Below are positions 1 through 64,000 of a stretch of 64,000 bases of DNA, piece by piece (within the stretch, counting starts at the first letter, position 1; every line of letters starts with the position of its first letter). The notes under the pieces were generated by a model. That model worked only from the letters and a program-made list of their open reading frames with translations. It did no database searches and had not been told where the DNA came from. Both the position numbers and the translations under genes were made by a program. This DNA is from Boswellia sacra (lineage: Eukaryota; Streptophyta; Magnoliopsida; Sapindales; Burseraceae), in assembly GCA_013180625.2 (NCBI GenBank), contig SNVD02014557.1, positions 27,237-91,236 on the forward strand, read 5' to 3'.

Positions 1-110
1 TTTAAAAATATAAATTAAATATGAGAAAACAAATTACAAAATTATAATATAATAAAATAAAAAATAAACATATGTAATAAGTGTATAATATAAAAATGAG
101 ATAAAACATT

Positions 111-437
111 ATCCAAAATTTATTTTAATATACTTCAAATAGTAAAAATCAACCATTATTTGTAAGAAGAGAGAAGTTACTATATCACACATGAGAAAAT
201 AAAAGAGAGCCTACCATTTTGGAGGTACATAAACTGTGGGAGCTTTGGGAGATAGAATATTACAAATTTTAACGTTATCCAAAATTTATTTTAATATACT
301 TCAAATAGTAAAAATCAACTATTATTTGTAAGAAGAGAGAAGTTACTATATCACACATGAGAATATAAAAGAGAGCCTACCATTTTGGAGGTACATAAAG
401 TGTGGGAGCTTTGGGAGATAGAACATTACAAATTTTA
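111..437. repeat. 166-bp tandem duplication (two copies)
   Basis: The sequence starting at 111 (atccaaaatttattttaa) restarts at 277, a period of 166 bp, and the second copy runs to about 437. The two copies differ at only a few positions, for example caacc versus caact. This points to a fairly recent local duplication. Neither copy shows coding potential. Confidence 0.85.
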
Positions 438-448
438 TATATATATAG

Positions 449-513
449 ATACACACACACACCCCCCACGCACACGCACACGCACGCGCGCGCGCGCACA
501 CACACACACACAT
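449..513. repeat. Alternating CA/CG microsatellite tract
   Basis: A TA run passes into (AC)n, then mixed CGCACA, then a pure CG alternation at about 485-496, then (CA)n. Strict purine-pyrimidine alternation over most of the tract, with an embedded CG run, is the classical composition for Z-DNA-forming sequence. No gene is associated with it. Confidence 0.8.
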
Positions 514-1319
514 ATCTTTAAGGAATTAAACACAAAACCAAAAAACCAACCGAAAAATCCCAATTCTCATAAATATTTTTCCCCGAGCTTAGTAGCGATG
601 GTTGTGTTTGAACATTAGATGTTAAAGTGGTAAATTGGACAAAGGAAGGTAAAGTTGTTTGATGGTTAATTTTTGAAATATATTTAAGAGTTTATTTTAA
701 TTCATTAAATCTAAAGGGGTCAGATAGATTTACTTGATATTGGTTGTTTTTGATAATAAAATTATGATGGTATCGTGTAAGTAGTTTTTAGTTAGATTGC
801 AAAACTATTGGATATATATATACACACACACACACACTAAACCTTAGACATGCAAAGTGATTTTTTTCTTTTATACCACAAATCATTCAACTTAATTAAA
901 TTTTTTCTGAAGATCTCAGCTGGCTGCAATAATCAATTTGTGTAATTAATTCTTTTGTCCATTTATTTATTTATTCATATTTCAATTCTTCATATCCATG
1001 TTTGCATAATTTTGTTTAAAAAATGTGGTGCCACACACACACACACACACACACACATATGCACCTTTTTTTTTTCATTCTGATGTAGAAAGACTAAATA
1101 GCCAAAGCGTGTTAAATTTCTTATATGATCTATTCAAATTTATAATTTGTTTTTAATTACTTTATGATTATATTTATGTTTGACGATAGTTCTTAGTTGG
1201 ATTTCATTTTCATTAATTTATTTTGATACTCCGATTAAATTACATGATTATACTTTTTTTTTGGACAACTTTTACATATTCACAAAATTTGTGAGTGCAA
1301 AGGAAAAATATTGAACACT

Positions 1320-1850
1320 CTCAAAAAGACAAAACCGCTCTTGATGAACCGTTTCAGATCACTTCACCTCAGGAGTATGCCCCCGTTCCATTCCTGATTA
1401 TTGGATATAGTTCTCGGGAAGCCCTCTCGACCCAAGCACCGGAAAGACGAAAATAAAAGCACTCAGCCAGCTTCATACTCCTTACTCCTAGAGATGCAGA
1501 AAATGCCGAAACAGTACGGCATAACAGCTGTATCGTACGCATGTGTAAAAAGAGAAGTGGTTTCCCTATCCACTGTTTCATTGTTATTTCTCCCGCATTC
1601 GCTACTATTATTACTCTCTTTTCATTACTTAAACACTTCCCCTTTTGCTTATCATAAAACACCACCCAGAATATGGCTGACTTGAGCGTCGTAGGACACA
1701 CCCCGGGAAGCCTCGGCGTGTTCTGACGTTCCTCTCTATTTTTCAGCCTATCATTGAGTATTAGCTCAGCTAAAGGGAAAGCACGCTCCGTGTTTGGACA
1801 GGAGCTTCTCTCCTCAGGAACGACCATTGAAGCCAGTCATCTGATAGCAA
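1320..1850. other. GC-richer block, possible organellar (mitochondrial) DNA insertion
   Basis: Base composition changes abruptly here: long AT runs disappear and mixed sequence with many CG and CC/GG steps takes over, returning to AT-rich DNA after about 1850. A minus-strand frame of 152 codons (1369-1827) and a shorter plus-strand frame are open, but neither matches a family I recognise. Transfer from a plant mitochondrial genome would explain the composition. The call rests on composition alone and could be wrong. Confidence 0.3.
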
Positions 1851-2271
1851 AATACGTATTCTACACGACATGTGTTCCCCTGTCATTGGTGCAATTTTTT
1901 CCGCATCAATAGTAAGAAACTTTAAAGATTTTCAATAATAAATTTTTGTAAATTTATCTTTATGAATCATGGCAGGTTCAAATCATAAAATAATGGTAAT
2001 GTTTAGAACTGGGAAATTTTGGCCTTTGTTGTCGATATGACATAACCAACTATATACGATGCGCGATATTCAACCATATTTTTCTCTGAATGTTTCTAAA
2101 ACAACTACAGACACTTCCGTGATAGACACAGCTTCAGGATATGATAGGAAATTAATTAGCATATTGATCTGAATTTCATGTTCAAAAACAAAACACAATA
2201 ATTATTACCAGCGGTGTCTAGGTTTCTATCATATTCTATGTCATGAATTTTTATTGTTTCAATTAATTTGG
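1851..2271. other. Intergenic DNA flanking Copia-1, no gene seen
   Basis: AT-rich sequence without a recognisable feature. Its last bases (2272-2276, CTTCC) are the left target-site duplicate of Copia-1. Confidence 0.7.
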
Positions 2272-2276
2272 CTTCC

Positions 2277-2522
2277 TATTAAGGCATAATATTGATTTAT
2301 TGATTATTTCAGGAAATAGTATTAAAGCATAATATTGATTGATTAATTATTTTAGGAAATAGCTTATCTTATACAATTGTAATTAGGATTTCTCTGCTGT
2401 AATTACTCCTTAACATTTTCCTGTTATTACTTGTTGCCTTTTCTATCATTGTCACATTTATATATATTACTCTTTGTAAAATAAAATTATTCAAGCTTCC
2501 TCTTTCTTAGCAAGCTTCTATA
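2277..2522 (+). repeat. Copia-1 5' LTR (246 bp) with internal 43-bp duplication
   Basis: It aligns with 16896-17098 but is exactly 43 bp longer. The first 43 bp (2277-2319) are repeated imperfectly at 2320-2362, each copy starting tattaa and ending caggaaatag or ttaggaaatag. It ends cttctata directly before the primer site. The CTTCC duplicate outside it fixes the start. Confidence 0.88.
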
Positions 2523-2534
2523 TGGTATCAGAGC
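2523..2534 (+). promoter_or_regulatory. Copia-1 primer-binding site (initiator tRNA-Met type)
   Basis: The 12 bases tggtatcagagc directly follow the 5' LTR. They are the standard Copia primer site, complementary to the 3' end of initiator tRNA-Met. Confidence 0.9.
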
Positions 2535-2583
2535 ATTCCTGCTCTAACAAGCTTTCTTTCGATCCTCCTTTTTTTTTTCCATC

Positions 2584-3540
2584 ATGTCTTCAACTATTAG
2601 CAAAGAAGTTACAGACAGTACTCCATCATCTGTTAATTCCCTACCATCCCATATTACCAAAATTGTATCCATCAATGCCTCCACACAATTGCCTCTCAAA
2701 TTAACGCTTGATAATTTTGCTATATGGCACACTCAACTGCACAACCTTATGCTAGGATATGATCTTGATGGATATCTTGATGGCACTTTTCCTTGTCAAA
2801 CTGCCTACATCACATTTCAGGACCAGGTTGTTGTTCATCCAAATCATCGCAAGTGGCTTCGCCAGGATGCCCTCATCCACCATGCTATCTATTCTTCATC
2901 AAGCTTCTCAATTCAGGCCTCTCTCAATGGAATAAAAACAGAAACCGAAGCTTTGCGTAAACTTCATGACACATATGCCAATAGATCACGGACTCGATAT
3001 CTCACTCTCCGGGATCTTTTAGCTAAGACATCCAAAGAAGGCAAAACAATCTCTAAATATATGCATTCTATTAAAACAATCACTGCTGATCTCGCCCTTA
3101 TTGGCCATCCGTTAACTAAAGATGAAATTGTTCATCATGTACTACATGGACTGACATCCGATTTCAAAGAGATTAATGCTACTGTGCGTGCCAGGTCTAA
3201 TGCTATTAGCTTTGAGGAGTTGCATGAAAAATTAATGGATTATGAACTCCTTCTTAAACTTGATGATCGAAAATCTAATGTGCCCAATTTCACTGCTCAA
3301 TTCACTCAATTTTCCAATACCAACTCAGGTGACCGAAACTGAAACAATTCAAATGGGTTCTCTTACAATCATGGTCATCACAATAATCAACAGACTTCAC
3401 AGACCTCCAATTCTTCTACTCCACGATTTAATAATACTCATAGTGGCCATTCAAATTCTTCTCGCACCACTTATCAATGGAGGTCGCACACTCACGGTCA
3501 GCCATGTGTGATCTGTCAACTCTGTGATCGAGCTGGTCAC
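2584..3540 (+). pseudogene. gag: Copia-1 gag (UBN2-type), interrupted
   Basis: The frame opens at the ATG at 2584, 50 bp after the primer site, and runs 252 codons to a TGA at 3340-3342. The same frame then continues with a His/Asn/Ser-rich linker to the start of a CCHC zinc knuckle. The first part has the Copia gag layout: a YLDG segment near residue 62, then the helical UBN2 region with a TLRDLL segment and a FEELHEKLMDYE segment near residues 211-222. The knuckle reads CQLCDRAGH up to 3540 and resumes as TAKQC at 12731 after Gypsy element A, so the insertion cut it at its histidine. The in-frame stop and the insertion make this a pseudogene. Gag would form the cytoplasmic particle that packages element RNA. 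Confidence 0.85.
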
Positions 3541-4950
3541 TGATAAGTGTCTATTTATATATCATTTTCATATCAATTCGTCCATGTTTCTTTGCTATAT
3601 TCCTTGGTATTTTTATGTTTTTGTGTGGTTTTGATGTTTGTAGGAGTTTTGGAGCAACTTGCACAAAAATGGAGTAAAACCCTTCATTTTCACCTCTGCT
3701 AGTCAACCATCTTCTCGGATTTAATTGTATTGATATACAATGAACCCGATGACATATCATATACCGTTGAAAAGCTCTCGAAGTCTACTTTTTGGAGAAA
3801 TTTACGGTTTATGAATCCATTCAGTGTACCGAAAGTTGTAATCAAAACAGTGTAAGAAGTGTAGAAATGTAATTCCACACATCACTGTAGCATGTATAAT
3901 ACGGGACACTGTAGCACGTTACTGTAGCAGAGTATTTAAACACATTTTAGGGTTTTATTTCATAACTTGAAGAGGGGAGAACGTGGAGGAGGCTGCAGCT
4001 CTGGAATTCTTTCATCTCTTGGAGTTCTTGAAGGAGAAAGGAAGCTTGGAAAGAGGAAGAACTACAATCCAAAGAGAATTACATCAAATTTGCTAAGTTT
4101 TTCCCTTCCCTTTCATTTTCTGGAATGTCTCCATGTTGTATTGTATTTACCACGTTCTTAAACATGTGTAACTGAATCTGAATTGGTTGAGGGTGATTTC
4201 AAAGCCCCTGATATGGTTTTTGTAAGTTGATTGTGTAAGGAATTGTTATCCAATTCTCTAATTGAAGTTGCTTGTATTCTCCCATATTTAATGCTTATGA
4301 TTGCTTGCTGATTGTATTTGAGTGGCCAACTGAATATAATCTGGTTGTGATTCATTGCTAGACTAGAAATCTTGATCCGTAATTGTCTTGAATTTCTAAT
4401 CATTAGTAGCAAAATTGTGATCAGAGATTACAATTGGAGAATATAACCTAAGTTAAATAATCCGAGCTTGTGTGTTTATTGCTTAGATCAACCTATCTTT
4501 CTTATCATAATGCATCCATTGAATTAAACTCAGAGAGATTGTTCTAGGTTGTTTAATGGATAGAGATTAAATAAAGAGCTTGTTTTATTTAACAACAAAG
4601 TAAGGAAAGATTGGGGTAATAGAGCTTGTTATTATCTACGGTTGATAACTTCAATGCTGTAATTAGATGACAATTCTACAATTAATTCGCAAATCCATAT
4701 CTTGTGGTAGAGAAGGATCCCTTAACCAGCTTTCTCCCATTGATTTTCATTCAAATTTACTTTCTGTTTTGTTATTCTTTACTTGCATTCTTATTTCATT
4801 TAGTTAATCAATCAACAAAACCCCCCTCATTTAGTTTATTGTTGCTTTCGAATAACAAATTCAATTAGAATCAATCCTCGTGGGAACGATATCTTACTTA
4901 TCACTTTATTACTTGTGCGACTAGTATACTTGCTAGTTTCGAACGCATCA
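3541..4950 (+). repeat. Element A 5' LTR
   Basis: 1410 bp from TGATAAG to GCATCA. It carries a TATA-like tatttaaa at 3933-3940, preceded by three ACTGTAGCA boxes at 3884, 3908 and 3921. Transcription probably starts shortly after the TATA-like box. The short frames inside (for example 3967-4161) recur in every LTR copy because the LTRs are nearly identical, and I do not regard them as genes. Confidence 0.95.
3884..3940 (+). promoter_or_regulatory. LTR core promoter: triple ACTGTAGCA plus TATA-like box
   Basis: ACTGTAGCA occurs at 3884-3892, 3908-3916 and 3921-3929, followed at once by tatttaaa (3933-3940). The cluster recurs in the 5' LTRs of B and C with little change, and in solo LTR D, where the box is tatataaa. 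In the 3' LTR of A the first copy is damaged. The promoter role is inferred from position and conservation. Confidence 0.6.
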
Positions 4951-4956
4951 AGTTTT

Positions 4957-4974
4957 TGGCGCCGTTGCCGGGGA
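4957..4974 (+). promoter_or_regulatory. Element A primer-binding site (tRNA-Asp)
   Basis: The 18 bases tggcgccgttgccgggga lie 6 bp after the 5' LTR. They are complementary to the 3' end of plant tRNA-Asp including CCA, the primer typical of Athila-like Gypsy elements. The site is identical in B and C. Confidence 0.85.
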
Positions 4975-5063
4975 TTGATTTTCTAATCGATTTGTTATTT
5001 TGTTTTCATTGTTGATTCATATTTTCTTTGTTTTTCTTTTCTGATTGTTTGTGTTTAGACAAC

Positions 5064-6038
5064 ATGGCAGTAAACTTCTATCAATTCAGTAGCAGATTTG
5101 AGCCACAAGTACCATGGAGAGTAAATGAGGTAAGCACTCCGAACATTGAACAACAACTTTCTGAGCTAACCTCTCTTGTGGAAAACATGGCTGTAGGAGA
5201 TATGCAAAAATCTTATGAATGTGGGATATATTCTACGATGGAGCATCCAATCGACATGTATCCAACTTTACAAGAAGAATATATGGAACAAGCCAATGCC
5301 ATGGGTGGATTTCCAGGACAAACGAGGCAATGGTATGATCCTTTCTCTAGCACTTACAATGCTGGATGGGAAGATCAACATAATTTCAGTTACTGGAATC
5401 ATCAACCAATCACTCCAAATGTGATACCAAATCGGCAACAAAGTTTCAATCAACCTAAAGTGCAGCAACCATTTCAAATGCAACCACCACCAATGCCACA
5501 TCCAGCACCGCAACCAGCTTCGCAAAACTCAGGTATGTCTCTCGAAGATATTGTTAATGCACTTGCCACTAACACAATGCAATTCCAGCAGGAAACTGGG
5601 GCAAGTATCCAAAACTTGGCAAATCAAATGGGACAATTGGCCACTAGCATGAGCAAATTCGAGGGCCAAGGCTCAGAAGAATTATCTTGTCAAACGGTGA
5701 TCAATCCAAGAGAGAATTCTTGTGCGATAACTTTGCAAAATGAAGAGCAATTAGATGTCCTGCCAAAGAAATCACAAACTGATGAAGGAGATGACACCAC
5801 TTCCACCATGAACAAAACACTGACTTCTAAGGTAGATCTTAAAACTCAAATTCCTTCTTATGTTACTCCTCCACCATTTCCTAGCAGATTTGCAAAATCA
5901 AAGAAGGAGGAACAAGAACAAGAAATCCTGAAAACTTCTCACAAAATCGAGGTAAATATACCACTTCTGGATGCTATCAGCAAGTACCTCGTTATACAAA
6001 ATGTCTCAAGGAGTTATGCACCAGCAAGAGAAAGTTAA
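5064..6038 (+). CDS. Element A gag C-terminal region (capsid domain missing)
   Basis: An open frame of 324 codons begins at an ATG preceded by a pyrimidine-rich stretch and tgtttag. It corresponds to the part of gag downstream of the capsid domain: a Gln/Pro-rich middle (residues about 120-165) and an acidic, Lys-rich tail. Compared with element B, about 0.8 kb encoding the Retrotrans_gag domain is absent. The first codons here match the internal Met-Ala-Ala/Val-Asn of the longer B frame. The frame ends early because one base is missing near 5978 relative to element C; beyond this the retropepsin part continues in another frame. I call it a remnant that could still make a protein without capsid function. 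Confidence 0.7.
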   Translation: MAVNFYQFSSRFEPQVPWRVNEVSTPNIEQQLSELTSLVENMAVGDMQKSYECGIYSTMEHPIDMYPTLQEEYMEQANAMGGFPGQTRQWYDPFSSTYNAGWEDQHNFSYWNHQPITPNVIPNRQQSFNQPKVQQPFQMQPPPMPHPAPQPASQNSGMSLEDIVNALATNTMQFQQETGASIQNLANQMGQLATSMSKFEGQGSEELSCQTVINPRENSCAITLQNEEQLDVLPKKSQTDEGDDTTSTMNKTLTSKVDLKTQIPSYVTPPPFPSRFAKSKKEEQEQEILKTSHKIEVNIPLLDAISKYLVIQNVSRSYAPARES

Positions 6039-7083
6039 AAGGAAATGAGAAAGTAAGTGTGGGGGAAAATGTTTCAGCTGTATTGCAAAGAAAAATTCCT
6101 CCAAAGTGCAAAGATCCAGGTACGTTCACCATGCCATGCACCATTGGTAAAACCAAGTTTGAAAGAGTTATGTTAGATTTAGAAGCATCTATTAACATCA
6201 TACCATATTATATTTATGCTTCTTTAAATCTTAGACCTTTTGCGAAATTGGTATTACCATTCAAATTGCTGATCATTTTAATGCATATACCAAAAGAGTT
6301 GTGGAAGATGTGCTTGTGCAGGTGAATCAATTGGTTTTCCCAGCAGACTTTTCTGTTCTTGAAATAGAGGATGAGACATCTCCTAATCCAACACTGATTC
6401 TTATAGGGAGACCATTCTCGAAAACTGTTAGAACCAAGATTGATGTTCATGATGGCACTCTCATCATAGAGTTTGATGGCAAGGTGATATTTTTCAATAT
6501 TTTTGAGGCAATGAGGTACTCTAGTGACTTACATTCGGTTTTTGCAGTTGACGTTGTTGATTCTTTGCCACAACAATACTTTGAGTTAACTCGCAAGAAT
6601 GGATTGGATGTAGCTATTAGTGAGCATATAGGGACAGAAAATTCCAATGAGTCAGGAATTTTGATACAAGTGTCCAAAGAAATGGAGGAAGCTGTGGCAA
6701 GCTTGGATGAGACTATAGCTATCACCACAAATAGGTATGATGGTTCGTATATTGAATTGTCTTTATCTAACGAGAAACTTCTTCATTCTGTGATGAAGGT
6801 CAATACCGTGGAGCTTAAGTCACTTCCAGATCATTTGAATCATGGATTCTTGGGTGAGAATGGTACTTTGCCAATTATGATAGAAATGGGCCTTGCACCA
6901 CTAAAAGAAGAGAAACGCGTCCGAGTACTTAAAGATCACAAAATAGCTATTGGGTGGATGATTGCTAACATCCAAGGCCCAGCCATATGCATGGACCGTA
7001 TCTTGTTGGAAGAAGGATCCAAGCCCATTAGTGAAGCACAGCAGAGATTGGACCCTCCCGTGATGGAACCAACGTCGGGCTGA
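6039..7083 (+). pseudogene. Element A retropepsin-like (gag-pro) region, frameshifted
   Basis: It continues the gag frame after two single-base deletions (near 5978 and near 6240), giving separate open segments at 6059-6325 and 6301-7083. The segment near 6170-6200 encodes the aspartic-protease region, but the active-site triplet reads Asp-Leu-Glu-Ala, whereas element B has Asp-Leu-Gly-Ala; loss of this glycine should abolish activity. Later, LIGRPFSKTVRTKIDVHDGT shows the conserved retropepsin strand of Athila-like elements. The terminal TGA is at 7081-7083, just before the conserved hairpin. No reverse transcriptase follows. Confidence 0.75.
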
Positions 7084-7103
7084 GGACGTTAAACCAAGCG
7101 CTT

Positions 7104-7121
7104 ATTGGGAGGCAACCCAAT
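7104..7121 (+). promoter_or_regulatory. Conserved hairpin after gag-pro (element A)
   Basis: attggg-aggcaa-cccaat forms a perfect 6-bp stem with a 6-base loop. It lies about 20 bases after the stop of the gag-pro frame, within a longer segment shared by A, B (29047-29064) and C (43294-43311). A closely similar gggaggcaaccc motif is common after gag-pol in plant Athila-like elements. Its function is not established here. Confidence 0.6.
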
Positions 7122-7167
7122 GTTTTTGAAAAATAAATAAAAAGAAAAGAAAAGAAAAATAAAATAA

Positions 7168-7400
7168 GGTAATAATGATCAATTTTTGTGTCTCGAGGAG
7201 ATTCCATTTGTAGGTCATCAAATTGATCAGGTTTTATCTGTCTTTGACATCTGTCTTATTTGTTTTTACTTGTTTTTGACTTTTGTTTGTTATTGTGTTG
7301 TTATCTCTTTTATGTGTCTTTAGTTTCTTTTCTGCTCTTTTCTTTTCGTTTCTTTTGTTTAATTTGGTTATTTCGTACTTTGTGCTCATTTGTGCAACAG
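7168..7400 (+). other. Candidate intron or splice-acceptor region upstream of the cargo genes
   Basis: A possible donor, aag/gtaataatg near 7168, is followed by a long T-rich stretch and an acceptor-like ttgtgcaacag ending at about 7400, about 120 bp before the finger-protein ATG. The arrangement recurs in B (acceptor near 29354) and C (near 43596). Spliced subgenomic RNAs are known for env-like third frames of LTR elements, so this may give access to the cargo genes. It is inferred from sequence only. Confidence 0.35.
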
Positions 7401-7519
7401 ATTGAGGAAACACCGAAACAAGAATTGAAGCCATTGCTTGAAGGTTTGAAGCGTGCATATCTGGGAGAAGAACAAACTCAATCGCATTATCGGTAATATC
7501 TCTCCTTTTCTTCTCTTCA

Positions 7520-8072
7520 ATGGATGCTGATATCTTTCTATCGAACCTTCGTAAATATTTCCCTTCACTTCCTCAAAATGCTGTGTTTAAAATTTATAAA
7601 GTACGGATGACTAGACTTTGGGCATTGATGCTCCTAAATGTGCCTGCGATATCCGATGGCTTATCGAAGCCAAGGTGAGATTGTCCGGTGAGCCGGACAT
7701 TAATCTCGCAAATACATGCCTGGTCTAGGAAAGAGCTACTACGCCAAGAGGCGAAGAGCGAAAAGGTTACAAGTATGTTATAAATGTGCTAGATGGAATT
7801 GTAACCAGACTTGTCGTTCATTAGGTTTTGCGTCCAGGAATAGAGAAGATAAACTTTCATTTATTAAGAATGGTTTGAGTAATGAGTCGCTGGATAATGT
7901 TTTGTTAACTCTCGAGTCACATTCTTGTGGACTTGTTCAGCGTGAATTGCTTAATCTATGGACACAATTTCGTGATGAATTGCAGTGTTATAGTCTAGGG
8001 AATCTGACTAAAAACGACCCTGTTTGCCAGTTTATAAGAAAACTGGATGGGAAGCAAATCCCCGACTCATAG
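7520..8072 (+). pseudogene. Cys-rich nucleic-acid-binding-protein-like gene, element A copy (frameshifted)
   Basis: This is homologous to the intact 184-codon gene of element B (29474-30028). Two single-base deletions, one in cctgcg-atatcc near 7647 and one in tcgcaaa-tacatg near 7711, throw the N-terminal half out of frame. The C-terminal part remains open from 7716, starting MPGLGKSYYAKRRRAKRL and including the CYKC...CNQTC finger. Restarting at 7716 could give a 118-residue product with the basic region and finger intact. Apart from the two deletions the nucleotide sequence is almost the same as in B, so decay is recent. Confidence 0.7.
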
Positions 8073-8297
8073 AAGGCGTTTCAGCCGTTACTGGACGTAA
8101 AACCAGAGGAAGATGTGAGCCACAATCACAACTACTTGTATATTTGAATGTGTGTTGTTGTTGTAGAATTTTTTTTCTTGTTTCGTTTGATCTGATTATC
8201 AATGTTGTTTTTGTGTTGTTGTTGTTTGTTGATTTTGTTTGTTTTAATTTCAAGTTTTCTTTTTGACAAACCATATGACTACCCTATGCCATAAGTA

Positions 8298-8545
8298 CAC
8301 GTGGGAGACAAGTGTGGAGGTTTTGTCAACCTCCACCGAAAGTGTATCTCTATTTTTTATGCTTCACGTGGGAGACAAGTGTGGGGGTTTTGTCAACCCC
8401 CGCCGAAAGTGTATCTCCATTTTCCATGCTTCACGTGGGAGACAAGTGTGTAGGTTTTGTCAAACCTCGCCGAAAGCATATCTCATTTTTTCAAATCTTG
8501 GGGCGATAAATCTGCATCGAGCAACCCCCACCGAAAGTATGTCCC
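8298..8545 (+). repeat. 67-bp tandem array with CACGTG boxes and hairpins (element A)
   Basis: Three units with a 67-bp period, plus a fourth partial unit, lie between the finger-protein gene and LOG. Each unit starts with CACGTG (8298, 8365, 8432), continues ggagacaagtgt, then a hairpin with a ttgtc or tgtc loop, then ccgaaag. Unit 1 has a perfect 9-bp stem (8314-8322 with 8328-8336). Unit 2 keeps it with changed bases and one U-G pair. Unit 3 keeps a 6-bp stem. CACGTG is the G-box core bound by plant bZIP/bHLH factors. The array could act as DNA (promoter) or RNA (structured leader of LOG); the sequence does not decide. Confidence 0.75.
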
Positions 8546-8681
8546 CATGTGTCAAAATTTGAGAGTTTTATGGGTGTATATATACATTCTGCATATTTTC
8601 ATATGTCATTCCATAACCTGTCTTGCAATTGAAAAGCATAATATCTAACGTGTCTTACACAAGATTAGAGCACTTGTAGAA

Positions 8682-9332
8682 ATGGAGAAAACACCAATTC
8701 GGCGATTCCGCAATATATGCGTATTTTGCGGATCGCAATTTGGTAAAGATGGAGAGTTTACCACAGCAGCTCTTGATCTTGGTAGGACATTAGCTGCGAG
8801 GGGTATTAATTTGATTTATGGAGGGGGTAGTCTTGGGTTAATGGGGTGTGTGTCGACAGCTGCATCCTTGGGAGGAAGTAAAGTTCTCGGCATTATCCCT
8901 AAACCATTAGCTGTGCGAGATATCGTAGGCAACACAATCGGGGAAGAGTTACAAGTCTCTAGCATGCATGAGCGTATTGCACATATGATTGTTAAGTCCG
9001 ATGCATTTATAGCTTTACCCGGTGGTTATGGCACATTAGAGGAGATATTTCAAATCACCTCTTGGGCACAGCTAAACATCCATAAAAAACCCATTGGTTT
9101 GTTAAATGTCAATAATTTTTTTGATGGTTTGTTGTCTTTTCTTGATCAAGCTGTAGAAAAAAATTTTATCTCACCATCAGCGAGGCAAATCCTTGTTACA
9201 GCTTCAACGGCAGGGGAGTTAATTGACAAACTACAAGAATTCGTCTATTCGCCTGATCCAACAACAGCTCGGATTGATTGGTTTGGAGAAGGCAATAAGA
9301 GGCGTAAACTGGATTTAACACTCCATCTGTAA
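8682..9332 (+). CDS. LOG-like: LOG-type cytokinin riboside 5'-monophosphate phosphoribohydrolase carried by element A
   Basis: This intact intronless frame of 216 codons has the normal length for plant LOG enzymes, which release active cytokinin base from its nucleotide in one step in the cytosol or nucleus. Visible motifs are CVFCGS (13-18), YGGGSLGLMG (46-55), MHER (95-98, with the catalytic-type Arg98) and PGGYGTLEE (113-121, with the catalytic-type Glu121). One departure is Ile at 99, where most family members have Lys. The protein ends KRRKLDLTLHL: a basic patch followed by an LxLxL pattern like an EAR repression motif. The start is supported by family alignment; the ATG follows a G-box/hairpin array and lies 610 bp after the finger-protein stop. 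It sits inside the LTRs of a retrotransposon, and homologous broken copies occupy the same place in B and C. Plant LOG genes normally have several introns, so capture from a processed mRNA is likely. Confidence 0.9.
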   Translation: MEKTPIRRFRNICVFCGSQFGKDGEFTTAALDLGRTLAARGINLIYGGGSLGLMGCVSTAASLGGSKVLGIIPKPLAVRDIVGNTIGEELQVSSMHERIAHMIVKSDAFIALPGGYGTLEEIFQITSWAQLNIHKKPIGLLNVNNFFDGLLSFLDQAVEKNFISPSARQILVTASTAGELIDKLQEFVYSPDPTTARIDWFGEGNKRRKLDLTLHL

Positions 9333-11314
9333 TCTCTATTTGCTGGTTTGCTTCGTTTTTGTTTGCTTTCTTTTTAGTGTGTTTATTTGAGATTTTTCAT
9401 GTTATTTCTTTTGAGCTTTTTCAGGTTATTTCTTTCGTCCCAGGTAATATTTTCTAATCTTGGCTTTTAGAGTGGTGGCTTAAAAAGTTCAAGTTCTCTT
9501 GAAACGCATTCTGGATTTCTTTAATCCATAATGGCTGAATAAGGAGGCTAACTTCTAAACTTTTTAGACCCATTCTAACTGACTTGTTTGTGTTTGCTGA
9601 TTTGTTGGACTTTATTATTTTCTGAGTAAGTTTAGTTTTATGTAATTTCGAGTTGTTGTGTGTTTTTGTCTTTATCAGTTTTCGATTCGAAAAAAAAAAA
9701 ACATTGTGGAAAAACCTGAGAATGGCAGAATATGGGGTTTTCTTAACTCTTGAAACGCATTCTCTCTCAATAAATCTGTAGTTTGTTTATTTCATGTTGT
9801 TTGAAGTGTCTTGTTTCTTGTTTTGTTCTTTCATAATAAAGGTATATAGGCTGGAAACCTTAAGTCTGCGGGCTACTGGTCCTAAGGATTGTTGAAATAT
9901 ACAATCTTGACTCAGGTGTAACAACGCCACGTACCTCTTTTCTTGCATTTTGTGGGTCAATGATAAGATAATGATTGAATTAAGAATAACTCTTGGAAAA
10001 TGATAAATGATGCATGGATCTGTGTGCTTGAAATGTTTATTGGTTTTCGCTTTGCTTTTGATTCCTTGCGCAACATTGAGCACTGAGCTATTATCACTGA
10101 GTTATTTGTTCACTTAGAGAAAGTTTATGTAATTTAAATGTTTCTTCAGATTTCAATGAATTCTAGAACTTGTTTGATGGTCACTCGAGGCGAAATCCTA
10201 GGCTGTGCAACATTGGGAAATGATTTAGGCCATCTTTGGACCGTTTGAGCCTTAATAGCCAACCTTGACAGAAATTGATCCCTAGTTACCCCTTTGAGCC
10301 TCTGTAATCCTTTTTCTTTGTTAACTCACTAAAAGATTTCCTAACCTAAAATGATTTTGTTCCAAACAGTTAATCCCTTACCTATGAGCATGTAGATCAT
10401 TCACAATTAAATTCTGAGCTATGTTCTGGTTTTGGGAAGTTAGAGGAGGTTGGGATGTATCATGAGCAATACAAGTGAGTTCCATTGTGTTTGAAAAAAA
10501 AAAAAAAGAAAAAAAAGCCAATCTGTACCTATCGTCCACGTACTTACACATTGAGGACAATGTGTTGTTTAAGTGTGGGGGAGGGGAAGTGTAATAAAAA
10601 AAAGAAAAAAAAGAAAAAAAGAAGAAAAAAAGAACAAAAGAAGAAGAATAAGAGATCTATACCCTTAATGTTCTTAAAAAGAATGAAACAACAAAGTGTG
10701 GGGGTGTAGTTTTCTTTTGTTTTCTGCAAAAAAAAAAAAAAGATTGAGTGTTCTAAATAAGTTTGGGGGAGTAACCTGGTGAATTGAAATGAAGTTGTGT
10801 TATAGGGTTGAGCTCTACATAGTCTTGAATGATTTATGTGTTTGTGGGTGATTTGAGCCAAATTATTATCCTTTATCATACCTTCACCCAAGCCAAACGT
10901 TACAAGCTTAATAAAGTCCTACTTGATCCTTGGTGTTGTGCATGTCTACATTAGTGGAGAGTGACTTGAAAAGCAGGCCTATGGAGTTCATTTATACACA
11001 CATCTTCAATATTAAATATGATTCATTTTTATGCATAAACTCATCCGGGTTACAAGTGATTAGGTGAGAATGGCTCTACACACACACACTTGAGGAATTG
11101 AAATGAAGCGAAACTAATCTTTAAGATAAAATTCTTGATCAAGTGCATTATTTTGAAGTTTTCCTTGGGTTATAATTAAGTACAATCTTTGAGGCCTATT
11201 TGCAAGATGAAGCATTTGTGTGTTTTAATTTTTTGTTGATTCTGTTTCGGTTTAGTTTTATTTCATATTGTCGTAGTTGCTCGAGGACTAGCAAAGTCTA
11301 AGTGTGGGGGAATT
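9333..11314 (+). other. Element A 3' non-coding tail
   Basis: About 2 kb without a credible gene, conserved in B and C. It contains A-rich stretches (10493-10517, 10596-10650, 10728-10741) and a series of purine-rich G runs: aagtgtgggggag near 10571, aaagtgtgggggtg near 10693, aagtttgggggag near 10759, and the last, agtgtgggggaatt, directly before the 3' LTR. The phrase ttgaggacaatgtg before the first G run is typical of the tail of Athila-like elements. Confidence 0.75.
11301..11314 (+). promoter_or_regulatory. Element A polypurine tract
   Basis: agtgtgggggaatt lies directly against the TG of the 3' LTR, the position from which plus-strand DNA synthesis is primed. The same bases precede the 3' LTRs of B and C. 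Confidence 0.75.
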
Positions 11315-12725
11315 TGATAAGTGTCTATTTATATATCATTTTCATATCAATTCGTCCATGTTTCTTTGCTATATTCCTTGGTATTTTTATGTTTTTGTGT
11401 GGTTTTGATGTTTGTAGGAGTTTTGGAGCAACTTGCACAAAAATGGAGTAAAACCCTTCATTTTCACCTCTGCTAGTCAACCATCTTCTCGGATTTAATT
11501 GTATTGATATACAATGAACCCGATGACATATCATATACCGTTGAAAAGCTCTCGAAGTCTACTTTTTGGAGAAATTTACGGTTTATGAATCCATTCAGTG
11601 TACCGAAAGTTGTAATCAAAACAGTGTGAGAAGTGTAGAAATGTAATTCCACACATCATGTAGCATGTATAATACGGGACACTGTAGCACGTTACTGTAG
11701 CAGAGTATTTAAACACATTTTAGGGTTTTATTTTCATAACTTGAAGAGGGGAGAACGTGGTGGAGGCTGCAGCTCTGGAATTCTTTCATCTCTTGGAGTT
11801 CTTGAAGGAGAAAGGAAGCTTGGAAAGAGGAAGAACTACAATCCAAAGAGAATTACATCAAATTTGCTAAGTTTTTCCCTTCCCTTTCATTTTCTGGAAT
11901 GTCTCCATGTTGTATTGTATTTACCACGTTCTTAAACATGTGTAACTGAATCTGAATTGGTTGAGGGTGATTTCAAAGCCCCTGATATGGTTTTTGTAAG
12001 TTGATTGTGTAAGGAATTGTTATCCAATTCTCTAATTGAAGTTGCTTGTATTCTCCCATATTTAATGCTTATGATTGCTTGCTGATTGTATTTGAGTGGC
12101 CAACTGAATATAATCTGGTTGTGATTTATTGCTAGACTAGAAATCTTGATCCGTAATTGTCTTGAATTTCTAATCATTAGTAGCAAAATTGTGATCAGAG
12201 ATTACAATTGGAGAATATAACCTAAGTTAAATAATCCGAGCTTGTGTGTTTATTGCTTAGATCAACCTATCTTTCTTATCATAATGCATCCATTGAATTA
12301 AACTCAGAGAGCTTGTTCTAGGTTGTTTAATGGATAGAGATTAAATAAAGAGCTTGTTTTATTTAACAACAAAGTAAGGAAAGATTGGGGTAATAGAGCT
12401 TGTTATTATCTACGGTTGATAACTTCAATGCTGTAATTAGATGACAATTCTACAATTAATTCACAAATCCATATCTTGTGGTAGAGAAGGATCCCTTAAC
12501 CAGCTTTCTCCCATTGATTTTTCATTCAAATTTACTTTCTGTTTTGTTATTCTATACTTGCATTCTTATTTCATTTAGTTAATCAATCAACAAAACCCCC
12601 CTCATTTAGTTTATTGTTGCTTTCGAATAACAAATTCAATTAGAATCAATCCTCGTGGGAACGATATCTTACTCATCACTTTATTACTTGTGCGACTAGT
12701 ATACTTGCTAGTTTCAAACGCATCA
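11315..12725 (+). repeat. Element A 3' LTR
   Basis: 1411 bp, nearly identical to 3541-4950, with a few substitutions and small indels (for example catcatgtag for catcactgtag). The end is fixed by the GTCAC duplicate at 12726-12730, after which the Copia-1 gag frame resumes. Confidence 0.95.
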
Positions 12726-12730
12726 GTCAC

Positions 12731-13378
12731 ACTGCCAAGCAATGTCGCTCTCATTCTGATATTGCCTATGAACCTCAAGCACATTTTGCTCATGGAGAAT
12801 CCGCTAATTCCAATTCTAATTAGGTACTCGACTCGCGTGCTTCTCATCACATTACATCTAATCTTCAAAATTTAGCTATTCATTCTGAATATGGAGGTAA
12901 TGATGGCATTATCATTGGTGATGGATTTGGTGTACCTATTACTCACACAGGTTCTGCTTATCTCTTTATTCCTAAATCCAAGTTTCAACTACGTAATGTT
13001 TTGCGTGCTCCTTCGATCAAACGGAATCTTATTTCTGTTTCACAATTTTGCAAAAATAATCACACATCTATTGAATCTTTCCTTATGAATTTGTTATGAA
13101 GGATTTGAGTACGGGGCCACCTATCATCAAAGGACGGAGTAATGGGAATCTCTATGAGTGGCCGCTATTTTCCTCACTACAGTCCACACCACATGCTTTT
13201 GTTCACACCACAATCTCATTGTCCCAATGGAATTCACGATTGGGTCATCCTTCCAGGTCGCGTTCTCAACCAAATTTTATCAAATCAGTCTATTCTAGTT
13301 TTTGGGTCTAGGTCTTTTTCGTATTATAATTCATGTCTTTCCAATAAAAGTCATATACTTCAATTTTGCAATAATGCA
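12731..13378 (+). pseudogene. Copia-1 protease and pre-integrase region
   Basis: Reading resumes in the frame broken at 3540 with TAKQC, completing the CCHC knuckle, and runs into a stop just before the protease motif. That motif reads VLDSRASHH, where functional Copia proteases have Asp-Ser-Gly, so the active-site glycine is replaced by Arg. Downstream, KSKFQLRNVL and KRNLISVSQF are typical of the protease-integrase linker. WNSRLGHPS near 13230-13260 is the HHCC start of the integrase. Frameshifts separate these pieces. The region ends at the left target duplicate of the small hAT element. Confidence 0.8.
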
Positions 13379-13657
13379 CTTTCTAGTAGGGATGGCAAAA
13401 CCCGGGGCCGGGGCCGGGGTTGGCGGTCCCCGGCCCCGGTCCCCGGCCCCGGCCCCGGCCCCAGCCTTCAATTGCACACCTGGCCCCTGAAAATTCCTCG
13501 GATATTTTTTCCCGGTGCCGGGTCCGGGGTACCCCGGGCAGGGCCGATTTTTGCAATAACCCGGGATTAAAACCCGGGTTGTATTTTTTTTTTAATTATG
13601 ATGCTCTTTTATGTAGTATATATATATATGTGATAGCAAAATTTTGCGTAAAATAAT

Positions 13658-13726
13658 GTGTAGCCTAGTGGTTGGCCGCGATTTTCATGTATGGGGAGTA
13701 ATGGGTTCGAACCCCAGAGGCTATAG
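13658..13726 (+). ncRNA. tRNA-like segment 1 with Pol III A and B boxes
   Basis: tagcctagtgg (13661-13671) fits the internal Pol III A box and ggttcgaaccc (13704-13714) fits the B box, at tRNA-like spacing. It does not form a complete tRNA that I can assign, and lies inside the small hAT element. It is probably a SINE-like or tRNA-derived promoter segment. Confidence 0.45.
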
Positions 13727-13800
13727 AAAATTTTTAACATAATTTTCTTGGACATCGGTGGAAATATATATATATGTGTAGCCAAATTAAATGTGAAATG

Positions 13801-13872
13801 GGTTGTAGTCTAGTGGTAACTTGTCATTTCTATATATGCACAGAGACGAGTTCAAACCCTGGAGGCAGCAAG
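13801..13872 (+). ncRNA. tRNA-like segment 2, degenerate
   Basis: tagtctagtgg (13806-13816) matches the A box and agttcaaaccc (13849-13859) is a weakened B box. The flanks (agaaattttt and ttcttgga after the B box) match those of segment 1, so the two look like an old tandem duplication. Confidence 0.4.
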
Positions 13873-14239
13873 AAATTTTTTACATACCTTTCTTGGAGAT
13901 GGGCTAGGCTTGACGCACACTGGGCTTGGGCTAAAAATTAAATAAAGGGTGAAATGTGGCAATTAAAAACTAATAGGACTTAAAAGTATTTTTACATAAC
14001 ATAATTTTAAAATTTCAATTGTATTCCCCGGGTTTAATTCCGGATCCCCGGCCCCGGCCTCCCCACCCCGGCCCCGGCCTCCCCACCCCGGCCCCGGCCC
14101 CGGCCCCAGGCGGGGCAGAAAAATTCTCCCCGGCCCTGGCTAAATTCCCCGGTTTTCCGGGTTATTGCCCGGCTCCGGATGTCCAGATTTTCCGGATCCC
14201 CGACTCCGGCCGAGTCAAATTGCCATCCCTACTTTCTAG

Positions 14240-14963
14240 CAATAGACCTCTTGATTTAATTTTTACTGATGTTTGGGGTCCTGCGCCTGTCACTGGACAT
14301 GATCACTCTAAATATTATGTTGCATTTGTAGATCATTTTGCCAAGTACACATGGTTGCTTTGCATCAAACTTAAATATGAAGTTCCAACAATTTTTGCTC
14401 AATTTAAAAACTTGGTGGAAAATTATTTTAATACATCTATCCGTACATTTTATTTTGATGATGGTACTGGGTACTATGGTCTTAAAAATATAATTCTTCA
14501 ATCAGGTATTCAGCACCTAGTCTCACCACCTTATACACCACAAATAATAGGTACAGGTACAGTTGAAAGACGACATCGACATATAGTTGAAACTGGTTTA
14601 TCTTTGCTTCATCATGCCTCTTTACCATCTTGCTTTTGGCCTTATGCCTTTGAAATTGCCACGTATCTTATCAATCGGCTTCCCACACCAATTCTCAATC
14701 ACATATCTCCCTTTGAAAAATTATTTTCCACCAAACCGAATTATCTCGAACTTTGCATTTTTTGTTGTCTTTGTTATCCTTGGCTTAAGCCATACTCTAC
14801 CCATAAATTGGAACCAAAATCCAAATCTTGTGTATTTATGGGATATTCATCCACTCATAATTCGTACAAGTGTTTTGATCCTATCAGCAACAAAATATTT
14901 ATTTCACGTCATGTAATGTTTGTTGAGCATGAATTTCCTTATTCCAAAATGAGTTCTCAATAG
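14240..14963 (+). pseudogene. Copia-1 integrase core
   Basis: Immediately after the hAT target duplicate, the frame reads SSNRPLDLIFTDVWGPAP, the first catalytic Asp region of Copia integrase. The second catalytic segment appears as FYFDDGTGY, changed from the usual Ser-Asp-Gly-Gly pattern, and the third as GTVERRHRHIVE with the catalytic Glu. The C-terminal part (INRLPTPIL, SPFEKLF, KSCVFMGYS) is also recognisable. The frame is open for about 240 codons here but stops at 14961 and has lost its upstream half to the insertion. Confidence 0.85.
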
Positions 14964-15394
14964 TCAATTAATCAATCCACCTTGGATGCTAGGTCTCTAT
15001 CTGAATCGCCCCATTATACCTTATCTGTTTCTTCTCAACCTTCAAGATAGGCACAACTCCTTCAACTTCTTCTACTTTATGGACCCTTAGTTCCAGTACC
15101 AGTACACTTCCTTCTGCTTTTGTTCCCCACTCAATCCCTACTAATTTGGTAGATTCCCGCACTCATATTGATAGCTCAACTCCACCATTGATGCAAGCTG
15201 GTCCTAACTCTACTTCCTCAAATTCGGTAGATGCTACTTTGGTAAGTAATAATTTAGAATCTCCTAATATAGCTCTTCCTTCCACTTCTACTACCATTCA
15301 ATCTCCACCCCATTATTCATTCTGTCATCCTATAGTCACTAGATCCCAAAATAATATTACTAAACCCAATCCCGTTATTTTCATAGTTATTTGG

Positions 15395-16290
15395 CTATAG
15401 CTATTGATTTATGGCTAAAGAGTTCAAAGCTCTTACACAAAAATAATACATGGGATCTAGTTCCATCTCACCCTTCATAAAACATTATCGATTGTAAGTG
15501 GATTTTTAGAATAAAGAGAAAGACAGATGGTTCAATTGGCCGATATAAGGCTTGATTTGTTGTCAAGGGCTTTAATCAGCATCCTAGCATTGATTTTCAC
15601 TCCACATTCAGTCCGGTTGTGAAGTCTACAACAGTTCGGATTATTCTTACCATCGACTTACAATTTCAGTGGTCAAACAATGCCTTCTTACAGGGCAATC
15701 TTCAAGATAATGTGTATATGCTAGCTTGAACCTCCCGGATTTGCAAATGCTTCCTATCCGTAAAATGTTTGTAAATTGTGTAAGGCCATTTATGGTCTTC
15801 GTCAAGCCCCCCGGGCATGGCATCAGGAACTTTGATCTTTTCTTTTCCCTCAAGGCTTCAAAAATTCTCGGCCTGATACTTCATTATTTATTTATTCAAG
15901 TCATGGACTAACAATTTTTTTGTTCGTGTATGTGGATGACATAATTGTCATAGACAGCTCTCTATCTTTGGTCAATGGATTTATTCAATGTCTTGCTGCT
16001 AGATTTTCACTCAAGGATCTTGAGATTCTTAGTTATTTTCTTGGTGTAGAAGTGATCCACACATCTGCTGGTCTTTTTCTTACACAACGAAAGTACACTA
16101 GAGATCTCCAAGCTTGCACAAACATGCATGAGTCCAAGTCTATTACAATGCCCTTGTCCACCACTAAATCTCTTTGTCTTGATGATGGTTCCCTCTTGCC
16201 GATGCAAGTTTATATAGACAAGTCATTGGATCGTTACAATATCTTTCCATCACTCGTCCGGATATATTAGCTATGCAGTAAATAAGTTAT
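15395..16290 (+). pseudogene. Copia-1 reverse transcriptase
   Basis: Translations in shifting frames show CKWIFRIKRKTDGSIGRYKA near 15495, HSTFSPVVKSTTVRIIL near 15600, and the polymerase motif FVYVDDIIV at about 15923-15949. The last is followed by FSLKDLEILSYFLGVEV, the standard Copia continuation. Several in-frame stops and frameshifts occur between these blocks. Confidence 0.85.
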
Positions 16291-16356
16291 CATAGTTCAT
16301 GCATCGTCCTATTGTTACACATTGGAATGCTGTGAAAAGAGTTCTCCATTATCTTA

Positions 16357-16895
16357 ATGGCACATCCACTCATGGCCTTTATCTTCGTCGCAGCCATTCC
16401 CTATCTCTCTGAGCTTATGCAGACGCAGATTGGGCAGGTGATCCTGACACACGCACATCCACTTCTGCTTATCTGGTTGTTTTTTTTTGGAGCCAATCCT
16501 ATCAGCTGCTGTTCAAAAAAACAATGCATAGTGGCCAGATCCTCTACTGAGTTGGAGTATAGAGCTATTGCATCCACAATGTTTGAGATTAATTGGATAA
16601 CAAATCTTCTTGGTGAGCTTTATATTAGTCTTCCAACCACTCCTGTCATTTATTTCGACAACTTGAGTGCCACCTATCTCTCATCTACTCCTGTATTTCA
16701 TTCTCGTATGAAGCATATAGCATTGGATTATCATTTTGTTCGGGAAAAAGTTCTTAACAACAAACTCCAAGTTCATCATGTTTCTTCCGCAGCTCAACTG
16801 GCTGATTCACTCACCAAACCTCTTCCTCGCCATCCTCATCTTCATCATTGTTCCAAGATTGGTGTTACTGATGGAACTCCAATCTTACGGGGGCA
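16357..16895 (+). pseudogene. Copia-1 RNase H
   Basis: The frame contains SSTELEYRAIAS with the RNase H Glu, FDNLSATYLSSTPVFHSRMK with the conserved Asp-Asn segment, and HIALDYHFVREKV, all signatures of Copia RNase H. It is open to the end of the element; the purine-rich cttacgggggca directly before the 3' LTR is the likely polypurine tract. The upstream part is damaged by frameshifts. Confidence 0.85.
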
Positions 16896-17098
16896 TATTA
16901 ATGCATAATATTGATTGATTGATTATTTCAGGAAATAGCTTATCTTATACAACTGTAATTAGGATTTCTCTGCTGTAATTACTCCTTAACATTTTCCTAT
17001 TATTACTTGTTGCCTTTTCTATCATTGTCACATTTGTATATATTACTCTTTGTATAATAAAATTATTCAAGCTTCCTCTTTCCTAGCAAGCTTCTATA
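16896..17098 (+). repeat. Copia-1 3' LTR (203 bp)
   Basis: It begins tattaatgcataat and ends cttctata, and is bounded by CTTCC at 17099-17103. It lacks the 43-bp internal duplication of the 5' LTR. Confidence 0.88.
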
Positions 17099-17103
17099 CT
17101 TCC

Positions 17104-20100
17104 ATTTCTACTTTGCATTCCTATTGAATGATAGATCATTTTCTTCAAGGATGAAAGCTACACATTTCCTCGACCGGCACCATTTTTTTTGAATAAATGA
17201 AAATTTTTATATTAATTTTATAATACTAAGCAACATTTCATGAAAAAAAAAATCGTTTTTAATAACCCTTTTGAAGTTGTGGTTTCAGAAAATATACATT
17301 AATTTATTCAAAATGCTTTTCTAAAGAGAACTGATAACTGCATCTAAAAAGTGTTGTAAAAAGGTTAAATTATTAGGTTTTGAATTCAAGAGAAGTGCCA
17401 ATTATAGTAAATGCCAATTAGGTTGAAGAAGATTAAATTAAATTCTTCTCTTTCGGCATAACAAGCATAAATGTGGTTTTCCTTTTTTCTTTAATTACCA
17501 CTATTTGATTTCAATTCAACTTCTCATCAAGAAAGGTTACATAAAAATTATTCATCTGGTATAAATTTTAATATAGTGGGGGCTCAAATCAAAACCGATA
17601 TTATATTATATCTGTTACCTAAGTTAATCAAAATAGATTTATAATTCATTTCTGTGAAAACTGAGTGGCATTGGGGTGATTTTGATATTACCACCAGTAA
17701 TGGTCATGCACGCGTAAGTATACTGTATAATTAATCCTTTTGTTCTCCTAATGGAGAGAGTGGCATCTTATAAACAACAATTAAAAAAAATCAAGGTGAG
17801 GGGTTATTTTATGTTTCAAATAATTTTTTTTTATTAACTAAGTAATGTCATTAATATTTCAAACTGGTTTATTCGACAACTCAAGACTTAGCTAGATGCT
17901 TATCTTGATTAGTTGCCCCAACAACATCAAACAAGACATCGAGTTATTGGACATAACGTGATGTACTTAAGTTTTATGTTGTTATATTCATTACTTGATG
18001 TTAAATTTGGCCATATAATTAAAAAAATTTTAGAAAATAAAGTTTTACTACAACTAATATCATTCCCCTCAACGTGAATATTTCGTATTTTCCAAAAGTT
18101 TTTATGGGTAATTATATATATATAGACACACACTCTTGGGATAAGAAAATAATAAACTCTCTTCAAGATGAGCAACATAACATTACTAAGAATTATGTAA
18201 CATCGCTGAACTTATTTCACATTATTTGTCCATATTTTTAGGTTGAGTTTTTAAATCAGCAATAAAATATAATTTTCAGCATTTCTTGCTCTTCCTAATC
18301 ATAGTGCTCATGATTTTTCTCTTCTAAAACATGAGGATTATAAGTTTAAGATGATCCCATTACATAACTTCTCTTGAAAATATAATTCATTTAGAAGAAA
18401 AATTAACATCATTATTTGGCAGTTAGAATGCTAGCTACAGTATTCTCGAACGGGGTTACATAACTATAAATTGAGGAAAAAGAAAGTACGTATATAAGCT
18501 TTTTGTATATTTTGGTTCAAGTTAAATAATGAACCCACTTGCAGCCTGCTGCCTGCAGCTCAAAAATGCAAAAGAAATTAGCATATAGTTAGCGCTAAAA
18601 TTGATTGACGAGCATGAGCATGTGCAATGTGCACGGGAAAGCAAGGAAATTTATAAAGAAAATGAATCTTGGACTGCGGAAGTTAGAGAAATGCATGTAC
18701 TGAAGTAGTTGTAAGTAAATCAAATTCCGAATTGTCTATGATTACCCACACACCTGTGTTTGCACTTACATTGACAAAACCAACTCAAAAGCACGATTCA
18801 CAATAAAATAGAGCTTCTTCATGTAAGTAGAGAATTATTGATGATGTTATTAACCTAACCTATCTAATTGCGCTATGTAATTAATTGCTAAGATCATCTG
18901 ATTAATTATTCCAACAAGTTATAAAAGGTGGAGTGAGATCAACTTTAAAATAAAAATATTTAAAACCCAAACAGTAGAATTGGCTGAAAATCGTATGGCC
19001 CCATATTTGACTTTTATAGGATTTCTTAATTAACATGCTTAATAACTTTCATGCGTACTAAGAGAAATGTTGTTGACAAGATGAATCTAATGTTTGAAGA
19101 AAAACATTGGGATGGTAGAGCTAGAAGAAGAAGTGAGGCTAAGTGACATAGACATATTAATTAAGTTCTCCAACCCCAACCCCAAAAAATATATATATAT
19201 AGAGAGAGAGAGAGAGAGTAAGCACAAGGCCCCATAATTGGCACGAGCTGGTTTTAGTGAAGCTGCCTGCAGCTGCGCCTACCTGGTGCTGCATGCCTTT
19301 AGAATGTTGCTTGAGTATTGAATAAAGAAACACATAAACAAGTGATAAATCAATGACAGAAAGGGAATGATGGAAAGTAGCTAGGTTTATGGGAGATCCA
19401 AGGAAGAGTTAAAAAAAAAAAAAAAAAAAGTGAAAGACAAAAGCATCGAGAAGAGTGTTACCAGTTTTTCTGAATAATGATTATAATGCTCGGTTTCCTG
19501 TCCTATGCCTCTCACTTCACCATCTCATTTGATTTAATATAATTTTAGTGCACATATCGTAATTTTTTATTAATTACCATTCACAACTTCATATTTATAA
19601 TTAATCAGAGAGAGTCTGTCTTATTTTTCCTCCACGTAGCTGCATTGAGTGATGTAGCCAGTTAATAAGAGAGAGAAAAAATGATTTAAACAGTAATTTT
19701 TTTCCTCTCTCGTTGGTTGGTTGCATCATACAAGTTGGTTGCACCACTGTATGACAGGCTCTCTCTTATAATTAAGGTGAGGTTAGACGAGAGAATTGTG
19801 ATTAGTCTATCCTTTATTAAATATTGCTATAGCAATAGTCAAATAGAATATCCAACGTATGTTAATATATAAAATACAATAACATGATGGGTATTGGCGC
19901 AGGAACTTAGAAGAAGGAGCTAGCTAGCGTTTGCTACTGCTGGTAGGAGTCTCCCAGCTCAGGCCGGGCAGTGGGGCAGTTATTAGTCAGTGCGCGTGCG
20001 GTTAACCTTTGCGCATGATCCTACATAAAAGAGCCAGCCCTCACCACTGCCCTAGAAAATTATATAAATTTATGGGGAGTTCATGTTCCAAGCTTCCTTC

Positions 20101-20298
20101 TGTTATAAATTAATATGACCATTTACAAGCACAATGACGACATCAGTGTGTCTCTCACGTTTTGTTATCTAACTCTGGTTTGTTTGCCTAAAGAGACCAC
20201 ATCTGTGTATTGTTTACTGCATTTGACCTCACCGCGTCACCCTGATTGGTTCAAGTTAATTTTTCGAGAATGCTGTTAAGCTTAGTTAGGTACATTTA

Positions 20299-20353
<55 letters not shown>

Positions 20354-21016
20354 TCTTATTACCTTAATTAATCTTAATTTAATTGGTTTAATACAAGTCC
20401 CTAAGCCTTCTTTTTTGGTTTGGCCAGTCTTCCGATCTAAATTTAGGCTACTTTTGATAACCTCTTTTTTTTTTTTTTTTTTTAAGTGTTAATCGATTGA
20501 TCTTATCACAATTCAGAATCGAGAGTTATCCACGTTCGGATTATATAGTAGCCATCAAGTCATCTAGATTTCCCATTAGCTTTAACAAATATTGCATATT
20601 AATTATAACCGTGCTGGACGGTGTTCCTCTCAGTCAAATCTTTCAAGTCATGTAAGCGGTGCACTCTCCGCGCACTCAGCTCAGATTTTGGTATTGATTA
20701 CTACTCCTTTACGCCCAAAAGCATTTATAACTTGTACCTTCATTATGGGCTTGGTTTCTCGGAAAGTTTAGGCATTCCAATCCAAGTTCCAAGGACTTCA
20801 CTCGGCACCAACCCAAATCAGTACATAAAGTGAACCATGGAATGGGGGTCATGCACATTGGGTTTCTAAATCCACAGATGTTCCCACCCTAACTTTATAG
20901 GCCACGCCATTTATTTTTCTTGACCCTTTCGACAGCATATCGTGGGCTCCAGCCCCATCTCTAATTTGATGAAGATAAAATAGAAGGGCAAAAGGATAAA
21001 AACTAGAGTATTGTTA
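17104..21016. other. Gene-poor intergenic DNA
   Basis: No convincing gene on either strand. It holds an (AG)n run at about 19200-19219, a (TA)n/(CA)n run at 20300-20353 and poly-A and poly-T runs. Imperfect inverted segments (agagagagtctgtc near 19608 and ctctctctt near 19762) could mark a small MITE. A GC-richer patch at 19900-20060 holds a potential hairpin, gggcagtgg near 19967 with ccactgccc near 20045, followed by a TATA-like ttatataaattta. None of these is strong enough to name. Confidence 0.6.
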
Positions 21017-21024
21017 TTTAAGCC

Positions 21025-22010
21025 TAGTGGTGGAGGTCGGAGATGTCATTCCCATCCTTAATTTAAAAAAATTAATTCTAAATCTCCGCCTCATCCTTAA
21101 TTTAAAAATTAATTTTTTATTTTCATCCTTGTCTCCAATTTTTTAAATCATCTTCATCTCCAATCCGTTCCAAGCTACATATAATAATTTCAATTTTTTG
21201 TTGAATTATATTTTAGTATTTTTCTCAACATTGCAACCATAAGTAGTAACAATTTTTCAACTTTTGATTAACTTCATTTTCCAGCTTTCAAAATGGAGCA
21301 ATACTGATTTTTCATTTTTTTATAATTAATTTATTAATCCCATTGACCTAAAATTTTAAACATTGTAGACACCTTTATCTTTAAGCTGGTTAAATAAAAA
21401 AAATTTGAATAATAAAGGTATTTTAAAATAATTTATATTTTATATCTTTCAGTTCTGTCAAAAGCTTTGAGGACTGACCTCTCTTTATTTGTAAATACAT
21501 AAAAAATCTCAGTTAATTCATAAAATTACAAAAATTTGTAGGATCAAACTAGACTCAAAGATAAAAACATTTACCAAATTTCATAATTTTTTGATATCTG
21601 TAGGTAGCTTAAATAAGTTTTGTAAGACTGATCTCTTCCAGAAAACTAAAAATCTCAGAGTTGCAGAGTCATTTTAAAAAATTCATAAAAAATCAAATAC
21701 TCAACATTTTTTAGTGAAAAAAATTTAAAAAAAACCTTTGAGATGTTTATTTTAATATATATAAATTTAAAAAGCAAAATCAAATTAAAATTACTACATA
21801 AATTTTTATAATCCTTTACTATCCTCTAGAAATAAGGAACGGGCTGGGTCAGGTTGGCGAACACCATCCCCATCCCTATCCTCATTTAATTTAGTAAAAA
21901 ATTTTCATCCCCATTCCCGTCTCATTCCTCGTTTGTTACTTCCCATTTCCAGTCCAAACAGGCTAGAGAGTTGTTGGGACCCATCCCCTTGGGGATTGGT
22001 CCCATCTCTA
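21025..22010. mobile_element. Probable degenerate non-autonomous hAT element (986 bp)
   Basis: The near-matching 8-bp duplicate TTTAAGCC (21017-21024) and TTTAAGGC (22011-22018) flanks ends that read TAGTGGTGGA and TCCCATCTCTA, a decayed inverted pair. Both sub-terminal regions are rich in cccatccc/tcatcc segments, a habit of plant hAT elements. No transposase is seen. Confidence 0.5.
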
Positions 22011-22018
22011 TTTAAGGC

Positions 22019-24875
22019 CCACTATATCTCTTTATAAGCCTCTTATCCAAAAGAAAAACTAAAAAAAACTTTAATCATAAATGTAATTTAAATAATTCTA
22101 GGAATATCCAATTTTTCATTGTTACAATTGGTATTCTTTCCTTTTTATAATTGGATTATATATGGTAAGTTAAAATCTCAAATCACGCTTTGGCTAGAAG
22201 ATTCATGTCTCGCGATTAAGAATCTTAAAAGATTTTTGAGTGATTTCTCATCATCAATCATGTCTTTCTTCAATGTCAAATTCTCTTTATAGCTTTTCCT
22301 CTAATTTGTTCACGACAGATCTTATATAGTTAAAAAAAATTCTGTGACAGAAAATATAGATAAAAATTTATTTTTATGATTGCAATTAAGAATATAATCT
22401 AATTGCAGAATATTTAATAGCCACGGTTGCAATCCGTTTTTTGGGTCTTGATTAGTTGCCAATGATAGTACACATAATGGTTTTAATCAATTTTCATTGT
22501 TATAAGATTATAATCTGCAAATAAAATTAAAAAAAAAACTTCATTTCATAATTTTTCCCATTTTGAAAAATCATAGGCAATAAATATTAAGATCAGGATA
22601 TGGAAAGGCAATATTAATGAGAATCAATATGTTCTTAATTAGTTATGAAACATTAATAGCAAGACATTTAAATATTATTCTTAATTAGTAAAAAAATTAA
22701 TAATAAGACATTTAAAATGATATTTTTAGAATTATATGAAATAAGATTATATCTTCAATTTTAATAATTATTATTTAAAAAAGGGTTTAGAAAGATATTT
22801 AGTGGGACTTGAATAACAACACTCAAACGATCATCTCCCTCACATCATCCCTCTGTTTCCTCTCCATCCACTTCTGCTGACTGACATTGTGGAGGGCCAA
22901 ATTTAGACGGGGAAGATAATAAAAGAATTCGTGGCTCGATACATCACTTAGAAAAGTGATCTCCAACCGAGTACAAAATTCAAAATTCAAATCAACAGAT
23001 AATCAATAAACCACTTCTATTTAAAGTAGTTGGAAATCTAAGGATATTATTTAGAGTGAGGAGTTATTTTCAACCTGATAGAATTCTATTTGTTTGAATA
23101 AGAATTAGAAGAGTTGTTGCTATATGAAGGATGCCATGAATCAAGCTAAATTCATTCGAAACTTGCACAATTAAATTATTGTCCTTCGATTACTAACTTA
23201 AGCGTCGGAAACTCTTGACTAATTTCTTCTATTTTTCATAAGCTTGTCAACTATAAACTTGTAACGTGTATTTCACAAAGAGGCCAAATTTTGGCGTCTA
23301 CCAGCATTATAGATTAAAAGACATGTTATCAAACTAGTTATAAGTTTTGTTTGTGAGGAATAAATAAATTTTAAAGGAAATTAAAGATAGTTATCCCGTG
23401 GATATTCTTGTGAATAGCGGCAAGAGTCTCTTCCTTTTCTAATGAACATGAAAAATAAAAAGAGAGAGGCACGGGAACAAGAGAAGATTATTGTTATTTC
23501 TTGAATACTGGCTAATATCAAATGAAATTAAATAGGACAACCCTTAAAAGTTGAAACTCTTAAGACTAAAATTAGATAGAAAGATAAACAGATGAGACGA
23601 AAACACTTCTGCATTAGTATTGGCAATAGTTTATTTCTAATAGAAAGGTGATTCTATTTTTAGCCAAATATTTTTTTTTCTATATGCATATAAAATTTTG
23701 CTTTTAAAACCTATTTTCGAAGTCCACCCACAATTACAGTTTTTTAGTTATATTTTACCCATATTTATAATTTTAAAAGTATTTTCATTAGTCAAAATAA
23801 ATTCAATAGCTTAAAACTTAATTACATGAAACTTACAATGAGCCAAGTTTGGAGTTGTTGCTATGAAAATAGGTAGCTTTCACTTTTTTTAAGGAAAAAT
23901 CAACTTAAAAAAAAAAAGAGAGGGTGTTTGGTGAAAAAACTTTAAAAAGTTACTTTATTTTTCAAAAGCAAGATAAAGGTGTTTAGGGGATTGCTGATGC
24001 TCTAATTTTTATTATGTATAAATGACTAAAATTGGCATATACATGATTCCTTTTTGATATTTAATTATTAATTTTTTATAATCAATTATATTTTCCTTTT
24101 ATAATTATTTCCAACATTATTTAACAAATTAATCAAATAATATTTTATAATCAATTCTTTTTGTTTATAATCATTTTCAACAATGTCTATATAAATTATA
24201 TAAATAATGTTTCATAATCAATTCTTTTTCTTTTTCTTTTTAAACTATTTCTCATAAATCCTATATAAATTACTTACAATAATATTTTATAATTAATTCT
24301 GACTAATTCTATATAAAATATTTACAATAATATTTTAAACTTAAACCAAAATAGTTTAAAACTAATATTATAATATCAAAATAGATATGTTTTTTCATGA
24401 AAGAATTTAAATTTTATACACACATAATATAAATTTATATAACATTAATTTATATTCAATATATATTTTAATTATTAACTATAAATATATATTCTTAAAT
24501 ACAATAAATTAAAAATATTTTAAAATATTATATTCATTAAATAATTATTCAGTTTAATAAATTATTATGAAATTTTAAAATAATTTAAAATTTTAAAAAA
24601 ATTATGAAAATAATAAAATTAAAAAATTTACGAAAACAAATAAGAAAATATTTATAATTTTTTCTTATTAAGTTAGTATAATTTTTTTAAGATTTAACAA
24701 TAAAGATAATATTACATTTTTATTTTTTTAGTGAGGTTACTTTAAAACTTTACAATTCAAAAGCAGAAGTAAGCCTCCAAAAGCAGTCAAGCCCCTGCTT
24801 TTGGGGTCCTTTGAAAAATCTTTTTTTTTTTTTTTGTTTTTTGTATCATCTTCTTTTGGAAGTAGGTTGAGAAGC
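22019..24875. other. AT-rich DNA, no gene seen
   Basis: Long AT-rich stretch, extreme at 24060-24720. Near 23929 the phrase gtgtttggtgaaaaaac, and near 24777 the inverted pair ccaaaagcag/ctgcttttgg, look like parts of a MITE interrupted by element B. Otherwise I see nothing in it. Confidence 0.6.
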
Positions 24876-24880
24876 AAACC

Positions 24881-26292
24881 TGATAAGTGTCTATTTATAT
24901 ATCATTTTCATATCAATTCGTCCATGTTTCTTTGCTATATTCCTTGGTATTTTTATGTTTTTGTGTGGTTTTGATGTTTGTAGGAGTTTTGGAGCAACTT
25001 GCACAAAAATGGAGTAAAACCCTTCATTTTCACCTCTGCTAGTCAACCATCTTCTCGGATTTAATTGTATTGATATACAATGAACCCGATGACATATCAT
25101 ATACCGTTGAAAAGCTCTCGAAGTCTACTTTTTGGAGAAATTTACGGTTTATGAATCCATTCAGTGTACCGAAAGTTGTAATCAAAACAGTGTGAGAAGT
25201 GTAGAAATGTAATTCCACACATTACTGTAGCATGTATAATACGGGACACTGTAGCACGTTACTGTAGCAGAGTATTTAAACACATTTTAGGGTTTTATTT
25301 TATAACTTGAAGAGGGGAGAACGTGGTGGAGGCTGCAGCTCTGGAATTCTTTCATCTCCTGGAGTTCTTGAAGGAGAAAGGAAGCTTGGAAAGAGGAAGA
25401 ACTACAATCCAAAGAGAATTACATCAAATTTGCTAAGTTTTTCCCTTCCCTTTCATTTTCTGGAATGTCTCCATGTTGTATTGTATTTACCACGTTCTTA
25501 AACATGTGTAACTGAATCTGAATTGGTTGAGGGTGATTTCAAAGCCCCTGATATGGTTTTTGTAAGTTGATTGTGCAAGAAGTTGTTATCCAATTCTCTA
25601 ATTGAAGTTGCTTGTATTTTCCCATATCTAATGCTTATGATTGCTTGCTGGATTGTATTTGAATGGCCAACTGAATATAATCTGGTTATTGTCTATTGCT
25701 AGACTAGAAATCTTGATCCGTAATTGTCTTGAATTTCTAATCCTTAGTAGCAAAATTGTGATCAGAGATTGCAATTGGAGAATACAACCTAAGTTAAATA
25801 ATCCGAGCTTGTGTGTTTATTGCTTAGATCAACCTATCTTTCTTATCGTAATGCATCCATTGAATTAAATTTAGAGAGCTTGTTCTAGGTTGTTTAATGG
25901 ATAGAGATTAAATAAAGAGCCTGTTTTATTTAACAACAAAGTAAGGAAAGATTGGGATAACAGAGCTTGTTGTTATTTACGGTTGATAATTTCAATGGTG
26001 TAATTGGATGACAATTCTACAATTAATTCGCAAATCCATATCTTGTGGTAGAGAAGGATCCCTTAACCAGGTTTCTCTCATTAATTTTTCAATCTGTTTA
26101 AATTTGCATTGTGTTATTCTTTACTTGCATTAATATTTCATCTAGTTAATCAATCAACAAAACCCCCCTCATTTAGTTTATTGTTGCTTTCGAATAACAA
26201 ATTCAATTAGAATCAATCCTCGTGGGAACGATATCTTACTCATCACTTTATTACTTGTGCGACTAGTATACTTGCTAGTTTCGAACGCATCA
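24881..26292 (+). repeat. Element B 5' LTR
   Basis: 1412 bp, TGATAAG to GCATCA. The first 700 bp are almost identical to the LTRs of A; the second half carries variants shared with C (tgtgcaagaa, ttttccca, aaagagcctg). The ACTGTAGCA cluster and tatttaaa (25273-25280) are present. Confidence 0.95.
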
Positions 26293-26298
26293 AGTTTT

Positions 26299-26316
26299 TG
26301 GCGCCGTTGCCGGGGA
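26299..26316 (+). promoter_or_regulatory. Element B primer-binding site (tRNA-Asp)
   Basis: Identical 18 bases and identical 6-bp spacing from the LTR as in element A. Confidence 0.85.
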
Positions 26317-26398
26317 TTGATTTTCTAATCAATTTGTTATTCTGTTTTTACTACTGATTCTTGATTGTTATTTCCTGATTGTTTGTGTTTAGGCTTTT

Positions 26399-27232
26399 AT
26401 GTCCGAGGGAGAAGCGGATCAATGACTTAAGAGAATTAAGGAGTTTCTCCAATCCTCGAATTTAAGGCTAAATCGGTCAATTTCAACTCCACCTCCAGAA
26501 TTTGACCTTGCACGACATACTTCCCTCCCATCTTCTTGCAGTTCAATCAAATCTGAATCGGAAGCAATGGCGATGGAAAACGATCAGACTCTTAAGGAGT
26601 TAGCGGCTCCAATTATTGATCAACAACCGCTATGCATAAGCACCAATTTTGAGATAGATTTTGAACTTAAATCTGGACTGATTCATCTCTTGCCTACATT
26701 TCATGGTTTTGCAGGAGAGGATCCGAACAAACACCTCAAAGAATTTCATGTGGTATGCTCAAGTATGAAGCCAACCGGCATTTCTGAAGAGCAAATTAAA
26801 TTGAGAGCTTTCCCATTCTCATTAGCAGATTCGGCAAAAGATTGGCTATACTATCTACCACCAGGTACCATTACCACTTGGAATGAGATGAGTAAACTCT
26901 TTTTGGAGAAATACTTTCCAGCCTCGAAAGTTACAAATATTAGAAAAGATATTAGTGGCATTCGACAACACAATGGAGAATCACTTCATGAATATTGGGA
27001 GAGATTTAAAAGGTTATGTGCTAGCTGTCCAAACCACCAAATTAGTGATGGACTCCTAATTCAATATTTCTACGAGGGTCTCTTACCAATGGAAAGGAGT
27101 ATCATTGATGCTGCTAGTGGTGAAGCACTAGTTAATAAAACACCGAACGTTGCAAGACGTTTGATTAGTGACATGGCAGCGAACTCCCAACAATTCAGCA
27201 GTCAATTTGAGCCACAACTACAAAAAGAGTAA
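26399..27232 (+). pseudogene. gag: Element B gag with Retrotrans_gag (capsid) domain
   Basis: The ATG at 26399 follows tgtttag and opens a frame stopped by TGA at 26423-26425. The same frame is then open, with an ATG at 26567, for 221 codons. It has the Athila-type layout: LLPTFHGFAGEDPNKHLKEF (residues about 37-56 of the ATG-26567 frame) and the capsid core with AKDWLYYLPPGTITTW (about 91-106), EMSKLFLEKYFP, and GESLHEYWERFKRLC (about 139-153). These are hallmarks of the Retrotrans_gag family, which builds the virus-like particle. After 27232 the homology to the A/C gag tail continues in other frames. One premature stop and a downstream frameshift prevent a full product, but the capsid core is undamaged. 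Confidence 0.85.
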
Positions 27233-29006
27233 ATGAGGTAAGTACTTCAAACATTGAACATCAACTTTCTGAACTTACCTCTCTTGTAAAAAAATGGCTG
27301 TAGGACATATGCAGCAATCTTATGCATGTGGAGTATGTTCTGCCATGGACCATCCAACCGACATGTGTCCAACTTTGCAAGAAGGAGATACAGAACAAGC
27401 CAATGCCATGGGTGGATTTCCAGGATAACCAAGGCAAATGTAGGACCCTTTCTCCAATACTTACAATGCAGGATGGAGAGATCACCCTAATTTAAGATAT
27501 GGGAATCGTCAACCAATTGCCCCAAATGCCATACCAAATCGACCACCAGATTTCAATCAACCAAGGGTGCAGCAACCATTTCAAGCACAACCACAACCAG
27601 CACCACAACCAGCTCCACAAAATTCAGGTATGTCTCTCCAGGATATTGTTAAAGCACTTGCCACTAACACAATGCAATTTCAGCAGGAAACTAGGGCAAG
27701 TATCCAAAACCTGACAAAGAAATCACAAACTGATGAAGGAGATGACACCACTTCCACCATGAACAACACATCATCTTCTAAGGTCGATCTTGAAACTCAA
27801 ATTCCTTCTATGTTACTCCTCCACCTTTTCCTAGCAGATTTGCAAAATCAAAAAGGAGGAACAAGAACAAGAAATCCTGGAAACTTCTCACAAAATCGAG
27901 GTAAATATACCACTTCTGGATGCTATCGAGCAAGTACCTCGTTGTACAAAATTTCTCAAGGAGTTATGCACCAACAAGAGAAAGTTGAAGGGAAATGAGA
28001 AAGTAAGTGTGGGGGAAAATGTTTCAGCTGTATTGCAAAGAAAAATTCCTCCGAAATGCAATGATCCAGGTACGTTCACCATTCCATGCACCATTGGTAA
28101 AACCAAGTTTGAAAGAGCTATGTTAGATTTAGGAGCATCTATTAATGTTATGCCATATTTATTTATGCTTCTTTAAATCTTGGATGCGAAAACTGATATT
28201 ACCATTCAACTTGCTGATCATTTTAATGCATATCCCAAAAGAGTTGTGGAAGATGTGCTTATGCAGGTGAATCAATTGGTTTTTCAGCAGACTTCTATGT
28301 CCTTAAAATAGAGGATGAGACATCTCCTAATCCAACACCGATTCTTTTAGGGAGACCATTCTCGAAAATTGCTAGAATCAAGATTGATGTTCATGATGGC
28401 ACTTTCACCATGGAGTTTGATGGCAAAGTGATCCGTTTCAATATTTTCGAGGCAATGAGGTACCCTAGTGACTTGCATTCTGTTTTTGCAGTTGACATTA
28501 TTGATTCTTTGCCACAACAATGTTTTGAGTTAACTCGCAAGGATGGATTGGAAATGGCTATTAGTGAGCACATAGGGATAGAAAATTCCAAAGAACCAAG
28601 AAGGTTGATACAAGTGTCCAAAGAAATGGAGGAAGCTATGACATACTTAGATGAGACTATAGCTATAATCACAAACAGGTATGATGTTTCGTACATTGAA
28701 TTGCCTTTATCTAATGAGAAACTTCTTCCTTCTGTGATGAAAGCCAATACCTTGGAGCTTAAGCCACTTCCAGATTATTTGAAGCATGTGTTCTTGGGTG
28801 ACAAAGATCCTTTGCCAATTACAATAGAAATGGGCCTTGCACCACTAAAAGAAGAGAAACGCGTCCGAGTACTTAGAGATCACAAAATAGCTATTGGGTG
28901 GATGATTGCTGACATCCAAGGCCCAGCCATATGCATGGACCGTATCTTGTTAGAAGAAAGATCCAAGCCCATTAGTGAAGCACAGCGAGATTGGACCCTC
29001 CCATGA
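27233..29006 (+). pseudogene. Element B gag tail and retropepsin region, frameshifted
   Basis: This is homologous to 5080-7083 of A and 41270-43273 of C, but broken by several indels. One is a large deletion in the Gln-rich part near 27714, where the LANQMGQ stretch is missing; another breaks the protease shortly after its active site. Unlike A and C, the active-site triplet here is Asp-Leu-Gly-Ala (near 28125-28140), the functional form. The last open part, 28410-29006, matches the C-terminal retropepsin extension. Confidence 0.75.
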
Positions 29007-29046
29007 TGGAACCAACGTCGGGCTGAGGATGTTAAACCAAGCGCTT

Positions 29047-29064
29047 ATTGGGAGGCAACCCAAT
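29047..29064 (+). promoter_or_regulatory. Conserved hairpin after gag-pro (element B)
   Basis: Same attggg/cccaat stem and aggcaa loop as in A (7104-7121), with conserved flanks. Confidence 0.6.
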
Positions 29065-29473
29065 GTTTTTGAAAAATAAATAAAAAAAAGAAAAGAAAAA
29101 TAAAATAAGATAATAATGATCGATTTTTGTGTCTCGAGGAGATTCCTTTCGTAGGCCATCAAATTGATCAGGTTTTATCTCTCTTTGCCATCTGTCTTAT
29201 TTGTTTATATATATATATTTTTACTTGTTTTTGACTTTTGTTTGCTTTCGTGTTGTTATCTCTTTTATGTGTCTTTAGTTTCTTTTCTGCTCTTTTCTTT
29301 TCGTTTCTTTTGTTTAATTTGATTATTTCGACATTATGCTCATTTGTGCAACAGCTTGAGGAAACACCGAAACAAGAATTGAAGCCATTGCTTGAAGGTT
29401 TGAAGCGTGCATATCTTGAAGAAAAATAGACTCAAACGGATTGCTGGTAATATCTTTCCTTTTCTCCTCTTCA

Positions 29474-30028
29474 ATGGATGCCGATATCTTTCCGTCGAAC
29501 CTTCGTAAATATTTCCCTTCACTTCCTCAAAATGCTGTGTCTAAAATTTATAAAGTACGGATGACTAGACTTTGGGCGTTGATGCTTCTAAATGTGCCTG
29601 CGGATATCCGATGGCTTATCGAAGCCAAGGTGAGATTGTCCGGTGAGCCGGACATTAATCTCGCAAAATACATGCCTGGTCTAGGAAAGAGCTACTACGC
29701 CAAGAGGCGAAGAGCGAAAAGGTTACAAGTATGTTATAAATGTGCTAGATGGAATTGTAACCAGACTTGTCGTTCATTAGGTTTTGTGTCCAGGAATAGA
29801 GAAGATAAACTTTCATTTATTAAGAATGGTTTGAGTAATGAGTCGCTGGATAATGTTTTGTTAACTCTCGAGTCACATTCTTGTGGACTTGTTCAGCGTG
29901 AATTGCTTAATCTATGGACACAATTTCGTGATGAATTGCAGTGTTATAGTCTAGGGAATCTGACTAAAAACGACCCTGTTTGCCAGTTTATAAGAAAACT
30001 GGATGGGAAGCAAATCCCCGACTCATAG
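29474..30028 (+). CDS. Cys-rich basic finger protein, similar to plant-virus nucleic-acid-binding proteins (intact copy)
   Basis: The ATG at 29474 follows a pyrimidine-rich ttctcctcttca and opens 184 codons. An N-terminal helical part (1-75, with two RLW/RWL-type hydrophobic segments) leads into GKSYYAKRRRAKRL (about 78-91), a strongly basic nuclear-localisation-like stretch. This abuts CYKC...CNQTC (about 94-105), a compact Cys4 zinc-finger candidate. Then come FIKNG (about 119-123) and a Leu-rich tail. The order helix, RRRAK, Cys finger recalls the Viral_NABP family of carlavirus-type RNA viruses, whose proteins bind nucleic acid and suppress RNA silencing. That match is my reading of the pattern, not a search result. 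Closely similar but frameshifted copies lie at the same place in A and C. The frame upstream to 29441 is open, but the ATG at 29474 is shared by all three copies. Confidence 0.7.
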   Translation: MDADIFPSNLRKYFPSLPQNAVSKIYKVRMTRLWALMLLNVPADIRWLIEAKVRLSGEPDINLAKYMPGLGKSYYAKRRRAKRLQVCYKCARWNCNQTCRSLGFVSRNREDKLSFIKNGLSNESLDNVLLTLESHSCGLVQRELLNLWTQFRDELQCYSLGNLTKNDPVCQFIRKLDGKQIPDS

Positions 30029-30257
30029 AAGGCGTTTCAGCCGTTACTGGACGTAAAACCAGAGGAAGATGTGAGCCACAATCACAACTACTTGTATATT
30101 TGAATGTGTGTTGTTGTTGTCGAATTTTATTTTCTTCTTGTTTCGTTTGATCTGATTATCAATGTTGTTTTTGTGTTGTTGTTGTTTGTTGATTTTGTTT
30201 GTTTTAATTTTCAGTTTTCTTTTTAACAAACCATATGACTATCCCATGTCATAAGCA

Positions 30258-30493
30258 CACGTGGAGACAAGTGTGGAGGTTTTGTCAACCTCCGCCGAAA
30301 GTATATCTCTACTTTTCATGCTTCACGTGGGAGACAAGTGTGGGGTTTTGTCAAACCCCACCGAAAGTGTATTTCCATTTTTCATGCTTCACGTGGGAGA
30401 CAAGTGTGTAGGTTTTGTCAAACCCCGCCGAAAGCATATCTCATTTTTTCAAATCTTGGGGCGATAAATCTGCATCGAGCAACCCCCACCGAA
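30258..30493 (+). repeat. 67-bp tandem array with CACGTG boxes and hairpins (element B)
   Basis: Same array as 8298-8545. Unit 1 stem is 30273-30281 with 30287-30295. Unit 2 has a perfect 9-bp stem (30340-30348 with 30353-30361), in which a G-C pair of element A is replaced by T-A on both arms. It now abuts the truncated LOG. Confidence 0.75.
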
Positions 30494-30675
30494 ATAGAAA
30501 AAAACTTCATCTCACAGTCGGCGCGAGGCAAATCCTGGTTACAGCTTCAACTGCAGGGGAGTTAATTGACAAATTACAAGCATTCGTCTATTCGCCTGAT
30601 CCAGCAATAGCTTGGATAGATTGGTTTGGAGAAGGCAATAAGAGGCGTAAACTGGATTTAACGCTCCATCTGTAA
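30494..30675 (+). pseudogene. LOG-like: LOG remnant, element B copy (N-terminal two-thirds deleted)
   Basis: Only the last 60 or so codons remain, from just before NFISQSAR-like sequence to LDLTLHL and the TAA at 30673-30675. The junction joins ccaccgaaa of the hairpin array to agaaaaaaac of LOG. Relative to A and C this removes the LOG start, the YGGGS motif, the Arg motif and PGGYGTLEE, so the remnant cannot be an enzyme. Short A-rich matches at the junction suggest a deletion between micro-homologies. Confidence 0.85.
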
Positions 30676-32635
30676 TCTCTATCTGCTGGTTTGCTTCATT
30701 TTCGTTTGCTTTCTCTTTATTGTGTTTATTTGAGTTGATTTTTTTTTTTCAGGTTGTTTCTTTCACCCCAGGTAATATTTTCTAATCTTGGCTTTTAGAG
30801 TGGTGGCTTAAAAAGTTCAAGTTCTCTTGAAACGCATTCTGGATTTCTTTAATCCATAATGGCTGAATAAGGAGGCTAACTTCTAAACTTTTTAGACCCA
30901 TTCTAACTGACTTGTTTGTGTTTGCTGATTTGTTGGACTTTATTATTTTCTGAGTAAGTTTAGTTTTATGTAATTTCGAGTTGTTGTGTGTTTTTGTCTT
31001 TATCAGTTTCGATTCGAAAAAAAAAACATTGTGGAAAAACCTGAGAATGGCAGAATATGGGGTTTTCTTAACTCTTGAAACGCATTCTCTCTCAATAAAT
31101 CTGTAGTTTGTTTATTTCATGTTGTTTGAAGTGTCTTGTTTCTTGTTTTGTTCTTTCATAATAAAGGTATATAGGCTGGAAACCTTAAGTCTGCGGGCTA
31201 CTGGTCCTAAGGATTGTTGAAATATACAATCTTGACTCAGGTGTAACAACGTCACGTACCTCTTTTCTTACATTTTGTGGGTCAATGATAAGATAATGAT
31301 TGAATTAAGAATAACTCTTGGAAAATGATAAATGATGCATGGATCTGTGTGCTTGAAATGTTTATTGGTTTTCGCTTTGCTTTTGATTCCTTGCGCAACA
31401 TTGAGCACTGAGCTATTATCACTGAGTTATTTGTTCACTTAGAGAAAGTTTATGTAATTTAAATGTTTCTTCAGATTTCAATGAATTCTAGAACTTGTTT
31501 GATGGTCACTCAAGGCGAAATCCTAGGCTGTGCAACATTGGGGAAATGATTTAGGTCATCTTTGGACCGTTTGAGCCTTAATAGCCAACCTTGACAGAAA
31601 TTGATCCCTAGTTACCCCTTTGAGCCTCTGTAAGCCTTTTTCTTTGTTAACTCACTAAAAGATTTCCTAACCTAAAATGAATTTGTTCCAAACAGTTTAT
31701 CCCTTACCTATGAGCATGTAGATCATTCACAATTAAATTCTGAGCTATGTTTTGGTTTTGGGAAGTTAGAGGAGGTTGGGATGTGTCATGAGCAATGCAA
31801 GTGAGCTCTATTATGCTTGTAAAAAAAAAAAGAAATAAAGAAAAAAAAAGACAATCTGTACTTATCGTCCACGTACTTACACATTGAGGACAATGTGTTG
31901 TTTAAGTGTGGGGGAGGGGAAGTGTAATAAAAAAAAAAAGAAAAAAAAAAGAGAACAAAAGAAGAAGAATAAGAGATCTATACCCTTAAGTGTTCTTAAA
32001 AAGAATGAAACAACAAAGTGTGGGGTGTAGTTTTCTTTTGTTTTCTGCAAAAAAAAAAAAAAGATTGAGTGTTCTAAATAAGTTTGGGGGAGTAACCTGG
32101 TGAATTGAAATAAGTTGTGTTATAGGGTTGAGCTCTACATAGTCTTGAATGATTTATATGTTTGTGGGTGATTTGAGCCAAATTATTATCCTTTATCATA
32201 CCTTCACCCAAGCCAAACGTTACAAGCTTAATAAAGTCATACTTGATCCTTGGTGTTGTGCATGTCTACATTAGTGGAGAGTGACTTGAAAAGCAGGCCT
32301 ATGGAGTTCATTTATACACACATCTTCAATATTAAATATGATTCATTTTTATGCATAAACTCATCCGGGTTACAAGTGATTAGGTGAGAATGGCTCTACA
32401 CACACACACTTGAGGAATTGAAATGAAGCGAAACTAATCTTTAAGATAAAATTCTTGATCAAGTGCATTATTTTGAAGTTTTCCTTGGGTTATAATTAAG
32501 TACAATCTTTGAGGCCTATTTGCAAGATGAAGCATTTGTGTATTTTAATTTTTTTGTTGATTCTGTTTTGGTTTAATTTTATTTCATATTGTCGTAGTTG
32601 CTCGAGGACTAGCAAAGTCTAAGTGTGGGGGAATT
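30676..32635 (+). other. Element B 3' non-coding tail
   Basis: Collinear with 9333-11314 of A, including the G-run series (near 31904, 32012, 32081 and directly before the LTR) and poly-A tracts of differing length. No gene. Confidence 0.75.
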
Positions 32636-34427
32636 TGATAAGTGTCTATTTATATATCATTTTCATATCAATTCGTCCATGTTTCTTTGCTATATTCCTT
32701 GGTATTTTTATGTTTTTGTGTGGTTTTGATGTTTGTAGGAGTTTTGGAGCAACTTGCACAAAAATGGAGTAAAACCCTTCATTTTCACCTCTGCTAGTCA
32801 ACCATCTTCTCGGATTTAATTGTATTGATATACAATGAACCCGATGACATATCATATACCGTTGAAAAGCTCTCGAAGTCTACTTTTTGGAGAAATTTAC
32901 GGTTTATGAATCCATTCAGTGTACCGAAAGTTGTAATCAAAACAGTGTGAGAAGTGTAGAAATGTAATTCCACACATCACTGTAGCATGTATAATACGGG
33001 ACACTGTAGCACGTTACTGTAGCAGAGTATTTAAACACATTTTAGGGTTTTATTTTGATAACTCGAAGTCTATATTCCTTGGCATTTTTATGTTTTTGTG
33101 TGGTTTTGATGTTTGTAGGAGTTTTGGAGCAACTTGCACAAAAATGGAGTAAAACCCTTCATTTTCACCTCTGCTAGTCAACCATCTTCTCGGATTTAAT
33201 TGTATTGATATACAATGAACCCGATGACATATCATATACCGTTGAAAAGCTCTCGAAGTCTACTTTTTGGAGAAATTTACGGTTTATGAATCCATTCAGT
33301 GTACCGAAAGTTGTAATCAAAACAGTGTGAGAAGTATAGAAATGTAATTCCACACATCACTGTAGCATGTATAATACGGGACACTGTAGCAATTACTGTA
33401 GCAGAGTATTTAAACACATTTTAGGGTTTTATTTTCATAACTTGAAGAGGGGAGAACGTGGTGGAGGCTGCAGCTCTGGAATTCTTTCATCTCTTGGAGT
33501 TCTTGAAGGAGAAAGGAAGCTTGGAAAGAGGAAGAACTACAATCCAAAGAGAATTACATCAAATTTGCTAAGTTTTTCCCTTCCCTTTTCATTTTCTGGA
33601 ATGTCTCCATGTTGTATTGTATTTACCACGTTCTTAAACATGTGTAACTGAATCTGAATTGGTTGAGGGTGATTTCAAGGCCCTTGATATGGTTTTTGTA
33701 AGTTGATTGTGCAAGAAGTTGTTATCCAATTCTCTAATTGAAGTTGCTTGTATTTTCCCATGTCTAATGCTTATGATTGCTTGCTGGATTGTATTTGAAT
33801 GGCCAACTGAATATAATCTGGATATTGTCTATTGCTAGACTAGAAATCTTGATCCGTAATTGTCTTGAATTTCTAATCCTTAGTAGCAAAATTGTGATCA
33901 GAGATTGCAATTGGAAAATACAACCTAAGTTAAATAATCCGAGCTTGTGTGTTTTTTGCTTAGATCAATCTATCTTTCTTATCGTAATGCATCCATTGAA
34001 TTAAATTTAGAAAGCGCGTTCTAGGTTGTTTAATGAATAGAGATTAAATAAAGAGCCTGTTTTATTTAACAACAAAGTAAGGAAAGATTGGGATAACAGA
34101 GCTTGTTGTTATCTACGGTTGATAATTTCAATGGTGTAATTGGATGACAATTCTACAATTAATTCGCAAATCCATATCTTGTGGTAGAGAAGGATCCCTT
34201 AACCAGGTTTCTCTCATTGATTTTTCTATCTGTTTAAATTTGCATTGTGTTATTCTTTACTTGCATTAATATTTCATCTAGTTAATCAATCAACAAAACC
34301 TCCTCATTTAGTTTATTGTTGCTTTCGAATAACAAATTCAATTAGAATCAATCCTCGTGGGAACGATATCTTACTCATCACTTTATTACTTGTACGACTA
34401 GTATACTTGCTAGTTTCGAACGCATCA
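32636..34427 (+). repeat. Element B 3' LTR with about 380-bp internal duplication
   Basis: 1792 bp instead of about 1411. The segment beginning tatattccttgg at 32691 restarts at 33071 and repeats the promoter half, including the ACTGTAGCA boxes. The junction reads gataactcgaagtc/tatattcc, close to the native ctcgaagtcta of the LTR, so slippage at that micro-homology is plausible. The LTR ends at 34427 before AAACC. Confidence 0.9.
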
Positions 34428-34432
34428 AAACC

Positions 34433-35129
34433 CAAACAACTTGGGTTGATGACGTTGAAGAAAAAAGTGTGTTGCTGTTGTTGCAGAAAAAAACATTTTT
34501 TTCCTGTAGAAACAGTAATCCCAAACTCACCCAATATAAAATAAATACAAATTCAACAAAAAATGTCAAGCATTTAATATAGATATTTTTTAAAATGACT
34601 TTTGTATTTAAAATTTTTGAAAAAGATTATTGATTTAATTGTTTTTATCAATCAAGGATTGATTTGCTAAAATTATTAGTTAATTGATATCAATTTTTTA
34701 TATTATAAAGATAAAACTGAAAAAAAAATTTAAGCTTTAAATTTCTAACTTACAAGGTGTACTTAAAATAATAGGTAAAAAGACTTTTTTTTAATAGCCC
34801 CACCAATGCTATTAACCATCATCATTCTTTATTTAAAATTTTAACCTTATTAAATTAAGAGGTGGGGTTTGTTTAGAATTTAAGCGAGGCACAAGTAACA
34901 CTACTCGTGGGAAGTTAACATTCACAACCCTGTTAGATATCCAAATTATTCAGCCCTCCTCGCTATTCTGAAAGTAACACTAACACCCCTCAGTTGAAAA
35001 ATTGTTAAGAAAACATCTTGTAAAAACAATTCTGTCATTATTTAATATAGTAAAAAAAATCATATAATGATAAATAACTTGTTAACTAAACCAAAATAAT
35101 TAAAAATATTTAAAATCAATTAAGATTTT
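34433..35129. other. AT-rich DNA, no gene seen
   Basis: Sequence right of element B. Its first bases (caaacaacttggg) may complete a MITE end interrupted by B. No coding potential. Confidence 0.6.
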
Positions 35130-35749
35130 TTTCTCTCCTCTGCAACCCACTTCTCCCTCCGCCTCTCATTTCCTCTCTCCTTTCTTCATCTTCTCTTCAC
35201 CCTTCATCTCTTATTTTTATTGGTAAAGGGTTGCAACAATTCTCAATCTACCCCATGAATCGAGATCCCCCATAAGTACAACTCGTAGTCATGGAAAGCT
35301 CAAGCCTTGATACTAGTGTGACTTGACCATTGCCAATCACCATACATGTCCCAATCAAAGCCAATGTAAGCAAAAATGCTGCAACATCCTATACCTCTCT
35401 AAAGAGGATTACAACTTTGACCCAGAACTAGTTTTTGGTGCCAAATCAGTACTCTAGCCCTCGACGAAATTGGCATCCAGGCTACTCAAGAAATAATCGA
35501 GAAGTCCTCAAGCTCTCGTATGCTTACCTGGTGTTTCATTAGTCAGGTTACCAATTGAATGATAAGCATAAACCATATGCTTGGAATCTTGTTGTTGACT
35601 TGCTGAGTAAGAATTCACAGTTTGATGCCATGTGTGATGCTATTAAGTCCATAAGAAAGAATAGATCAGAGAAAGTGAAAGAAGGAAGAAGGAAAGGAAG
35701 GGGAGAGAAGGATAACAGACAAGGAGAAAGGAATTCGCTCCTTTTTTAA
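35130..35749 (+). pseudogene. PPR (pentatricopeptide repeat) gene fragment
   Basis: The plus strand encodes EVLKLSYAYLVFH, a stop, then SGYQLNDKHKPYAWNLVV and DLLSKNSQFDAMCDAIKSIRKN (about 35500-35655). This is the usual N-terminal block of organelle-targeted plant PPR proteins (AWNLxVDLLGKN, FDAMWDAIKSM). An in-frame TAG at 35540-35542 replaces a residue that is normally Trp, and an indel near 35500 separates it from an upstream part (LDEIGIQATQEII). After 35655 the homology ends in Lys/Arg/Glu-rich sequence. No further PPR repeats follow, so this is a truncated relic, possibly a retro-copy. Confidence 0.6.
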
Positions 35750-35819
35750 GTTTCTATTTATTTCATCATTTTATTCTCTAAATGTCTAAAAAGCCCTTAT
35801 GTCACTCTTATTAGATATA

Positions 35820-35971
35820 TGTTCCCCAAGAGTATGGATATGTATATATATATATTTGTAATTTGTAAACATTATTAATAAATAAAGTTATTATATTTAT
35901 TTGTGTCTAAATATAATTGTATCAATGACTAAAGGCTCTAGAGCATATATATTGATAAAGCTATGTATATA

Positions 35972-36018
<47 letters not shown>

Positions 36019-37532
36019 ACAAAGAACTTTATCATAGCTCAAAATTAGTTTACAATCTATAAACAATAACTGAGTACTTTATTTGGATAAGGTTGTTGTG
36101 TGGTTTTTCTTCAATGGAGAAATTGTAAGTCTTTAACCATTTGAAGTGGAAACTTTAAACAAAGACACTTGTACATTATGGATATATTGAACATGGACCA
36201 CGTGGAATTATAATATATGATGGAAATACCGTGACTGAATGTAAATTACCACAACCAACTGCTAAGGGCATTATTTCCTTAATCATGAGTGAGTAGTATA
36301 CCTCTAGTAGGCAGACTATAGTCTTTGACTAAAACAAAAAATGAGATCTAAAATGAAAGGTCAATACCTTGGCAAGTTGTGATTATAAGATCTATATGCT
36401 AGTAGACACCATACTATAGATATGGAATTCATTACTCCGAAAGGATTACATAATACCATCTTAGTAGTTTTACAAGGTTTTAAATGATAGAATCTTAGTT
36501 AAGTGTTCAATGAAAGGTTGTTCATTAAACCAAGATTTATTTGAATAAGTCTTAAATCACTTAAATGGTATAAAACTAGTATCAAGGGCTCAAGAAGTAA
36601 TTAGAAGGGTAAAAAAGTAAATTATACCTCGCTTCAATTATTGGTATTCTAAGGAGGAAAGTTATGTGAACCTGTTGCTCAATGGATAGAGCTTAAGGAA
36701 CTAATTTAATCAGATTAAATTATTAAGCTTTTTGTAAAGAATATTTAATTCAAGAGTGCAACTTGAAACCTATAGTGGAATGGACTAACATTAATAGGTG
36801 GAATCTACTATAATTATGAGATAACAAGGTACTAGGTCAAACTTTTGGAACTTGTAATTAAATATGTATAGGTCACTTGGGTAGCTATTTAAACCATGTG
36901 AATTAAAGACTGGACTTTGAGAAATAATTACTTAATTTAATTGGGTTTATTGAGAATAAAGTTTATGTATTAAATCAAATAAATATTTTTGACTAATTAA
37001 TGGGCTTATTGTTTAATTAATGTCACTAATTAAATAATTAGTTTAAATTGTGAATAAAAAAAGTGCTACAGGTCTAATAAGGCCCAAATAAGGGAATAAT
37101 AAGTTGAAAAAGCCCTAATCCATTATAATGTATTAGTCAAAATCAACAAGGATACACTGGAGGTATTTAAGGGACTAGGGTCTCATGTTATTTCAATTGA
37201 GAGGACAAGATAAGTAAACAAGCACCCTTGCCTCAAAAATTGCACAAACCCTCAAGCACTATCCTGAGAAAAACGCAAACAATTGTAGGCCTCTTTTAGC
37301 TGATGTTGTTCGAGCTTCCTCCAAGGCTTTTTAACATTTGTCCTCTGTTTTTTAGGCTGGGTCCAGTTGGGAAAGACCCCCACACGTATAGTTCCATTGA
37401 TTCTCAGACGTACTCAAGAACTTAAAGTGGTAGAAAACACAAATTAAAATTGAAATATGTGATCATTGGATCTTGGTCTTGGAACTGTTTTCGCCGTGTA
37501 GAAGTGCTCTATTTTGAGTTTGGGATCCTACA
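35820..37532 (+). repeat. Possible Copia-type LTR with decayed primer site
   Basis: The stretch from tgttccccaag (35820) to gatcctaca (37532) is followed by actaatatcaaagctctagg, which resembles a decayed Copia primer site (tggtatcagagc). No gag follows and no second LTR copy lies in the window, so boundaries are uncertain. It contains a (TA)n run at about 35974-36016. Confidence 0.35.
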
Positions 37533-38737
37533 ACTAATATCAAAGCTCTAGGTTCCTCCACTACAGAGCGATCAAGGTCTTTAATTTATTTTATTTCTAA
37601 TGCTAGTAACATGTTTAGATGGTGTGACAATATTAATCGTTTAAATTTACGCATGGGATGAATGATTGTTGGATATATGGTATGCTACAGCTTGACCTTG
37701 GCCTTTAGAGTTGTTGCTTGTAATAATTTTTGCCAGGAATTTAATTTCAGGGGTGGCGTGAAAAGCCATTAAATTGCCCTCTGTGGGGTGGCGTGAAAAG
37801 CCATTAAATTGCCCTCTGTTTGATTTTGGTTCTTATGTTTTTTGTTGATGGGTCTTGCGTTTGTATTTTTGCATTTCATGTAATTGATTAATTAGTATTC
37901 TAAACTGTTGGTGTCAACGTCTGATATTTTTGTATGTGCCATGCACATGAGAATTTTGGACCCACTTGTGATAAAAAAATTGTGATATATTATTTCTTAT
38001 TTTATTGTTTCTAAAAGTTTATTTTAGGAAGTATTTAATTCATATTGAATATCTCTTTAAATTATAACATTATTGATATATCCTAGTTGAATTAGGAGTA
38101 TATTTATTTGTGTCCTATTACATTTAGGAGATTACTTATATCACTTCCTAAAGTATTGTTCTTTATCCTAATTGAGTTTGATTAAGATTCTGTAGGATTT
38201 TGAAGAGATAGTACAATTGGGTATCACACTATAGATAATGTCATTTTACATAACTTATATAGGTATGTATGTTACGGCATTTCAAGAATTATTAGAGGAG
38301 AGCTTCAACGCAAAACTGGAATGCTTCTTTGATTTTGTTTTATGAGGGTTTTATTCATATATGATAGGTTGTGATCGTGCATAAATTTTGATCAAGTTTG
38401 ATTGAGTTAGTATACAATTGAGAGAACTTGCTAGTTAAGTGTTTATGAAATTCAGTATTACACATCGTAAAGTTGTTAGCGACAGAGAGTGGGCAGTGTC
38501 ATTAGAGTTCAAGAACTTGACAAAATTTTATTTTACAAAGATTAGGTCAGTGTGTGAGATTGAGTCATGCATTATAAAGATCCTAAAGATTGTACAAATA
38601 AGAACTTAGTGAATTACAGCTCTAAGATGTCTGTGGATGTAGGTTTTATAATCAAACCACGTAAAATCCTCTGATGACATTTTACTTTACAGTTTACTAT
38701 TATATTACTCATAACTTCATACTTTCAGATCTGTAAT
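37533..38737. other. No gene; short tandem duplication and probable Copia-2 LTR end
   Basis: A 35-bp unit beginning ggggtggcgtgaaaag is present twice in tandem (37750-37784, 37785-37819). The segment from about 37920 up to the Copia-2 primer site at 38738 is in the position of its 5' LTR, but no second copy is available to set its start. Confidence 0.5.
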
Positions 38738-38796
38738 TGGTATCACAATAGGTTCATTGACATACAAGTAAAGAAAGATCACGTTGATCTGGAGGC

Positions 38797-39740
38797 ATGG
38801 AGTTTGTACGAAATGGAGGATTCAAAACACAACCACTTATTCTTGATGATAGCAATTATTCATATTCGAAAGTAAGAATGATGATGCATATTAAATCTCT
38901 TGATGACAAGGCATAGAGCAGTGTGCTTAAAGGATGGACACCACCGATAAGATTCAATGCTTTTGGAGATTCAAAACCTAAATCCGAGGAGGAATGGACA
39001 GATGAAGAATACTAGCGTTCAAGCTAGAACTTAAAGGCTCTAAATACAATCTTTGCTGTTGTGGATCTAGATAACTTTGGATAGATTTTAAGGTGCAAAG
39101 CGGCTAAAGAAGCTTAGGACATTCGTGAGGTAAAGCATGAAGGTACAACTTCTGTTAAAAGATCTAAACTGATGAGACTATATCCACAATTTGAGAATTT
39201 GATGATGCATGAAGATAAGTCAATTCTTGCTTTTTATTCTAAGTTGTGTCACATCACCAATTTTGCATATATGCTTGGCAAGACATTTACTGATGCAGAA
39301 ATTGTTAGCAAAATAATTAGATCTGTCCCTGATAAATTTTTGCCTAAAATTTCTGCCATCGAAGAAGTTAACAACACTGATGAGATAAAGGTTGATGAAC
39401 TGATTGGCATTCTTCAAAGCTTTGAGATTAATCATAGTGTGAGGAAGCAAAAAGGAAAGAGCATTGCATTCAATGTTAAAACTGAAAAATCTGATGATGA
39501 AAGTAATGATGAGCTTGATGAAACTAATTCAAAACAGTTACTTTTCTAACAAAAAATTATTTCAAGGTCATGAAAAAGAATTTCAAGACAAAGAACCAAG
39601 GAAAGACATCAAATTCAAATGAAGACAAGTTCAGAAAATTCATCAAGGAGAATAACAAGAAGAAATCAAAGTAACCGATAAGAAAGGACATATTCGGTGC
39701 TATGAGTGCTCAAGTTATGGGTATATTCAATCTGAATGTG
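38797..39740 (+). pseudogene. gag: Copia-2 gag, interrupted at the zinc knuckle
   Basis: From the ATG at 38797 the frame shows the standard Copia start (LDDSNYSYSKVRMMMHIKSL, then a stop where Trp is usual, then VLKGWTPP). After further stops it has a clear UBN2 block, open at 39172-39549: FENLMMHEDKSILAFYSKL, IVSKIIRSVPDKFLPK and DELIGILQSFE. The zinc knuckle CYECSSYGYIQSEC ends at 39739, directly at the insertion of element C. Its histidine position holds Tyr. The ATGTG target duplicate overlaps the last Cys codon. Confidence 0.85.
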
Positions 39741-41142
39741 TGATAAGTGTCTATTTTTATATCAATTCGTCCATGTTTCTTTGCTATATTCCTTGGTATT
39801 TTTATGTTTTTGTGTGGTTTTGATATTTGTAGGAGTTTTGGAGCAACTTGCACAAAAATGGAGTAAAACCCTTCATTTTCACCTCTGCTAGTCAACCATC
39901 TTCTCGGATTTAATTGTATTGATATACAATGAACCCGATGACATATTATATACCGTTGGAAAGCTCTCGAAGTCTATTTTCTGGAGAAATTTACGGTTTA
40001 TAAATCCATTCAGTGTACCAAAAGTTGTAATCAAAACAGTGTGAGAAGTATAGAAATGTAATTCCACAAATCACTGTAGCATGTATAATACGGGACACTG
40101 TAGCAGTTACTGTAGCAGAGTATTTAAACACATTTTAGGGTTTTATTTTCATAACTTGAAGAGGGGAGAACGTGGAGGAGGCTGCATCTTTGGATTTCTC
40201 TCATCTCTTGGAGTTCTTGAAGGAGATTGAAGGCTTGGAAAGAGGAAGAACTACAAATCCTAAGAGATTTCATCAGATTTGCTAAGTTTTTCATTTCCCT
40301 TTCATTTTCTGGAATGCTATCCATATTGTATTGTATTTACGTTCTGAACATGTGTAACTAATCTGAATTGGTTGAGGGTGATTTCAAAGCCCTTGATATG
40401 GTTTTTGTAAGTTGATTGTGCAAGAATTATTATCCAATTCTCTAATTGAAGTTGCTTGTATTTTCCCATGTTTAATGCTTATGATTGCTTGCTGATTGTA
40501 TTTGGGTGGCCAACTGAATATAATCTGGATATTGTCTATTGCTAGACTAGAAATCTTGATCCGTAATTGTCTTGAATTTCTAATAATTATTAGCAAAATT
40601 GTGATCAGAGATTGCAATTGGAGAATATAACCTAAGTTAAATAATCCGAGCTTGTGTGTTTATTGCTTAGATCAACCTATCTTTCTTTTCGTAATGCATC
40701 CATTGAATTAAATTTAGAGAGCTTGTTCTAGGTTGTTTAATGGATAGAGATTAAATAAAGAGCCTGTTTTATTTAACAACAAAGTAAGGAAAGATTGGGA
40801 TAACAGAGCTTGTTGTTATCTACGGTTGATAATTTCAATGGTGTAATTGGATGATAATTCTACAATTAATTCGCAAATCCATATCTTGTGGTGGAGAATG
40901 ATCCCTTAACCAGATTTCTATCATTGATTAATTCCCATTTCAATTAAGTTTGCATTGTGTTATTCATTAATTACCGTCGTATTCAGTTTTTCATCTAGTT
41001 AATCAACTAACAAAACCCCCCATTTAGTTAATTGTTGCTGGAAATAACAAATTCAATTAGAATCAATCCTCGTGGGAACGATATCTTACTTATCACTTTA
41101 TTACTTGTGCGACTAGTATACTTGCTAGTTTCGAACGCATCA
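39741..41142 (+). repeat. Element C 5' LTR
   Basis: 1402 bp, TGATAAG to GCATCA. It lacks a short segment after ctattt compared with the 3' LTR. The ACTGTAGCA cluster and tatttaaa (40121-40128) are present. Confidence 0.95.
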
Positions 41143-41148
41143 AGTTTT

Positions 41149-41166
41149 TGGCGCCGTTGCCGGGGA
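41149..41166 (+). promoter_or_regulatory. Element C primer-binding site (tRNA-Asp)
   Basis: Same 18 bases and spacing as in A and B. Confidence 0.85.
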
Positions 41167-41255
41167 TTGATTTTCTAATCGATTTGTTATTTTGTTTTCA
41201 TTGTTGATTCATATTTTCTTTGTTTTTCTTTTCTGATTGTTTGTGTTTAGACAAC

Positions 41256-43273
41256 ATGGCAGTAAACTTCTATCAATTCAGTAGCGGATTTGAGCCACAA
41301 GTACCATGGAGAGTAAATAAGGTAAGCACTCCGAACATTGAACAACAACTTTTTGAGTTAACTTCTCTTGTGGAAAACATGGCTGTAGGACATATGCAGA
41401 AATCTTATGCATGTGAGGTATATTCTACCATGGAGCATCCAATCGACATGTATCCAACTTTGCAAGGAGATATGGAACAAGCCAATGCCATGGATGGATT
41501 TCCAGGACAAACAAGGCAATGGTATGATCCCTTTTCTAACACTTACAATGCCGGATGGAAAGATCACCCTAATTTCAGTTACTGGAATCATCAACCAATC
41601 GTCCCAAATGCCATACCAAATCGGCCACAAGGTTTCAATCAACCTAGAGTGTAGCAACCATTTCAAATGCAACCACCACCAATGCCACATCCAACACCAC
41701 AATCAGCTTCACAAAACTCAGGTATGTCTCTCCAGGATATTGTTAATGCACTTGCCACTAACACAATGCAATTCCAGCAGGAAACTGGGGCAAGTATCCA
41801 GAACCTCGCAAATCAAATGGGACAATTGGCTACTAGCATGAGCAAATTTGAGGGCCAAGACTCAGAAAAATTATCTTCTCAAACGGTGATCAATCCAAGC
41901 GAGACTACTAGTGCAATAACTTTGCGAAGTGGAGAGCAATTAGATGTCTTACCAGGAAAATCACAAACTGATGAAGGAGATGACACCGCATCCACCATGA
42001 ACAAAACATTGACTTCTCAGGTAAATCCTATAACTCCCATTCCTTCATATGTTACTCCTCCACTTTTTCCTAGTAGATTTGCAAAATCGAAGAAGAAGGA
42101 ACAAGAACAGAAAATCCTGGAAACTTTTTGCAAAATCGAGGTAAATATACCACTTCTGGATTCTATCGAGCAAGTACCTCATTATACAAAATGTCTCAAG
42201 GAGTTATGCACCAGCAAAAGAAAGTTAAAAAGAAATGAGAAAGTAAGTGTGGGGGAAGATGTTTCAGTTGTACTACAAAGAAAAATTCCTCCGAAATGCA
42301 ATAATCCAGGTACGATCACCATTCCATGCACCATTGTTAAAACCAAGTTTGAAAGAGCTATGTTAGATTTAGAAGCATCTATTAATGTCATGCCACATTC
42401 TATTTATGCTTCTTTAAATCTTGGACCTTTTGCGAAAACTGGTATTACCATTCACCTTGCTAATCATTTTAATGCATATCCCAAAAGAGTTGTGGAAGAT
42501 GTGCTTGTGCAGGTGAATCAATTGATTTTCCCAGCAAACTTCTATGTCCTTGACATAGAGGATGAAACATCTCCTAATCCAACTCCGATTCTTTTAGGGA
42601 GACCATTCTCGAAAACTGTTAGAACCAAGACTGATGTTCATGATGGCACTCTCATCATATAGTTTGATGGCAAGGTGATATGTTTCAATATTTTAGAGGC
42701 AGTGAGGTACTCTAGTGACTTACATTCTGTTTTTGCAGTTGACGTTGTTGATTCTTTGCCACAACAATATTTCGAGTTAACTCGCAAGAATGGATTGGAT
42801 GTAGCTATTAGTGAGCATATAGGGACAGAAATTTCCAATGAGTCAGGAATTTTGATACAAGTGTCCAAAGAAATGGAGGGAGCTATGGCAAGCTTAGATG
42901 AGACCATAGCTATAACCACAAATAGGTATGGTATTTTGTGCATTCAATTTCCTTTATCTAATGAGAAAATTCTTCCTTCTGTGATGACAGCCCCTGCCTT
43001 GGAGCTTAAGTCACTTCCAGATCATTTGAATCATGGATTCTTGGTGAGAATGATACTTTGCGAGTTACAATGGAAATGGGCCTTGCACGAATACAAGAAG
43101 AGAAACTCGTCCGAATACTTACAGATCACAAAATAGCTATTGGGTGGACGATTGCTAACATCCAAGGCCCAGCCATATGCATGCACCAATTCTTGTTGGA
43201 AGAAGGATCCAAGCCCACTAGAGAAGCACAACAGAGATTGGATCCTCCCATGATGGAACCAACGTCGGGCTGA
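41256..43273 (+). pseudogene. Element C gag tail plus retropepsin (gag-pro), with stops
   Basis: From the ATG at 41256 one frame runs through to about 43030, broken only by TAG at 41652-41654 (CAG in A) and TAG at 42660-42662 (GAG in A). A one-base deletion near 43046 then shifts it. Like A it lacks the capsid domain. The Gln/Pro-rich middle and acidic tail are followed by the retropepsin region, whose active site reads Asp-Leu-Glu-Ala as in A. PILLGRPFSKTVRTKTDVHD marks the C-terminal strand. The terminal TGA is at about 43271-43273, before the conserved hairpin. Confidence 0.8.
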
Positions 43274-43293
43274 GGACGTTAAACCAAGCGCTT

Positions 43294-43311
43294 ATTGGGA
43301 GGCAACCCAAT
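43294..43311 (+). promoter_or_regulatory. Conserved hairpin after gag-pro (element C)
   Basis: Same attggg/cccaat stem as in A and B, with identical flanks. Confidence 0.6.
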
Positions 43312-43740
43312 GTTTTTGAAAAATAAAAAAAAAGAAGAAAAGAAAAATAAAATGAGGTAATAATGATCGATTTTTGTGTCTCGAGGAGATTCCTTTCGTA
43401 GGCCATCAAATTGATCAGTTTTATCTCTCTTTGCCATCTGTCTCATTTGTTTTTATATTTTTTACTTGTTTTTTACTTTTGTTTGCTATTGTGTTGTTAT
43501 CTCTTTTTTGTGTCTTTAGTTTCGTTTTTGCTCTTTTCTTTTCCTTTCTTTTGTTTAATTGATTATTTTCGTACTTCGAATCATTTTGTGCAACAGCTTG
43601 AGGAAACATCCAAAGGAGAGCTTGAAACCATTGCCCGAAGGTTTTTAAACGTGGCATATCTTGGAGAGAACAGACTCATCCGCCAATTTTTTTTTTTTTT
43701 TTTTTTTTTATCGGTAATATCTCTCCTTTTTTTCTCTTCA

Positions 43741-44293
43741 ATGGATGCCGATATCTTTCTGTCGAACCTTCGTAAATATTTTCCTTCACTTCCTCAAAAT
43801 GCTGTGTTTAAAATTTATAAAGTACGGACGACTAGACTTTGGGTAATGATGCTCTTAAATCTGCCTGCGGATATCCGATGGCTTATCGAAGCCAAGGTGA
43901 GATTGTCCGGTGAGCCGGACATTAATCTCGCAAAATACATGCCTGGTCTAGGAAAAGCTACTACGCCAAGAGGCGAAGAGCGAAAAGGTTACAAGTATGT
44001 TATAAATGTGCTAGATGGAATTGTAACCAGACTTGTCGTTCATTAGGTTTTGTTCCAGAAATAGAGAAGATAAACTGTCATTTATTAAGAATGGCCTGAG
44101 TAATGAGTCATTGGATAATGTTTTATTAACTCTTGAGTCACATTCTTGTGGACTTGTTCAGCGTGAATTGCTTAATCTATGGACACAATTTCGTGATGAA
44201 TTGCAGTGTTATAGTCTAGGGAATCTGACTAAAAACGACCCTGTTTGCCAGTTTATAAGAAAACTGGATGGGAAGCAAATCCCCGACTCATAG
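43741..44293 (+). pseudogene. Cys-rich nucleic-acid-binding-protein-like gene, element C copy (frameshifted)
   Basis: The ATG at 43741 matches the start used in B. The frame is good for the first 73 or so codons, up to MPGLGK. A one-base deletion at ggaaaagctac near 43952 then shifts out the basic stretch and the finger. A second one-base deletion near 44053 leads to the C-terminal part, open to 44293. A long T run (43687-43709) lies upstream, probably slippage in the pyrimidine tract. Confidence 0.75.
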
Positions 44294-44520
44294 AAGGCGT
44301 TTCAGCCGTTACTGGACGTAAAACCAGAGGAAGATGTGAGCCACAATCACAACTACTTGTATATTTAAATGTGTGTAGTTGTTGTCGAATTTTATTTCTT
44401 TCTTGTTTCGTTTGATCTGATTATCAATGTTGTTTTTGTGCTGTTGTTGTTTGTTGATTTTGTTTGTTTTAAATTCAAGTTTTCTTTTTGACAAACCATA
44501 TGACTACCCCATGACATAAG

Positions 44521-44762
44521 CACACGTGGAAGACAAGTGTGGAGGTTTGTCAACCTCCGCCGAAAGTATATCTCTACTTTTCATGCTTCACGTGGGAGAC
44601 AATTGTGGCGGTTTTGTCAAACCCCGCCGAAAGTATATGTCCATTTTCCATGCTTTACGTGGGAGACAAGTGTGTAGGTTTTGTCAAACCCCACCGAAAG
44701 CAAATCTCATTTTTTTCAAATCTTGGGGCGATAAATCTACATCGAGCAACCCCCACCGAAAT
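44521..44762 (+). repeat. 67-bp tandem array with hairpins (element C)
   Basis: Same array as in A and B. Unit 1 keeps the ggaggtt/aacctcc stem. Unit 2 (44605-44628) is imperfect, with a C opposite C. The CACGTG box of unit 3 has changed to TACGTG. Confidence 0.7.
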
Positions 44763-44913
44763 TATGTCCCCATGTGTCAAATTTGAGAGCATTACGTGTG
44801 TATATATCCATGCTGCATATTTTGAAATGTCATTTTATAACCTGTCTTGCACTTGAATCGCATAATACCTAACGTATATCATTGTCTTGCACAAGTTTAG
44901 AGCACTTTTAGAA

Positions 44914-45528
44914 ATGGAGAAAGCACCAATTCGGCGATTCCAAAATATATGCGTATTTTGTGGATCGCAATTTGGTAAAGATGGACATTAGCTGTGAGGG
45001 GTATTCATTTGATTTATGGAGGGGGTAGTCATGGGTTAATGGGTGTGTGTCGACAGCTGCATCCTTGGGAGGAAGTAAAGTTCTCGGCATTATCCCTAAA
45101 CCATTAGCTGTGCGAGATATCATAGGCAACACAATGGGGGAAGAGTTACAGGTCTCTAGCATGCATGAGCGTATTGCACATATGGTCATTAAATCTGATG
45201 CATTTATAGCTTTGCCCGGTGGTTATGGTACATTAGAGGAGATATTTCAAATCACCTCTTGGGCACAGCTAAACATCCATCGGAAACCCATTGGTTTGTT
45301 AAATGTCAATAATTTTTTTGATGGTTTGTTGTCTTTTCTTGATCAAGCAGTAGAAAAAAACTTCATCTCACAGTCAGCGAGGCAAATCCTGGTTACAGCT
45401 TCAACTGCAGGGGAGTTAATTGACAAATTACAAGCATTCGTCTATTCGCCTGATCCAACAATAGCTCGGATAGATTGATTTGGAGAAGGCAATAAGAGGG
45501 TAAACTAGATTTAACGCTCCATCTGTAA
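44914..45528 (+). pseudogene. LOG-like: LOG gene, element C copy (frameshifted)
   Basis: The ATG at 44914 matches the start of the intact A copy. A 34-bp deletion between gga repeats near 44980, a missing G near 45043, a TGA at 45476-45478 in place of a Trp codon, and an indel near 45500 inactivate it. The middle remains open from 45047 and keeps MHERIAHM and PGGYGTLEE. Compared with A it shows scattered third-position changes, so it diverged before it was broken. Confidence 0.85.
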
Positions 45529-47511
45529 TCTCTATCTGCTGGTTTGGTTCATTTTCCTTTGCTTTCTTTTTATTGTGTTTATTTAAGATTTTTCATGTCA
45601 TTTCTTTTGAGTTTTTTGAGGTTATTTCTTTCATCCCAGGTAATATTTTCTAATCTCGGTTTTTAGAGTGGTGGCTTAAAAAGTTCAAGTTCTATTGAAA
45701 CGCATTCTGGATCTCTTCAATCCATAATGGCTGAATAAGGAGGCTAACTTCTAAACTTTTTAGACCCATTCTAACTAACTTGTTTTTGTTTGCTGACTTG
45801 TTGATCTTTGTTATTTTATGAGTGAGTTTAGTTTTGCGTAATTTAGAGTTGTTATATGTTTTTATCTTTATCAGTTTTGATTTAAAAAAAAAACAATTGT
45901 GGAAAAACCTGAGAATGGCAGAATATGGGGTTTCTTTAACCCTTGAAACGCATTCTCTCTAAATAAATCTGTAGTTTGTTTATTTCATGTTGTTTGAAGT
46001 GTCTTGTTTCTTGTTTTGTTCTTTCATAATAAAGGTATATAGGCTGGAAACCTTAAGTCTGCGGGCTACTGGTCCTAAGGATTGTTGAAATATACAATCT
46101 TGACTCAGGTGTAACAACGCCACGTACCTCTTTTCTTGCATTTTGTGGGTCGATGATAAGATAATGATTGAATTAAGAATAACTCTTGGAAAATGATAAA
46201 TGATGCATGGATCTGTGTGCTTGAAATGTTTATTGGTTTTCGCTTTGCTTTTGATTCCTTGCGCAACATTGAGCACTGAGCTATTATCACTGAGTTATTT
46301 GTTTACTTAGAGAAAGTTTATGTAATTTAAGTGTTTCTTCAGATTTAATGAATTCTAGAACTTGTTTGATGGTCACTCGAGGCGAAATCCTAGACTGTGC
46401 AACATTGGGGAAATGATTTAGGCCATCTTTGGACCGTTTGAGCCTTAATAGCCAACCTTGACTGAAATTGATCCCTAGTTACCCCTTTGAGCCTCTGTAA
46501 GCCTTTTTCTTTGTTAACTCACTAAAAGATTTCCTAACCTCAAATGAATTTGTTCCAAACAGTTTATCCCTTACCTATGAGCATGTAGATCATTCACAAT
46601 TAAATTCTGAGCTATGTTCTGGTTTTGGGAAGTTAGAGGAGGTTGGGATGTGTCATGAGCAATGCAAGTGAGTTCTATTATGTTTGTAAAAAAAGAAAAA
46701 AGAAAAAAAAAAAAAAAAGCCAATCTGTACTTATCGTCCACGTACTTACACATTGAGGACAATGTGTTGTTTAAGTGTGGGGGAGGGGAAGTGTAATAAA
46801 AAAAAGAAAAAAAAGAAAAAAAAAGAGAACAAAAGAAGAAGAATAAGAGATCTATACCCTTAAGTGTTCTTAAAAAGAATGAAACAACAAAGTGTGGGGG
46901 TGTAGTTTTCTTTTGTTTTCTGCAAAAAAAAAAAAAAGATTGAGTGTTCTAAATAAGTTTGGGGGAGTAACCTGGTGAATTGAAATGAAGTTGTGTTATA
47001 GATTTGAGCTCTACATAATCTTGAATGATTTTATGTGTTTGTGGGTGATTTAAGCCTAATTATTATCCTTTATCATACCTTCACCCAAGCCAAACGTTAC
47101 AAGCTTAATAAAGTCCTACTTGATCCTTCGTGTTGTGCTGGTCTACATTAGTGAAGAGTGACTTGAAAAGCAGGCCTATGGAGTTCGTTTATACACACAT
47201 CTTTACTATTAAATATGATTCATTTTTATGCATAAACTCATCCGGGTTACAAGTGATTAGGTGAGAATGGCTCTACACACACACACTTGAGGAATTGAAG
47301 TGAAGCGAAACTAATCTTTGAGATGAAATTCTTGATCAAGTGCATTATTTTGAAGTTTTCCTTGGGTTATAATTAAGTACAATCTTTGAGGCCTATTTGC
47401 AAGATGAAGCATTTGTGTGTTTTAATTTTTTGTTGATTCTGTTTCGGTTTAGTTTTATTTCATATTGTCGTAGTTGCTCGAGGACTAGCAAAGTCTAAGT
47501 GTGGGGGAATT
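45529..47511 (+). other. Element C 3' non-coding tail
   Basis: Collinear with the A and B tails, with the same G-run series (near 46775, 46890, 46957) and polypurine tract agtgtgggggaatt at 47498-47511. No gene. Confidence 0.75.
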
Positions 47512-48922
47512 TGATAAGTGTCTATTTATATATCATTTTCATATCAATTCGTCCATGTTTCTTTGCTATATTCCTTGGTATTTTTATGTTTTTGTGTGGT
47601 TTTGATGTTTGTAGGAGTTTTGGAGCAACTTGCACAAAAATGGAGTAAAACCCTTCATTTTCACCTCTGCTAGTCAACCATCTTCTCGGATTTAATTGTA
47701 TTGATATACAATGAACCCGATGACATATTATATACCGTTGGAAAGCTCTCGAAGTCTATTTTCTGGAGAAATTTACGGTTTATAAATCCATTCAGTGTAC
47801 CAAAAGTTGTAATCAAAACAGTGTGAGAAGTATAGAAATGTAATTCCACAAATCACTGTAGCATGTATAATACGGGACACTGTAGCAGGTTACTGTAGCA
47901 GAGTATTTAAACACATTTTAGGGTTTTATTTTGATAACTTGAAGAGGGGAGAACGTGGAGGAGGCTGCATCTTTGGATTTCTCTCATCTCTTGGAGTTCT
48001 TGAAGGAGATTGAAGGCTTGGAAAGAGGAAGAACTACAAATCCTAAGAGATTTCATCAGATTTGCTAAGTTTTTCATTTCCCTTTCATTTTCTGGAATTG
48101 CTATGTATTGTATTGTATTTGTATTGTGTCTGAATATGTGTAACTAAATCTGAATTGGTTGAGGGTGATTTCAAAGCCCTTGATATGGTTTTGTGAGTTG
48201 ATTGTGCAAGAAATTGTTATCCAATTCTCTAATTGAAGTTGCTTGTATTTTCCCATGTTTAATGCTTATGATTGCTTGCTGATTGTATTTGGGTGGCCAA
48301 CTGAATATAATCTGGATATTGTCTATTGCTAGATTAGAAATCTTGATCCGTAATTGTCTTGAATTTCTAATCATTAGTAGCAAAATTGTGATCAGAGATT
48401 GCAATTGGAGAATACAACCTAAGTTAAATAATCCGAGCTTGTGTGTTTATTGCTTAGATCAACCTATCTTTCTTATCGTAATGCATCCATTGAATTAAAT
48501 TTAGAGAGCTTGTTCTAGGTTGTTTAATGGATAGAGATTAAATAAAGAGCCTGTTTTATTTAACAACAAAGTAAGGAAAGATTGGGATAACAGAGCTTAT
48601 TGTTATCTACGGTTGATAATTTCAATGGTGTAATTGGATGATAATTCTACAATTAATTCGCAAATCTTGTAGCAGAGAATGATCCCTTAACTAGATTTCT
48701 ATCATTGATAATTCCCATTTCAATTAAGTTTGCATTGTGTTATTCATTAATTACCGTCGTATTCAGTTTTTCATCTTGTTAATCAACCAACAAAACCCCC
48801 CATTTAGTTAATTGTTGCTGGAAATAACAAATTCAATTAGAATCAATCCTCGTGGGAACGATATCTTACTTATCACTTTATTACTTGTGCGACTAGTATA
48901 CTTGCTAGTTTCGAACGCATCA
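47512..48922 (+). repeat. Element C 3' LTR
   Basis: 1411 bp, bounded by ATGTG at 48923-48927, after which the Copia-2 gag frame resumes (Ala-Asn-Leu-Lys-Lys). Confidence 0.95.
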
Positions 48923-48927
48923 ATGTG

Positions 48928-50280
48928 CTAATCTTAAAAAGAAAAACAAGGCTTGACAGCTACTTAGAGTGATGATTCAGAAACTGATTCAAAAGATCAA
49001 GAGTGCATGAGTAACTTTATTGCATTTACAACATTTGCTGCTGATAAAGGGAAAGCTGTTATCTCCAGCATTATAGAATAGTGCAGAGCTGATGATGAAA
49101 ATTCAAATACAGAAACTGATCCAGAATACTATGAAGAGCTGTAAGAAACTTATAATGTACTTTACGGTGAATGGCTGAGTCAGAAAGAAGTAATAAAGAT
49201 TCAAAGAAGGAGATTGAAATGCTGAAATATGAAAAATCTTATGTTGAAAACTGCATCACAGACTAGAGCTGGCTTTGACAGACAAAATAACACATATTGA
49301 GAAAGTTACAGTAGAACTGGTTGAGAGTAAGAGTTGTGTTGATCAACTCAGAATTGGGTCAGCAAAACTTGATCAGGTCTTGAGTCTTGGAAGCGACAAT
49401 TCCAACAAACATGGCTTGGGGTATTCAGAAGGTAACGTTGCATCTTCATCAACAATAGTGTTTGTGAAAGCTTCTACATTACGTAAAAATTCTAAACCTA
49501 GCTTCAAAAGATCAAGTCCTAGTTCAAAAAGCAATGAAATGTTTGTTTCCCCTTTAAGCTCTTTTAAATCTAGTCCTGAAAAGGTAAGGAAATTCATTCC
49601 AACATGTTATTTTTGTGGTGTCAAAGAACATATTAGACCTAGGTGTCTAAAATTATTGAGTCTTTTGCATAAAGGTCAAAACAATTTAAGCAGTTACCAA
49701 ATACAAAACTGCAGTGGGTTAAGAAAGAAAGTACAATCTGCAATGTTGCTTTTATTGCTCTTAAACATTCATCTAACAAATTGTGGTATTGTGATAGCGG
49801 TTGTTCCAGGCACATGACTAAAAATAGACATTTTTTTAAAGATTTTGAATCATGCAAGGAAGGGAACGTCACTTATGATGATGAAGCAAAGAGTAAGATC
49901 ATTGGTAAAGACATTTTGAATGTCAAAAGGCTACCCGAATTTAAAAATGTTTTGCTGGTTGAAGGTTTGAAAGCTAATCTAATTAGTGTTTGTCAGATAT
50001 GTGATGACAAGTATGTTGCTAATTTCACACAAGATAAATACTTGGTTTTAGACAATGTTGGTAAATGCATTTTAGAAGGAAATATATCTTCTGATAATTG
50101 TTATTGGTAATAAATGCATTTCATGCTAAGATCTCAGACTTAGAATTATGGTATAAAAAATTAGGACACTTAAATTATAAAGACTTAGTTAAATTAACTA
50201 AGTTAGGTAATATTAAAGGTGTTACTAAACTTAATGATAAAATCAATGGAATTTGTGGACCATGTCAATTAGGAAAATAA
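48928..50280 (+). pseudogene. Copia-2 gag tail, second zinc knuckle, protease and integrase zinc domain
   Basis: A Lys/Glu/Ser-rich gag tail with stops leads to a second knuckle-like CYFCGVKEHIRPRC (about 49607-49648). Protease follows at 49781 with CDSGCSRHMT, whose Asp-Ser-Gly is intact, continuing open for 109 codons. Then comes the integrase HHCC domain (LWYKKLGHLNYKDLVKL, CGPCQLGK) at 50098-50280. Frameshifts or stops separate the blocks. Confidence 0.8.
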
Positions 50281-51857
50281 ATTAGCGGTGCACATATATC
50301 GGTCTCACATCTTAGCACATCCAAAATACTTGATTTGCTTCACATGGATCTTATGGGTCCTATGCAAATTGAAAGCATTTTTGATAAGAGATACATATTT
50401 TTTTGTGTGGATGATTTCTTTGGATATACTTGGGTTGATTTTAATAAAGAAAAATCTAACACTTTTGAAACTTTCAGGAATCTTTGTGTTAAGCTTGAAA
50501 ATGAGCGAAATAGAAATATTGACATGATAATAAGAATAAGAAGTGATTATGGCAAGGAGTTTGAAAATGTTAGTTCTGTTGACTTCTGCAAATATCATAG
50601 AATTGAACATGAATTTTAAACTCCTAAAACACTTGAGTAGAGTGGCATTGTGGAAAGGAAAAACAGGACGCTGTAAAAGATGGCTAAAGTGATGCTCAAT
50701 AGCAAGAAGTTAACCAAAAGGCTATAAGCTGAAGCCATAAGCACTGCTTGTTACATTTCAAAAAGAGTTTTTCTAAGACCTAGCGCTAACCAGACATCTT
50801 ATGAAATTCTAAAAGGTAGAAAACCTAAGTAGAAATATTTTCATGTTATGCAAGTGTTACATCTTAAATGACAGAGAGCAATTAGGGAAATTATATCCAA
50901 AAAGTTATGAATGAGTTTTTGTGGGATATGCATAGAATAGTAAGGCTTATCGAGTCTATAATCTTCAAACTGAGTCCATAATGGAATCTACAAATAGTGT
51001 TTGATGATCTGGATGATTATGCAAAGTACTCTCACGAAAAAAGCATAACCAACGTCACAGAAGATGTCGAAAGTTTAGTAACAGATAGCAATAACATCAA
51101 AGAAGATTCAGTTATGAAAAAGAAAACAACTGCTGTTATGACAAACACAACAACTACATATGACAGCACAAATCTGGACAAGAACTCAATCAGAAATGAA
51201 GATGAAAGAAAAGATCCACCCTTTTGGGTATAAAAAGCACATCCAACAAGCTCAATCATTGGAAACCCAGATGGAGTAATGAAGATAGGAGCAATGTAAG
51301 AAATCAGATAAGATTTGCATGTTATGTTTCATTATTTGAACTAAAAAATGTGAGAGAAGCTTTAAAAGAGGATGTTTGGGTTTAGGCTATGCAAGATGAA
51401 CTTAATCAGTTTAAAATGAACGAAGTATGGGAATTAGTTCTTTAGGCCACAAAATGCAAATGTCATTGGAACTAAATGGATATTCAAAACGAAACTGATG
51501 AAAGTGGTCAAGCAGTAAGAAATAAAGCTAGGCTAGTAGCACACAATTACACACAAGTAGAAGACATAGACTTTGATGAAACCTTTACACCAATAGCTAG
51601 ATTTTAGTTAATTAGATTACTACTTGCAATTGCATACTTGCTTGATTTTAAATTGTATCAAATAGATGTTAAAATAGCTTTTTTTAATTGGTTATCTCAA
51701 TGAAGAGACTTTTGTTGAATAGCCTAAAGGATTTGAAGATCCTAAACACCCTGATTTTGTGTACAAATTGCATAAAGCTTTGTATGGCTTGAAACAAGCT
51801 CTTAGAGCTTGGTATGAAAGGTTGACAACTTTTTGACCAAGAGAGGTTATAGTGGGG
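50281..51857 (+). pseudogene. Copia-2 integrase core and truncated reverse transcriptase
   Basis: LLHMDLMGPMQ (from 50335) holds the first catalytic Asp, IRSDYGKEFEN the second, and SGIVERKNRTL (about 50640) the Glu. Stops occur at 50617-50619, 50638-50640 and 50674-50676. Reverse transcriptase blocks follow in shifting frames (GTKWIFK near 51470, [20 protein letters not shown] near 51765-51825). The YVDD motif and RNase H are not reached, as homology ends near 51857. Confidence 0.8.
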
Positions 51858-52285
51858 GTAGCAAAATCGTAAATATTTGACTACTTTTAGCTGTCAAATA
51901 TGACATTATTTGACAGTTAATGCATGTCATATATGTCACCATCAAATATGATATTATTTGACAGTTGCTCAAATGGTCAAATATTTACCATAACATATTT
52001 GACTTCACATTATGAGTCAAGTATATAAGCCTTGGAAATTGATCTTTGAGTTATATTTGACTATTTTTTCGATAAATATTTGACAAGAGCCGTCAAATAT
52101 GATGAATCTAACGGCTAAAAATTTCAAATTTTTAGGGTTTCTGTCAGCTATTAACCATCAAGTATGTGATGTGAAAACAATGTTTGACTGTTTTTCGACC
52201 GGCAAGTATTATTTATTAATTTAACAAAAAAAAATCCATACTTGCCATTTGGAAAACCGTCAAGCATGACATTATTAAGGAAATA

Positions 52286-52328
<43 letters not shown>

Positions 52329-52335
52329 CAATAAA
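51858..52335. repeat. Sub-terminal-repeat-like block of an unidentified DNA element
   Basis: About a dozen short copies of a tcaaatatga/tcatatttga-type motif occur in both orientations between 51880 and 52270 (for example near 51894, 51914, 51944, 51980, 52090). They are followed by a (TA)n run at about 52298-52327. Such clusters are typical of DNA-transposon ends that bind transposase. No matching opposite end was found and the junction is tagtggggg, so the family is not assigned. Confidence 0.4.
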
Positions 52336-52996
52336 CACCATATTATTTATTACAATTATACAAAAAGGCACAAATCCTAATTGCAAATAAACACCATTTC
52401 TCTCATGCATTCTTAACAGAAACAGTCATTCACTGCCCATTAGGCTAAATCAATCAACAAAATCCAATGTTCTCCCATTGCAAATGTACACCACTTCTGC
52501 CATGCAAACTCTATAGTAATAAAATGTAGTCAAACTTTCCTTCTATAACATCAAAAATTAAAGAAATAATAAGTTCAGCAGTATTAATTTCTAGATGCAT
52601 GTTAACAACAAAATCATAAAAAGCAAAGAATTCTAGCTAGTTGCCCAAAATCAACAAAATTAGATGTTCTCTTGTGCATCGTCAACACAAGCAATCATGA
52701 ATTGCTCATCAGGCTAAGTCCAAAAAACCAACTCCCAAATGAAGTTGCATTCCAGCAAGCAAAAACATGCATTCCCTGTTGCATAGAATCAACAAATTCA
52801 CATAAGCTCTCTAATGCATTCATAACATAAACAATCATGAACTACCCATTAGGTATGTCCAAAAAACCAACTCCCAAACAAAACCGCATTTTAACAAACA
52901 CAAGCATGCAAAACCTTAACTGTTACCATTATTCAAAACAAAGACTAAAGAACTAGATTAGAACAGAACTAAAAAATTCATCTTAGATTGCTAAAA
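52336..52996. other. No gene; diverged short repeats
   Basis: Two related stretches, from 52691 and from 52831 (caatcatgaa ... gtccaaaaaaccaactccca), form an imperfect repeat about 140 bp apart. No credible reading frame. Confidence 0.5.
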
Positions 52997-53464
52997 GAAG
53001 CTGCTAGGGGTGTTCAAAAATACCCGACCCGATCGGGTTTTGTCGGGTTGGTCGGGTCATGACCGGGTCAATAGGTTAAATAACCCGAAATCGGGTCGGT
53101 TTATTCGGGTTTTCTGTAATTGGGTTTTCAATCGGGTTTAATCCAGAAAACCCGAAAAAACCCGACCCGATCAGTTAATATTTATCTGAATTTGAATTTG
53201 ACACGTGGCAGTATTTTATTGGATGTTTCACTTTATTATTATACACATTACCTTACCGAATCACAACTATAAAAGGGAAAATTTCCCAAATTCTAACCAA
53301 CCCTAATACGCAAATTGCAATCAAATTTCAGGAATCTGAAATTTTAATTTGGGAAGAAGACGTCTCCAGCCCTCAGCCTCAAGCACAGACGTCTCCTAGT
53401 CTCCACCGTTCCACGGCTGCCAGCCCTCAAGCATAGAGGTCTCCAGGCTCCCGCCTGCCGTTCC

Positions 53465-53815
53465 AGCAACCAACGCGACGACTTCCAGCAACCAATGACG
53501 ATCTTGGTTTGGCTGAGATTCCAGCAAACAATGCGACGAGCCGACGACTTCCAGCAACCAACGACGATCTTGGCTTGGCTGAGATTCCAGCAACCAACGT
53601 GATGAGCCGACGACTTCCAGCAACCAATGAGAATCTTGGCTTGGCTGAGATTCCAGCAACCAACGCGATGAGCCGACGACTTCCAGCAACCAATGACGAT
53701 CTTGGCTTGGCTGAGATTCCAGCAATCAATGCGACGACTTCCAGGCTCCAGCAACCAACGACAATCTTGGCTTGGCTGAGATTCCAGCAACCAACGCGAC
53801 GACTTCCAGTGCATT
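53465..53815. repeat. 66-bp minisatellite inside the hAT element
   Basis: Units restart every 66 bp, with ccgacgacttcc at 53541, 53607 and 53673, and partial or diverged units on both sides. Because 66 is divisible by three, long frames stay open on both strands (minus 53344-53814, plus 53509-53823). I regard these as by-products of the repeat. It lies in the transposase 5' leader; a further gatcttggcttggctgagattc copy occurs near 53871. Confidence 0.85.
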
Positions 53816-54752
53816 TCCGGTGACGATAGTCCTTTAGACTCTAGGTTTGTTTTTTAGTTTCAGAGCATTCGATCTTGGCTTGGCTGAGATTCATGGATTT
53901 GGGTTTGAATGTGAGAAAGCTGCTAATTTAATTTCCTTGGTTTGCTGATGAGTTGTTTTGAGCCATAATATGATAAAAAGTAACATTTTTGATGTGCAAT
54001 TGCTCTAGTTTATGATGAGTTTTTTTGAGCCATAATCTGCTAAAAAGTAACGTTTTTGATTGTAAGATTAGTTATGCATTTGCTTGTTGTTGAAAGTTGA
54101 TAAGAAAATTGGACCACATCCATTTGATTTGTTTGTCTTGATAAGGGGTTGTTTTCATGTGGCTGCTGAGAGCGTTTCCAGGGAGGAAATGACAATTGCA
54201 TTTCATGGGCGCTTGGATTGGTTTGAATGTTTTGTGGATTTGTATATTGGAAATTTGGATTGGTTGCTGATATTCTTAAATATTGATATTAAGATCATAA
54301 GATGTACTTGCCGATATTCTCTTTCATTTTCTGAGTAAGAATCCTGGTGATGAAAAAAGCCTATGTACATTTCAATTTTCAGCTTTACATTTCAGCTTTA
54401 GTGATGAAATTTGCATATGATCTGGGTAAAATGAATATGCTGAATATGTAAAATGAATGGCTCATAATTATAAGACTTTCTCAAACACTTTGCATTCCAA
54501 ATGCTTAAGGGTGCGTGAGCAGAGCAATTGGGAGTAAAATTAAAATTAATTAATTGGATGAAAATGAAAGAGAAGGTTATACTATAAGCGGTTTTGTTTG
54601 ATAAATTATTTAAATAAAATTTGACATGGTGAAAGTCTAGTTTAGGCCGGTAATAGTGCTAATAATTTTCGGTTACCATTATGCTCATTTATCCCTCACA
54701 TTTAATGTATATATTATTACATTCCTTCATTTTCTTAAAATAAAAAAATATT

Positions 54753-54884
54753 AATCAAATTTTACAATATTTCCAATTATGCATGAATCAAATTTGACAA
54801 TATTTCCAATTATGCATGAATCAAATTTGACAATATTTCCAATTATGCATGAATCAAATTTGACAATATTTCCAATCATGCATA
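54753..54884. repeat. 33-bp tandem repeat, four units
   Basis: Units beginning aatcaaattt start at 54753, 54786, 54819 and 54852 and contain atgcatg. They lie just upstream of the transposase first coding exon. Confidence 0.85.
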
Positions 54885-55061
54885 CATGCATGCACCAGTA
54901 CCATTGCCTACCTTCTTCAATGTCAACAAGACAAAATTAAAATCTACATCATGCATGATCTTGTTAATTAATTTATCTAATGTATATATTGTTTACATGT
55001 ATCAAATTAATTAAACTTTCAAGTTGACAAAATGGTCTTGATGATGGTTTTTTCAGGTAGT

Positions 55062-57157
55062 ATGACTTCTGAATCAACTACTCCCGTTCCTATCGAGGAC
55101 ATCCCTGAAGAAGCGAGTAGTGAAATTGCTTCCCAAAAAAATAAGAGGAAAAAGCCTCAAGTATCCGGTGTATGGGATCATTACAAAAAAGTTGGAGGAA
55201 ATAAGTGTATATGTGGCTATTGTGGGGGGTCCTTCCTATGTGATAGTAAGAAGCACGGGACTAAAACATTGTGGAATCATTTATATAGATGTCCAAAGTA
55301 TATTTTGAGTGACAAACAAGCCGAGAAGGATGACAAACAAACAGTTCTTTCTTTCGGTCCAAAAAGGACAGAAAGTGGAACCGCAAGTAATCTTATAGGT
55401 ATAGGCTTTGATAAGGAGGCAATTAGAAAGTCAGTTGTGGAGATGATAATTATAGATGAGTTACCATTTAAGTTTGTAGAGAACAAAGGGTTTCGGCGTC
55501 TCATGCGAGTTGCTTGTCCAAAGTTTGAATGTCCATCAAGAATAACGGTAGCAAGGGAAATTTTCTCTTTGTTTTTGGGTGAGAAAGAAAATTTGAAGAA
55601 GTATTTCAAAGTAAGCAAGGTTAGAGTGTCACTAACTACAAATATTTGGACTTCAATACAGAACATGAATTACATGGTGATTACTGCACATTTCATTGAT
55701 GATAACTGAAGATTACACAAAAGGATTTTGAGTTTCTCTCAAATTGTGAATCATAAAGGGGAAACTATTGGGAAGCAGATTGAGTCTTGCTTGCTTGAGT
55801 GGGGATTAGAGAAAATATTTACAATCACAGTGGATAATGCTAGTGCAAATGAAGTGGAAATCAATTATGTGAAGAAAAAGGTACAGGGTTGGAAAAATAG
55901 TGGGTTGATTCTTAATGGGGATTACATGCATGTTCGTTGTCTTGCCCATATTGTTAATCTCATTGTTGGTAAGGGTTTAAAGGATCTTCATAAGTCCATT
56001 GCTAGTATTCGTAATGCTGTGCGTTATGTGAGATCATCTCCTGCAAGATTACAGAGATTTCAGTCTTGTGTTGAACATGAAAAAATTTAATACAAGGGAA
56101 ATTTAGTAATGGATGTACCCACTAGATGGAATGCTACATATTTGATGTTAGAGAGTGCTTTACATTTTCAAAAAGCACTTAACCGTTTGGAGGAAGAGGA
56201 TGGACACTATAAACTCTACTTTGCAGAGGAGAAGACGTTAGGGCCACCTACAGAAGAGGATTGGGATCAAGGTAGATTGTTTGTTAGTTTTTTACATAAT
56301 TTTTATGAAGTAACTCTAAAGTTTAGTGCTTCTTTGACTGTGACATCACATATTGCATTTAATGGAATATGGAGGATTCATAGTCAATTAATTGAGTTGC
56401 AAGAACAAAGTAGTAGTGTTTTGTGTGATATGGCAAAAAATATGAAGAAGAAATTTGACAAGTACTTTGGGTCTTTTGATAGATTTAATGAGATGTTGCT
56501 CATTACAGTTGTGCTTGATCCAAGATTCAAAATTAGGCACTTTGATTTTACTTGGAGAAGTTTTTGGGGTGATACTAAGACAGAGCAAATGATAATGGGC
56601 CTTAAAATATTGTTAGTTAAGCTATATGAAACTTATAAGCTTTTAGTAGATAGCTCTTCAAAAGTGGCAAGGACTGAAGTGTCAAAACTCCTTGTCGGTC
56701 ATATCCCAACCTCAACATTAGTGATGAAGTTCAGCTGGTAAAGCCATGGGTAGATCCAGCTGTAAGGTTTATGGATAATTTAACAAAGTCATAAACATCA
56801 AATGAGGTGGATACTTATTTAAACAATGCCAATTTAGTGGGGCAGACTGAGGATTTTGATATCTTGGCTTGGTGGAAACTAAATGAAGGCAATTTTCCAG
56901 TGTTATCATGTATAGCAAAGGATGTTCTTGCTATATCGGTCTCTACTGTTGCTTCAGAGTCAGCATTCAGTACTGGAGGGCGGATTCTTGACCGATTTAG
57001 AAGTTCATTAACTCCTAAAATGGTTGAATCTTTAATATGCTCACAGAATTGGTTAACTTCTACATTGATTGATGAAGTATTCCCAACTACAGAGACTGAA
57101 GAGGATGCTATTGGAGATTCTGTGGGTTTTTGTACTTCAATTGAGATAGGTAATTAG
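55062..57157 (+). pseudogene. hAT transposase with BED finger and C-terminal dimerisation domain
   Basis: The ATG at 55062 follows tttttcag, a likely splice acceptor; the frame is also open to an ATG at 55032. A BED zinc finger (CGYCGGSF ... LWNHLYRCP) occupies residues of about 45-80. The core follows: TTNIWTS, with Asn where the first catalytic Asp is expected, ITVDNASAN with the second Asp, RCLAHIVNLIV, and DVPTRWNATYLMLE. The C-terminal hAT dimerisation block is ILAWWKLNEGNFPVLSCIAK and VSTVASESAFSTGGR, with the catalytic-type Glu. Stops at 55707-55709 and 56088-56090 and a frameshift near 56735 break the frame. With the Asp-to-Asn change the protein would be inactive. Confidence 0.88.
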
Positions 57158-57547
57158 GGATTTTGTTTAATAACTTAAAATATCATTTGCAGTTAACATT
57201 TTAAAGCATTCACTAACTACATTATATTCATTTGTGTTTGTTTGTCATTGATATAGAAGTTTTTAAATCAACCATAACAGCAGCTGATCGTATGGAGCTT
57301 GATTGATGGGTGTCAATTTCATAGGTAATAACTAACTCAACATATTTTCATTACTGACTGCTAGTGCTCACACAAATTTATTTTTGTTTGATGTTGTTAG
57401 AAATATGGAAGAGATGACTTTCTTCTTTTTCAATCTGAGTAGGTGGAATGCTACATATTTGATGTGGTGGAGATTATGTCATGCTCCGTTTAAAACTTGG
57501 ATTATTGTAATTTACAATTTTGCATCTTAATTATATGTATTTTGTTT

Positions 57548-57650
57548 TACTTTGGAGTCTATATTTATGTGTTGTAGTTGTACTTTGGACTCTATATTTA
57601 TGTGTTGTAGTTGTACCTTGGACTCTATATTTATGTCTTTTACTTTGGAC
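57548..57650. repeat. 33-bp tandem repeat near the hAT 3' end
   Basis: Units of tactttggactctatattt restart at 57548, 57581 and 57614, with a shortened unit near 57640. It is unrelated in sequence to the 33-bp repeat at 54753. Confidence 0.8.
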
Positions 57651-58444
57651 TGTAACATTATATTTATATGTTGTTAACTTAGATTTTGAGTAGCTTTCAA
57701 ATGAAATGATATTGTATGTTAAGGGTGAGTATATATTAGGTTGAGACTTGAGAGTGCTTTTCCATTGTTTTAGCTTAGATAGGAGATATTGCTTGCTTGG
57801 GTTTATAATGTTTTATTTTTTGTTGTATTTATCTTTGAGTTTCATTACTTTCATAAGTAATTAGTCTTAATTTGTATATGTATATGATATAGATTAATAT
57901 ATATTAATGGGCCTTATTTTATATGTAGTATAGATTATTTTTTGTCAATGGGCCTTATTTTGCATATAATATAACTTTAAAAATATATATGGGCCTTAAT
58001 AAAATGTTGTCAAACAATTGGGCTAAACTGTTGAATTAGCCCATCATCTGACCCGACAAACCCGACAAACCCGATCATCCGGGTTGGTCCCGGGTTTCAG
58101 ATTTCATAAACCCGATTTCGGGTACAAAATCGAAAACCCGATCATGTTTCAGGTTGTGTCGGGTTGGGCCAAACCCGACCCGACCCGACCCGTGAACACC
58201 CCTAGAAGCTGCAATCCATAAAACACCAATAAACCCATCAACAAAAAGGGTAGTCTGTAGAAAACAAAAATAAAACTATGTTTAAATAAGAAAATACCAC
58301 TAAGAAAAAAAAAGCTGCTTTGGTAACGAACTTGTGTCTAAAAGCTGGATATAATTAATAAATGTTATATACAAAAGGTTACATGGCATTTTGAACATAC
58401 CAAGAACACTATTGTTAATGAATGACAATCGGGGCAAGCCCTAT

Positions 58445-58624
58445 TGCCCATGCTACAACAACCATGTAATATAATTTCATATTGTTGAACTTGAAGTCCA
58501 CCTAGGATAAGTACCAAAACAAATTGTAGTTAGGCATCATTTAGGTTTTAGGAAGTTATGCATGTGATTCATCTTCATTGATTTATTTGTACTTATTTTT
58601 AGTTATTAAATTTATTTCCATTAA
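58445..58624 (+). repeat. Diverged direct repeat, copy 1
   Basis: Pairs with 61376-61554. The central part (taagtaccaaaacaaattg) is exact and the flanks carry scattered substitutions and small indels. Confidence 0.75.
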
Positions 58625-61375
58625 GAACTTACCTCACCATCAAATTTTTTATTTCCTAATCTCTACAAGCAAAACAAAAATAAGTTTTAAAATTATATGG
58701 GACGATTGCAAAATGTAAGATAATACTTTACATGGGAAAAGAGTGTGGCTGGGAGTGCAAGACATTTTCATTGAATGTATGCAAAAAAAGGTAAATCAGC
58801 ATTCATTCACAAAAATCATACAAAATTAACCAACATATATTTTTTTATTTAATTATAAAATTTATTTCTAATTGTGATTTTAAAGTAAACCATGAAGCTA
58901 AGGATAAAGCATGCGACTTGGCAGAACTTGCATCAACCCCAAGGCATTAATTTATAAACAAAGTAAACAACTAATTCAACAAATCTCTTAGAAAGTATTA
59001 AAAGATGAAATTTCTAACCATTGAGAATAGGCTCAGCATTTGTTATTGAATCCTTGTTTTTCTGCATAAATAAAACCATAAAACAATTAAAAAAAATAGT
59101 AACGTGATAATGACAATGATTCCAATCAGGTTAATGTACAAGATTATAGAAAATAAAAATAACTAGATTAGTTACCTACAAGATTTTGTAAAGCAACAAA
59201 TTGCTCTCTTACAATAGTGGCCAATAGCATCTAAGTCTGATGAAGATTTAAACGATAAGCTTACATTACTACAACTTCAAAAACAAGATGTTGTTTGACT
59301 TTATAAAAACTATAATTAGATGGCAGAGAAGTCATTAAAAATAACAAATAAACATATCAAATAACATTTCTTTTTCAATTATTTTTGTAACGAAGTACAA
59401 GCAAGAAGATCCAAGCAGTTACTTGTTTGGATCTGATCCATATTCAATTCATCCATTAAATTGGTGAATTAGCTATTGAAATTACTTAATTCTAGATAAC
59501 AACATTAAAAGGAATATTAAATATACTTTCATAGAATCATACATACACACACAAATACATCCACAACATTCTATTCTTTCTTCTTTTTTTTTTTTAACTA
59601 AATGTCAAAATAATTAAAAGTTGCCTTAAACCAAGAAATTAAATGGTTAACTAGAGAAAGTGAGGGAGAGATTGGGGTTATCGTCCCTGTTCACTATGAC
59701 AGTGACAAATGAAGAAGGAAGGATGAAAGCAGCAAGAAGAGGCGTTGGATGGAGTATATGTTTTTGTACACCTCTTGCAAGCCTTCTCTGATTCCTCCTC
59801 TTTCACATTCTCATTCTCTATTTTTTAGCTTTTATCCATGATTCTCTTTCTTAGACTTTCAAATCTCAACACTAAAAATTTATATATTTACTAAATTAAA
59901 ACGAACAAAAAATTAGATGGTATCCCTTTTTTGTCCTCTTAAAATACAATTTTCGATTTTCTTATGAAAAAAAATAACTTATCAAGAACATGAATCATTT
60001 ATAACTAATTTTACTTTGATTTTCTAATTACCAAGAACATCAATTGAATAATTTAATAGTTGTATATTCTATTAAAAAGATGTAATAAAAAATTATATTT
60101 TTACATAATAACACACGTACAAGAATGCAAGAACTAATGCCAAATTGTTCAAATGTGCCAGAGGCTGCCAACTGCAACAGGTAGTAGTTTGTTCAAGCAG
60201 CAAATGGGTTGGCAACGGTGCAGTAGGCCTTAAATCCAATAACTGTCCACTGCAGGCTACAAAACAGGAAGGTAAAGGCTGGGCTGCAGTAGTTTAATAG
60301 GTTTTCAGCCCAAGAAACTGCAAACAGTAGACAATAGCCTATTGTCAGACAACAAACCAGCAGCCCAAAATAGAGTCCAGAAAAATTAAATAAAATAACT
60401 AAAAACAAGGGCAATTTTATAGAAATTGTAGAAATTGTTTTTTGGGTCTTATTTTATTTATTTTGCTACTTGGAGGAGTGAAAATGCAAGATGCAGCTCA
60501 TGACGAAAGCGAAGAAAAGTCTTAAGCTGAATGAGTTGAAATCAATCGATTAATCAAACTAATGATTTAATTCATTAAGTTAATTTAATCAATTAAATAA
60601 CTTTAAACAATTATTCAATCAATTATTCAGCGTAATTAATAATCTTATTCAATTTATTTTAATTGATTCAATTCAATTTAATAATTTAAGATCGACTTCA
60701 ACTTATTTAATTCAATCTTAATTAATGTATTTATTCAATTTAATTAATTGATTAATCAATTTAATTCAATCAATTAATTAAACTGATGATGTGCGTGTGT
60801 AGTCCAATATTATCAAGTAATTATCTTCGCACACATGCTTAAGGATTTATAAAAGTGTAGGCAACGAAAATAAAGTCTCGAATTCAGGAGAATAGCAACA
60901 CCCCGCACCCCACATCACCAATTCATTAAACTATCATGAAAGAACATGATATCAATGTATCAAAGTATTATTGAGCACTATAGAAGTGGGGCAAATCATA
61001 ATTTTCATTTCATGGTAATTATTTTGAAATAATTTATAGACATCAATTTTCATAAACTACGTAAATCATAGCATTAGTATAGTTCATCCTATAGCTTTCA
61101 CTAAATTATTTAAAATTGATAATTAATTTATCTATTATTGGTCTTACCAAGATAAATTATAAATAATTAAGAAGTAGACTTTTAGTTTTGCTTCACCTCT
61201 ATTTCTATGTTTTCATATCTTGATTTTCGATCAAAAATCTGGTGAAAATTTGAATCCAAATAAAATTATAATAATAACCAACAAAAAGAAATTACTCGGC
61301 ATTTTTTGGAATCGCGGCAAGGTCCAGGTTGAGCTCTTGGAATAGTTGGGAGTACTCTCATCTTGCGGGCTTCAT

Positions 61376-61554
61376 TGTCCATGCTACAACAAGCATGTAA
61401 TATAATTTTAAATTGTTGAATTTGAATTACACCTGAGATAAGTACCAAAACAAATTGTAGTTAAGCATCATTTAGGTTTCCGGAAGTTATGCATGCAATT
61501 CATCTTCACTAATTCATTTTTAATATTTCTAGTTATAAAATTTATTTCCATTAA
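61376..61554 (+). repeat. Diverged direct repeat, copy 2
   Basis: Second copy of the segment at 58445-58624, in the same orientation about 2.9 kb away. Confidence 0.75.
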
Positions 61555-62048
61555 CCTTAAGTAAAGTAATATTATTGCAGTTATGGACAAATAAACCATC
61601 TAGTAATTGATAATGAGCTCCAAGCCAACTAAAAAACTCAGGGTAAAACATTAAAGGAAATGTTCTAGGTAATATGCTAGAAACTTACGAGTATTATAAG
61701 GGCCCAAACAGCCAAGAAAACAGTAAGCATCACGTTTCATATGAACTATTTGTATTAATTGCCAAAATCTTCACATACTGTGCTTTTCATGCATCTTACT
61801 TTTTTACTTTTGTCTTCTCATTTTCAGAATAAGCTAAACTAGCTAGTTTGACATAAACATAATACAAGTTCTAAATATTCATAAAGAGGTCTTTGTTTTT
61901 AATGAATTATGGTGTTTTTTTATTCTTTTCTTTAATTGTTGCGTTCCTAAAGAAAAATCGCTTTTTAATCCATTAATTTGGCTTCTTAGTTAGAAATGAT
62001 TGCCGAATAACATTTAAATCAAAGCTTAATCTTATGCATACATGATAC

Positions 62049-63467
62049 TGATAGGTGTCTTCTTATATATCATTTTCATATCAATTCGTCTATGTTTCTT
62101 CGCTATATTCCTTGGTATTTTTATATTTTTGTGTGATTTTTGATATTTGTAGGAGTTTTGGAGGAACTTGCACTAAATTGGAGTAAAACCCTTCATTTCC
62201 ACCTTTGCTAGTCAACCAACTTCTCGGATTTGATTGTATTGATATACAATGAACCAGATGACATGCTATATACCATTGGAAAGCTCTCGAAGTCTATTTT
62301 CTAGAGAAATTTACAGTTCACGAATCTATGTAGTGTACCAAAAGTTATGATAAAAATGGCATGAGAAGTGTAGAATTGTAATTCCACATATCACTGTAGC
62401 ATGTTATTATACGGGACACTGTAGCAAGTTACTGTAGCAGAGTATATAAACATATTTTAGGGTTTTATTTTGATAACAAGAAGAAGGGGAGAACGTGTTG
62501 GAGGCTTCATCTCTGGATTTCTCTCATCTCTTGGAGCTCTTGAAGGAGAAAGAAGGCTTGGAAAGAGGAAGAACTACAAACCCTAAAGAGATTTTCAAAG
62601 GATTTGCTAAGTTTTTCCTTTCCCTTTCATTTTGTGGAATGTCTCCATATTTTTTATTGTATTTGTATTGTGTTTGAATATGTGTAACTAAATCTGATTT
62701 GATTGAGGGTGATTTCAAAGCCCTTAATATGGTTTTTGTGAGTTGATTGTGCAAGAAGTCGTTATCCAATTCTCTAATTGAAATTGCTTTTATTTTCCCA
62801 TATCTAATGCTTATGATTGCTTGCTGATTGTATTTGGGGTTTCCAACTGAATATAATCTGGTTGTTGTCTATTGCTAGAGTAGAAATCTTGATCCGTAAT
62901 TGTCTTGAATTTCTAATCCTTAGTAGCAAAATTGTGATCTGAGATTGCAATTGGAGAATACAACCTAAGTTAAATAATCCGAGCTTGTGTGTTTATTGCT
63001 TAGATCAACCTATCTTTCTTATCTTAATGTATCCATTGAATTAAATTTAGAGAGCTTGTTCTAGGTTGTTTAATGGATAGAGATTAAATAAAGAGCCTGT
63101 TTTATTTAACAACAAAGTAAGGAAAGATTGGGATAACAGAGCTTGTTGCTATCTACGGTTGATAACTTCAATGCTGTAATTGGATGACAATTCTACGATT
63201 AATTCGCAAATCCATATCTTGTGATAGAGAATGATCCTTTAACCAGGTTACTCTCATTGATTTTTACTCAAATTAACTTAGCATTGTGTTATTCTTTACT
63301 TGCATTAATATTTCATCTAGGTAATCAATCAACAAAAACCCCCCCGTTTATTCTGTTTTTGCTTTTGAATAACAAATTCAATTAGAATCAATCCTCGTGG
63401 GAACGATATCTTACTCATCACTTTATTACTTGTGCGATTAGTATACTTGCTAGTTTCGAACGCATCA
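62049..63467 (+). mobile_element. Solo LTR D of the cargo-carrying Gypsy family
   Basis: 1419 bp from TGATAGG to GCATCA, flanked by GATAC (62044-62048 and 63468-63472). Homologous along its whole length to the LTRs of A, B and C but more diverged. It carries the three ACTGTAGCA boxes and a better TATA box, tatataaa (62443-62450). No primer site or internal sequence follows, so it arose by recombination between the LTRs of a former full element. Confidence 0.93.
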
Positions 63468-63472
63468 GATAC

Positions 63473-64000
63473 CCACCTTATTTTACATCGTTTAAACTCA
63501 TAAATCAATATAAATATGGAAATTAATGAACAGTAGGTGGGATTGAGCAAACTTTTTTGCTACTTTCACATTCATTATTGTTAATTATCAAAGCTAACCC
63601 TTTAATGGAATCCGATCTATTTAAAAATCTCATTATTGTAATCATAACTAACCCTTTGAAGAGGTTTTAGCATCTTGTTTTCTACTTTATATGCCAACAG
63701 ATTCATGAAGTAATAGTATATTGTGCCAAAAAAAAAAAAAAAAGAGTTCTAGCATGTACATTACCTTAAAATGGCTTTAAATTGCTTTGCACAATCGAAT
63801 CTAGCCTATCTTTTAGCAAACCACAAGAGATAACTGATTTCGAACATATTCAAGAATTAATTTTCTCTGCACAAGCACAAATGCATCCTCTTGTCTAACA
63901 AACAATATTATGCACAAATACATAAACTTGAATTTCTCTATACAAACATTTACAATTGGATCATGAGATGTATCTCTTTGTTGACACATCACCAAAGGTA
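63473..64000. other. AT-rich DNA to window end, no gene seen
   Basis: Sequence flanking solo LTR D with a poly-A run at about 63727-63742. Nothing recognisable. Confidence 0.6.

What the first reader, a model, noticed from the sequence alone, without database searches (positions are those of the whole stretch)
8682..9332. An intact, intronless LOG cytokinin-activating enzyme is carried inside an LTR retrotransposon
The 216-codon frame has the full LOG motif set (CFCGS, YGGGSLGLMG, MHER, PGGYGTLEE). It lies between LTRs with a perfect target duplicate, and broken copies occupy the same position in two sister elements (30494-30675, 44914-45528). A retrotransposon moving a hormone-activating enzyme would be an unusual cargo with a possible effect on host cell division. 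Intronless structure inside LTRs points to capture from processed mRNA.
Basis: partly seen in the sequence, partly recalled or inferred. Interest (0 to 1): 0.92.

Follow-up and report, generated by a model that had tools for sequence, protein, structure and literature searches.

The report
Retrotransposon carrying hormone enzyme and suppressor
An abundant plant jumping element carries an intact gene for a predicted hormone-activating enzyme and, beside it in every copy examined, a relative of a plant-virus protein that likely blocks RNA silencing; both genes bear the mark of selection, so the element would bring its own tools for changing the cell it lives in.

Summary
In detail: an intact 216-codon LOG frame (8682-9332) lies inside a 9.2-kb LTR element with a GTCAC target duplicate, and broken copies sit at the same place in two sister elements. 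Upstream of LOG in 48 of 48 loci examined is a second cargo gene, a 184-aa zinc-finger protein of the carlavirus/allexivirus CRP family (Pfam Viral_NABP, Carla_C4). Of 150 scored copies each in the 638.6-Mb host genome, 139 LOG and 149 NABP matches hold no stop. Variants shared between copies show purifying selection on both genes (pN/pS 0.15 and 0.06, cross-sampled), not on the leftover stub of pol (0.72, 0.81). Pol-bearing relatives have INT-NABP-LOG; the window's elements lost about 2.7 kb of pol but kept the cargo. Related LOGs form one group apart from sampled host LOGs, and 93 of 120 end in an LxLxL (EAR-like) tail, found in 0 of 120 host LOG hits. LOG in LTR elements of Citrus and Populus is already in print; I saw no report of the viral-type partner, the pairing or the tail. 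Likely reading: an accessory module for silencing suppression and cytokinin release. All functions are untested.

The parts
3541..4950 (+). Element 1, 5' LTR
   Evidence: 5' flank GTCAC
4957..4974 (+). Element 1, primer-binding site (tRNA-Asp type, recalled)
5064..6038 (+). Element 1, gag remnant behind the capsid part (capsid part missing)
6511..7083 (+). Element 1, pol stub that ends in the first residues of RT
   Evidence: matches the start of the pol frame in L059
7520..8072 (+). Element 1, NABP/CRP gene, broken by two frame shifts
8298..8491 (+). 67-bp tandem repeats with CACGTG(G) cores between NABP and LOG
   Evidence: CACGTGG present upstream of LOG in 47 of 48 loci
8577..8584 (+). TATATATA, possible TATA box about 100 bp upstream of the LOG start
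   Evidence: TATATA[AT] in 46 of 48 loci
8682..9332 (+). Element 1, intact LOG frame with KRRK-LDLTL tail
11315..12725 (+). Element 1, 3' LTR
   Evidence: 3' flank GTCAC
24881..26292 (+). Element 2, 5' LTR
   Evidence: flank AAACC
26567..27232 (+). Element 2, gag with capsid domain
   Evidence: Retrotrans_gag 7.3e-22
28410..29006 (+). Element 2, pol stub
29474..30028 (+). Element 2, intact NABP/CRP gene, 184 aa
   Evidence: Viral_NABP 1.7e-10 and Carla_C4 3.2e-5, both above cut-off
30495..30675 (+). Element 2, remaining 3' part of LOG
32636..34427 (+). Element 2, 3' LTR with an internal duplication
   Evidence: flank AAACC
39741..41142 (+). Element 3, 5' LTR
   Evidence: flank ATGTG
43741..44293 (+). 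Element 3, NABP/CRP gene, broken by two frame shifts
44914..45528 (+). Element 3, LOG, broken
47512..48922 (+). Element 3, 3' LTR
   Evidence: flank ATGTG
62049..63467 (+). Solo LTR of the family
   Evidence: duplicate GATAC

Best explanation
This is a Ty3-type plant LTR retrotransposon family with a two-gene accessory module between integrase and the 3' LTR, made of a virus-type zinc-finger CRP/NABP gene and a LOG gene with a KRRK-LDLTL tail; the module likely helps the element by damping RNA silencing (CRP/NABP) and would release active cytokinin in the host cell (LOG). Shown by sequence: uninterrupted frames, linkage in every locus examined, position after INT in pol-bearing copies, purifying selection on both genes but not on the pol stub, and one LOG group in other plants in which the tail is common. 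Inferred: that the NABP acts in the nucleus or cytoplasm on RNA or transcription, as its viral relatives do; that LOG converts cytokinin nucleotides to free bases; that the tail brings LOG to the nucleus and to TOPLESS-type co-repressors; that together they keep cells dividing or weakly silenced so that new copies reach the germ line; and that pol-less copies are mobilised in trans by pol-bearing relatives.
For: Linkage: NABP beside LOG in 28 of 28 LOG-chosen and 20 of 20 NABP-chosen loci and in joined gene models of Rhamnella, Orobanche and Gossypium. Position: integrase end before NABP in 7 of 48 loci, and a gag and pol frame leading to it at one locus. Selection, cross-sampled, shared variants: LOG 43 synonymous and 21 nonsynonymous, pN/pS 0.15, p = 2e-15; NABP 14 and 3, 0.06, p = 1e-7; pol stub 0.72 and 0.81, not significant; cargo against stub p = 5e-8 and 3e-5. 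Window pair el1-el3: dN/dS 0.085 NABP, 0.23 LOG, 0.42 gag remnant, 0.87 stub. LOG fold and residues: best match At2g37210, E = 1.6e-24; R98 in 47 of 48 and E121 in 48 of 48 loci. Family: Viral_NABP and Carla_C4 above cut-off; 117 of 120 listed relatives carry one or both. Tail: LxLxL in 93 of 120 relatives, 44 of 44 complete tails here, 0 of 120 host hits. Viral CRPs as silencing suppressors, and one as transcription factor inducing hyperplasia: PMC12172455, passages.
Against: No activity, expression or localisation was tested. Many copies are broken: LOG is whole in only 3 of 20 NABP-chosen loci, NABP in 13 of 28 LOG-chosen loci. The short C-terminal LOG piece of el2 against el3 gives dN/dS 1.28 (1 synonymous, 4 nonsynonymous, 41 codons), and el1 against el2 there is not significant in one count (p = 0.07) though it is in another (p = 8e-4). 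Loci were picked by hand from the best-scoring places, not at random. The score of LOG is below the NCBIfam equivalog cut-off (118.5 against 300). Some LOG relatives lack the usual strings (PGGxGTxxE in 105 of 120). The NABP model is weak, and no viral sequence was compared beyond the Pfam profiles. In allexiviruses only exported CRPs are said to suppress silencing (PMC10335701, passages).
Confidence: 0.5

Rival explanations
1. The NABP serves replication of the element itself, as a separate nucleocapsid-like RNA chaperone or packaging protein, rather than as a silencing suppressor; LOG is kept for an independent reason.
For: NABP is basic with a C-x2-C-x4-C-x3-C string (95 of 120 relatives) and is the more constrained of the two (pN/pS 0.06). 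Pfam found no zinc knuckle in the gag pieces scanned from element 2.
Against: It is a separate gene behind integrase with the closest profile matches in RNA-virus CRPs; Pfam can miss a zinc knuckle, and gag was scanned in a few pieces only.
Confidence: 0.2
2. LOG in the element has lost or reduced its hormone-releasing role and works mainly as a nuclear co-repressor scaffold through its EAR-like tail.
For: LxLxL tail in 93 of 120 relatives and 44 of 44 complete tails here; long branch to host LOGs (0.37); PGGxGTxxE in 105 of 120 and the MxxR-type string in 95 of 120 relatives only.
Against: R98 in 47 of 48 and E121 in 48 of 48 loci here; E120 and E121 are invariant in the 31-row alignment.
Confidence: 0.2
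3. The two genes are chance passengers captured by the element, without function in it.
For: Many copies are broken; capture of host genes by plant LTR elements is known (PMC7264820, first part read).
Against: Purifying selection on shared variants, linkage in 48 of 48 loci, one LOG group in several plant orders.
Confidence: 0.05
4. The NABP family began in plant LTR elements (or a plant gene) and flexiviruses took it from them, so the module is not of viral origin.
For: The element protein has conserved parts on both sides of the stretch that matches the viral profile (35-145 of 184), and its relatives are found in many plants.
Against: Direction was not tested; scans of viral contigs returned no relatives to compare.
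Confidence: 0.25

Closest known systems
LTR elements with a YgdH/LOG domain in Citrus and Populus (PMC9289625, passage seen; it cites Steinbauerova et al. 2011, not held here; from memory the 2011 abstract names two Athila-like elements with a LOGL4-like frame)
   Same: LOG-type frame inside plant LTR elements
   Different: The passage names no NABP partner, tail, selection or pol-less cargo copies
Orchid Ty3 elements with an m6A RNA demethylase domain (PMC9289625; title, start of abstract and passages seen)
   Same: Accessory enzyme domain fixed in a plant Ty3 lineage and thought to serve the element
   Different: One domain there; here two separate genes, one of virus-family type and one hormone enzyme
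CRP/NABP proteins of carlaviruses, allexiviruses and mandariviruses (PMC12172455 and PMC10335701, passages)
   Same: Zinc finger and basic stretch, Viral_NABP and Carla_C4 profiles
   Different: Encoded by an LTR element, 184 aa, with conserved flanking parts; suppression untested
Plant LOG proteins At2g37210 and At5g11950 (structures 2a33, 1ydh)
   Same: Fold and catalytic strings; 57% and 52% identity in the structure alignment
   Different: Element LOG has a basic + LxLxL tail and groups apart from the sampled host LOGs
Athila-type elements with an env-like frame behind pol (PMC7264820, first of three parts read; PMC6317226, passages)
   Same: Extra sense frames between pol and the 3' LTR
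   Different: NABP and LOG take this place; neither is env-like

Membership tests
LOG cytokinin riboside 5'-monophosphate phosphoribohydrolase | Lysine_decarbox domain / TIGR00730 subfamily | tested here: met
   PF03641 6.4e-39; TIGR00730 177.9 bits against cut-off 96.35
LOG cytokinin riboside 5'-monophosphate phosphoribohydrolase | NCBIfam equivalog CtkRMPhLog (a model for bacterial and archaeal annotation) | tested here: not met
   118.5 bits against cut-off 300
LOG cytokinin riboside 5'-monophosphate phosphoribohydrolase | PGGxGTxxE string, Arg in the MHER string, LOG fold | tested here: met
LOG cytokinin riboside 5'-monophosphate phosphoribohydrolase | Release of cytokinin bases | not testable with these tools
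   needs an enzyme assay
Carlavirus/allexivirus-type CRP (NABP) | Viral_NABP and Carla_C4 profiles above cut-off | tested here: met
   41.7 against 23 and 24.2 against 20.9 bits
Carlavirus/allexivirus-type CRP (NABP) | Zinc-finger cysteines and basic stretch | tested here: met
   present in the window frame; strings found in 95 and 101 of 120 relatives
Carlavirus/allexivirus-type CRP (NABP) | Place among viral CRPs in a tree | not tested
   no viral sequences were obtained
Carlavirus/allexivirus-type CRP (NABP) | RNA silencing suppression | not testable with these tools
   needs a plant assay
Ty3 (gypsy) LTR retrotransposon | LTRs, PBS, target duplicates, gag | tested here: met
Ty3 (gypsy) LTR retrotransposon | RT-RNase H-integrase in that order | tested here: met
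   in the pol-bearing relative L059; absent from the window's three elements, which keep a stub
Athila lineage | Place of RT in a tree of plant Ty3 lineages | not tested
   no lineage tree was made; the name rests on recall of Athila-like elements with LOG
EAR-motif repressor | LxLxL string | tested here: met
   LDLTL at the C-terminus; 44 of 44 complete tails. That LxLxL is an EAR form is recalled
EAR-motif repressor | TOPLESS binding and repression | not testable with these tools
   needs an interaction assay

The most novel reading that the evidence does not exclude
A lineage of plant retrotransposons, found in several eudicot orders, has built a virus-like accessory arsenal: an RNA-virus-type silencing suppressor plus a cytokinin-activating enzyme rebuilt into a nuclear, TOPLESS-binding protein, which together reprogram host cells towards division and weak silencing. 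Pol-less copies keep this arsenal and amplify as cargo vehicles.
Probability: 0.3. Interest if true: 0.93.

Novelty: new variant of a known kind. Interest (0 to 1): 0.8.

Why it matters
The origin and function of many extra frames in plant LTR elements is unknown. Here two of them have recognisable families, carry the mark of selection even in a family whose members have lost pol, and point at two testable host targets, RNA silencing and cytokinin. It would give a plant parallel to retroviral accessory genes. It also bears on annotation: some members of the element LOG group carry LOG or LOGL10 names in public plant records (Populus, Melia), so counts of host LOG genes may include element genes.

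Tried and rejected
Viral-contig scans with the NABP protein and with alignment A1 found no relatives. PDB sequence search with NABP found nothing up to E = 10. The NABP structure model was too weak to search (pLDDT 64.3, pTM 0.31). Folding of the NABP-LOG spacer gave z = -1.70, 9 of 200 shuffles as good, not convincing. The first dN/dS run had an off-by-one block for NABP el1-el3; it was replaced. LOG pN/pS in LOG-chosen loci (0.10) is biased by choosing loci on LOG similarity and is not used as main evidence. The first count stopped with an error at the gag frame after LOG, NABP and the stub; one search replaced it without gag. A first fetch for a pol region (L057) held another broken LOG and an unrelated frame. 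Host LOG paralogues of this genome could not be seen: the 150 scored places of a host LOG query matched at 52-55%, many at the same places as. A shorter host piece and a search for flexivirus coat protein (PF00286) did not complete.

Full report
What is in the window. Three sister LTR elements and one solo LTR of one family lie in the 64 kb. Element 1 (3541-12725) has LTRs that differ at 8 of 1408 sites and a GTCAC duplicate on both sides; element 2 (24881-34427) has AAACC; element 3 (39741-48922) ATGTG; the solo LTR (62049-63467) GATAC. The LOG frame at 8682-9332 is intact in element 1, cut to its last part in element 2 and broken in element 3.

The missed half. Element 2 has an intact 184-aa frame at 29474-30028 that matches Viral_NABP (1.7e-10) and Carla_C4 (3.2e-5), both above the curated cut-off. 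It is a basic zinc-finger protein of the kind that carlaviruses, allexiviruses and mandariviruses encode. Elements 1 and 3 have it at the same place, broken by two frame shifts each. A protein search gave 154 relatives, of which 120 were listed; 117 of these carry one or both Pfam families. Named sources are Xanthoceras, Populus, Rhamnella, Orobanche, Gossypium and Citrus. Public gene models join NABP to LOG in Rhamnella and Orobanche (Pfam; in the Rhamnella model the NABP part scores below cut-off) and, by eye, in Gossypium. One Rhamnella model joins NABP to a stretch that I read as an integrase end; the same stretch lies before NABP in pol-bearing copies here.

The whole genome. The window lies in an unnamed 638.6-Mb genome. 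The LOG protein gave 14,781 first-look candidates; the 150 that were scored match at 95-100%, and 139 of them have no stop inside. NABP gave 13,929; the 150 scored match at 97-100%, and 149 have no stop. These are the best-scoring places by design. I examined 28 loci found by LOG (8 given by the tool, 20 picked by hand) and 20 found by NABP (picked by hand): 28 of 28 have NABP and 20 of 20 have LOG. A strict frame scan found both genes whole in 13 of 30 sequences (the 28 loci plus window elements 2 and 3). NABP is whole in 13 of 28 LOG-chosen loci, LOG in 3 of 20 NABP-chosen loci, so decay of single copies is common.

Pol-bearing relatives. The integrase end stands before NABP in 7 of 48 loci, a lower bound because the stretches reach only a short way upstream. 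At one place (L059, then L056) a 5' LTR, a PBS, gag and an open 1099-aa frame with RVT_1, RNase H and integrase domains precede NABP and LOG; LOG there aligns with gaps, and I do not claim that any copy is whole. The window's three elements match this pol frame only up to the first residues of RT and resume behind the integrase, a loss of about 2.66 kb by the locus coordinates. The same stub is covered to at least 85% in 13 of 28 and 15 of 20 loci. So pol was lost while NABP and LOG stayed. Elements 1 and 3 also lack the capsid part of gag.

Selection. In the window pair el1-el3, dN/dS is 0.085 for NABP (p = 5e-6) and 0.23 for LOG (p = 8e-5), 0.42 for the gag remnant and 0.87 for the pol stub; the stub gives 0.69 and 1.35 in the other two pairs. 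Against this, the short LOG piece shared by el2 and el3 gives 1.28 on 5 changes. Across genome copies I counted variants shared by two or more copies (older) apart from those in one copy only (mostly post-insertion). To avoid choosing on the tested gene, LOG was tested in NABP-chosen loci: shared 43 synonymous and 21 nonsynonymous, pN/pS 0.15, p = 2e-15; single 0.75, not significant. NABP in LOG-chosen loci: shared 14 and 3, 0.06, p = 1e-7; single 0.46, p = 2e-4. Pol stub: shared 0.72 and 0.81, single 1.07 and 0.81, none significant. Both cargo genes differ from the stub (p = 5e-8 and 3e-5). The source lineage therefore appears to have kept both cargo proteins while single copies decay. The loci come from the best-scoring places and were not a random sample.

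The LOG group and its tail. A tree of 54 rows puts 30 element-type LOGs in one group (98/94) and 22 host LOGs in another (99/95). That all 30 lie in elements was not checked one by one. The host rows are LOG1/LOG3-type hits plus At5g11950, so another host LOG group could still be the closest donor. Of 120 listed relatives of the window LOG, 93 have LxLxL in the last 12 residues and 91 also a basic pair in the last 20; of 120 host LOG hits, found with a query lacking a tail, none has LxLxL in the last 30, some of them being odd or extended gene models. In this genome 44 of 44 complete tails keep LxLxL. The model of the protein (pLDDT 89.5) matches At2g37210, and its tail is low in confidence. 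LxLxL as an EAR form is recalled; that EAR motifs bind TOPLESS was seen in passages of PMC3885651.

How it likely works. Viral CRPs are described as RNA-silencing suppressors, and chrysanthemum virus B p12 also as a transcription factor that induces hyperplasia (PMC12172455, passages). Allexivirus CRPs enter the nucleus, and those authors infer that only the exported ones suppress silencing (PMC10335701, passages). LOG enzymes release active cytokinin (established knowledge). The simplest joint reading is a module that weakens silencing and pushes host cells towards division, to the element's benefit. Each functional step is inferred. G-box cores and a TATA string lie upstream of LOG in 47 and 46 of 48 loci, so LOG may have its own promoter; recent copying alone could explain their presence.

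What is known. LOG/YgdH domains in LTR-element consensus sequences of Citrus and Populus are in print (PMC9289625, passage). Steinbauerova et al. 2011 is not held; from memory it names Athila-like elements with a LOGL4-like frame. In Neumann et al. 2019 (PMC6317226) the terms LOG, cytokinin and carla do not occur in the main text; of Vicient and Casacuberta 2020 (PMC7264820) I read the first of three parts, which mentions neither. In the rows listed by the searches I saw no paper, by title and abstract start, on a CRP/NABP gene in an LTR element or on its pairing with LOG; several of these searches list only the best 20 or fewer, and the library lacks most subscription journals. I therefore call it a new variant of a known kind.

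Odds.

Noticed in passing
8298-8491: 67-bp tandem repeats with CACGTGG cores and GC-rich inverted repeats between NABP and LOG; fold z only -1.70.
   Followed up: partly
32636-34427: The 3' LTR of element 2 holds a duplication of about 380 bp (32690-33068 and 33070-33447, 98.4% alike).
   Followed up: no
5064-6038 and 41254-41812 against 26567-27232: Elements 1 and 3 lack the gag capsid stretch that element 2 keeps.
   Followed up: partly
P0025, P0049, P0073, P0078 (the last three named Xanthoceras): LOG relatives with a basic end but no LxLxL; P0025 and P0049 branch at the base of the element-type group, perhaps an earlier stage of the tail.
   Followed up: no
2584-3342: Copia-type gag frame (Retrotran_gag_2 1.8e-15), unrelated to the finding.
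   Followed up: no
55032-56741: Pieces of a hAT-type transposase (zf-BED 4.7e-5, hAT-like_RNase-H 1.1e-19).
   Followed up: no
53461-53809: Local repeat array, copies 84-86% alike, giving a repetitive minus-strand frame.
   Followed up: no
6055, 8377, 10571, 10694, 11300: The PPT-like string AAGTGTGGGGG before the 3' LTR recurs inside element 1 and is found nowhere in the window outside the three elements.
   Followed up: partly
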